Below, piece by piece: positions 1-40,755 of a DNA stretch of 40,755 nt. Positions within the stretch are counted from its first letter, which is position 1; each line of letters begins with the position of its first letter. The notes under the pieces were generated by a model. The model saw only the letters and a list, made by a program, of their open reading frames with translations, was not told the DNA's origin and ran no database searches. The position numbers and the translations under genes are program-made. Source of the DNA: Geobacteraceae bacterium GWC2_55_20 (GTDB lineage: Bacteria; Desulfobacterota; Desulfuromonadia; Geobacterales; Pseudopelobacteraceae); assembly GCA_001802125.1 (NCBI GenBank), contig MGZK01000063.1, forward strand, positions 1 to 40,755, read 5' to 3'.

Positions 1-60
1 GACCAGCATGTGAATTCCGGGGATCAAAATGCAATCCTTTGGCCACGTTTCTTAATTTCC

Positions 61-92
61 TGTCCACTGCCCGCTGTCCGCTGCCCGCTGTT
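61..92. repeat. GTCCACTGCCCGCTG-type short repeat
   Basis: A low-complexity run of GTCC/GCTG/CCCGCTG words lies immediately after the stop codon of the protoglobin-PsiE gene (minus strand). The same vocabulary (GCTGTCCGCTGTCC, CAGTGGACGGTGGACAG) recurs inside the ABC exporter gene at 7080-7176. This suggests a dispersed repeat family in this genome. There is no gene in it. Confidence 0.5.
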
Positions 93-94
93 AT

Positions 95-994
95 TCATAT
101 CTTCGGCTGATCCCTCTGCACAAGCGAAACCAGGTAGTAGACGATGCCCAGGATCAGCAGCGTTGCCGCCAGGAAAGCCTGCTTCTTCAGGTCGTCGTGT
201 CGCAGGGTCGAGATCAGGATCTCTCGGATAATGGCGACGATCACCACTCCGATGAATACCAGGATGCTGAAGCGGCCACCTTTAAGGTTCTTGATCTCGT
301 TGTCAAGCAGCTCGATCATCATCCAGAGGATCAGCAGCGAACCGAGCGCGGTGAAAACACCCTTTTCCACGTCTCCCCTGAAGACATGCGCCATGTCCCA
401 GCCGAACATGGCCACGATTGCTATCGACACCACCGCCAGGGCCAGCACCAGCACCAGGTTCAGGCCGTGGGTGAAGCGCTCGGTGGCCTTGATCAGGAAC
501 GAGTCGAGCTTGCGCGACAGGAAAACCTTTTTCAGCTCTTCCTCGCGGTAGGATGTGCTCATCACATCCAGGTTCATGTCGAGGATCTTTTCGACCGCTT
601 CGCGCAGCAGGCGGCGATGCTCGCGGTCGGAGTAGTTGCCGTCGATCAGGTTCAGCAGGAAATGCCGGATCTGGTTCATGGCGGCATTGACGAAGTGCAC
701 GTCCAGGCCGACCTTGACATGGGCATGGCCGATACGGATCAGGTGGTTCAGGTAGTGGTTGTCGTAGATGCCGCTGAAGAGCGATATGAACCAGGTGCCG
801 TGCATCTCGCGCAGACGTTCGCGGTTGCTGTGGTTGAGGATCGCGGCTGTTTCCGGCAGTCCGTAGAGATAGTCATAAAATGCCAGCGAAAACTTTTCCT
901 GGTTTTCGATGGCCAATGGCTGGAGCGATTTCAGCAATTCTGCGTCATCATCGGTGAAGCGGTAATGCTCGCGTAATTCCTGCATCTTGATCAT
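95..994 (-). CDS. Protoglobin-domain protein fused to PsiE-like membrane domain
   Basis: A 299-residue protein. Residues about 5-160 look like a protoglobin / globin-coupled-sensor domain: the RIGHAHVKVGL stretch (residues 87-97) matches the F-helix signature of these sensors, and His92 is the likely proximal haem ligand. Residues about 170-295 are hydrophobic with four probable membrane helices and resemble the phosphate-starvation-inducible PsiE family, including the LLILWMMIELLDNEI stretch. A cytosolic haem sensor of O2, NO or CO coupled to a membrane domain is inferred. The start at 994 is chosen because GGGAG precedes it and it sits 4 bp after the hypD stop; the longer open frame upstream is only hypD antiframe. 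It is the last gene of the hyp run, so a role linked to hydrogenase or redox state is plausible but unproven. Confidence 0.8.
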   Translation of the reverse strand: MIKMQELREHYRFTDDDAELLKSLQPLAIENQEKFSLAFYDYLYGLPETAAILNHSNRERLREMHGTWFISLFSGIYDNHYLNHLIRIGHAHVKVGLDVHFVNAAMNQIRHFLLNLIDGNYSDREHRRLLREAVEKILDMNLDVMSTSYREEELKKVFLSRKLDSFLIKATERFTHGLNLVLVLALAVVSIAIVAMFGWDMAHVFRGDVEKGVFTALGSLLILWMMIELLDNEIKNLKGGRFSILVFIGVVIVAIIREILISTLRHDDLKKQAFLAATLLILGIVYYLVSLVQRDQPKI

Positions 995-998
995 GGTG

Positions 999-2090
999 TC
1001 ATCTCCCGTATTTGTAGGCGGCGGCGCAGGTGCCCTCACTGGATACCATGCAGGCGCCGACCGGGGCTTCCGGTGTGCAGACCGTATCGAAGAGCGGGCA
1101 GTCGAAGGGGGACAGCTTGCCCTTGAGGACCTCGCCGCAACGGCAGGCCGGATTTTCCAGCTCTTCAACCGCTTCAATTTTTAGCACCGCTTCGGCATCG
1201 AAGGCAGCCAGTTCCGGACGGATGGCCAGACCGCTGCCGGGGATATTGCCCAAGCCGCGCCAGACCGCGTCGCACGGCTCGAAAACCAGCTCCAGAATCC
1301 GCTGTGCCTTGGGGTTGCCCTCCCAGCTGACCGCCCGGCTGTACTGGATCTCAACGCGGCTCTCGCCCGCCAGAACCTGGGCCAGCAGCATCTCGATCCC
1401 CTGCATCACGTCGGCAGGTTCGAATCCGGTCACGACGCAGGGAATCCGGTACTTCTCCGCCAGCGGCTTGTAGGCGTTGCCGCCGATCACGGTGCTGACG
1501 TGGGCCGGGCAGAGGTAGCCGCGCAGGTTCAGCTCCGGATCGGAGGTCAGGATCTCCATCGGCACCGGCATGGTTTTGTGCGCGGCCAGCACGCAGTAGT
1601 TGGTCAGCCCCAGTCGGGCCGCTTCCAGGATGCTGGCCGCAATGGTCGGCGCGGTGGTTTCGAAGCCGACCCCCAGGAAGATGACCCGGCGTTCCGGGTT
1701 GCTTTTGGCCAGCGCGACCGCATCCAGCGATGAATAGACGATGCGGATGTCGGCCCCCTTGGCGCGTTGCTCCATCAGTGACGAGCGGCTGCCGGGGACG
1801 CGCAGCATGTCGCCGAAGGTGGCCACGATGTTGCGGGGATCGGCGGCGCAGAGCAGCGCCTTGTCCAGGTAGCCGATCGGTGTCACGCAAACCGGGCAGC
1901 CCGGTCCCGAGACCAGCCGGACGTTTTCCGGCAGCAGCGAGCGGATGCCGTACTGGTAGATCGACATGGTGTGGGTGCCGCAGACCTCCATGAAGTTTAC
2001 CGGGGCGGACAGCCGCTCGGCCATGCGGCGGATGTTGCCGGCCATGTTGCGCACCAGTTCCCGGTCCCTGAATTCATCCTGGAATTTCAT
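999..2090 (-). CDS. hypD: Hydrogenase maturation protein HypD
   Basis: A 363-residue HypD. This iron-sulfur protein works with HypC as the scaffold on which the Fe(CN)2CO group of [NiFe] hydrogenases is built. Visible family motifs are MEVCGTHTM near the N-terminus, SGPGCPVCVTP (about residues 82-92), GVGFETTAPT, and a C-terminal cysteine cluster (CRCGEV, FDCPLFDTVC, GACMV) that holds the [4Fe-4S] centre. The length is normal. Its ATG overlaps the hypC stop codon (ATGA), so translation is probably coupled and the two partners are made together. Confidence 0.97.
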   Translation of the reverse strand: MKFQDEFRDRELVRNMAGNIRRMAERLSAPVNFMEVCGTHTMSIYQYGIRSLLPENVRLVSGPGCPVCVTPIGYLDKALLCAADPRNIVATFGDMLRVPGSRSSLMEQRAKGADIRIVYSSLDAVALAKSNPERRVIFLGVGFETTAPTIAASILEAARLGLTNYCVLAAHKTMPVPMEILTSDPELNLRGYLCPAHVSTVIGGNAYKPLAEKYRIPCVVTGFEPADVMQGIEMLLAQVLAGESRVEIQYSRAVSWEGNPKAQRILELVFEPCDAVWRGLGNIPGSGLAIRPELAAFDAEAVLKIEAVEELENPACRCGEVLKGKLSPFDCPLFDTVCTPEAPVGACMVSSEGTCAAAYKYGR

Positions 2091-2317
2091 GCCATATCCT
2101 CGGGAGAAAAAATTTCCTTCATCATGCGCAGCGTCTCCTCGGCATACTCCTGGTCCAGCCTGGAAATCGCGAAACCGGCATGCACGATCACGTAGTCGCC
2201 CACGGCCAGCTCCTCGTCCAGCAGCATGACGCTGGCCTCCTTCCGTACGCCGTCAACTTCGGCGACGATGTTGTCGCCTTCCCTGCTTATGATTTTCATC
2301 GGAACACCAAGACACAT
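2087..2317 (-). CDS. hypC: Hydrogenase maturation chaperone HypC
   Basis: A 76-residue HypC/HupF-family chaperone. The N-terminus begins MCLGVPMKI; Cys2 is the conserved residue that binds the Fe(CN)2CO moiety and contacts the hydrogenase large subunit. AAGGAGGA lies just upstream of the ATG, a strong ribosome binding site. It is 14 bp downstream of hypF and overlaps hypD by 4 bp, so hypF-hypC-hypD is clearly one transcript. Confidence 0.96.
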   Translation of the reverse strand: MCLGVPMKIISREGDNIVAEVDGVRKEASVMLLDEELAVGDYVIVHAGFAISRLDQEYAEETLRMMKEIFSPEDMA

Positions 2318-2331
2318 TGTTGCAATCCTCC

Positions 2332-4698
2332 TTAAAGGGCATGGGCCGCGATAGCGGCCTGGCCGAGGGCGATGCCGCCGTCGTTGGGCGGAACCAGCCG
2401 GTGGGTGAACACATTAAAGCCTTGCGAGGCCAGCGAAGTATATACCATTTCACTCAAAAGGCGATTCTGAAAAACGCCTCCAGACAGCAGTACGCGGTCA
2501 AGGCCGGTGGATTCGGAGATCCGCAGGCATGCCTCCACTACGGAGGAGGCAACTGTGACATGAAAACGGTATGCGATAACGGAGGCTTGTACTCCGGCCT
2601 GCATGTCAGCCAGTATTTCCGGGAAGAGCGCTGAAAAGTCCAGCTGGAGCGGGGAATCGCTATGGAGTGAGATGGCATACGAATACTCCCCCCTTTGACA
2701 AAGGGGGGAGGGGGGGAATTTGATTTTAGTGTCAGAAGCAAATCCCCCTGAATCCCCCTTTATCAAGGGGGACTTTGCAGATTCATAGTTCCAGGCGGTC
2801 TCCGCCAGCGCTTCCAGTTCAATCGCCGCCTGACCGTCATAAGACACAAAATGTCGTATATTCAGCAGGGCCGCCACCGCGTCGAAGAGCCGGCCGCAGC
2901 TGGAGGTCAGCGGCGAGTTGATCCCACGCAGCAGCATGCTTGAAAAAAGTCCCCGTTCCTGTTTGCCCAGGCGTTTGGAAAGCGGATGGTCGATATCGAA
3001 CGCGTCGGCTCCAATTGCCGCATGCAGGTATGACAGCGCCATGCGCCACGGTTCGCGAACGGCCGCATCTCCGCCCAGCAGCGGCAGCGGACGGAAGTGG
3101 CCGGCGCGTCGATAGCCGTGATAGCCCCCGACCAGGAACTCGCCGCCCCAGATGCTGCCGTCGTCGCCATAGCCGGTGCCGTCCAGGATCACGCCGATGG
3201 CCGTGCCGTCCAGGCCGTTTTCGGCCATGCAGGACGCCAGGTGGGCGTGGTGGTGCTGGACCCTGACCAGTGGCAGGCAGCTCTCCTCGGCAAAGCGGGT
3301 GGAGAGGTAATCCGGGTGCAGGTCGCAGACTGCGGCTTGCGGCTCGATCCGCAGGATTTGGGACAGGTGCGCAACCGTATGACGGAATGAGTCGCAGGTA
3401 GAGTCATTCTGAAGGTCGCCGATGTGCTGGCTCAAAAAAGCCCGCTCCCTGTCGGCCAGGCAGACTGCGCTCTTCAGTTCCGCACCCATGGCCAGGACCG
3501 GCCGGGTCCGGAACGGCAGAGTGACCGCGCGCGGCGCATAGCCCCGGGCGCGGCGGTAGAACAGCGGCCGCCCCTGGAAGACCCGCATCACCGAGTCATC
3601 ACTGCGGATGTGGATCGGACGGTCATGCAAAAGGAAGCAGTCGGCGATTCCGGCCAGGCGACGCAGGGCATCGTCATCCTCGAAAGCGACCGGTTCGTCG
3701 GAGACGTTGCCGCTGGTCATGACCAGCGCCATAAAGTTGCCTCGCAGCAGCAGGTGATGCAGCGGAGCATAGGGGAGCATCAGGCCAAGCCAGCCGTTAT
3801 CGGGGGCAATCAGGGGTGACAACGACGTGTCGGGGCGCTTCCTGACGATGACGATCGGTGCTTCGGAAGAGCTGAGCAGCCGCTCTTCCATGTCATCCAG
3901 TATCCCCAGGGTGCGGGCTGTATCCAGGTCGGCGGCCATCACCGCGAAGGGTTTCTCGTCCCGCTGCTTGCGCGTCCTCAGCCTCAGCACCGTGTCCGGA
4001 TTGCAGGCATCCACGGCCAGATGATAGCCGCCGATCCCCTTTATCGCCAGGATCGCGCCTTCCCTCAGCAGCTCAATGCCGCGCAGGACTGCGTTGTCTT
4101 CTGCTGTGATCACTTCTCCGGCCTTGTCAAGCAGCTTCATTCTCGGCCCGCAGGAGCGGCAGGCGATCGGCTGGGCATGGAAGCGCCGGTCGGCCGGATC
4201 ATGGTATTCGCCCAGGCAGGCGGGGCAGAGCGGGAATGCTGCCATTGTCGTCTTGGGGCGGTCATAGGGGATGCCGGTGATGATGCTGTAACGCGGTCCG
4301 CAGTTGGTGCAGGTGATGAAGGGATAGCGGTAACGGCGGTTGGCCGGGTCGAACAGTTCGCTCAGGCAGTCGCCGCAGACCGCCGAATCCGAGGCGATCT
4401 GGATGGCCGGATCTCCGCCGGCGCTGGCCAGGATCGAAAAGCCGTCGTCCTGGCTGAGCGGTATCTCTTCGCGGTGATGCGAGCTGATAACGGCCAGCGG
4501 AGGCAGTTCGCTGGTCAGCAGATTGTCGAAATTGGTAAGCCCTGCATCGCTACCCTGGACTTCAATTTCGACTCCGGCCGGAGTGTTGCGTACCCAGCCA
4601 ACCAGTCCGCTTTCAAGCGCTATCCGGTAAACAAAGGGGCGAAATCCGACCCCTTGGACAATGCCGGTTATTGTATAACGACGACGTGTCAGTGACAT
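2332..4698 (-). CDS. hypF: Carbamoyltransferase HypF with in-frame palindromic insert
   Basis: A 788-residue HypF, which makes the thiocarboxamide on HypE that becomes the cyanide ligands of [NiFe] hydrogenase. Domains in order: N-terminal acylphosphatase-like (GIVQGVGFRPFVYR, residues about 12-25), two CXXC zinc fingers (CGDC...CTNCG and CPAC...CRSCG, about 108-190), a YrdC-like domain (about 205-390), and a Kae1-like C-terminal domain with VQHHHAHLASCM and DGTGYGDDG. Residues about 638-673 are a proline/glycine-rich stretch (SPLIKGDSGG, PPSPLCQRG) encoded by a palindromic repeat that looks inserted in frame. Otherwise the family motifs are intact, so the enzyme is probably functional. The ribosome binding site is weak. 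Confidence 0.95.
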   Translation of the reverse strand: MSLTRRRYTITGIVQGVGFRPFVYRIALESGLVGWVRNTPAGVEIEVQGSDAGLTNFDNLLTSELPPLAVISSHHREEIPLSQDDGFSILASAGGDPAIQIASDSAVCGDCLSELFDPANRRYRYPFITCTNCGPRYSIITGIPYDRPKTTMAAFPLCPACLGEYHDPADRRFHAQPIACRSCGPRMKLLDKAGEVITAEDNAVLRGIELLREGAILAIKGIGGYHLAVDACNPDTVLRLRTRKQRDEKPFAVMAADLDTARTLGILDDMEERLLSSSEAPIVIVRKRPDTSLSPLIAPDNGWLGLMLPYAPLHHLLLRGNFMALVMTSGNVSDEPVAFEDDDALRRLAGIADCFLLHDRPIHIRSDDSVMRVFQGRPLFYRRARGYAPRAVTLPFRTRPVLAMGAELKSAVCLADRERAFLSQHIGDLQNDSTCDSFRHTVAHLSQILRIEPQAAVCDLHPDYLSTRFAEESCLPLVRVQHHHAHLASCMAENGLDGTAIGVILDGTGYGDDGSIWGGEFLVGGYHGYRRAGHFRPLPLLGGDAAVREPWRMALSYLHAAIGADAFDIDHPLSKRLGKQERGLFSSMLLRGINSPLTSSCGRLFDAVAALLNIRHFVSYDGQAAIELEALAETAWNYESAKSPLIKGDSGGFASDTKIKFPPSPLCQRGEYSYAISLHSDSPLQLDFSALFPEILADMQAGVQASVIAYRFHVTVASSVVEACLRISESTGLDRVLLSGGVFQNRLLSEMVYTSLASQGFNVFTHRLVPPNDGGIALGQAAIAAHAL
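2686..2774. repeat. Palindromic REP-like element inside hypF
   Basis: Two inverted C-run/G-run hairpins, CCCCCCTTTGACAAAGGGGGG and CCCCCTTTATCAAGGGGG, are joined by a second pair of complementary arms (GGGGGGGAATTTG with CAAATCCCCC). The unit lies wholly inside hypF, keeps the reading frame, and encodes a stretch unlike HypF. It resembles the interspersed CCCCTTTATCAAGGGG-type repeats seen in many bacterial genomes. Confidence 0.75.
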
Positions 4699-4744
4699 GG
4701 TTCCGGGCGTATCGTATCGTTCGGATCTTCCGGGAAGGGATTGA

Positions 4745-5278
4745 CTATAAGCATGTCTGGTGGATTACTTCCTGAAGCAGTTTGTCAACCCGATATCTTG
4801 TCGCAAGTTTGGCAAGCAGGGCCTTGTCAACAAGATCGGACGCCAGCAGTTCCCTGATGTCCAGAAGGTCGCGAGGCCCGCCCGCCTTCAACTTCAGGAT
4901 GATGAGATATTCGGGTGAGGCAACCGGGATATCTCTTCCGGCAATGTTAACGGAAATGCTCTGTTCGACGGTTTCCGCCTGATATTTTTTCGTAGCGACA
5001 ACAATATCGAGACAGTCGGCGCGAATCAGAAATGGTACCGGATCATCGCTCCCTCCGCGCCTCAACTCCGCTTTCATCCCGGCATCTCGGAGTGCTTCAA
5101 CCAGGTGGTCCAGCTGTTCCGGTTTGGCAAGAACCAGAAGGTCAATGTCCATTGTGGCCCGTGGCGGACTCCAGGCGGAAACAGCAAGGCCGCCGATCAG
5201 GGCAAACCCCCTTATGTAGCCATTGGCCTGGAGGGTTGCAAGCAAGTCAAGAGCCTGGTTAAGCTTTTGCAACAGCAC
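4745..5278 (-). CDS. MNT-type nucleotidyltransferase, toxin-antitoxin-like
   Basis: A 177-residue protein with the nucleotidyltransferase signature GGLAVSAWS (about residues 29-37), MDIDLLV giving the D-x-D metal pair (about 43-49), and a later acidic strand (CLDIVVA). This fits small polymerase-beta-fold nucleotidyltransferases found in MNT/HEPN, AbiE or similar two-gene modules; the exact subfamily was not identified. Translation probably starts at a GTG with GGAGG six bases upstream, inside the end of the preceding small gene (20-bp overlap). It separates hypB from hypF but is on the same strand, so it is probably co-transcribed with the hyp genes. Confidence 0.75.
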   Translation of the reverse strand: MLLQKLNQALDLLATLQANGYIRGFALIGGLAVSAWSPPRATMDIDLLVLAKPEQLDHLVEALRDAGMKAELRRGGSDDPVPFLIRADCLDIVVATKKYQAETVEQSISVNIAGRDIPVASPEYLIILKLKAGGPRDLLDIRELLASDLVDKALLAKLATRYRVDKLLQEVIHQTCL

Positions 5279-5432
5279 GTTTTTCCTCCAGAGCTTTTAT
5301 AGCCGTGGCATTAAGCAGCGCGCATGTATCGGAAAGCTCCAGCGCCATCAACAGTCGTTCCCCCGGTTTCTTCTTCATGACTTCTTCGCGCTGTTCATCA
5401 CGGAGTATTTTCATCATTCGAGAGTGTGCCAC
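5259..5432 (-). CDS. Small charged protein upstream of nucleotidyltransferase
   Basis: A 57-residue reading frame starting at GTG 5432 with AGGAG seven bases upstream. It begins MAHSRMMKILRDEQ and ends KALEEKRAVAKA. It is rich in Lys, Glu and Arg, probably helical, with no signal or membrane segment. Its 3' end overlaps the start of the nucleotidyltransferase gene, an arrangement typical of a coupled two-gene unit, so it may be the partner (antitoxin-like) protein. No family was recognised; support comes from the ribosome binding site and the overlap. Confidence 0.6.
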   Translation of the reverse strand: MAHSRMMKILRDEQREEVMKKKPGERLLMALELSDTCALLNATAIKALEEKRAVAKA

Positions 5433-5461
5433 TTGTACGCTCCTGATATCACAATTCAGGT

Positions 5462-6259
5462 TTATCTACTTTGTAATCCGCTTGTCAGCCATCGATACCA
5501 CTCCTGCATCCCTTCACCGCTGCGGGCCGAGACCTCGAAGATGACGATGTCCGGGTTCACGCGGCGGGCGTACTGTTTGCACTTTTCCACGTCAAAATCC
5601 AGGTGCGGCAGCAGGTCGGTCTTGTTGAGCAGCATCACGGCGGAGTTGTGGAACATCTGCGGGTACTTGAGCGGCTTGTCCTCCCCCTCGGTGACTGAGA
5701 GCACCGCCACCTTGTGGTTCTCTCCCAGGTCGAAGGCGGCCGGGCAGACCAGGTTGCCGACGTTTTCGATCATCAGTATGTCCAGGTTGTCCAGGTCAAA
5801 ACCTTCGGTGCCATGCATGACCATGTGGGCATCCAGGTGGCACCCGGCGCCGGTGTTGATCTGTCGCACCGGAACGCCGGTGGCGGCGATGCGCCGGGCG
5901 TCGTTATCGGTCTGCTGATCCCCCTCGATCACGGCAAAGTGGAATGATTCGGACAGGTCCCGCAGCGTGCGTTCCAGCAGCGTGGTCTTGCCCGAACCGG
6001 GCGAGCTGACCAGGTTCAGCACAAAAATTCCCTTGTCCCTGAAGAGGGCGCGGTTGAAGGAGGCCAGGCGGTTGTTCTTGCCGAGGATGTCTTCCTCGAT
6101 GCTGATTACGTTGCGTTTTTTGGGGGTGTGGTCGTGGGTGTGATCATGCTCATGATGATGATTATGCGTATGATCATGGTGGTCGTGGTGGTCATGCCCG
6201 TGCTCTTTATGGTCATGGTGATCATGTCCGGCTGGCGGGCATCCGCAGGTGGTGCACAT
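5462..6259 (-). CDS. hypB: Hydrogenase nickel incorporation GTPase HypB
   Basis: A 265-residue HypB. It opens MCTTCGCPP, the N-terminal CXXCGC nickel site, followed by a long His/Asp/Glu-rich stretch (residues about 10-48) that would store nickel. The G domain has a P-loop VSSPGSGKTTLLE, EGDQQTDNDA, GAGCHLDAHM (metal and dimer interface), ENVGNLVCPA and NKTDLLP. HypB loads Ni into [NiFe] hydrogenase by GTP hydrolysis. The start at 6259 is preferred over the longer frame because AGGAG lies six bases upstream and the CXXCGC motif then sits at the N-terminus. No hypA is visible next to it. Confidence 0.96.
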   Translation of the reverse strand: MCTTCGCPPAGHDHHDHKEHGHDHHDHHDHTHNHHHEHDHTHDHTPKKRNVISIEEDILGKNNRLASFNRALFRDKGIFVLNLVSSPGSGKTTLLERTLRDLSESFHFAVIEGDQQTDNDARRIAATGVPVRQINTGAGCHLDAHMVMHGTEGFDLDNLDILMIENVGNLVCPAAFDLGENHKVAVLSVTEGEDKPLKYPQMFHNSAVMLLNKTDLLPHLDFDVEKCKQYARRVNPDIVIFEVSARSGEGMQEWYRWLTSGLQSR

Positions 6260-6345
6260 ATCCGTCTCCTGTAAGGTTGTTAATGTTCTGGCACCGTAGC
6301 ATGGTTTGAAGGGCTTATGCAACCGCCGGAAAGCCTCGATTGTGT

Positions 6346-8178
6346 TTACGTCCCGTTGAACTGCAGCTGGTGCAGGCGGTAGTAGATGCCGCGCGAGTCC
6401 ATCAACTGGTCGTGAGTGCCCTCTTCGGCCTTGACGCCATGGTGGATCGTCACGATCCGGTCCGCGTCGCGGATGGTGGAGAGGCGATGGGCGATTACCA
6501 GCGAGGTGCGTCCCCTCATCATGCCCCTGATCCCTTCCTGGATCATCTGCTCGGAAGCCTGATCGATGCTGGCGGTGGCTTCGTCCAGCACAAGGATTTC
6601 CGGGTCGAAGGCCATTGCTCTGGCAAAGGAGATCAGCTGCTTTTCGCCTACCGAGAAGTTGTTGCCGCGCTCCCGCACCTCTTCCTGGTACCCCTTCGGC
6701 AGCCGCTCTATGAAGCGGTCGGCGCCGACCGAGGCCGCCGCCTGGCGCACTCGCTGTTTCGCCCGTTCGTCCCCCAGGCAGATGTTGAATTCGATGCTGC
6801 CGGTGAACAGGCAGGGGTCCTGGAGCACGACCCCGATCCTGCGGCGGACCTCTTCCAGCGGCAGATCGCGAATGTCACGCCCTTCGATGCGGATGCTGCC
6901 ACGTTCGATTTCATAAAGGCGGGTCAAGAGGCGGGTGATGGTGGTCTTGCCGCCGCCGCTCTCTCCAACCAGCGCGATCCGTTCTCCGTGGGCAACGGAC
7001 AGGTTGAAGGATGTCAGGATGTCGTTGCCGTCCAGGTAGGAAAAGGATACGTCGCGGAATTCGATCAGGGGACCCGTGGCAGTGGACGGTGGACAGTTAA
7101 CAGTTGACAGTGAAAATTCTTCTGCATGTTCTTGCTGTTGGTTTTGCTGTCCGCTGTCCGCTGTTTTCTGTTCACTGGTTTCTGTATCCAAAAGTGCAAA
7201 GATCCGCTCCAGTGCGGCCATGGCGCCCTGCATCACCGAATACTTGGCCGAGAGGTCGCGGATCGGGGCGAAGAACTTTTCGATGTACTGGATGAAGGCC
7301 ACCAGGACTCCGAAGGTGATGGCTCCCGTTAGGATCTCACCGCCGCCGTACCAGATGATCAGCGCCACCGCCAGCGAAGAGAGCGCCTCGACCAGCGCGT
7401 AGAGCGAGGCATCCCAGAATATCACCGGCATGTTGGCGTCGCGGTACGAGGCATTCAGCTCGCTGAACCTTCTCTCTTCGTCTCTCTCGCGATTGAAGAT
7501 CTGGATGACGCTGATGCCGGAGATGCATTCGTTCAAGAAGGCGTTGAGACCGCCGAGGCGGGCGCGTACCTCACGGAAAGACTGGCGCATGCGCCGCCGG
7601 AAGGTATAGGCGACATAGATCAGGACCGGCAGCACCGAAAAGGTTACCAGCGACAGTTTCAGGTTCATCCAGAGCATGACCGAGATGATGCCGATCAGCA
7701 GCAGGATGTCCCCGGCAATCGTGATAATGCCGGAAGCAAACATCTCACCGAGCACTTCGACGTCGCTGGTCAGGCGGGTGACGGCGCTGCCGACCGGTAC
7801 CCGGTCAAACCAGGTGACCGGGAGGTGCATCACATGGCGGTAGAGTTCTGTACGCATGTCCGCCATGACCCGCTGTCCGACCGACTGCAGCAGGTAGACT
7901 TCCAGGAAGGAGAGCAGTGATTCGATCAGCAGGATGCCGAGAAAAGCCAGCGCAATCGTTTCCAGACCGGCCAGCTTGCCGGTGATGATATGATTGTCTA
8001 TCGCAGTTTTGATGATCCACGGCTGTGCCAGGCGACAGGCGGCGACCAGCGGCAGGATCAGGATTACCGCGATTATCGCGGAGCGGTATGGGGAAACATA
8101 GCGGGCAAAGCGCCTGAGCAGCGCACCGTCGTAGGCCTTGCCGGCCACCTCTTCTTCGTAGATACCACCGTGATGCAT
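6346..8178 (-). CDS. ABC exporter, fused membrane and ATPase domains (MdlB-like)
   Basis: A 610-residue half-transporter. Residues about 30-325 form a type I exporter membrane domain with six helices. Residues about 370-605 are the ATPase: Walker A GESGGGKT, signature FSVGEKQL in place of LSGGQ (usual for the MdlB/YheH-like branch), Walker B ILVLDEATAS, and the AHRLST switch. The substrate is unknown; multidrug or lipid export is the usual guess. The linker (about residues 330-368, Gln/Ser-rich) is encoded by a short repeat and looks like an expansion. It is the first gene of the minus-strand run leading into hypB. Confidence 0.9.
   Translation of the reverse strand: MHHGGIYEEEVAGKAYDGALLRRFARYVSPYRSAIIAVILILPLVAACRLAQPWIIKTAIDNHIITGKLAGLETIALAFLGILLIESLLSFLEVYLLQSVGQRVMADMRTELYRHVMHLPVTWFDRVPVGSAVTRLTSDVEVLGEMFASGIITIAGDILLLIGIISVMLWMNLKLSLVTFSVLPVLIYVAYTFRRRMRQSFREVRARLGGLNAFLNECISGISVIQIFNRERDEERRFSELNASYRDANMPVIFWDASLYALVEALSSLAVALIIWYGGGEILTGAITFGVLVAFIQYIEKFFAPIRDLSAKYSVMQGAMAALERIFALLDTETSEQKTADSGQQNQQQEHAEEFSLSTVNCPPSTATGPLIEFRDVSFSYLDGNDILTSFNLSVAHGERIALVGESGGGKTTITRLLTRLYEIERGSIRIEGRDIRDLPLEEVRRRIGVVLQDPCLFTGSIEFNICLGDERAKQRVRQAAASVGADRFIERLPKGYQEEVRERGNNFSVGEKQLISFARAMAFDPEILVLDEATASIDQASEQMIQEGIRGMMRGRTSLVIAHRLSTIRDADRIVTIHHGVKAEEGTHDQLMDSRGIYYRLHQLQFNGT
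7080..7176. repeat. Inverted GTGGACAG/CTGTCCGC repeat inside ABC exporter gene
   Basis: Two arms, CAGTGGACGGTGGACAG at the left and GCTGTCCGCTGTCCGCTG near the right end, are roughly complementary across about 30 bases. The element falls exactly in the interdomain linker of the ABC exporter and uses the same words as the repeat at 61-92. It adds a low-complexity peptide without breaking the frame. Confidence 0.5.
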
Positions 8179-8304
8179 GTTGATATGTCCATCTCACGTA
8201 GGGATAGTTTGCGGAAAGTCATCCTAGCAGATTTGCTGGTGTTTGTGAAACAGCAAAGGCTGCCCGGCCGAGGCGGATATGGGCGGGGGAATCAGAAGAC
8301 GGTG

Positions 8305-9465
8305 TCAGTAGCCGGGCATATCGGCCTTGCCGGTAAAAACAGGAAGGTAGATGTGAATGGCGGTTCCGGCTCCGGGCTCTGACTCGGCCTGTATCCGTCC
8401 GGAATGGTGCCGAATGATCGAGTGGCTGAGTGCCAGTCCCAGTCCCATGCCTTTCTGGCTGCCCATCTGTTTGGTGGTGAAATATGGATCAAAAATTTTA
8501 GGCATGTTTTCAGGCGCGATCCCGTTTCCCGAGTCCTTGAAGATTATATGCAGGTATTCCCCCGTTTCGATGGCAAGTACATTATTTGCGCCGAGTTCCT
8601 CTGTCAAGACAGAGACCCGGAGAGTGCCGCCCTGCGGCATTGATTCGCGGGCATTGACAATCAGGCTGGCAATTACCAGCCTTAACTGGGAGGCATCAAA
8701 ACTTATCAAGGGGAGATCGCGGGGGATGTCCAGAACGTACGAAATATCGGTTCCATCAAGTTCTGCCGAAAGTCCGGCTTCAATCAGCGGAGTCAGGTTG
8801 GCTGGTTGCTTGAGAGCGTCGCCACCCTTGGCAAATGTCAGAAGCCGTTTGCCAAGTTCCCGCGCGGTTTCGGAAGTGTTTTCGACTATTTTGAGCAATT
8901 CGGCGGTTCTGCTGCTCGGTTCGGCGCTCATGCGCGCCAGGGAAACATAGCCGAGGATCACCTGCAGCAAATTGTTGAAATCGTGGGCTATGCCGCCCGC
9001 CAGAACGCCGATGGCCTCCATCTTCCTGGTGCGCTGGTTCTCGGCTTCCAGTATGCGGTGCCGTTTTCTGAGGTTGACCATTTCATGGCAATGATCCAGT
9101 GCTTTCAGCAGCCGGCTGAACTCGATCGGTTTGAGGACAAACTGATTGATGCCGATATCGATGGCATCTATCAGGTAGTTGGTTTCACTGAAGGCGGTCA
9201 TGCAGACGATCTGGGCTTCCGGGTTGATCTTTCTTATCTGACGCGCCATTTCAAGGCCGTTCATTTGAGGCATCATGATATCGGTCAGCGTAATGTCTGG
9301 CGTGTGTTTGAGATATGCTTCAAGTCCCTGTTGGCCGTTTTCGGACAGTATCAGCCGATATCCCCTGGAGGATAAAACCCGAGCAACCTGCTCACGGGTG
9401 GCAAACTCATCCTCGATGTACAAAACGGTAATATCGGAATAACGCAGGTTGCTTGTGTCGGACAC
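8305..9465 (-). CDS. Soluble REC-histidine kinase
   Basis: A 386-residue protein with an N-terminal receiver domain (VLYIEDE, phosphoacceptor Asp62 in TDIMMP, Lys112 in LKP), then a histidine-kinase core: GIAHDFNNLLQ with His161 and a GHKL ATPase (NARESMP N-box, DSGNGI, FTTKQMGSQKGMGLGLA). There is no membrane segment, so it is cytosolic and probably a phosphorelay intermediate driven by an unlinked kinase. It starts at GTG with a weak GTGAG site. No cognate output gene is adjacent. Confidence 0.9.
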   Translation of the reverse strand: MSDTSNLRYSDITVLYIEDEFATREQVARVLSSRGYRLILSENGQQGLEAYLKHTPDITLTDIMMPQMNGLEMARQIRKINPEAQIVCMTAFSETNYLIDAIDIGINQFVLKPIEFSRLLKALDHCHEMVNLRKRHRILEAENQRTRKMEAIGVLAGGIAHDFNNLLQVILGYVSLARMSAEPSSRTAELLKIVENTSETARELGKRLLTFAKGGDALKQPANLTPLIEAGLSAELDGTDISYVLDIPRDLPLISFDASQLRLVIASLIVNARESMPQGGTLRVSVLTEELGANNVLAIETGEYLHIIFKDSGNGIAPENMPKIFDPYFTTKQMGSQKGMGLGLALSHSIIRHHSGRIQAESEPGAGTAIHIYLPVFTGKADMPGY

Positions 9466-9580
9466 GTTTTACTCACAGTACTCGAATTTAAATCCATCTG
9501 TATTACTACTATTTACCAGACTATTGAAAATTCGCAACCTTTCTAATGCAGGCGATCAACAATTCGTCGGCCGCGATAAT

Positions 9581-11818
9581 TTACATCAAATCCACCGGAT
9601 CGATGTCTACAACCACACGTACCGTGGAGGACGTGCGTGACTCCTGCCGCCACGCGAGCAGCAGCCGGCGCAGGTCTTTGCGAGTAACTGCTTTTAGCAG
9701 TATCTGGCGGCGGAAGCGCCCCCTCAGCCGGTATATCGGCGACTGCGCCGGTCCCAGGATTTCCACGCGTACTTTAAGCTTCTGCTTGATTGCCGCCAGC
9801 AGCCGGGCACTCTGTTCGGCCTGCTCGGTCACCGCCTGCTCCACATTTCCGGAGATGCCGATGGCTGCCAGGAATGTGAAGGGGGGGTAGCCGGCGTCCT
9901 GGCGAAATTCGAGCTCCTGCTGGTAGAACCCGGCCGCGTCATGTCCGGACGCAGAAAGGATGGCGTAATGTTCGGTGTCGTAGGCCTGGAGCAGCACCTT
10001 TCCCGGTGTTTCTCCCCTGCCGGCGCGGCCGATTACCTGTGACAGCAGCTGGAAAGTGCGCTCGGCGGCCCTGAAGTCCGGCATTCCCAGGCCGGCCTCG
10101 GCATTGATGACACCGACCAGGGTCACCCCCGGAAAATCATGTCCCTTGGCGATCATCTGGGTGCCGATCAGGATGTCGGCGGAACCGTCGCCCATGCTTG
10201 CCAGCAGCCGTTCGTGACTCCCCTTGCCGGAAGTGGTGTCACTGTCCATGCGAATGGTTCGCGCCAGGGGCAGCAGCTCCCTCAACTCGAATTCCAGCTT
10301 CTCGGTGCCGGCTCCAAGCTCGGTGAGTTCTGTCGCGCCGCAGGAGGGACATGTGCCGGGGGCCGGGACGGCATAGTCACAGTAATGGCAGATACTCCGG
10401 GCGCGCTGGCGGTGGTAGGTCAGCGTGACGGAGCAGTTGGGACAGGAGAGCGCCTGGCCGCATGAAGCGCAGACCAGGAAGGTGGCAAACCCGCGCCGGT
10501 TGAGGAATACCATGGCCTGCTGACCGGCTTCGATGTTTTGGGTCAGCGCGGTTGCCAGGGCTGCCGAGATGGTCTCCTTGCTCCCTTTCATTGCAATGCG
10601 TTCAACGGCCGGCATCGGCCGGTTCTCAACCCGTTCCGGCAGCTCAAGCAGCGTCAGCCTGCCGTTGTGCGCGGCATGGATGCTGGTCACCAGCGGCGTG
10701 GCCGAGCCGAGCACGACTGCTGCCCGTTCAATCCCACCCCGCACCAGGGCCAGGTCGCGGGCGTTGTAACGCAGTCCGTCGGACTGTTTGAACGAGGCCT
10801 CGTGCTCCTCATCGACGATGATGATGCCGATGTTTTCCAGAGGTGCGAAAATGGCTGAACGGGCTCCGATCACGATCCTGGCCAGACCGCGCCGGATGCG
10901 GCGCCATTCGTCGTAGCGCTCGCCATCGGAAAGGCCGCTGTGCAGGATGGCCAGTCCCCCCTCGAAACGCGCCTGGAAACGTCCGGTCAACTGTGGAGTA
11001 AGCGCGATCTCGGGGACCAGCACCAGCGCGTTCTTGCCGTTTTCCAGCGCGTGGGCAATCGCCTGCAGATAAACTTCGGTCTTGCCGCTGCCGGTAACGC
11101 CATAGAGCAGAAAGGCCGAGTACTGATGCCTGCCAAGGTTTTCGGTGATCGTATCCAGCGCGGACTGCTGGTGTCTGTTCAACCGGCGCGGTGTATCGCG
11201 CATTATGGTGCGGTTCTTGAAAGGGTCGCGATAGATCTCGCGTTCCCGAACTTCAGCCAGACCCAGTTCGACCAGGCGTTTTAGTTGCGGGGAACTTGAT
11301 CCGAAGCGCTTTCTGATAACCGAAGCCTGTATTTCACCGGTTTCACGGATCACCGCCAGTATTTCCAGCGCCCTGGCGCCGGGGCGCCGGGTGGTCTCCG
11401 ATAGCGGGCCGGGCAGATAGAATTTCTCCCTGAGGATAGCTTTTCCACCGGTCAGTTCGGCATTTTCGCCTGACGAACCCTTGCGTGTCCGGATATTGAT
11501 GCCGGCCGGAAGGGCCGTCCGCAGCACTTCGCCAAGCGGGTGCATGTAGTACGAAGCCGCCCAGCTGAAAAATTCAAGTTCGGCGGGGGTCCAGAGCGGC
11601 TCCTGGTCCAGGACTTCAATAATCTCTTTCAGGTTGTCAATCCGGCTTTCTTCCGCGATTGCCAGGATATAACCGGTGAGTTTCCGTCGTCCGAACGGAA
11701 CCACGGCGCGGCGTCCGGGCAGCGCCTGATCGAGCAGGCGTTCCGGCACGGTATAGTGAAAGGTCCTGTCCAGATAGAGCGGTATTGCGATTTCGATTAT
11801 CTGCGGGTTGGAAACCAT
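9581..11818 (-). CDS. priA: Primosomal replication-restart helicase PriA
   Basis: A 745-residue PriA, the 3'-5' DNA helicase that reloads the replisome at stalled forks. Visible are the N-terminal 3' DNA-binding domain (PLYLDRTFHYTVPE), Walker A GVTGSGKTEVY, the DEEH box, GSATPLV, a zinc-binding insert with paired CXXC motifs (CASCGQALSCPNC, CHYC, CPSCG), and the late helicase motifs GTQMIAKGHDFP and VIGRAGRG. The start at 11818 (MVSNPQIIEIAIPLY) fits the family length; the longer open frame upstream has no homology-like content. Confidence 0.97.
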   Translation of the reverse strand: MVSNPQIIEIAIPLYLDRTFHYTVPERLLDQALPGRRAVVPFGRRKLTGYILAIAEESRIDNLKEIIEVLDQEPLWTPAELEFFSWAASYYMHPLGEVLRTALPAGINIRTRKGSSGENAELTGGKAILREKFYLPGPLSETTRRPGARALEILAVIRETGEIQASVIRKRFGSSSPQLKRLVELGLAEVREREIYRDPFKNRTIMRDTPRRLNRHQQSALDTITENLGRHQYSAFLLYGVTGSGKTEVYLQAIAHALENGKNALVLVPEIALTPQLTGRFQARFEGGLAILHSGLSDGERYDEWRRIRRGLARIVIGARSAIFAPLENIGIIIVDEEHEASFKQSDGLRYNARDLALVRGGIERAAVVLGSATPLVTSIHAAHNGRLTLLELPERVENRPMPAVERIAMKGSKETISAALATALTQNIEAGQQAMVFLNRRGFATFLVCASCGQALSCPNCSVTLTYHRQRARSICHYCDYAVPAPGTCPSCGATELTELGAGTEKLEFELRELLPLARTIRMDSDTTSGKGSHERLLASMGDGSADILIGTQMIAKGHDFPGVTLVGVINAEAGLGMPDFRAAERTFQLLSQVIGRAGRGETPGKVLLQAYDTEHYAILSASGHDAAGFYQQELEFRQDAGYPPFTFLAAIGISGNVEQAVTEQAEQSARLLAAIKQKLKVRVEILGPAQSPIYRLRGRFRRQILLKAVTRKDLRRLLLAWRQESRTSSTVRVVVDIDPVDLM

Positions 11819-12003
11819 TGTTAAATTCCAGTGTTTTGAAATGATTCGTAAAACGCGTGAATCCGGCTGACCGGAGTTGCGGGGCGCGTCGCGGCGATTG
11901 CCGGATTTGTCATCGTTTCTAATTTGTTGGATAGCATGGCTGCAAATATCGTGTATAGTAAATTCGCTCTTAATTAAGAAGATAGTCAGGCGGTAATGCT
12001 GCA

Positions 12004-13260
12004 ATGAATCTGAATGAATTACTCAACATAAAGGCCCGTAATAATCCTGACAGCCTCTTGCGTCTGCTGGTAACCACTGCGGTGGTATCGATCATTGTCG
12101 TGGTAATGTTCAGCGGTTACGGATTTTACCGGGTTTTCTCCGGTTTTGTAATCAAAACCGCCGAAAATAATTCGGTGCAGCTCTGCCGGGTGCTGATCGA
12201 GCAGGAGAAAAAATTCATATTTGTGGAAACTCCGGGAAAAACGGTCGAGCTTGGTTTGAACGGAACCGGCATGCTGGCGTTTGACAAGAGCCTGCGCAGT
12301 TTCCTCTCCCCGTTCAAAATAATCAAGGTCAAGGTATACGATGCCGGCAAGCGCATCGTTTACAGTACCGATCCGGCTTTGATCGGTAAAGTCGATCATG
12401 ATAACCTGCGGCTTCAGAACGCGTTGTCCGGTCGTACCGATGCCAAGCTGGTGACCAAGGACAGTGAACGCGACCTTACGGAAGAACGGTTGCTGGATGT
12501 GGATGTTGTTGAAACATACGTGCCGATCGTGGACAAGGGCAACAAGGTGCTGGGAAGTTTTGAAATATACATGAACGTAACCTGCTATCGTCAGCAGATT
12601 CTGCAAGGGGCGGCATTGATGACCGCGCTGCTGTCTCTGGTCATGCTGGCGGTGTTCGGGTTTTCGTATCTGCTGATTCGTGGCGGCACCGGCCAGCTCA
12701 AGGATGTTCAGTCGCAACTGGAAACCATCGCCATCACTGACCAGCTGACCGGTATTGCCAACCGCCGTCATCTGATGAAGCGCGGCGAAGAGGAGTTCGA
12801 ACGGATACTGCGCAGCACGGGAGCGCATAAAAAGTCACTAGGCTGCATCATGATCGATCTGGATTTTTTCAAACAGATAAATGACAGCAAGGGGCATCTG
12901 GCGGGAGATCATGTTCTTCATGAGGTCGCCAGGAGATTGAAAAACTGCATACGACCCTATGATGTTGTCGGGCGCTATGGTGGTGAAGAATTTGTCGTGA
13001 TGCTGCCGGATACCTCGTTCGAGCAGAGCCTGCTGGTAGCGAACCGCATTCGTTGCAAGATCCGTAATGAGCCGTTTACCGCGGAGGGTGAGCAGCTTGG
13101 CATAACGGTCAGCCTGGGGGTCAGCGGCTCCGGTGAGGGGGACAGGTCTTTGACGGAAATAATCAAGCGCGCCGACGAAGCCCTGTACAAGGCCAAGGCG
13201 GACGGCCGGGACCGGGTGTCGTGGGTCTACCATCCGTTCGACACCGAGATCCATTCATAA
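12004..13260 (+). CDS. Membrane diguanylate cyclase (GGDEF)
   Basis: A 418-residue protein with a membrane helix at about 20-42, a periplasmic sensor region of about 160 residues (double-Cache-like, uncertain), a second helix at 203-225, and a C-terminal GGDEF domain. The active-site loop is GGEEF (326-330), so catalysis should be intact. The RPYD inhibitory site sits five residues before it (317-320), predicting product feedback. The guanine-contact residues Asn293 and Asp302 (LAGD) are those of ordinary cyclic-di-GMP synthases; the Ser substitution of Geobacter cGAMP-making Hypr enzymes is absent. It is divergent from priA. Confidence 0.92.
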   Translation: MNLNELLNIKARNNPDSLLRLLVTTAVVSIIVVVMFSGYGFYRVFSGFVIKTAENNSVQLCRVLIEQEKKFIFVETPGKTVELGLNGTGMLAFDKSLRSFLSPFKIIKVKVYDAGKRIVYSTDPALIGKVDHDNLRLQNALSGRTDAKLVTKDSERDLTEERLLDVDVVETYVPIVDKGNKVLGSFEIYMNVTCYRQQILQGAALMTALLSLVMLAVFGFSYLLIRGGTGQLKDVQSQLETIAITDQLTGIANRRHLMKRGEEEFERILRSTGAHKKSLGCIMIDLDFFKQINDSKGHLAGDHVLHEVARRLKNCIRPYDVVGRYGGEEFVVMLPDTSFEQSLLVANRIRCKIRNEPFTAEGEQLGITVSLGVSGSGEGDRSLTEIIKRADEALYKAKADGRDRVSWVYHPFDTEIHS

Positions 13261-13298
13261 CAGGGTAGTAACCGCAGCCTCCCGCAAGCCCAAACGGA

Positions 13299-13508
13299 CT
13301 ACCAGTATTTCTGGGGCGGGTCTGTTTTGCCCATAATGGTTATTTCGCCGTCGATAACCTTGAACATGTCACCGATCTCATTGGTCCAGGCATCACCCTC
13401 ATCCAGGGGCGCCGGCACCTCGCGCCTTCCCAGAAACACCTCTTCCCCGTTAATCAACGCGAACCAGTCCAGTGATCCGGTCATCCAGATTCTTGTATTC
13501 AAAGCCAT
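13299..13508 (-). CDS. Small hypothetical protein
   Basis: A 69-residue frame beginning MALNTRIWMTGSLDWF and ending DPPQKYW, with AAAGGA about seven bases before the ATG. It is acidic with several Trp and Phe residues and has no signal peptide or membrane helix. Its position downstream of nspC on the same strand suggests co-transcription. No family was recognised. Confidence 0.5.
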   Translation of the reverse strand: MALNTRIWMTGSLDWFALINGEEVFLGRREVPAPLDEGDAWTNEIGDMFKVIDGEITIMGKTDPPQKYW

Positions 13509-13568
13509 GTTTATTGATCCTTTGCCGGGCTGATCCTGCGACTGCCCGATAGTTTTTTGATTTATGAA

Positions 13569-13596
13569 GCGGGTAGCCGCAAGGCCCGCCCCTACG
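13569..13596. repeat. GTAGGGGCGGGCC-type palindrome over nspC stop codon
   Basis: GCGGG and CCCGC arms flank TAGCCGCAAGG, followed by CCCTACG. On the minus strand this reads CGTAGGGGCGGGCC, and the TAG is the nspC stop codon. The sequence resembles widespread short dispersed palindromes, so the present end of nspC may come from such an element. Confidence 0.4.
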
Positions 13597-14746
13597 ATAG
13601 ACGGCTCTTGAAATCCTGGTATTCAAAACTGCGCACAATTTTCAGCTCTCCGGTCCGTGGTTCATAGGTACAGATGTGCGGGTGGTGGATTCCGTTGAAG
13701 GTGGTGGTCTTGACCATCGTGTAATGTGCCATGTCCAGAAATGCCAGCCGGTCGCCGGCTTTCAGCGGCTGTTCGAAGGACCAGTCGCCGATTATGTCCC
13801 CGGCCAGGCAGGAGGGGCCGCCCAGGCGGTAGGTGTGCGATCTCTCCCCTGCGTCGAAGCCGCCCATGATGCCGGGACGATAGGGCATTTCCAGGATGTC
13901 CGGCATGTGGCATGTGGCCGAAACATCCAGGATCGCGATATCCATGCCGTTGTTCACCACATCCAGTACCTCGCCTACCAGCAGGCCGGTGCCGATCGCG
14001 ATCGCCTCGCCCGGTTCCAGGTAGACCTCCAGATCGTACTTCTCCCGGAAATAACTGACCAGTTCCACCAGCCCGTCAATGTCGTACCCCTCGCGGGTGA
14101 TGTGGTGCCCTCCGCCCAGGTTCAGCCATTTCATGCCCGGCAGCAAATGGCCGAACTTCTCCTCGAAAGCCCTGGCGGTACGCTCCAGCGGTTCGAAAAG
14201 CTGCTCGCAGAGGGTATGGAAATGCAGCCCTTCGACTCCGTCCAGGGACCGGCCCTCGAATTCTTTCAGAGGGATGCCCAGGCGCGAGTTGACCGCGCAG
14301 GGGTCGTAGATCTCGGTGTGCCCCTCGGAGTGTTGCGGGTTGACCCGCAAGCCTATGGATACCCGCCCCTTTTCCTTCTCCCACAGCGGTCGGAAACGCT
14401 CCAGCTGGTTGAACGAGTTGAATACCAGGTGGTTAGAGATCCGCAGCAGTTCAATTACGTCGCTTACCTTGAAGGCGGCCGCGAAGCTGTGCACCTCGCG
14501 TCCGAATTCCTCGCGCCCTAGTCGCGCTTCCCAGGGGGAACTGGCGCAGACACCTTGAAGCGTGGCGCTGATCAGCGGGAAAACGCTCCACATCGAGAAG
14601 GCTTTCATCGCCAGCAGGATTTTTGCGCCGCTCCGTTTTTGCACATCATCAAGGATTGCCAGGTTGTGGCGCAGACGGCCAAGGTCAACCACGTAAGCAG
14701 GGGAGGGGGCCAGTTGCAGGATTTTTGGGATGTCGATACCGGTCAA
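13592..14746 (-). CDS. nspC: Carboxynorspermidine/carboxyspermidine decarboxylase NspC
   Basis: A 384-residue PLP enzyme of the alanine-racemase/ornithine-decarboxylase fold, best matching NspC. It removes CO2 from carboxy(nor)spermidine, the last step of the alternative spermidine route. The PLP lysine is Lys48 in ILLAMKAFS. Other motifs are HFHTLCEQ, LNLGGGHHIT, EPGEA and DVSATCHMPDILEMPYRP, typical of this subfamily. The probable start is TTG at 14746 with only a weak upstream site. The pathway partners in this window are the carboxynorspermidine synthase (27079-28275) and SpeA (33425-35332). Confidence 0.93.
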   Translation of the reverse strand: MTGIDIPKILQLAPSPAYVVDLGRLRHNLAILDDVQKRSGAKILLAMKAFSMWSVFPLISATLQGVCASSPWEARLGREEFGREVHSFAAAFKVSDVIELLRISNHLVFNSFNQLERFRPLWEKEKGRVSIGLRVNPQHSEGHTEIYDPCAVNSRLGIPLKEFEGRSLDGVEGLHFHTLCEQLFEPLERTARAFEEKFGHLLPGMKWLNLGGGHHITREGYDIDGLVELVSYFREKYDLEVYLEPGEAIAIGTGLLVGEVLDVVNNGMDIAILDVSATCHMPDILEMPYRPGIMGGFDAGERSHTYRLGGPSCLAGDIIGDWSFEQPLKAGDRLAFLDMAHYTMVKTTTFNGIHHPHICTYEPRTGELKIVRSFEYQDFKSRLS

Positions 14747-14887
14747 ATTCTATTTCTCGTTTCTAAATGGAAAAATCCGCTACGTGTTATATCTTTGCGG
14801 GCTGATATTCGCAAGGCTAAATATGCCGGTGTCGGTTCATGCGAAACGGCAAAATCAATTGCCAGCTGAAACAAAAACAAAATACCC

Positions 14888-14918
14888 GCAACCGGGGTTG
14901 CGCCGCAACCGTGGTTGT
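14888..14918 (+). promoter_or_regulatory. Paired GCAACC-NN-GGTTGC palindromes (left doublet)
   Basis: Two 14-bp palindromes, GCAACCGGGGTTGC (14888-14901) and GCAACCGTGGTTGT (14905-14918), have centres 17 bp apart. They lie about 204 bp or more upstream of the sigma-54 promoter at 15122, the usual place for activator binding. The same doublet, with the same spacing, occurs mirrored at 22169-22199. A further half-site GCAACC is at 14966-14971. Confidence 0.8.
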
Positions 14919-15029
14919 CACCCTTTTCTTCCGGTGTAGTCAGCAGGGCGAAAACTGTATCTGACGCAACCTACCCCAATTCCGTTTTAACATCCCGGCC
15001 AGACCACCACTTCTTTGCACACCCATGAT

Positions 15030-15043
15030 GCAACCATGGTTGC
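15030..15043 (+). promoter_or_regulatory. GCAACCATGGTTGC palindrome (left single site)
   Basis: A perfect 14-bp palindrome whose centre is 85.5 bp before the first base of the sigma-54 -24 box. The identical 14-mer is found at 22043-22056 at exactly the same distance from the other sigma-54 promoter. It is probably the promoter-proximal activator site. Confidence 0.8.
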
Positions 15044-15091
15044 ACTCATTTCCACGAAGCCAGATCAGAACAGTTATTGAAAACACATTGA

Positions 15092-15104
15092 TATCAACAT
15101 ATTA
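15092..15104 (+). promoter_or_regulatory. IHF-like site (left)
   Basis: TATCAACATATTA fits the IHF consensus WATCAANNNNTTR at every position. It lies between the activator sites and the sigma-54 promoter, 17 bp before the -24 box, where IHF bending would bring the activator to the polymerase. It is matched at 21982-21994 on the other side. Confidence 0.65.
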
Positions 15105-15121
15105 ATTTCTAACAATTTTGT

Positions 15122-15137
15122 TGGCACCGGCTTTGCT
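15122..15137 (+). promoter_or_regulatory. Sigma-54 promoter of the 15288 gene
   Basis: TGGCAC-CGGCT-TTGCT is a full match to the -24/-12 consensus TGGCAC-N5-TTGC. Transcription should start near 15148, leaving a leader of about 140 bases before the ATG at 15288. Confidence 0.88.
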
Positions 15138-15287
15138 CTTACTGCAGGAAATCCCACACTGAACAGTTATGCAGGAAAAGTAAAAACGAAAGGGGGACTA
15201 GGCAGGATTCGTGGCGATAGTGGTGATGATTTGTTCCAGGTGTGATGTCCGGCAAGCTGAATCAGACAAAGAAAAGGAGAGCTAAAA

Positions 15288-16949
15288 ATGAGAGGAACAG
15301 TGGCAAAGAAGATCAGGAAGATAGCGGCAGTGACGATTGGCGTGACTCTGATGGCCGGCGCGGCCCATGCTGCGACCGTAACCTACACCACGAACCACGT
15401 TTTCAATGTGAACGATGTCCAGTGCGATGAAGCCATTATCGGTTCCGCCTGCCTGGGCGCTCCGGTGGTGCAGGATGACGGCCTCACCTATTTGCCGATC
15501 GATTCGTCCTACGGCTGGAACGTGAAAAACTTTGATCCCACCGCACTGCTGCCGAAGCCGATGGACGGAGTATACGATGACGGCTTTGTGGCCAATATTG
15601 TGGATGGCACCGGCAAGGTGATCGGCATGCGCACGCAGAACCCGGAGACCGGCGACTGGAAGACCGGTCCGATCAAGGGTGAGTGGGTCAGGGGACTCGG
15701 CGCTCTCAAGGCCAAGGCCGCCACCGAGCACTATGTGGTCATGGACCACCTGATGCGCGATCCGGCCAACCCGGTGCAGCTGCAGGAAGGGATTGACTAC
15801 ACCAAGAAGATGAAAGACGACGGCAAATTCCTCTACTACTGGGGCAACTATAACCAGGAGCCGACGCCACTCTATGTCTATGCCAAAATGGACCTGCCAG
15901 CCGCCTGGAAGGTTGCCGGAGCAAACTACAAGGTCACCAAGGCCAAGCTGATTATCGATCACAACATTACCAACAGCCCCAACGACCAGATCCGTCCCGA
16001 GGATTTCGAGAACGAGAACGCCACAGGCGTGCTGCCGCAGTACACCATCTGTCCGACAGCTCCGGCGCTTGCCCCCGCGGCCTGTTCGGGACAGCCCGCC
16101 GGAACCTGGGTCTCCTCGGTCGATTCGCAGGAGGGCGGCGACCTTGAACCGATCCCGGCCGGGAGCGTCTTGAAGGCGCTGAATTCAGCCACCGGACTTT
16201 TCGAGTACACCAACGCCTGGTACACATCGCTTGACCGAGATCCGTTCGCGGGGCTCAACCCCCGTTATCGCCTCAAGTCGAGCAAGTACGGCCAGGACCT
16301 GCCGGGAGTGGAGTTGATCCAGTATGAAGCCGGTACTCCGACCACCACGACCCTGGACCTGCTCAGCATCAAGAACCTGACCACCGGCCTGCCGGTTCTG
16401 GCCGACTCCAAAAACTGGAACAATTACCTCGATCAGTATATCGATCCGCTGACCGGCCAGCTGGTTGACCCGGTAGACGGCTATAGCTTTACCGAATGTC
16501 CCATGACCACCGATTTCGACCTGATGATGTACATCAAGGGCGAAGTGGGCAAGCCGACCATCATCCGCAGTGCCCAGCTGGTGGTTGAATATGACGATCC
16601 CAATGCCGTTCCGCCACCGACCGTTGACCTGACCATCCCGTCGGTTACGATCCCGACCAGCGTTTACAAGAACACCACCAGCACGCTCAGGGTTACGGTG
16701 GACAACCTGCAGTCAGGCGCCGTTCCCGCAGCAGTTACACTGGTTGGCAAAAACAGCTATGGCACCGTAGTCGGCAACTTCTCCACGAACATCACGACTC
16801 CTGCTGACAACAGCGCCGCAATCGTAAGTTTTACCTGGACCGCACCTTCCTACGGCACGACGGTTACCTGGACCGCGACCGTATCGAACCCGAGCGATAT
16901 CAACAATACTAATAACACCAAGACCGCCACTACAGTCGTAAGAAGGTAG
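15288..16949 (+). CDS. Exported protein with C-terminal CARDB-like domain, sigma-54 controlled
   Basis: A 553-residue protein starting MRGTVAKKIRKIAAVTIG with a clear Sec signal peptide (cleavage near AHAA, about residue 28). AGGAG precedes the ATG by nine bases. The middle region is Asp/Tyr/Pro-rich and matches nothing I recognise; it has four scattered cysteines in two pairs and no CXXCH haem motif. Residues about 445-550 form a beta-sandwich of the CARDB adhesion type (DLTIPSVTIPTSVYKNTTST, then SNPSDINNTNNTKTATTVV). A periplasmic or cell-surface location is inferred. It has its own sigma-54 promoter with upstream activator and IHF sites, the twin of the promoter of the convergent gene at 17946-21626, so the two products probably act together. 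Confidence 0.85.
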   Translation: MRGTVAKKIRKIAAVTIGVTLMAGAAHAATVTYTTNHVFNVNDVQCDEAIIGSACLGAPVVQDDGLTYLPIDSSYGWNVKNFDPTALLPKPMDGVYDDGFVANIVDGTGKVIGMRTQNPETGDWKTGPIKGEWVRGLGALKAKAATEHYVVMDHLMRDPANPVQLQEGIDYTKKMKDDGKFLYYWGNYNQEPTPLYVYAKMDLPAAWKVAGANYKVTKAKLIIDHNITNSPNDQIRPEDFENENATGVLPQYTICPTAPALAPAACSGQPAGTWVSSVDSQEGGDLEPIPAGSVLKALNSATGLFEYTNAWYTSLDRDPFAGLNPRYRLKSSKYGQDLPGVELIQYEAGTPTTTTLDLLSIKNLTTGLPVLADSKNWNNYLDQYIDPLTGQLVDPVDGYSFTECPMTTDFDLMMYIKGEVGKPTIIRSAQLVVEYDDPNAVPPPTVDLTIPSVTIPTSVYKNTTSTLRVTVDNLQSGAVPAAVTLVGKNSYGTVVGNFSTNITTPADNSAAIVSFTWTAPSYGTTVTWTATVSNPSDINNTNNTKTATTVVRR

Positions 16950-16963
16950 TACTCGATCCCATG

Positions 16964-16991
16964 GGCGCCGGTGGAGAAATCTGCCGGCGCC
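16964..16991 (+). terminator. Hairpin after the 15288 gene
   Basis: GGCGCCGG and CCGGCGCC pair perfectly around a 12-base loop, 14 bases after the stop codon. There is only a short T-poor tail (TTCCGTT), so it is a weak intrinsic terminator or an mRNA-end stabiliser. Confidence 0.5.
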
Positions 16992-17435
16992 TTCCGTTAT
17001 CCGGCTACGATTCTTAATCGGCAGGAGCCCATGATGAGAGACGGCCGACAGGGAACTCTATATCGCCAAGCGCCTTCGCAATGCGGTATCACCCCGCAGC
17101 CTTGAACACGGAAGCCGCATGCACCATGTACACCAGGCGCCATCCGAATGCTTCCGGACCTTGGGGAAGCTGCCGGCCGGTTCCGAGACGTTTCTATGCT
17201 TGAGGGAAGTAAACTGGAAGGGGTGTTCGAATGCCGCCCAATAGTACCGGAGGCCGGTATTGAACGCCTGATCTAATCTTAGTGACCGTTGCAAGTTGCG
17301 CATGCAACTGCTGATCGGTCATCTATCTTCTCACCTACCAGCATCCCGTATGTTCCGGCGCTTCTTTCGCAAATCCTGTGTTACTCCTTTGGCTGGACAT
17401 GTATCCGCAAGCGGGAAAACACGGGATTGATCGGC
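16992..17435. other. Intergenic region without a recognisable gene
   Basis: About 440 bases lie between the ends of two convergent transcripts. Short open frames exist on both strands (for example 17058-17303 minus) but have no good ribosome binding site, biased composition or familiar motif. It could be the decayed remains of a gene; I see no terminal repeats or intron signature. Confidence 0.4.
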
Positions 17436-17816
17436 TCACTGGATTTGCGTGCGCCAGGGATTCTCGGTTGCCATCAACAGTACTTCGAAATAATTGAACG
17501 GTTTTCTGAAGACAGCTTCAATGCCGGTATCGGTAACCATACTGCGAATATCCGGAATGTCCTCACCGGTGCAGAGTGCAATCCGCATCAGCGGGTTCAA
17601 CAGCTTTGCTTTTTTCGCCAGTACGATTCCATTCATATGGGGCATGTTCAGGTCTGTTATCATGCAGACAAAAGAATGCGCGCTCATTTTCTGAAGGGCT
17701 TCTATGCCGTTTGATGCACAGCAGGCCTCTACGCCTGCGCTTTTGAAAAATTGTTTCAATAGCACGAGCTGGTTTTCATCATCATCAACAATCAAAACCA
17801 TCTTGTTTCCCGCCAT
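17436..17816 (-). CDS. Single-domain response regulator
   Basis: A 126-residue CheY-like receiver with nothing else attached. VLIVDDDE holds the acidic pocket, Asp55 in ITDLNMPHMNG is the phosphoacceptor, LCTGED contains the Thr/Ser switch, and Lys105 is in FRKPF. The start at 17816 is chosen for GGGGAG six bases upstream; the longer frame runs back through the terminator of the neighbouring gene. It follows the large exported protein gene on the same strand but beyond a strong terminator, so its expression may be separate or by read-through. It could take phosphate from the kinase at 23734-26052. Confidence 0.9.
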   Translation of the reverse strand: MAGNKMVLIVDDDENQLVLLKQFFKSAGVEACCASNGIEALQKMSAHSFVCMITDLNMPHMNGIVLAKKAKLLNPLMRIALCTGEDIPDIRSMVTDTGIEAVFRKPFNYFEVLLMATENPWRTQIQ

Positions 17817-17892
17817 ATTGTTCTCCCCAAGGGTTACGTTAGAGAAAAATCCGTCCGTTACCGTTCTCTTACCTATTTGAATCCGAACCGTG

Positions 17893-17927
17893 AAAAAGCG
17901 CGGGGGGATGCCTCGCGGCATCCCCCC
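17893..17927 (-). terminator. Rho-independent terminator after the LVIVD protein gene
   Basis: On the minus strand an 11-bp perfect stem, GGGGGGATGCC with GGCATCCCCCC and a four-base loop, is followed after four bases by TTTTT. It ends the transcript of the 17946-21626 gene and separates it from the downstream response regulator. Confidence 0.85.
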
Positions 17928-17945
17928 TTGAAATAGCATATATAT

Positions 17946-20900
17946 CTACTTGAAGAACAGCATGCCGGCGCCGCCGTCGGCGACATAGAGACGGCCGTTG
18001 CTGATGGTTACAGCTGTACATTCGCCGACTGTCGGTGCGATTCCGGCCAGAACCGGGGCGGCCGGGTTGGTCCAGTCGATCTTGAGGACACCGGCCTCGG
18101 CAAAAGCCACGTAGAAGTTGAGCTGTCCGTTGACCAGGGTGTAATCCATTTTAACTGCTCCGCCGGACCAGGCTTCATAACCGGGAACCAGTTGCAGTTT
18201 GAAACGGCTGACCGCCACCGGGCGATAGTCGTAAAGCAGAACACTGGTATTACTCTTTTTCCAGACTTCAGTCGGCAGCACGCCGGCCGGCAGCGGTGCG
18301 ATCAGGTCGGCCAGGCTGTAGCAGACCACGCCGAAGCTGTCATAGGTAAAATAGGCGTAATCGCCCACGACCTTGACATCCACCGACTGCCCGTCGGCGG
18401 CTCCGACTTTGCCCTCTTCCAGCTTGATCGGTTCGAATACCTTGACCAGTTTCATGTTGAGCACATCGGTGGTATCTACGACGCCTACTCCACGGGGACC
18501 GGCTGCCACGAAGGCGTAGGATTTACCGTCGGCCGGGTTGGTCCAGAGGGCGATGCCGGAGGCGGTGCCGAGTGGTGGTTTCTCGTTGGTGATCGCGCCC
18601 ACATTGGAGACGACGAATCCGCTGTTCATGACGGTCGGATCCTTGGTCATGTCGTAAACGGTGATGCCGTTGCTGCCGTCGGCGGTGTAGGCGTAGTTGC
18701 CCTTGATCTCGACGTCGTAGGAATGATCCTGGTACTGAAGCCCCTTGACGGTTCCGAATTCGCCGTTGTGTTCAAACAGGTCGGTTGTTTTGAGCGGCAG
18801 CAGCAGTGGAGCGCCGATGGCGCCAAGGCCGGACTCGACTCCGGAGATGTCCACCCGGCGCAGACCGTTGCTGGAACAGCTGGCCCAGGCTGTCTGGTGG
18901 TCCGAGTCGAAGACCACGTTGGTAGCGTGTGAAGGAGGATAGATCTTAACGCCGTTGTAGGTTTCCGGATATTCGTCCTGCAGGGTGTTGGCCACCAGAT
19001 GGATGTTGTCGGTGGGGTAGCCGTCGGCATCGACGATACTCCAGGCGGAAACGCCGTGTGGGCCGTCGGCGTGATAGATATACCTGTCTGAAGAGGCAAT
19101 GCCCACGGCGTGGCCGATGGAGATGGTCTGGCCGGGTGTGGCGTCAACTTTTGCGCCGATCTCCTCGGTGGTGGGGAAGTAGACCGGAATGCTGTAGCGG
19201 TCGTCCATCGCGGCCGCGCTCAGGTTAACGATGTCGATGAAGTTGAAACCGCCGGCGCCGACGCAGGCCAGCAGGTCAACATTGCCGGCCGCGGCGATGT
19301 TCATGCTGTCCATCAGCAGGATGCGGTTGCCGTGGCCGCCGATTTCAGCGGTTGTCAGCAGGCAGGGGACATTATACATCCACTTGGGCATGGATTCATT
19401 GTCCAGCGGGTCATAGGCTGCCATGTCGTAGGAGGTTACGAACTCGGTATCCGGGAAGTGGTTTCCGGGGATGCCGTCGGTGTCGTTGTTGTATTGGCCG
19501 TTGGGGCCTTTCCAGCCGGTGCCCGGAATGTGGGCGTTGTCCACGATCACCAGGCCGGCAAAGTGATCGGTCATATAGGCGTAGTTGCCCCTGATCTTGA
19601 CGTCGATGACTCCCGAATCCTTGAGCATGCCGGCTCCGTAGTAGGGGAGGATGCTTTTGGACTGAGTGCCGGTGATCTTGTCCGGGCCGTTGGCCGGTAC
19701 TGCCGGCACATAGCCCAGGTAGGCGCCGTTGAGGAAGGTGGCCGCGGTTGCCGTCTGGTAGCCGGTGATATCAACCGCTACCAGGCCGCCCAGCGAGTAG
19801 GCGATATAAGCGATGGTGCGGCCGCCGAACTCGGCGATATCAACACCCTGGGCCTTGTAGTAGAACTTGCCGTAGCGATCGAAATCGGCCCACGGGGTAG
19901 GGGCGATCACGTTGTTGCGCATGACTTCCAGCAGTTCGAAACTGGTCTGGCGATAGTCGGGCATGCCGGTAAAGGCATCCACGAGCGGTTCGCCGGTAGT
20001 GGCATCCTTCTGCACCACCTGGCGGGCGTCCATGTTGATGAACCAGTCTTCGGTCATGGTTGTATCGGTATAGAGATTGTAACGACCGACCTGCTCAAGC
20101 GATGCGGGATCGAAGATTCCCATTCCCAGTTCTTTCATGCTGACAAACAGTTTGGCGCCGTACAGTTTCAGGTCGATCGGGCCGCCCCAGGGGTTTTCGC
20201 CGGCGTACTGCAGGGTGTATTTCTCCTGATCGATCAGCAGCGTGCCGTCAGCTTCCAGTACCGGTCCGGTTGCGCTGAGCAGGTTGGAAAGAGCGGTCTT
20301 GTGGATGCCGAATTCGTTGTCGGCAATGTAGAGAGTGATGCCGTCGGATTCCAGGGCCGCCACCGGGGCCTGGATGCTGCTGATCTCGTTGCCGGTGAGG
20401 ATGTCTCCGCCGCCTTCGGCGAAGGTGATTCCGCTCTGGTAGTAGTTGAGGTGAACATTGCTGACCTGGATCATGGCGGTCGGATTGGTGATGTTGACCA
20501 CTACGATACCGGCGCTCCCGGCGGAAAGCAGGGCGTAGTTGACGCCATTATAGGTAATCAGGTCGATGTCGTTGATGAAGCCGGGCACGTAGATGGAGTA
20601 GAGCGCATTCTTGGTCATGCCGATCTGTGTCACGCAGAGTCTGCTGCCGATATTGAAAATTGCCCATTCCGTTCCGTTGTAGATGAACTTCTTGACGGCC
20701 GTGGTGGAACCGCCGATCTGGGTGTTGGCGCCGAGTACAGGATACATGTTGGCCGGTTGCACAAAGACGCTGACATCTTTACTTGTGGCTGCCCCGTTTA
20801 AGCCGGTGACGGAGAGCCGGAAAACCATCTCGGTGTCAACCGCTACACTGAGGGTGCTGACGTCGGCGGAAGCCGCGTTGGCACTGGTTGCGGTCAATGG

Positions 20901-21626
20901 TACCTTTGGTCCCTTGACCTGGCTCCACTGGTAGGAGGCGATGGACCCGCTCACTGCCGAAGATAGAGTGACGGCGCTTGCCGCCGCTTCAATGAAGGTG
21001 TCCGGTGTGGCGGTCAGGGAGGTGACGCTTGCGGACGGTGCTGTCAGCGCCACGTTGCTGGTGGTGGTAGCTGCGGCGGTGATCGCAACCTGTTTGGTCG
21101 CGGTGGTAAAGCCGGTGCTGGATACGGTTTGCGTATAGGCACCGGCTGTCACGCCGGTGATGGTGTACTTGCCGGCGGTGTCGGTCAGGGCCGAGTAGGC
21201 GCCGGGAGTCAGGCTGACCGTAGCGGCCGGAATGGCTGCGCCGGTGGCGCTGTTGGTAACCGTGCCGGTAATGATGCCGGGAACGGCTACCTTGTTGAGT
21301 GCAAAATTAATGGTGGTTTTGGCGCCACCTTTGATTCTTGTCGTGGCTGAACCTGCTTGATATCCGGACGCCGAGCAACTCACCGAGTAGGTGGCAGCGG
21401 TGAGCGACAGGGTGTATACCCCGGATGAATTAGCCGTGGCGGTAAAGGTGCCTGGTGTGCCGGCAGCGGTGATCGTTGCCCCCGGGATCGTTGTTGATGT
21501 GCCGGCGACCGTGACTTTTCCCGTCAGGGTCCCGGTGGCGGCCAGAGCCGTTCCAGTGCCAAGGCAGAAGCAGAGGCAGAGGGTTATGTTGATGGCCAGA
21601 TTGAACCATCGTGAGATTGTGTGCAT
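17946..21626 (-). CDS. Large exported LVIVD-repeat beta-propeller protein
   Basis: A 1226-residue protein starting MHTISRWFNLAINITL with a signal peptide cleaved near ALA-AT (about residue 29). The start at 21626 has AGGAGGT at the right distance; the longer frame upstream lacks this. Residues about 31-200 hold two carboxypeptidase-regulatory-like beta-sandwich repeats (GTLTGKVTVAG, then GIITGTVTNSATG). About 205-290 is a PKD/Ig-like domain, and about 300-1226 a long run of LVIVD-type repeats (GSAGIVVVNITNP, FAGLVIVDN, GSNGITVYDMT, AGPRGVGVVD) expected to form one or more beta-propellers. No haem motifs are present. It is likely secreted or on the cell surface as a binding or scaffold protein. 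Expression is predicted from a sigma-54 promoter shared in design with the convergent 15288 gene. Confidence 0.88.
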   Translation of the reverse strand: MHTISRWFNLAINITLCLCFCLGTGTALAATGTLTGKVTVAGTSTTIPGATITAAGTPGTFTATANSSGVYTLSLTAATYSVSCSASGYQAGSATTRIKGGAKTTINFALNKVAVPGIITGTVTNSATGAAIPAATVSLTPGAYSALTDTAGKYTITGVTAGAYTQTVSSTGFTTATKQVAITAAATTTSNVALTAPSASVTSLTATPDTFIEAAASAVTLSSAVSGSIASYQWSQVKGPKVPLTATSANAASADVSTLSVAVDTEMVFRLSVTGLNGAATSKDVSVFVQPANMYPVLGANTQIGGSTTAVKKFIYNGTEWAIFNIGSRLCVTQIGMTKNALYSIYVPGFINDIDLITYNGVNYALLSAGSAGIVVVNITNPTAMIQVSNVHLNYYQSGITFAEGGGDILTGNEISSIQAPVAALESDGITLYIADNEFGIHKTALSNLLSATGPVLEADGTLLIDQEKYTLQYAGENPWGGPIDLKLYGAKLFVSMKELGMGIFDPASLEQVGRYNLYTDTTMTEDWFINMDARQVVQKDATTGEPLVDAFTGMPDYRQTSFELLEVMRNNVIAPTPWADFDRYGKFYYKAQGVDIAEFGGRTIAYIAYSLGGLVAVDITGYQTATAATFLNGAYLGYVPAVPANGPDKITGTQSKSILPYYGAGMLKDSGVIDVKIRGNYAYMTDHFAGLVIVDNAHIPGTGWKGPNGQYNNDTDGIPGNHFPDTEFVTSYDMAAYDPLDNESMPKWMYNVPCLLTTAEIGGHGNRILLMDSMNIAAAGNVDLLACVGAGGFNFIDIVNLSAAAMDDRYSIPVYFPTTEEIGAKVDATPGQTISIGHAVGIASSDRYIYHADGPHGVSAWSIVDADGYPTDNIHLVANTLQDEYPETYNGVKIYPPSHATNVVFDSDHQTAWASCSSNGLRRVDISGVESGLGAIGAPLLLPLKTTDLFEHNGEFGTVKGLQYQDHSYDVEIKGNYAYTADGSNGITVYDMTKDPTVMNSGFVVSNVGAITNEKPPLGTASGIALWTNPADGKSYAFVAAGPRGVGVVDTTDVLNMKLVKVFEPIKLEEGKVGAADGQSVDVKVVGDYAYFTYDSFGVVCYSLADLIAPLPAGVLPTEVWKKSNTSVLLYDYRPVAVSRFKLQLVPGYEAWSGGAVKMDYTLVNGQLNFYVAFAEAGVLKIDWTNPAAPVLAGIAPTVGECTAVTISNGRLYVADGGAGMLFFK

Positions 21627-21949
21627 TAGGTACCTCCTGTGAAATTTGTGTTTGACGTTGCTCGGAAAACATATGTCCCTGGATTGGCGCCATGCTTGAT
21701 GCAACATGGAGTCGAAGCACTTCTCTATGATTGCGAAGGTTGGCCTGATTTCTTGTCGCTCCAGGTTCTGCCGCGCCAACCCTGGTTTTCCTGGCTGCTT
21801 GATCCTTTTTCCTGACGGATCATTATTCCGATTCGAATCGTTGTTGCCATATCGGCCGTTGAATTCTGTTCGGCTACATCTATCCCCTCCTTTCGTTGCA
21901 TCTGCAGGTGCACTGGCGGAATTTGAGAGCCGGACTTTGTACTACAAGA

Positions 21950-21964
21950 GCATAGGCAGTGCCA
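21950..21964 (-). promoter_or_regulatory. Sigma-54 promoter of the LVIVD protein gene
   Basis: On the minus strand TGGCAC-TGCCT-ATGC, with a complete -24 box and one mismatch in the -12 box. Transcription should start near 21938, giving a leader of about 310 bases. The sequence just upstream is visibly related to that upstream of the 15122 promoter. Confidence 0.8.
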
Positions 21965-21981
21965 AGTATATTGTTAGTTTT

Positions 21982-21994
21982 TAATATATTGATA
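21982..21994 (-). promoter_or_regulatory. IHF-like site (right)
   Basis: TATCAATATATTA on the minus strand fits WATCAANNNNTTR fully and lies 17 bp before the -24 box, exactly as on the left side. Confidence 0.65.
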
Positions 21995-22042
21995 CTAATA
22001 GGCATTTGGCGCTTCTGGTGGATTGGAACTGTGTGAATGGCT

Positions 22043-22056
22043 GCAACCATGGTTGC
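22043..22056 (-). promoter_or_regulatory. GCAACCATGGTTGC palindrome (right single site)
   Basis: The same perfect 14-mer as at 15030-15043. Its centre is 85.5 bp before the -24 box of the LVIVD gene promoter. Confidence 0.8.
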
Positions 22057-22168
22057 CAGGAGATGTGATTTCGCAGGACGGTACGGCAGCGGTAAAAGGA
22101 ATCGCCGTTTATAACATCCTGCGAATATTGGGTTTAGCTGTTGTAGGACGCGTAAATTGAAAGGGGTG

Positions 22169-22199
22169 ACAACCCTGGTTGCGGTGTAACCAGGGTTGC
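22169..22199 (-). promoter_or_regulatory. Paired GCAACC-NN-GGTTGC palindromes (right doublet)
   Basis: ACAACCCTGGTTGC (22169-22182) and GTAACCAGGGTTGC (22186-22199) have centres 17 bp apart and lie 126 bp from the single site (125 on the left). They are about 100 bp downstream of the sigma-54 activator gene, on the side facing the LVIVD gene. Confidence 0.8.
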
Positions 22200-22300
22200 A
22201 GGGTATTGTTAAAACAGGTACGCTGCGGGGTGTGAAAACCGGAAAAAAGTTGGCAATATCAAAATTAATTTTGCTAACGCACTCATTCTGTTAAACAGGG

Positions 22301-23731
22301 TTAGGTTCCGGTCAATCTATGCTGACTTGAAAAATCCTTCTTCAGCCTTTTTTGCAGGGCCTGACGGCTGATGCCGAGCATCGATGCAGCCATGGTCTGG
22401 TTGCCCCTGGAACGCTGCAGCGCTTCCTTGACCACATGCTGTCCCGCCTCCTCCAGTGTTGGCAATCTTTCCGGAAAGAGCACGGACTCCTGTGGCTCCT
22501 GCTCTATTTCACTCAGTTCCTTGTTGAAACCGATCTTTTCCTTGAAGATATCCATGGAGAGGATATGAGAACGGTGCTGGCTCACAGCATCGAAAATCAT
22601 GGCGCGCAGTTCCCTGACATTGCCGGGGAAGCTATGGAGCGAGAGCAGGGTTGCCAGCTCTTTTGGCGGGGTAGGCTTGTTTTTGCCCAAAGCTGTAGCC
22701 GCCTCATCCAGGAACTGGTCGATCAGCATCGGCAGGTCTTCAAAACGCTCCCGCAGAGGAGGTATGTGGATCTGATGGGCACTGAGGCGATAGTAGAGGT
22801 CCTGGCGGAAGCCGTTGGTGCCGCTCCTTCCGGACAGGTCGTGGTTGGTCGCAAAGACCAGTCTTGTCTTGACTTTGCGTGGCGCGTCACAGCCGATCTG
22901 GTAATATTCCCCCTCCTGCAGGAGGCGCAGCAGTTTCAACTGGGAGAGATGACTCAGATCGCCAATTTCATCCAGGAACAGTGTGCCGCCTGCCGCCACC
23001 TCGATCATGCCGCGCCGATCACGTTCGGCACAGGTGAAAGCGCCTTTGACATGGCCGAAGAGGGTGTCGGAAAAAACATTGTCGTCGAGTCCGGCCACAT
23101 TAACCGCAACCAAAGGGCCTTCGGGACAACGGATGCGGTGAACGGCCCTGGCCATCAGTTCCTTGCCTACGCCACTCTCCCCGGTAATCAGGATCGGTTC
23201 GCTGCTCTGTGCCACCGCCTCGCAATACTGCATGATCGCCCGCATTTTTTTGTTGCAGGTTGTGATCTTGTCAAATGCTTCCGGGTGCTCAATATTGTCT
23301 TCCAGGAATATGGATTTCAAACGTTGATTCTCCTTACGCACATCCTGCATGGAGAAGGCGCGTTGGATGCCAGCAATCAGGCGGTCTTTTTCAACGGATT
23401 TTATGAAATAGTCGCAGGCGCCCAATTGCATGCAGCGCACCGCAGTGTCAACCTGGTTAATTCCACTCAGCACAATCACGGGAATCTCGGGATGATCCTT
23501 GACGATCATCGGCAACAGCTCCTGCCCTGTAAAATGCGGCATGGTGAGGTCCAGCAGGATCATGCTCACAGCGGTTCTGCTCAATATCGGGAGCACTTCA
23601 CGACTGTCTGAACATTTGATCACGTTGGTGATCCCGGTGTCATTGCGCAGGGCCAGTGAGAGACTGCGCAGCCAGGGAGCTTCATCGTCAACCAAAAGAA
23701 TCGGATTGGCCGGATAAAGTTCATCGCTCAT
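22301..23731 (-). CDS. Sigma-54-dependent response regulator, NtrC family
   Basis: A 476-residue activator with a receiver domain (LLVDDE, Asp61 in LLDLTMP, Lys111), an AAA+ domain (Walker A GESGVGKE 184-191, Walker B TLFLDE 250-255) and a Fis-type helix-turn-helix at the C-terminus (GNQTMAASMLGISRQALQKRL). The sigma-54 contact loop reads GAFTCA (230-235) in place of GAFTGA; Cys234 replaces the usual Gly. The start follows AGGAGG located in the last codons of the upstream kinase gene, 2 bp away, so kinase and regulator are coupled. It is the prime candidate to bind the six GCAACC palindromes and drive the two exported-protein genes. Confidence 0.95.
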   Translation of the reverse strand: MSDELYPANPILLVDDEAPWLRSLSLALRNDTGITNVIKCSDSREVLPILSRTAVSMILLDLTMPHFTGQELLPMIVKDHPEIPVIVLSGINQVDTAVRCMQLGACDYFIKSVEKDRLIAGIQRAFSMQDVRKENQRLKSIFLEDNIEHPEAFDKITTCNKKMRAIMQYCEAVAQSSEPILITGESGVGKELMARAVHRIRCPEGPLVAVNVAGLDDNVFSDTLFGHVKGAFTCAERDRRGMIEVAAGGTLFLDEIGDLSHLSQLKLLRLLQEGEYYQIGCDAPRKVKTRLVFATNHDLSGRSGTNGFRQDLYYRLSAHQIHIPPLRERFEDLPMLIDQFLDEAATALGKNKPTPPKELATLLSLHSFPGNVRELRAMIFDAVSQHRSHILSMDIFKEKIGFNKELSEIEQEPQESVLFPERLPTLEEAGQHVVKEALQRSRGNQTMAASMLGISRQALQKRLKKDFSSQHRLTGT

Positions 23732-23733
23732 GG

Positions 23734-26052
23734 TTATATTGCCTCCTGTTCGACCGGTAGATAGAGATTGACAGTTGTTCCTTTATCCGGTTCCGAATGG
23801 AATTCAAGGGCGCCGCCATAGTTCTTGACTATGCGCATCGAAACCGACAGGCCGAGACCGGTGCCGCCGCTCTGCCGTTTTGTGGTGAAAAACGGGTCGG
23901 TAATGTGTGGCATGTTCTCCTTGCTTATTCCGACCCCTTCATCGCGTACCGTAATAACAGACGATTTTCGTTCCTGATTGAAACCGGTGGAGACGTGTAT
24001 GCCCTTCTCCATGTCCGGCAGTGCCTGGCAGGCATTGAGGATCAGGTTAGCCACCACCTGTTCCATGTGCTGCTTGTTGGCGAAAAAGCGCGGAAGTTTC
24101 TCAGCCAGTTCAATAGTCAGGTTGCTGGTTGATGTTTTTATCGTATTACCCACCAGTCGGATTACCTGCTCAACCACCTGGTTCAAGTCGATCTCTTCAC
24201 TCAGGTTTTTGTCATCCGCCAGGGCAAAATCCTTGAGGTCGCTGACGATACTCTTGATCCGTCCCGCGCTTTCAAACATTTCCGCGAAAAGGTGCGGTAA
24301 TTCACAACACATCTCCGAATAGGGGAATCCGGCCAGTTTGAATTCACCGGATTCTTCGTAGTAGCGCTGCAGGATCGGGGCCGCATCGCAGCATGCCTTT
24401 TTCAGCAACTCCGCGTTAAGAAGGATCAGTGCGTTGGGATTGTTAATCTCGTGCGCTACTCCGGCGGCCAGTTCTCCCAGCGCTACCAGGCGCCGGGTAC
24501 GGGCCGCTTCCTCGTACAGGCGGTTTTTCTCGGTAATATCGCAGGCCAGCATGATTACATAGGAAATCTCGTCGGAGCCGTCCCTCACAGGAAAAGCTTT
24601 TACTTCCAGAGTCCTTTCGTCGGGAGTTGTGATGATCGATTCTTCGGCAACGCCGGTTTGAAAGGCTTTGATCGCCGGGCAGTTGTCGCAGATGGATGTT
24701 CGATTGTAGAGCAGGTTGCAGCAGTACTCTTCGAGGGTGGCCTCTGAATTCTTTATGAAGAATTTGTCCGTTCCCTTGTTTGACCAGACGACTTTCATAT
24801 CCTTGGATATCAGGGTCAGGCTGTCGGGGATGCCGTCCAGTACTATTTGGAACTGCTGTGATAATTGCCGATAGTTCTGCTCGCTCTTGCGCAGTTGCAT
24901 TTCGGCCCGGCGCCGAAGCAGGATATTCCGGGTGAGCAGCAAAATTACGATGATGGCACTGCACAGGATTGTTCCCGACCAGAGTAGCTGGGATCTGCTC
25001 AGCTTGTAAAATGGTTGAGGGTCATTCAGCAGGATACGGTCAGAGGGCAGCAACTTTATGGCAATTCCCAGTCGCTGCAGCTCCCTGTAATCAAAGGTCG
25101 GAGGCAATGTTGGAGTCTGTTGCGCCGGGGTAAGGGAAGCTTGCTTGCCACCCAGAATCCGCAGCGCGGAGCGAGCCGCAATCCGGCCCTGCTCTCGCAT
25201 GTTCAGCAAAGGACCGCCAACAATTCCTTCGCCGAGAAATACATCCCAGAAACTGTACAGCGGAAGGTGTGTCTGACGCAGCAACCCGGTCTGTTCGTAA
25301 AAAGACAGTAGATTGCCGGTACGGTCCCATATGGAACCGTTGACAAGCAGGATCGAGTCGGGAGCCACGGAACGCAGTCGTTCGATGATGGTCTCAGCCG
25401 GGACGTCGTTCCAGAAATCAAACGTGATCTGTGTCGCGAAGGTTTGGGAAACCGCCATCAGATGCTCGGCATTCAGCCTGTCCGCCAGATCATGTGTGCC
25501 ACCGATGACTATGATTTTAGAGGCTTGCGGATGGAGTGTCAGCGCCTGGCGAATCACTCCTTCAAAATCCGGTTCGGAGCTGACAGGGGTGTGCCCGGCC
25601 GATATAACTGAAGCGGGGTCGGTACCGGCAATGCCGCAGGATACTATTGGAACATCGTTAAAAAGACTCTCCCGGTTGTCGAGGGCATACTGGAGCGCCT
25701 CGTTACCGGATGCAATCACCAGGTTGAAAGCGCGTTTGTTCAACTTGTGTTGCATCACGGCATCACGCATGCGGGATGATTCGACGTCCAGCCGGTGACG
25801 CTTTACGTCCAGATATTCCACGTCCATGTGAATCTGCTCCGGGGAATCCGACAGCACATCCTGGATGCCTCCCATGACATGGTCTGTCCACGGAAACCCC
25901 GGATGATAGGAGTGGAGAACAAGGATGTGGTTGGCCGCCTGGGCTTTATAATCGGCGGTCACCGGAGTGGCGGCCAAAAAAATAAGCGTCGTGGAGGAGA
26001 TAAGGATCGAGAGAAAAATTATGGTGCGATTAAAGAGCCTGATCCTGGCCAT
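23734..26052 (-). CDS. Membrane sensor histidine kinase with ABC-type binding domain
   Basis: A 772-residue kinase. An N-terminal signal/anchor (about 10-30) leads to a periplasmic domain (about 40-325) resembling ABC transporter substrate-binding proteins (HILVLHSYHPGFPWTD, IVIGGTHDLADR). A membrane helix (about 356-376), a PAS domain (about 395-510), HisKA (GVAHEINNPNALIL, His534) and a GHKL ATPase (NACQALP, DEGVGI, GGTGLGLS) follow. The PAS domain carries four cysteines, Cys444, Cys445, Cys455 and Cys458, in a CC-x9-CxxC pattern that might hold a metal or act as a redox switch. The ligand is unknown. It is translationally coupled to the sigma-54 regulator. Confidence 0.93.
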   Translation of the reverse strand: MARIRLFNRTIIFLSILISSTTLIFLAATPVTADYKAQAANHILVLHSYHPGFPWTDHVMGGIQDVLSDSPEQIHMDVEYLDVKRHRLDVESSRMRDAVMQHKLNKRAFNLVIASGNEALQYALDNRESLFNDVPIVSCGIAGTDPASVISAGHTPVSSEPDFEGVIRQALTLHPQASKIIVIGGTHDLADRLNAEHLMAVSQTFATQITFDFWNDVPAETIIERLRSVAPDSILLVNGSIWDRTGNLLSFYEQTGLLRQTHLPLYSFWDVFLGEGIVGGPLLNMREQGRIAARSALRILGGKQASLTPAQQTPTLPPTFDYRELQRLGIAIKLLPSDRILLNDPQPFYKLSRSQLLWSGTILCSAIIVILLLTRNILLRRRAEMQLRKSEQNYRQLSQQFQIVLDGIPDSLTLISKDMKVVWSNKGTDKFFIKNSEATLEEYCCNLLYNRTSICDNCPAIKAFQTGVAEESIITTPDERTLEVKAFPVRDGSDEISYVIMLACDITEKNRLYEEAARTRRLVALGELAAGVAHEINNPNALILLNAELLKKACCDAAPILQRYYEESGEFKLAGFPYSEMCCELPHLFAEMFESAGRIKSIVSDLKDFALADDKNLSEEIDLNQVVEQVIRLVGNTIKTSTSNLTIELAEKLPRFFANKQHMEQVVANLILNACQALPDMEKGIHVSTGFNQERKSSVITVRDEGVGISKENMPHITDPFFTTKRQSGGTGLGLSVSMRIVKNYGGALEFHSEPDKGTTVNLYLPVEQEAI

Positions 26053-26571
26053 GGTATATTTCCATAAATTTATCAGTGGTTGCCTTCATCGTTAAGTGCG
26101 GGCAGAAGCAGTTGTTGAGAATTGCCCTGCCGATAGGCGTTTCGAACTACGCCGTCCGAGCGGATCCATGGACGGTTCCAGGTTTGCAACTCAGTCAAAT
26201 GACAGAATGTTTGTGGTCAAGCCTTGAAATGACGTAAAACAAACCTGGCTGCAGCTGTGATAATACTATGCCCTAAACGTACGGATGCTGCCAATACGAG
26301 TGGTAATGGCTGTTTGGCGCAATGCTGCCGGTTAAAAATGAAGTCATTTAAATAAATTAGCAAACATTATGCCGATTCGCATGGGAAATGTTGCGGTGAT
26401 AATTACCGGTAATTTGAACAGGCGGTTTGTCATTGGAGCAAAGAAAGAATGCCGGGATTTAAGATGCGCATTTCGTGGATTTGATGATCGAATTAAATAA
26501 TACTTGCTAATTTTTCGATGCAGAGGTATGTATACACTAATTGAAACAAGTAAATTATAAAGGAGAGAAAA
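26053..26571. other. Intergenic region between kinase and small membrane protein genes
   Basis: About 520 bases between divergent genes with no convincing reading frame. It includes a perfect 14-bp palindrome AATTACCGGTAATT at 26401-26414 that could be an operator. No further GCAACC-NN-GGTTGC palindrome and no clear sigma-54 promoter was seen here, so the kinase-regulator pair does not obviously control itself. Confidence 0.4.
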
Positions 26572-26847
26572 ATGTTCGAATCCGCTCTTGCTTCCGGTCT
26601 TTTTGCCCTCGTTTTTTTCGTTGCTTTCATGGTGGCCTGTCCTGTTCTCTGCTTCATGTTTTCAATTTTCTCCGACAGTTTGAATGTTAACGGCAGTTTT
26701 GAATCAATCGGCGTGTCTCTGGTCAGCCTGGTTTTTATCCCTTTTATTCTGTTTTTCAAGATAATTGACGCTGTAACTTCGCCCTTCATCGAGACAAAAA
26801 TGAAATACGCCATTGATCATGCCAACGACTTGCGGGCTCGCGACTAG
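26572..26847 (+). CDS. Small integral membrane protein
   Basis: A 91-residue protein beginning MFESALASGLFALVFF, with AAAGGAGAG seven bases before the ATG, a strong site. There are two hydrophobic segments (about 8-36 and 46-66), and a charged C-terminal tail ending HANDLRARD. It has no recognised family. It stands alone, followed by a bidirectional terminator. Confidence 0.75.
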   Translation: MFESALASGLFALVFFVAFMVACPVLCFMFSIFSDSLNVNGSFESIGVSLVSLVFIPFILFFKIIDAVTSPFIETKMKYAIDHANDLRARD

Positions 26848-26940
26848 CATGCATTGAACGAGCTGGTTGGCTGATCAATCGGACGGCTCGGAACTGTGTG
26901 TCTGCAGGACCGATTAATATATGATGTATCTACTTGAAAC

Positions 26941-26979
26941 AATAAAACCGGGTTCCCGATAAGGGTTCCCGGTTTTATT
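26941..26979. terminator. Bidirectional terminator
   Basis: A perfect 12-bp stem, AATAAAACCGGG with CCCGGTTTTATT, with A-rich and T-rich flanks on the two sides. It lies between two convergent genes and can end both the small membrane protein transcript and the carboxynorspermidine synthase transcript. Confidence 0.85.
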
Positions 26980-27078
26980 GTTTTGTGGACTTGTTCAGAT
27001 CATTTGAACCGGAAGAGAATGTCAGGGCTTCCGGTTAGGTCCTCTCGATTGTCGTACAAAATCAGGGCGCTTTCCTGC

Positions 27079-28275
27079 TTAAAGCTCCGGCCAATCGCCG
27101 CCGTCGATCACAACCGTCGGCAGGCCCATCGGACCCAGCACATCCAGGAACAGTTCCGGGTCGAACTGCTCCATGTTCCATACTCCCGGCGCATGCCACT
27201 TGCCGGTCAGCATCATGATTGCGCCGACCACTGCAGGTACGCCGGTGGTGTAGCTGATGGCCTGGGATTGGACCTCTTTGTAACAGGCCTCGTGGTCGCA
27301 GATGTTGTAGATATAGACCTGTTTCGGCTTCCCGTCCCTGGTGCCACGGGCGATCACACCGATGCAGGTCTTGCCCTTGGTCAGCGGTCCCAGGCTGCCC
27401 GGATCGGGGAGCAGGGCTTTCAGGAACTGGATCGGCACGATCTTCTGGCCGTTGAACTCCACCTCGTCGATGCGGGTCATGCCCACGTTCTGCAGCACCT
27501 CCAGGTGCTTTAGGTAGTTGTCGGAGAAGGTCATCCAGAACTGGGCCTTCTTGATGGTCGGTATATGCTTGACCAGCGACTCCATTTCCTCATGGTAGAG
27601 GCGGTAGCAGTTCATCGGTCCGATCCCTTCCGGGAAGTCGAACACCCGTTTGGTAGAAAGCGGCAGTGATTCCACGAACCGGCCGTTCTCCCAGTGACGG
27701 CAGGTGGCGGTCACCTCGCGGATATTGATCTCCGGGTTGAAGTTGGTGGCAAATGGCTGGCCGTGGCTGCCGGCGTTGGCGTCGATGATGTCGATCTCCT
27801 CCACCACGTCCAGGTACTTCTTTGCCGCCAGCGCGGTATATACGTTGGTTACGCCCGGATCGAAACCGGAACCCAGAAGCGCCATCAGACCCTTCTCCCT
27901 GAAGCGTTCCTGGTAGGCCCACTGCCAGGAGTATTCGAACCTGGCTGTGTCAAGCGGTTCGTAGTTGGCGGTGTCCAGGTAATCCACCCCGGTTTCCAGG
28001 CAGGCGTCCATGATGTGCAGATCCTGGTAGGGGAGCGCCACGTTGATCACGAGCCTGGGCTGAACCTGTTTGATCAGCGCCACCAGCTCAGGGACATTGT
28101 CGGCATCCACCTGGGCGGTCTTGATGCTGCCCGCCAATTGGGCGGCAATAATGTCGCACTTGGACCTGGTGCGCGATGCCAGGGTTATCTCGCCGAAGAT
28201 GTCGCGGCGCTGAGCGCATTTATGGGTGACAACCTGGCCGACGCCTCCGGCGCCGATGATTAGGATTTTGTTCAT
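27079..28275 (-). CDS. Carboxynorspermidine synthase (saccharopine dehydrogenase family)
   Basis: A 398-residue enzyme of the saccharopine dehydrogenase fold, with an NAD(P)-binding GAGGVGQVV loop at residues 8-16. LPYQDLHIMDAC, GVDYLDTANYE and LLGSGFDPGVTNV are typical of carboxynorspermidine dehydrogenase. It condenses aspartate semialdehyde with putrescine or diaminopropane, NADPH-dependent, to give the substrate of NspC. AAGGAAC precedes the ATG. In many genomes this gene sits next to nspC; here about 12 kb separate them, both on the minus strand. Confidence 0.9.
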   Translation of the reverse strand: MNKILIIGAGGVGQVVTHKCAQRRDIFGEITLASRTRSKCDIIAAQLAGSIKTAQVDADNVPELVALIKQVQPRLVINVALPYQDLHIMDACLETGVDYLDTANYEPLDTARFEYSWQWAYQERFREKGLMALLGSGFDPGVTNVYTALAAKKYLDVVEEIDIIDANAGSHGQPFATNFNPEINIREVTATCRHWENGRFVESLPLSTKRVFDFPEGIGPMNCYRLYHEEMESLVKHIPTIKKAQFWMTFSDNYLKHLEVLQNVGMTRIDEVEFNGQKIVPIQFLKALLPDPGSLGPLTKGKTCIGVIARGTRDGKPKQVYIYNICDHEACYKEVQSQAISYTTGVPAVVGAIMMLTGKWHAPGVWNMEQFDPELFLDVLGPMGLPTVVIDGGDWPEL

Positions 28276-28623
28276 TATATAGTTCCTTCCCGGATGGTGA
28301 TTTGTTCTTGGAGCGGTGCATAATACTGGTATTTGCCTGTTAGCACAATACCTGTAACAAAAGTTTTACAAAAGGATTATTGATGTTTACGTTTCGGCCA
28401 CAAAGAATCGATATTCTGGCTCCGAGAAGCAACGAACAAGAAGGTCTTGCCGTGTATCCCGGTAAAGGCGATGCCATTATGGTTTTCATCTCGCAATGGG
28501 TGCGGGAATCTGGTAGAAATACCAACTTTAACGAGGTAAAGGAATGTCATGCTTCAAACTGGGATGACAACCGTTTGTAAGCGGCTGCCTTTTAATTACT
28601 AAATCAAGGAGGTTTCGTCAAAG
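28276..28623. other. Divergent intergenic region
   Basis: It carries the probable promoter of the carboxynorspermidine synthase gene (28320-28348, minus) and the leader of aroE, with AAGGAGG eleven bases before its ATG. A 65-codon open frame at 28383-28580 (+) has an AAGGA site but no recognisable content and is not called as a gene. Confidence 0.5.
28320..28348 (-). promoter_or_regulatory. Sigma-70-like promoter of carboxynorspermidine synthase gene
   Basis: On the minus strand TTGTGC, 17 bases, TATTAT. The -10 is one mismatch from consensus and the -35 is poor beyond TTG. It lies about 45 bp before the ATG. Confidence 0.45.
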
Positions 28624-29478
28624 ATGAAATCATTCAGCAGCAAAACCCAATTGTGCGCGGTTATCGGCAACCCCCTCGGGCACAGCCTTTCTCCGGCGAT
28701 TCACAACGCCGCCTTCGAGGCTCTGGGACTGGACTTCGTGTATTTGGCTTTTCCGGTCGAGGACGTGAAAGGCGCCTTGGAAGGGATGCGGGCGATAGAC
28801 AACTTTCGCGGCATGAGCGTGACCATTCCGCACAAGACCGAGGTAATGAAATATGTGGACGAGATTGCGGATGTCGATCGCAGCATCGGTTCAATCAATA
28901 CGGTTATTCATGAAAACGGCAAGTTGATCGGGCTGGGCACGGATGGAACCGGAGCACTCAAGGCTCTTATTGATAACGGTGTCGAAATTGACGGCAAGAA
29001 CGTTCTGATGCTGGGGGCCGGCGGTGCGGCCAGGGCGATTTCCTTTACGCTTGCCCGGAATACCAAACTGGCGCAACTTGAAATTCTGGATGTTAATGAG
29101 CCTCTGCTTCTGGGGCTGAAGAGTGATTTGGTGGCCGGCACGGATGCCGTCATCAAAACCGGGGAGATGACATCTCTCGCGGCGGCGATGAAGAGCGCCG
29201 ATGTAATCATCAACTGTACTCCGGTCGGTATGCATCCGAACGTAGACGTCTCCCTGGTCCCTCCGGAGCTGTTCCGGCCGGGGCAGGCTGTATTTGACAT
29301 CGTCTACAACCCTCTTGAAACGAAACTGCTGACCGAGGCCAGGTCTAGCGGCCTTAAAGCCGTTCCGGGAGTCGAGATGTTTATCAACCAGGCGGTTCTG
29401 CAATTCGAACGTTTTACCGGTCTTGATGCCCCAATCGACGTGATGCGCCGTATGGTTATGGAGCGATTACAGTCATGA
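28624..29478 (+). CDS. aroE: Shikimate dehydrogenase
   Basis: A 284-residue AroE reducing 3-dehydroshikimate to shikimate with NADPH in aromatic amino acid synthesis. Substrate residues are visible: NPLGHSLSPAIHN near the N-terminus, the catalytic Lys71 in VTIPHKTEV, Asn92, and Asp107 in GLGTDGTG. The nucleotide-binding turn is LGAGGAARA (about 130-138), and NCTPVGMHP closes the pocket. AAGGAGG precedes the ATG. It overlaps the next gene by 4 bp. Confidence 0.96.
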   Translation: MKSFSSKTQLCAVIGNPLGHSLSPAIHNAAFEALGLDFVYLAFPVEDVKGALEGMRAIDNFRGMSVTIPHKTEVMKYVDEIADVDRSIGSINTVIHENGKLIGLGTDGTGALKALIDNGVEIDGKNVLMLGAGGAARAISFTLARNTKLAQLEILDVNEPLLLGLKSDLVAGTDAVIKTGEMTSLAAAMKSADVIINCTPVGMHPNVDVSLVPPELFRPGQAVFDIVYNPLETKLLTEARSSGLKAVPGVEMFINQAVLQFERFTGLDAPIDVMRRMVMERLQS

Positions 29479-29984
29479 ACATAGTACTGATCGGATATCG
29501 TGGCACCGGTAAGAGCGTGGTCGGGAAACTTGTCGCCGAGGCTCTCCGGATGAAGTGCATTTCGATGGATGCGAGGATAGTCGAGAAGGCCGGCATGTCC
29601 ATTCCGGATATCGTGGAGAAGCACGGTTGGACTGTTTTCCGCGACATGGAGTCTGAAGTCGCCCGGGAACTGGCAAATGTTGACAACATCGTCATTGATT
29701 CGGGCGGTGGGGTAATCGAAAGGCCGGAGAATATCGACACTCTGCGAGTGAACTCCCGTATTGTCTGGCTCAAGGCTTCTGTGGCCACCATCGTCTCGCG
29801 AATCCAGGGTGGCACCGAAAGGCCATCCCTGACCGGCGGCAAGAGCTTTACCGAAGAGGTGGCGGAAGTCCTGGAGCGAAGGTCCCCTAAATACGATGAC
29901 GCTGCTCAATACGAAATTGACACGGACCAGTTGACCCCGGGGCAGATCGCAGACAGGATTATCGAAATCCGGAATCAGGGATAG
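29475..29984 (+). CDS. aroK: Shikimate kinase
   Basis: A 169-residue kinase phosphorylating shikimate to shikimate 3-phosphate, the step after AroE. The P-loop is GYRGTGKS (7-14); Asp32 in SMDARI, Arg56 in FRDMES and the DSGGGVIER loop bind shikimate. RPSLTGG is the lid. The start codon overlaps the aroE stop (ATGA), so the two are coupled. Confidence 0.94.
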   Translation: MNIVLIGYRGTGKSVVGKLVAEALRMKCISMDARIVEKAGMSIPDIVEKHGWTVFRDMESEVARELANVDNIVIDSGGGVIERPENIDTLRVNSRIVWLKASVATIVSRIQGGTERPSLTGGKSFTEEVAEVLERRSPKYDDAAQYEIDTDQLTPGQIADRIIEIRNQG

Positions 29985-30020
29985 GATGGCGTAATTCCGG
30001 CGCGGGGTCGGTGAGTTTAA

Positions 30021-30056
30021 GGCCATGTGACGACAAGGCTTGTGGCCTGTTTATTT
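30021..30056 (+). terminator. Possible terminator after aroK
   Basis: GGCCA pairs with TGGCC across 17 bases and is followed by TGTTTATTT. The stem is short, so support is weak; its position 36 bases after the aroK stop is appropriate. Confidence 0.35.
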
Positions 30057-30125
30057 GACGGTAGTTTACAAGTTGTTTGGTTTATGCAGGAAGAAACCGG
30101 TAAGTTAGTGGCTTCTAAAATTTTC

Positions 30126-30153
30126 TTGACAAGTATCACCGTTGAGGTATGAT
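30126..30153 (+). promoter_or_regulatory. Strong sigma-70 promoter for the riboswitch operon
   Basis: TTGACA, 16 bases, TATGAT: a perfect -35 and a -10 with one mismatch. Transcription would begin near 30160, just ahead of the first aptamer. Confidence 0.8.
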
Positions 30154-30183
30154 GCCTGTCGTTAAAGCATAATTCAATACATT

Positions 30184-30298
30184 GGTTAACGATAATACTA
30201 AACCATTCGCGAGAATGGGACGGAAAGCCTACAGGGTCTCACAGAGACAGCCGGGTCGCCGAAATCTCCAGAAGATATTCGGCGACCCGGCTTTTTTT
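30184..30298 (+). promoter_or_regulatory. GEMM-I riboswitch 1, cGAMP-type (GEMM-Ib) candidate
   Basis: The core CTAAACCATTCGCGAGAATG, then GGACGGAAAGCCT, then GTCTC-ACA-GAGAC and AGCCGGGT reproduces the GEMM-I fold: P2 capped by a GCGA tetraloop, then P3. The junction reads AATACTAAACC, as I recall for Geobacter GEMM-Ib aptamers that bind 3',3'-cGAMP, not the GGGCAAACC of cyclic-di-GMP aptamers; the ligand is therefore an inference. The 3' strand (GCCGGGTCGCC) is also the first half of the following terminator, so ligand binding should prevent termination (ON switch). Confidence 0.85.
30250..30298 (+). terminator. Riboswitch 1 expression-platform terminator
   Basis: A perfect 14-bp stem, GCCGGGTCGCCGAA (30250-30263) with TTCGGCGACCCGGC (30278-30291), followed by seven T residues. 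It shares its 5' half with the aptamer. Confidence 0.9.
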
Positions 30299-30336
30299 GT
30301 GCAATCGTACGCAGGCAGAGCATAATTCAATACATT

Positions 30337-30449
30337 GGTTAACGATAATACTAAACCATTCGCGAGAATGGGACGGAAAGCCTACAGGGTCTCATGGAGA
30401 CAGCCGGGTCGCCGAAATATCCAGCAGATATTCGGCCCCGGCTTTTTTT
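30337..30449 (+). promoter_or_regulatory. GEMM-I riboswitch 2, cGAMP-type (GEMM-Ib) candidate
   Basis: A second aptamer, identical to the first except for the P3 loop (CATG in place of CACA within GTCTC...GAGAC). It has its own terminator. With no promoter seen between the two units, RNA polymerase must pass both to reach the L,D-transpeptidase gene. Confidence 0.85.
30403..30449 (+). terminator. Riboswitch 2 expression-platform terminator
   Basis: GCCGGG (30403-30408) pairs with CCCGGC (30437-30442) and CCGAA with TTCGG. An internal TCG/C mismatch interrupts the stem, and seven T residues follow. It should be weaker than the first terminator, which has a perfect stem. Confidence 0.8.
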
Positions 30450-30543
30450 GTGCCATTGCATCCGTATCCGGGGATGAGACCAGGCGTCACGAAGATTTCC
30501 GATACGGAGAAGATTACATCATTGAAAGGACCTTATTTTAGCA

Positions 30544-31854
30544 ATGTGCAGAATCATTGAGCTGTTACCATTATCCAGTACGCTTCGTCTTATCGCTCTT
30601 ATTTTCGTTGTCATATCCCTGAATGGATGTGCTGCGCTGAAGGGAGCTCATGAGGAGTCCCAACTTGTTCCAAGGCATCTGGAAGAATATGTCGAACGAA
30701 ATATTTATTCTGTCGCAAAAGATGATTATGTCATTGGCCGATTGAGATTCATCACACTAGAGAAGGGGGATACGCTGCCGGATATTGCAAGGCACTTCGG
30801 ACTGGGACTCAATGGAGTAAGCGCGGCTAATCAAGGGGTGGATATTTGGGCGCCAAAGGCCGGAGAACGTATCATGCTGCCCCTGAGTTTTGTCCTGCCG
30901 GATGCTCCCAGGAAAGGCATCGTAATCAATCTGGCCGCAATGAGGCTTTTTCAATTTAAAGCAGATGGCGAATCTTCGGCCGTATTGACCTTCCCGGTGG
31001 GCGTCGGTACCGAAGAGCGACCCTCGCCCACAGGCCAAATGCATGTGGTGCGCAAAGTAAACCGGCCGACCTGGCATGTGCCAGCCTCGATTGCCAGGGA
31101 TCATCTGAAAAAGGGAGATATTCTGCCAGCAGCCGTGCTGCCGGGGCCTCAAAATCCACTGGGAGAATACGCGCTGTATTTAAGTAAGCCGAGCTATTTG
31201 ATCCATGGCACTAATAAGCCGGCCAGCATTGGTCTCAGGGCAACCAATGGCTGCATAAGACTCTATCCGGAAAGCGTGAAAAGACTCTATGAGAACACAC
31301 CGGTTAAAACACCTGTAAACATCGTTAACCAGCCATACCTCCTGGGACAAAGCAATGGAGTGGTTTACATGGAGGTTCATGAGTCCACGGAAGACATGGA
31401 TTCTGCCGAGTTCGACAGGGTTTATGCAAAATTGAGAATTCTAGAGAGGGAATCAGGGCAAGCGCTTGACTGGAGTAAAGTCAAGAAAGTATTGGCCGAG
31501 GCCCGCGGGATTCCTGTTCCCATATTAGAGATCAGACAAGGAGGTGGAAAAGGGGTTGCGGAACCCACGGAGGTCAAGCACCCCAGCGAATTATACGGCA
31601 GACCTAAAATAGCGGAACTGAAAACTGATGCGTGGTCTGTTTTGGCAGCTGACCTGCGCGACGAGACTGATGCAGTGAGGCTTGCCGCCATCATCAACCA
31701 CCAGGGACCACGGATTCCGGCCAGGGTGGTAATAAAGAACGCTGGTTACCAGGTTGTCGCCGGTCCGTTCAATGATGTCCGGGAGGCCAGAGATGCAATC
31801 AAACGCCTGAAAATCGATTTGGAAATAGATGGTAGATTGATCGAACCAATCTAG
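30544..31854 (+). CDS. LysM-YkuD-SPOR L,D-transpeptidase lipoprotein
   Basis: A 436-residue protein with a lipoprotein signal (LNGC, lipidated Cys29), a LysM-like peptidoglycan-binding domain (about 68-116), and a YkuD L,D-transpeptidase domain (about 123-265) with catalytic His221 (LIHGTNKPASIG) and Cys237 (ATNGCIRL). The C-terminal part (about 355-436) looks like a SPOR domain (AARVV-type repeat, YQVVAGPF, EARDAIKRL) that binds denuded glycan. Such enzymes make 3-3 crosslinks or attach proteins to meso-diaminopimelate. The ribosome binding site (AAGGA) is unusually far, about 15 bases, from the ATG. It lies directly under control of the two tandem riboswitches. Confidence 0.92.
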   Translation: MCRIIELLPLSSTLRLIALIFVVISLNGCAALKGAHEESQLVPRHLEEYVERNIYSVAKDDYVIGRLRFITLEKGDTLPDIARHFGLGLNGVSAANQGVDIWAPKAGERIMLPLSFVLPDAPRKGIVINLAAMRLFQFKADGESSAVLTFPVGVGTEERPSPTGQMHVVRKVNRPTWHVPASIARDHLKKGDILPAAVLPGPQNPLGEYALYLSKPSYLIHGTNKPASIGLRATNGCIRLYPESVKRLYENTPVKTPVNIVNQPYLLGQSNGVVYMEVHESTEDMDSAEFDRVYAKLRILERESGQALDWSKVKKVLAEARGIPVPILEIRQGGGKGVAEPTEVKHPSELYGRPKIAELKTDAWSVLAADLRDETDAVRLAAIINHQGPRIPARVVIKNAGYQVVAGPFNDVREARDAIKRLKIDLEIDGRLIEPI

Positions 31855-31888
31855 AGGAGAGAATCAAGAGAGAGAGGAGGTGAAAAAT

Positions 31889-32209
31889 ATGAAGAGTCTT
31901 TTGGTGATATCGATGATGCTTGTTCTTGCTGTTTCCCTGGGTGGGTGTGCAACAACAGGAGAACTTGAGAAAGTTCAGTCGCAGCAGATGTTGACCGGCG
32001 CCAAGGCAGATCAGGCAGCGCAGGACGCGCAGGCTGCCAAGGCGGCAGCTGATGCGGCCACATTAAAGGCAGAGGCCGCCGCAACCCGTGCGGAAAATGC
32101 CGTAAAGATGGCGGAGGAAAGGGCGAAGATAGCAGATGAGAAGGCCAAGATCGCGGATGAAAGGACGCAAAAAGCCGACGAAATTTTTCACAAGTCGATG
32201 AAGAAGTAA
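31889..32209 (+). CDS. Lpp-like alanine-rich coiled-coil lipoprotein
   Basis: A 106-residue lipoprotein. The signal MKSLLVISMMLVLAVSLGGC lipidates Cys20; the rest is a long Ala/Lys/Glu-rich helix with heptad character (AAKAAADAATLKAEAAATRA, then repeats of AKIADEK), ending HKSMKK. Size, single helix and terminal lysines resemble Braun's lipoprotein, whose C-terminal Lys is joined to peptidoglycan by L,D-transpeptidases. The start at 31889 is preferred over GTG 31880 because AGGAGG then has eight-base spacing. It lies 34 bp after an L,D-transpeptidase gene and before another. Confidence 0.85.
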   Translation: MKSLLVISMMLVLAVSLGGCATTGELEKVQSQQMLTGAKADQAAQDAQAAKAAADAATLKAEAAATRAENAVKMAEERAKIADEKAKIADERTQKADEIFHKSMKK

Positions 32210-32254
32210 GTCGATTTTGCCGGGAGCGGTTAACCTTGCCGTTTGTGACCCGCA

Positions 32255-32292
32255 AAGGAAGTGGCAGAGTATCAATACTCTGCCACTTCCTT
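32255..32292 (+). terminator. 18-bp perfect hairpin after the Lpp-like gene
   Basis: AAGGAAGTGGCAGAGTAT and its exact complement are separated by two bases, 46 bases after the stop codon. Only TTGTACTT follows, so it may be a terminator, a 3' stabiliser of the lipoprotein mRNA, or an RNase processing site between this gene and the next. Confidence 0.6.
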
Positions 32293-32367
32293 GTACTTAC
32301 ACCGTAAAAGCCAGTTTGGACCATTCAAGTATTAATCTGTCAAAACTGGAAATCAGGAAGAGGAATA

Positions 32368-33399
32368 GTGTTGCGATCATCAGACGTATTACTAACGAAC
32401 CCCAAGTCAAATATGTGTAAGAAACTAAGGAGAACGGCCAGGTCTCTAAGCTTGTTCTTTGCCTGCATCATACTGGCGCCAATGCTGATATGCGGGTGCA
32501 GTCACTTAAATGGGGGCGGGCAGACCCGGCCAGCCTTTGAAGAAGCGAATGATTCTTTCAGCCGGGGAAACTACAAGACCTCGCTGGATAAATATCAGCA
32601 GATTATTGATAAATATCCAACGGCGGGCGACAGGGTTCTTTTCGAGATGGGTATTATTTATGCGTATCCCGGGAATGAACAGAAAAATTATCAGAAATCG
32701 CTGGAATGTTTTCAGAAACTCATTAAGGATTACCCTGGGAGCGGCTACAGGAAAGACAGTGAGCTGATGATGTTTAATATCGCTAATGCCATTGTCAAAG
32801 ACAAGACGATTTCTACGCAACAAACACAGATAGAGGCGCTCCGGCAAGAGCTTCAAGGCAGTGCAAACGGGATTGTTACCCTGCAACAAAAGATTGAAAC
32901 CCTTGAACAAGAGCTTGTTAGCAAAGAGAATGAGATTAATAAACTGCAAAAAGAGACTTTTGCACTCCGGAAGGGAGCGGCGGACAGAATTCTGATAGAA
33001 AAGAAAGAACGTCGATTGACGTTGTTCTCAAAGGGCAAGGTGCTCAAGAGCTACCAGATAGCCCTAGGGGGAAACCCGAATGGTCCAAAGGAAAGGCAGG
33101 GTGACAACAAAACCCCGGAGGGTATCTATGTTATCGATTCAAGAAACAAGAACAGCCGTTATCACCGGTCTCTGCACATTTCCTATCCAAACGAGAATGA
33201 TAAAAAGCGGGCAAAGGATCTCGGCGTTTCTCCCGGCGGAGACATCATGATCCACGGTATCAAGAACGGAATGTCGTGGGTTGGTAATCTTCACACTGAC
33301 GTTGACTGGACGAAAGGGTGTATCGCCGTTACCGACGAAGAGATAGAGGAAATTGACAAGTTAGCGCCGAATGGCACGATCGTTGAGATAAGACCGTGA
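32368..33399 (+). CDS. TPR/coiled-coil YkuD L,D-transpeptidase lipoprotein
   Basis: A 343-residue protein from GTG 32368 (AGGAAGAGGA upstream), or 328 residues from ATG 32413, which gives a tidier signal peptide (MCKKLRRTARSL). ICGC suggests lipidation at Cys44. Residues about 55-135 are TPR-like, resembling BamD/YbgF proteins (NYKTSLDKYQQIIDKYP, SLECFQKLIKDYP). About 150-200 is a coiled coil, and about 205-343 a YkuD domain with His296 (MIHGIKNG) and Cys318 (WTKGCIAV). It is a second putative peptidoglycan L,D-transpeptidase. It is 158 bp downstream of the Lpp-like gene and might share its transcript. Confidence 0.9.
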   Translation: MLRSSDVLLTNPKSNMCKKLRRTARSLSLFFACIILAPMLICGCSHLNGGGQTRPAFEEANDSFSRGNYKTSLDKYQQIIDKYPTAGDRVLFEMGIIYAYPGNEQKNYQKSLECFQKLIKDYPGSGYRKDSELMMFNIANAIVKDKTISTQQTQIEALRQELQGSANGIVTLQQKIETLEQELVSKENEINKLQKETFALRKGAADRILIEKKERRLTLFSKGKVLKSYQIALGGNPNGPKERQGDNKTPEGIYVIDSRNKNSRYHRSLHISYPNENDKKRAKDLGVSPGGDIMIHGIKNGMSWVGNLHTDVDWTKGCIAVTDEEIEEIDKLAPNGTIVEIRP

Positions 33400-33424
33400 A
33401 AATGATTAGCAGAATGGTTGGCAT

Positions 33425-35332
33425 CTATTCCCCCAGATAGGTATACCCCAGTAGCGTCCGATCCAGCAGTTCGATGAAGTGACTACTCTCCTCGATCGAG
33501 ATTTTCTTGGTCGCCACGCTTTTTTCCAGATTATCCCTGACGCGCTTCAGGATCTCCGGCCCTTTGTACTGGACGTATTTCAGTGTTTCCCAGGTGGCGT
33601 CGCCGTTTATGACTGTGTCGATCATGTAGCCGGTCTTTTTGTTGAAGGTGATATGGACCGCGTTGGTGTCGCCGAACAGGTTGTGCAGATCCCCCAGGAT
33701 CTCCTGGTAGGCTCCGATCAGGAAGAAGCCGATGTAATAATCCTCGTCCTTGCGTATTTTGTGCAAAGGCAGATATTTGGCGCGTCCCTGCTCACCCACG
33801 AAGCTGGTGATCTCTCCGTCCGAGTCGCAGGTGATGTCGGCGATCGAGGCCATGACGTCCGGCTTATGGTTTAGCCGTTGCAGCGGCACGATCGGAAAGA
33901 GCTGGTCAATGGCCCAGGAGTCGGGGATTGACTGGAACAGCGAGAAGTTGGCGAAGTAGGTCTGGCGCATGGAGAGCTGGAAATTTTGTAACTCCTCCGG
34001 GATCGGCTTGATCTTCTCGACGATGCTGTTGATCTTCTTGATTATTTTGGAGTAGAGCCATTCCGCTATGGCGCGGTCGTTGAGCGTCAGATAACCCAGG
34101 TTGAACAGGCTGACCGCCTCGTTGATCAGCTGCAGCGTGTCGTGGTAGTCCTCCCTGAGGGAGTAGCGATCGATGCTCTTGTAGATGTCCGTAAGCTTTT
34201 TTACCGTCGGCGCCACTTTTTCAGTCGTCGCCAGGATCTCCTCGAAATCGGGCATCAGGTGCTGGGTATTGGTGTTTAGAACATTGGTGACCAGCACCGA
34301 GTAATGGGCGACAGTTGCCCGTCCGGATTCGGAGATGATGTTGGGGCAATCAACGCCGGCTTCATCGCAGATGTTCTTGATCTGGTAGATCACGTCGTTG
34401 GCGTATTCTTCGATGGTGTAATTGACGCTGGAGAAATAGCTGGATTTGGAACCGTCGTAATCGACTCCCAATCCCCCGCCGATGTCGAGGAACTCGATGC
34501 CGACCCCCAGCTTTTTCATCTCGGTGTAGACACGGGCAACTTCGATCAGCGCGGTTTTGATCTTGTCGATCTTGGTGATTTGGCTGCCGATATGTGAGTG
34601 AAGCAGTTTGACCGAATCGAGCATCCCCTGGTCGTCCAGCATCCGGATGGCAGCGATGATTTCCGACATGCGCAGGCCGAATTTGGCGTCTTCACCGCCG
34701 GAGGTCGCCCATTTGCCGGTCCCCTTGGAAGATAGCTTGACCCGGATCCCCAGTTTGGGTGTGATACCGGTCTTCTTGGATATCTCGATGATTTTTTCCA
34801 GCTCGAACAGTTTCTCGACTACCAGTGTGATGTCAAAGCCGATCTTGGTGGCATACAGCACGGTCTCGATGTATTCGGCATCCTTGTAGCCGTTGCAGAT
34901 GATCGGCAGATTGTTACCGCTGGAGATCGAGATTCCGGCCACCAACTCCGGCTTTGAACCGACCTCCAGACCGATATTGTAACGTTTGCCGTAGGCCGCG
35001 ATCGCCTCTACCACCTGACGCTGCTGATTGACCTTGATCGGATAGAATGTCTGGTACTTGGCGGGATAATCGTTTTCCTGGATCGCATTTTTGAAGACAC
35101 GGTTGATCGAAGCGATACGTCCCTGGAGTACATCCATGAAACGGAGCAGGATGGGGGGCTTGATCTTGCGCTTGATCAGGTCATCCACCAGATCGCGCAG
35201 GTCAATTACCTGCTTTGAGTTGGACGAAGGGTGGACGCACATGTTCCCCTTTTTATTGATCGAGAAAAGGTCGGCGCCCCAGTTGTCTATGTTGTATATT
35301 TTGGTGGATTCATTGATGGTCCATTTTTCCAT
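33425..35332 (-). CDS. speA: Biosynthetic arginine decarboxylase
   Basis: A 635-residue PLP enzyme turning arginine into agmatine, the entry to putrescine. YPIKVNQQ carries the PLP lysine; GLEVGSKPEL, HSHIGSQI, DIGGGLGVDYDG and SESGRA are family motifs, and the length is standard. The start at 35332 follows GGGGAA by six bases. Together with the carboxynorspermidine synthase and NspC in this window it would supply spermidine; the agmatine-to-putrescine enzyme is not here. Confidence 0.96.
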   Translation of the reverse strand: MEKWTINESTKIYNIDNWGADLFSINKKGNMCVHPSSNSKQVIDLRDLVDDLIKRKIKPPILLRFMDVLQGRIASINRVFKNAIQENDYPAKYQTFYPIKVNQQRQVVEAIAAYGKRYNIGLEVGSKPELVAGISISSGNNLPIICNGYKDAEYIETVLYATKIGFDITLVVEKLFELEKIIEISKKTGITPKLGIRVKLSSKGTGKWATSGGEDAKFGLRMSEIIAAIRMLDDQGMLDSVKLLHSHIGSQITKIDKIKTALIEVARVYTEMKKLGVGIEFLDIGGGLGVDYDGSKSSYFSSVNYTIEEYANDVIYQIKNICDEAGVDCPNIISESGRATVAHYSVLVTNVLNTNTQHLMPDFEEILATTEKVAPTVKKLTDIYKSIDRYSLREDYHDTLQLINEAVSLFNLGYLTLNDRAIAEWLYSKIIKKINSIVEKIKPIPEELQNFQLSMRQTYFANFSLFQSIPDSWAIDQLFPIVPLQRLNHKPDVMASIADITCDSDGEITSFVGEQGRAKYLPLHKIRKDEDYYIGFFLIGAYQEILGDLHNLFGDTNAVHITFNKKTGYMIDTVINGDATWETLKYVQYKGPEILKRVRDNLEKSVATKKISIEESSHFIELLDRTLLGYTYLGE

Positions 35333-35378
35333 TATCGATTCCCCATTCACGATTTATATGAATCCAAATAAACTTCTT

Positions 35379-35407
35379 TATTTATTGCATGGAAACGGCA
35401 AAGTCAA
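35379..35407 (-). promoter_or_regulatory. Sigma-70-like promoter of speA
   Basis: On the minus strand TTGACT, 17 bases, TAAATA, about 47 bp before the speA ATG. The -35 is good, the -10 imperfect. Confidence 0.45.
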
Positions 35408-35434
35408 TTTTTTATTGAAACAATGGCCGGTATA

Positions 35435-35507
35435 CGTGAATCTCGCAATGTCTGTCTTGACTTTGCAGGACGGAATGATTACCTTTCTGCAAGTTCGAGA
35501 TTCCACG
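35435..35507 (+). repeat. Inverted repeat in the hsp20 leader
   Basis: CGTGAATCTCG (35435-35445) and CGAGATTCCACG (35496-35507) are complementary but for one extra base, separated by 50 bases, and end 29 bases before the hsp20 ATG. It could be an operator pair or the base of a leader RNA structure. Confidence 0.4.
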
Positions 35508-35536
35508 CGTTAGTCAGCTTGTCCATAGGTGCTCAT

Positions 35537-35971
35537 ATGCCAAGATATACCGGCAGGAAGCCGCTTCAGCAGGAGATTTTCAACCGACATGTGGGAGAAA
35601 TCAGAAACCTGTTGCATGTGCTTGAGTTACGCGATGCCTTTGAGGAAGATGAAAACCGTCCAAAGATGGATATGTATGAAACCGGTCAGGAGATCATTAT
35701 CGAATTTGATCTGCCCGGATTCAGCCTGGAATGTATAAGTATAAAGATGTGCGGGTTGACCATGGTCCTGGAGGCCAGCAGGCCGCGGGAGCAGAACGAG
35801 GGTAAATTTATTTGTGTCGAACGCAGCCACGGCCGCTTTCATCACGCGGTGCTTGTCCCCGGCAATATAGATCTTTGCGCTGTCAGCGCGGAATATCGCC
35901 GGGGGGTGCTGCGGGTGGTCTGCCCAAAAAGCGGGGAACGGCTGGTGCCGATAAAGGAGATTCCAGATTGA
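35537..35971 (+). CDS. Small heat shock protein, Hsp20/alpha-crystallin family
   Basis: A 144-residue holdase chaperone. The alpha-crystallin domain runs from about residue 43 (DMYETGQEIIIEFDLPG) to the end, including a strand with ERSHGRFHHAVLVPGNID and the RRGVLRVVCPK region that matches the G-V-L motif. The start at 35537 (MPRYTGRK) has AGGTG five bases upstream. Its TGA overlaps the lon start, so chaperone and protease are made from one message. Confidence 0.9.
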   Translation: MPRYTGRKPLQQEIFNRHVGEIRNLLHVLELRDAFEEDENRPKMDMYETGQEIIIEFDLPGFSLECISIKMCGLTMVLEASRPREQNEGKFICVERSHGRFHHAVLVPGNIDLCAVSAEYRRGVLRVVCPKSGERLVPIKEIPD

Positions 35972-38412
35972 TCGAAATTGAGAACGAAACCGAGCAGAAT
36001 TCGGAGGAACTGAAAATCCCCGATGTATTGCCTTTGCTGCCGATCCGGGACGTGGTGGTCTATCCTTTCATGATCATCCCGCTGTTCGTGGGGCGCGAGA
36101 TGTCGGTCAAGGCGGTTGACAGCGCGCTGGCCGGCGACAGAATGATTCTTCTGGCTACCCAGCACGATATTGGTGATGAGGATCCGCCACCTGAAAAAAT
36201 CTACGAAGTCGGCACGGTCGCCATGATCATGAGAATGCTCAAGCTGCCGGACGGCCGCGTGAAGATCCTTGTCCAGGGTCTGGCCAAGGCCAGAATCACT
36301 GAATATATCACCTCAACTCCTTTTTATACGGTTCATGCGGAGCGCCAGAATGATATTCCGCTGGGAGATATCTCCCTGGAAGTCGAGGCGCTGGTTCGCA
36401 CTGTGCGGGAACAGCTGACCAAGGTGATGGAGCTGGGCAAGCAGGTTTCGCCGGAAGTGATGGTGATCCTGGAGAACATTCAGGACCCGGGCAGCATGGC
36501 CGACCTGATATCCAGCAACCTGGGACTGAAGGTCGCCGATTCCCAGCAGTTGCTGGAAATAAACGACCCGATCGTGCGCCTGACCAAGGTTAACGAATTC
36601 CTGAATCGTGAAGTCGAGCTTTTGAGTGTGCAGGCCAAGATCCAGAGCGCCGCCCGCGACGAGATGGGTAAGAATCACAAGGAATATTATCTGCGCGAGC
36701 AGATGAAGGCGATCCAGAGCGAGCTGGGAGACAATGAGGGCAAGGAGGAGTTGGCCGAGATCAGGAAGGCGATCGAGTCCGCCAAAATGCCCGAGCCTGT
36801 GCAGAAAGAGGCGCTCAAACAGCTGGGACGTCTCGAAAATATGCATCCGGACGCCGGCGAGGCCGGTATCATCCGCACCTATCTGGACTGGATGGTTGAG
36901 TTGCCCTGGAGCAAATCCACCCGCGACAGTCTGGACATCATCCGCGCCAAGAAGATCCTCGACGACGACCACTTCTATCTGGACAAGATCAAGGAGCGTA
37001 TCCTGGAGTTTCTGGCCGTCCGCAAACTGAAGAAGAAGATGAAGGGACCGATCCTCTGTTTCGTCGGTCCCCCGGGGGTCGGCAAGACCTCGCTGGGTAA
37101 GTCGATCGCCCGCGCCATGAATCGCAAGTTCGTGCGCATTTCGCTGGGTGGCGTTCGCGACGAGGCCGAGATCCGCGGTCACCGCCGCACCTACATCGGC
37201 GCTCTGCCGGGGCGCATCCTGCAGGGGATGAAGCAGGCCGGCGCCAACAATCCGGTCTTCATGCTGGACGAACTGGACAAGCTGGGCTACGACTACAAGG
37301 GTGATCCCTCCTCGGCACTGCTGGAGGTGCTGGACCCGGAGCAGAACCATTCCTTCTCCGACCACTACATCAACCAGCCCTTCAACCTTTCAAACGTGAT
37401 GTTCGTTGCCACCGCCAACCAGCTGGATCCGATCCCGTCCGCGCTGCGCGACCGGATGGAGGTGATCAACCTGGCCGGTTATACCGAAGAGGAAAAGCTG
37501 GAGATCGCCAAACGCTATCTGGTGCCGCGCCAGACCACTGAAAATGGTCTCAAGCCTAAACACATCAGTTTCGATGACGAAGCGATCAGCGAGATTGTTT
37601 CCAAGTACACCCGTGAAGCCGGCCTGCGCAACCTGGAGCGTGAAATCGGCAAGATCTGCCGCAAGGTGGCCCGCAAGGTGGCCGAAGGGAATGCACGGCT
37701 GACCAAAATCACCGCCAAGAGTCTGCATACCTATCTGGGCGCACCCAAATACGTGCGCGAGGAGGATCTGGACAAGAACGAGATCGGGGTTGTCAACGGT
37801 CTGGCCTGGACTCCGGTTGGCGGCGAAATACTGCACATCGAGGCCACACTGATGAGCGGCAAGGCCGGTCTGACCCTGACCGGCCAGTTGGGCGACGTGA
37901 TGAAGGAATCGGTGCAGGCTGCCCAGTCCTATATTCGCGCCCATGCTGAAACCATGGGGTTGAAGCCTGAAATATTCCAGGAAAACGAAATTCATGTCCA
38001 CGTGCCGGCCGGCGCAATTCCCAAGGACGGCCCTTCGGCCGGTGTGGCAATGACCACGGCGCTGGTTTCGATCCTCTGCCGTATTCCGGTCAAGCGGGAT
38101 GTGGCGATGACCGGGGAGGTGACGCTGCGCGGCAAGGTGCTGCCGATCGGCGGTCTGAAGGAAAAGATCCTGGCCGCGGTCCGTTCGCGGATGAGGTTGG
38201 TGATCATCCCGGAACAGAACAAAAAAGATCTGGAGGATATCCCTGCCGAAATTCTGAAGAAAGTCAAGATCGTGCCGGTCTCGGAGGTCAATGAAGTGTT
38301 GAAGCTGGCGCTGGAAAAATTCCCGCCGGCAGCTACCATGGCTTCGAAAAATGCCGGCGAAAAAACTAAAGACGCCGCAGTTGCCAAGAAGCCGGTGAAA
38401 CCGGAAAAGTAA
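35968..38412 (+). CDS. lon: ATP-dependent protease Lon
   Basis: An 814-residue LonA protease degrading damaged and regulatory proteins. The N domain begins [15 protein letters not shown]; the AAA+ module has Walker A GPPGVGKT (367-374) and Walker [10 protein letters not shown]; the protease domain has the Ser690-Lys733 dyad in PKDGPSAG and GGLKEK. The start is a TTG at 35968 overlapping the hsp20 stop (TTGA), with AAGGAGA seven bases upstream; longer open frame upstream is antiframe of hsp20. A lysine- and alanine-rich tail follows the catalytic domain. Confidence 0.97.
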
Positions 38413-38456
38413 TCCCGGTCAATTACCTGGTAGTTCAGTCTTCCTGGTTTGAATGC

Positions 38457-38497
38457 AAAGGGGTATGATGCTGCAAAAGCGCAGGTCATACCCCTTT
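38457..38497 (+). terminator. Terminator after lon
   Basis: A 12-bp perfect stem, AAAGGGGTATGA with TCATACCCCTTT, 44 bases after the lon stop, ending in a TTTT run. It closes the hsp20-lon transcript. Confidence 0.75.
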
Positions 38498-38641
38498 TGC
38501 CTTGCTGTCCGGGGAAATTCAGGGAAACGGCGGGAAGCATGGCAATCATCGCCTGCTCACAGGTGACAACTGTTGACACGGACCCGTCTGAATTAGTATG
38601 GTGTGACTCTGTAACTTTCACTTATCGACCATCATATATCC

Positions 38642-39691
38642 ATGGATAATTCACAAAACCTCTCCACTCTGGGCGAATTCGGCCTGATCTCGCGCATTGC
38701 TGCGGGCGTTTCGACTGCGGACGGTGTCGTGACCGGCATTGGCGATGATGCCGCCGTGACCGCCTTCACTCCCGGTATGCAGCTTCTGACCTCTACCGAC
38801 ATGCTGCTGGAAGATGTGCATTTCCGGCGTGCTTGGCACGATCCCTACCGCCTGGGACGCAAATCGCTGGCGGTCAGCATCTCCGACATCGCCGCAATGG
38901 GCGCGATACCGCGCTGGGCGCTGCTTTCCCTGGCGATTCCAGGTGATCTGCCGCTTGATTTTATCGATGACTTCACTAAAGGCTTCCTGTCGATGGCGGC
39001 AGAGCACGGCGTGACGCTGATAGGCGGCGATACCTGCTCATCCCGCGCCGGCCTGGTGCTTTCGGTCACGATTATGGGGGAGCAGCTACCCGATCTGATC
39101 TTGCGCCGTTCCGGGGCACAGTCCGGAGACGAAATCTGGGTGACCGGCACGTTGGGTGATGCCGCACTTGGTTTGAAACTTCTGGACTTCGGCTCCGCTC
39201 AGCCACCGGGTTTAGCCTTGGCTCCATCATGTTCCCTGGGCGGAGCCGAATGGCACGAACACCTGATCTCCCGCCTGCTAGACCCTGCGCCGCGCGTTAT
39301 CGCCGGTCTGGCGCTGGCAGAATCAGGTTTGGCCAGCTCGATGATCGATATCAGCGACGGTATTCTGGCCGATTTCGGCCATATTGCCGAACAGTCCGGG
39401 GTCGGCGGTTGTATCCGTCTGCAGGATCTTCCGCTTTCAGCGGAGTTTCTCCGCTCAACGGAAATGTCCGATGAATTCCCTTACCAACTGCCCCTGTCCG
39501 GGGGAGAGGATTATGAGCTTTGCTTCACCGCTTCTCCGCTAAATCGGGAAAAAATCATTGAATGCATGAAAAAATGTGGCGTAGAGGCAACGCCTGTTGG
39601 TATAGTAACAAGCTTGCCGGGGGTGGCTGTGATCCATGCCGATGGATCTCCACATGCTCTGCAGAACAAGGGTTTTAATCACTTTAAATAG
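38642..39691 (+). CDS. thiL: Thiamine-monophosphate kinase
   Basis: A 349-residue ThiL of the PurM/SelD/HypE fold, phosphorylating thiamine monophosphate to the active diphosphate. Motifs: [36 protein letters not shown] (metal- and ATP-binding aspartates), [12 protein letters not shown] and [14 protein letters not shown]. The ribosome binding site is weak. It lies 19 bp before a transketolase gene, an enzyme that uses this cofactor. Confidence 0.93.
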
Positions 39692-39710
39692 GCAGTCTGA
39701 AAGGAAAAGT

Positions 39711-40755
39711 ATGCAGCACATCATGATTCCGGCAGAAAAGTCGCGCCAGTGCGCCGATGCGATCCGTTTGATCTCCGCAGATGCGGTTGACAAGGCCAAT
39801 TCCGGCCACCCCGGCCTCCCGATGGGGGCAGCCGACTGTGCCGCCGCGCTGTGGGGCAACTTCCTCTCCTTCAACCCGGAAGATCCCCGCTGGCCCAATC
39901 GCGATCGCTTCATCCTGTCCGCCGGACATGGTTCGATGCTGCTCTACTCGCTGTTGCACCTGTTCGGTTACGACCTGTCGATGGATGAGTTGAAAAACTT
40001 CCGTCAGTGGGGCAGCAAGACTCCCGGCCATCCGGAATACGGCCACACCGTGGGAGTCGAGGTAACCACCGGTCCCCTGGGGCAGGGTTTTGCCAATGGC
40101 GTCGGTATGGCGATCGCTTCCAAAATGGCGGCAGAACGCTTCAATACAGCCGACTTCAGTCCGATCAACCACACGATCTATGCCATGGCGGGAGATGGTT
40201 GCCTGCAGGAGGGTATCAGCTATGAGGCTGCCGCGCTGGCCGGGCATCTCAAACTGGGCAACTTGGTCTACATTTATGACAGCAACAGCATAACCATCGA
40301 GGGCAAAACCGATCTGGCCTGGTCCGAGGACGTGGAGGCCCGCTTTATCGCCGCCGGTTGGCATGTGCTCAAGATCGACGGTCATGACTATGCCCAGATC
40401 ACCGGAGCGATTGCCGCCGCAAAAGCCGAGAAGGAGCGCCCCTCGCTGATCATTGCCACCACCCACATTGCCTACGGCAGTCCGGCCAAGCAGGGTTCCT
40501 CCGGCGCTCACGGCTCTCCGCTGGGCAGCGATGAAATCGCCGCCACCCGCGCCAACCTGGGTTGGGCGTATGGTCCCTTCGAAATTCCGCAGGAGGTGCG
40601 CGACACATGTCAGCAGCGGGTCGATGAGCTGAAACAGCGCTATGCCTCCTGGCAGCGCGGTTTTGAAGTCTGGCATGCCGCCAATCCCGAGAAAGCCAAG
40701 CTGTGGGACACCATGTGGCACAAGCGCCTGCCGGCCAACCTCGGCGAGGAACTGC
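39711..40755 (+). CDS. tkt: Transketolase, 5' part (runs off the window)
   Basis: The first 348 codons of a transketolase; the rest lies beyond the window. The N-terminal thiamine diphosphate domain is clear: [52 protein letters not shown], and the metal/cofactor motif [18 protein letters not shown] ending with DSN. It shuttles two-carbon units in the pentose phosphate pathway. AAGGA lies seven bases before the ATG. It is probably co-transcribed with thiL. Confidence 0.96.

Follow-up and report, generated by a model that had tools for sequence, protein, structure and literature searches.

Two convergent genes in a Geobacteraceae genome lie behind what appear to be mirror-image sigma-54 promoters, which raises the question of which activator serves them and how far its regulon extends. 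The window, i.e., the whole stretch of DNA analyzed here, comprises 40,755 nt of contig MGZK01000063.1 from Geobacteraceae bacterium GWC2_55_20, a relative of Geobacter and Pelobacter with a genome of 4.55 Mb. Target A (15288..16949, + strand) encodes a 553-aa protein and target B (17946..21626, - strand) a 1226-aa LVIVD-repeat protein, each with an apparent signal peptide as judged by eye. For the LVIVD gene, ATG 21626 is more likely the start than the mechanically assigned TTG 21779, judging by eye from the homolog in genome G107. A stand-alone response-regulator receiver (17436..17816, - strand; start ATG 17816 chosen by eye, mechanical ORF from 17939) is separated from the LVIVD gene by a terminator-like hairpin. 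The adjacent regulator (22301..23731, - strand) has the domains of an NtrC-type enhancer-binding protein, namely a receiver (Response_reg, 1.4e-21), a sigma-54 AAA+ domain (Sigma54_activat, 2.1e-52) and a Fis-type HTH (HTH_8, 4.6e-10). Its partner, a sensor histidine kinase (23734..26052, - strand), combines PAS, HisKA and HATPase domains with apparent N-terminal signal/TM segments, as judged by eye.

The putative enhancer sites are palindromes of the form GCAACC-NN-GGTTGC. Upstream of target A, a palindrome scan places a predicted distal enhancer pair at 14888-14901 (perfect) and 14905-14918 (1 mismatch), 17 bp apart, and a predicted proximal enhancer palindrome at 15030-15043 (perfect, GCAACCATGGTTGC). 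These are followed on the + strand by a predicted IHF consensus at 15092-15104 (TATCAACATATTA) and a predicted -24/-12 box at 15122-15137 (TGGCACCGGCTTTGCT; as TGGCACCGGCTTTGC at 15122-15136), from which transcription would be expected to start near 15148. A divergent decarboxylase-type ORF starts at 14746, and the distal pair of promoter A lies ~140 bp upstream of it. Promoter B repeats the order on the - strand, with a predicted distal pair at 22169-22182 and 22186-22199 (1 mismatch each), a predicted proximal palindrome at 22043-22056 (perfect, again GCAACCATGGTTGC), a predicted IHF consensus at 21982-21994 (TATCAATATATTA) and a predicted -24/-12 box at 21949-21964 (TGGCACTGCCTATGCT; as TGGCACTGCCTATGC at 21964-21950); its transcription start would fall near 21938. 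All elements that the initial annotation had assigned to the two genes were thus located, and its distances agree with the measured positions: 17 bp within the pair, 125 (A) and 126 bp (B) between the distal and proximal centres, 85.5 bp from the proximal centre to -24 in both promoters, and a perfect IHF consensus that begins 30 bp before -24 and 55.5 bp after the proximal centre in A and B alike. Its six palindromes are present, but only one of the four distal ones, that at 14888, is perfect. The palindromes exceed chance in the window, where eight occur at ≤2 mismatches, six of them the sites of promoters A and B, with a shuffle mean of 2.33 and none of 100 shuffles reaching eight. The -24/-12 boxes taken alone are within chance expectation (four matches at ≤1 mismatch, shuffle mean 3.53).

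A search of the whole genome and of related genomes had been suggested with the idea that the two genes form a defined regulon under one activator. Across the 4.55-Mb genome, the exact motif occurs at five places, three of them inside the window, and its reversed control at none; the other two places form one 17-bp pair on contig C91. At ≤2 mismatches, there are 345 matches vs 191 for the control, so loose single matches carry little meaning. Next to the C91 pair stand a further palindrome, with 2 mismatches, and the box CGGCATAGCAGTTGC, and this predicted promoter (C) faces a 387-aa gene whose product passes the curated cut-off of the choice-of-anchor F model NF033657 (293.6 bits, E 2e-87; cut-off 50 bits). 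A promoter pattern consisting of the palindrome core, 66-90 bp and a -24/-12 box matches exactly three places in the genome, promoters A, B and C, and none for the control. In genome G011, a single contig spans both the window end and the start of C91, which overlap there by ~73 bp (locus L007: window end at position 4550, C91 from 4478); hence, the third promoter probably lies just beyond the window, ~5 kb past its right end. The predicted regulon in this genome therefore comprises at least three promoters instead of two. It is larger than first described, and its reality is well supported by the sequence comparisons below.

We compared 15 promoters from the 8 genomes that carry an ortholog of the regulator, taking -24 boxes and pairs as the best within a range. 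Each of the 15 promoters has three palindromes, a distal pair and a proximal site, the distal pairs of G107 and G006 being weak, and the -24/-12 element GG-N10-GC is present in the best in-range box of each. When distal-pair offsets of 10-39 bp were tried, 17 was best in 15/15 promoters, with 0-6 mismatches in total, and in no promoter did any of 200 shuffles equal the observed score. The constant element of the system is the 17-bp pair. The other distances vary, from 80.5 to 87.5 bp between the proximal centre and -24 and from 125 to 232 bp between the distal pair and the proximal site, and no common helical phase was seen for the latter when it was considered by hand. Hence, the identical geometry of A and B noted initially is true to the base but is not a rule, and it more likely reflects shared descent of the two promoters. 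Such descent is probable because A and B are identical at 32/65 positions from the proximal palindrome to -24 when the IHF site is left out (p ~1.5e-4 by shuffling), as compared with 26/100 in the 100 bp preceding the proximal palindrome. The initial description of the flanking sequence as drifted is thus correct in part.

Among the closely related genomes G000, G011 and G024, with gaps counted as variable, variable columns make up 2/108 of the palindrome arms, 0/33 of the -24/-12 elements of A, B and C, and 3/27 of the IHF core, as compared with 8/18 of the central dinucleotides and 331/1043 of the other DNA. This distribution argues that selection holds the palindrome arms but not their centre. 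The IHF consensus, in the form given in PMC7962754 (WATCARNNNNTTR), is perfect in 6/15 promoters, i.e., A and B of G000, G011 and G024, and has one mismatch in 8/15 and two in 1/15. The IHF site of the initial annotation is therefore perfect in A and B, but elsewhere it is perfect only in their near-copies. Sites with one or two mismatches are within shuffle expectation; owing to the high A+T content of the DNA, 61-197 of 500 shuffles do as well as the sites with one mismatch. In 13/15 promoters, two of them with the site reversed, the best match begins 29-30 bp ahead of -24; this constant place is a better argument than match quality, although 9 of the 13 come from the three close genomes.

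The presence of a distal pair and a proximal site in every promoter also bears on what each part does. The same regulator might activate through one part alone, be it the distal pair or the proximal site, while the other tunes, represses or is residual. The wide range of distal-to-proximal spacing fits this possibility, as does the fact that the weaker part is the proximal site in the C91 promoter (2 mismatches) and the distal pair in G107. Retention of both parts in 15/15 promoters and conservation of the arms among G000, G011 and G024 speak against it, and we regard activation by a single part as a real but lesser possibility. Joint use of all three sites by the regulator is the reading that we follow below.

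Whether this regulator is the one encoded next to promoter B can be addressed by co-inheritance. When the best 11 first-look candidates per genome were scored, 8 of the 141 genomes of the order proved to have an ortholog of the regulator, at 62-100% identity, and the next matches had 57-59% identity. The 17-bp pair at ≤3 mismatches occurs in 6 of the 141 genomes, all of them among these 8, and in none for the controls. In the remaining ortholog genomes, G006 and G107, inspection of the regulator locus revealed weaker pairs (4 mismatches in G006, 5 and 6 in G107), and pairs as weak as these would escape the ≤3-mismatch scan elsewhere. All 8 ortholog genomes thus carry the three-site promoters. 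The promoter pattern gave 14 matches across genomes, three of them outside the clade (one each in G042, G094 and G002). In a sample of 395 genomes from the phylum, the pair is confined to G000 and G039; a contig scan with a partly degenerate pair returned six stretches, all on contigs of G024, G011, G020 and G058, and no new cases. In viral contigs, neither a relative nor a pair was found. Since G000/G011/G024, G039/G058 and G006/G020 are groups of close relatives, the 8 genomes count as about four independent lineages.

These data weigh on the idea that a different sigma-54 activator uses the palindromes as enhancers, with the adjacent regulator a mere neighbour. The genome does encode many such activators (8 matches to the regulator at E≤1e-100, itself included), and one paralog, G000par4, is similar in the presumed recognition helix (ITRQALNKRL vs ISRQALQKRL). 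Moreover, 34 of 58 relatives contain single exact palindromes, and 28 of these 34 lack a regulator ortholog; the control is found in 7/58. Hence, the pair and not the single palindrome is diagnostic, and other factors may use the single palindrome. Exact palindromes at eight loci (L011, L012, L013, L015, L016, L019, L020 and L021) had no second palindrome nearby and were set aside as background. Against a different activator, sites and regulator occur together in 8/8 genomes, and the loci of 15 other activators of 47-59% identity (11 in other genomes and 4 paralogs in this genome, par4 included) lack them: neither a palindrome at ≤1 mismatch nor a pair of offset 15-19 at ≤5 mismatches is found there. 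Furthermore, a branch with support 98/97 in a tree of 23 activators has the 8 motif-linked regulators on one side. We therefore consider a different activator improbable. A role of the palindromes for a repressor or nucleoid protein, with another factor driving the sigma-54 promoters, is more improbable still: binding is deduced from the sites and the distal pair of promoter A could act on the divergent ORF, but the three sites stand in order upstream of -24/-12 at 15 promoters with a narrow proximal distance, and the promoter pattern has exactly three matches in the genome. The idea of one activator is thus strongly supported because co-occurrence, conservation and the tree agree, and the adjacent regulator is likely the binder of the palindromes.

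The adjacent kinase is part of the same inheritance. A full-length homolog of it adjoins the regulator in 8/8 ortholog genomes, which supports a two-component input; at 7 other activator loci, the neighbouring kinase matches over the catalytic part only (250-276 residues). The sensor region of the kinase has no PDB relative at E≤1. In its relatives, this region gives a weak ABC_sub_bind match (best E 1.7e-5 in G039, 24.7 vs a cut-off of 25.9), and the domain search did not report ABC_sub_bind for the window's own kinase. In the regulators of G000, G011 and G024, the GAFTGA motif, the loop that contacts sigma-54, is replaced by GAFTCA, and the remaining 5/8 orthologs have GAFTGA. NorR with a cysteine at the corresponding place is described as retaining activity (PMC2941729).

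The choice-of-anchor F family has a single match in each of 7 of the 141 genomes. All 7 carry a regulator ortholog, and G107 is the only one of the 8 ortholog genomes that lacks the family. With the regulator-adjacent target in G039 and at locus L038 (G058), the C91 target shares 92.5% identity, and the target beside the regulator in G020 and G006 is a 33-36% homolog of it. In G107, an LVIVD protein (81%) is the target; behind it come an 820-aa protein with multiheme cytochrome signatures and a receiver, and a second promoter precedes an apparent second LVIVD gene (by eye) at the contig end. The cytochrome hints at a role of the targets at the cell surface or in electron transfer. LVIVD genes away from the regulator (two on C1 of G039 and one each on C59 of G011 and C27 of G107) were considered as extra targets and rejected; no palindrome at ≤1 mismatch was found there, only scattered 2-mismatch matches. 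Structure predictions for the 553-aa protein and the choice-of-anchor F protein are poor (mean pLDDT 38.0 and 37.1, respectively), and homology between the two is undetectable by hhalign (probability 2.3). Only residues ~450-552 of the 553-aa model are usable; this C-terminal part is all-beta, has a weak CARDB match below the cut-off (E 0.013) and is the only part with similarity (34%) to a small ORF that follows the targets in G020 and G006.

Based on the conserved sites and neighbours, we consider it highly probable that the adjacent NtrC-type activator controls a sigma-54 regulon of three target promoters through the palindromes, presumably driven by the kinase and assisted by IHF. The sensor kinase would phosphorylate the activator, and activator dimers would bind the GCAACC-NN-GGTTGC palindromes, at each promoter the distal pair 17 bp apart and the proximal site ~80-88 bp before -24. 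Three sites would accommodate three dimers and thus one AAA+ hexamer, and an IHF-type bend in the DNA that separates the proximal site from -24 might deliver this hexamer to the sigma-54 polymerase. The genes controlled in this way would be those for the 553-aa protein, the LVIVD protein and the choice-of-anchor F protein on C91. With two of the sites lying together and the third apart, the DNA would be expected to loop so as to join the distal pair to the proximal site; like the role of IHF, such looping is suggested by the placement of the sites. A bolder version, which we put forward only tentatively, is an obligatory split enhancer, in which a rigid two-dimer platform with 17-bp spacing and a single proximal dimer are looped together to close the hexamer. 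It would involve two nested loops, one from the distal pair to the proximal site and one over the IHF bend to -24, and the module and its kinase would be inherited with exported cargo (choice-of-anchor F, LVIVD).

The analysis assigns a candidate recognition motif, promoter layout and target set to an orphan NtrC-type activator. It also provides a regulatory handle on the choice-of-anchor F protein family, a name that was not found in the literature searched. The constant 17-bp pair with its variable arm to the proximal site offers a natural series on enhancer layout vs hexamer assembly. The initial annotation knew of no description of the motif, and five spellings of the 14 bases likewise found no match in the literature searched, where the search covered text other than figure logos and supplements. 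The motif thus appears to be undescribed so far.

Related work exists on the sigma-54 regulons of Geobacter sulfurreducens and Desulfovibrio vulgaris. PMC2725144 covers the RpoN regulon of G. sulfurreducens, and PMC4641369 shares with the present analysis the approach of reconstructing activator regulons from conserved sites at sigma-54 promoters. The main text of these two papers, apart from figure logos and supplements, does not contain GCAAC at a word start, and that of PMC3333781, with the same scope, contains none of GCAAC, GTTGC and CAACC.

Like NtrC, AtoC and the PEP-CTERM-box regulator PrsR, the regulator combines a receiver, a sigma-54 AAA+ domain and a Fis-type HTH and adjoins a kinase. 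Unlike them, it scores far below the curated NCBIfam cut-offs (AtoC 306.6 vs 714, NtrC 291.9 vs 558.6 and PEP_resp_reg 286.8 vs 502.6 bits, its best scores) and by this criterion would not be NtrC, AtoC or a PEP-CTERM-box regulator proper. The NtrC site, TGCACC-N5-GGTGCA, also differs from the palindrome described here. At norVW, three enhancer sites for NorR are described as essential and as a scaffold for a higher-order oligomer (PMC2941729), and the promoters described here likewise have three, in this case predicted, activator sites upstream of a sigma-54 promoter. Unlike in NorR, which has a GAF sensor domain, the input domain of this regulator is a receiver, and the sites are split two plus one over 125-232 bp. 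Judged by its sequence, the system is thus a known kind of switch, built on an NtrC-type activator, and is set apart by the constant pair and the split two-plus-one layout of its predicted enhancer.

The regulon is bordered on one side by a PLP-decarboxylase-type gene (window 13592-14746) and on the other by a saccharopine-dehydrogenase-type gene (27079-28275), which may form a split carboxynorspermidine pair. A tandem pair of c-di-GMP-I riboswitch aptamers (30187-30263 and 30340-30416; 45.8 bits each, cut-off 35) precedes the ORF at 30544-31854, and a 6S RNA gene is located near the third promoter on contig C91 of the same genome (locus L006, 2953-3130, plus strand; 61.6 bits).

Between the LVIVD gene and the stand-alone receiver gene, a strong terminator-like hairpin is predicted at 17902-17927 (-26.9 kcal/mol, z -2.69), with equally good folding in 4 of 200 shuffles. 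A distant LVIVD paralog in G107, a genome with a regulator ortholog, is preceded by its own strong sigma-54 box, TGGCATAGCAATTGCT (contig C27, locus L093, position 5625, minus strand), and no palindrome was found upstream of this paralog. Judged from these promoter sequences, LVIVD genes may thus answer to more than one activator. Among the 58 relatives of the order that were searched, the exact single palindrome is present in 28 without a regulator ortholog and is commoner than its reversed control (7/58). The single-palindrome site may be used by another factor.

The regulator itself (gene 22301-23731) carries GAFTCA in place of GAFTGA in its sigma-54 contact loop (region of residues 226-231) in G000, the genome of the window, and its close relatives G011 and G024, and GAFTGA in the remaining five of the eight regulator orthologs compared. 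According to PMC2941729, NorR with a cysteine at the corresponding loop position is active without the NO signal and partly retains its regulation.
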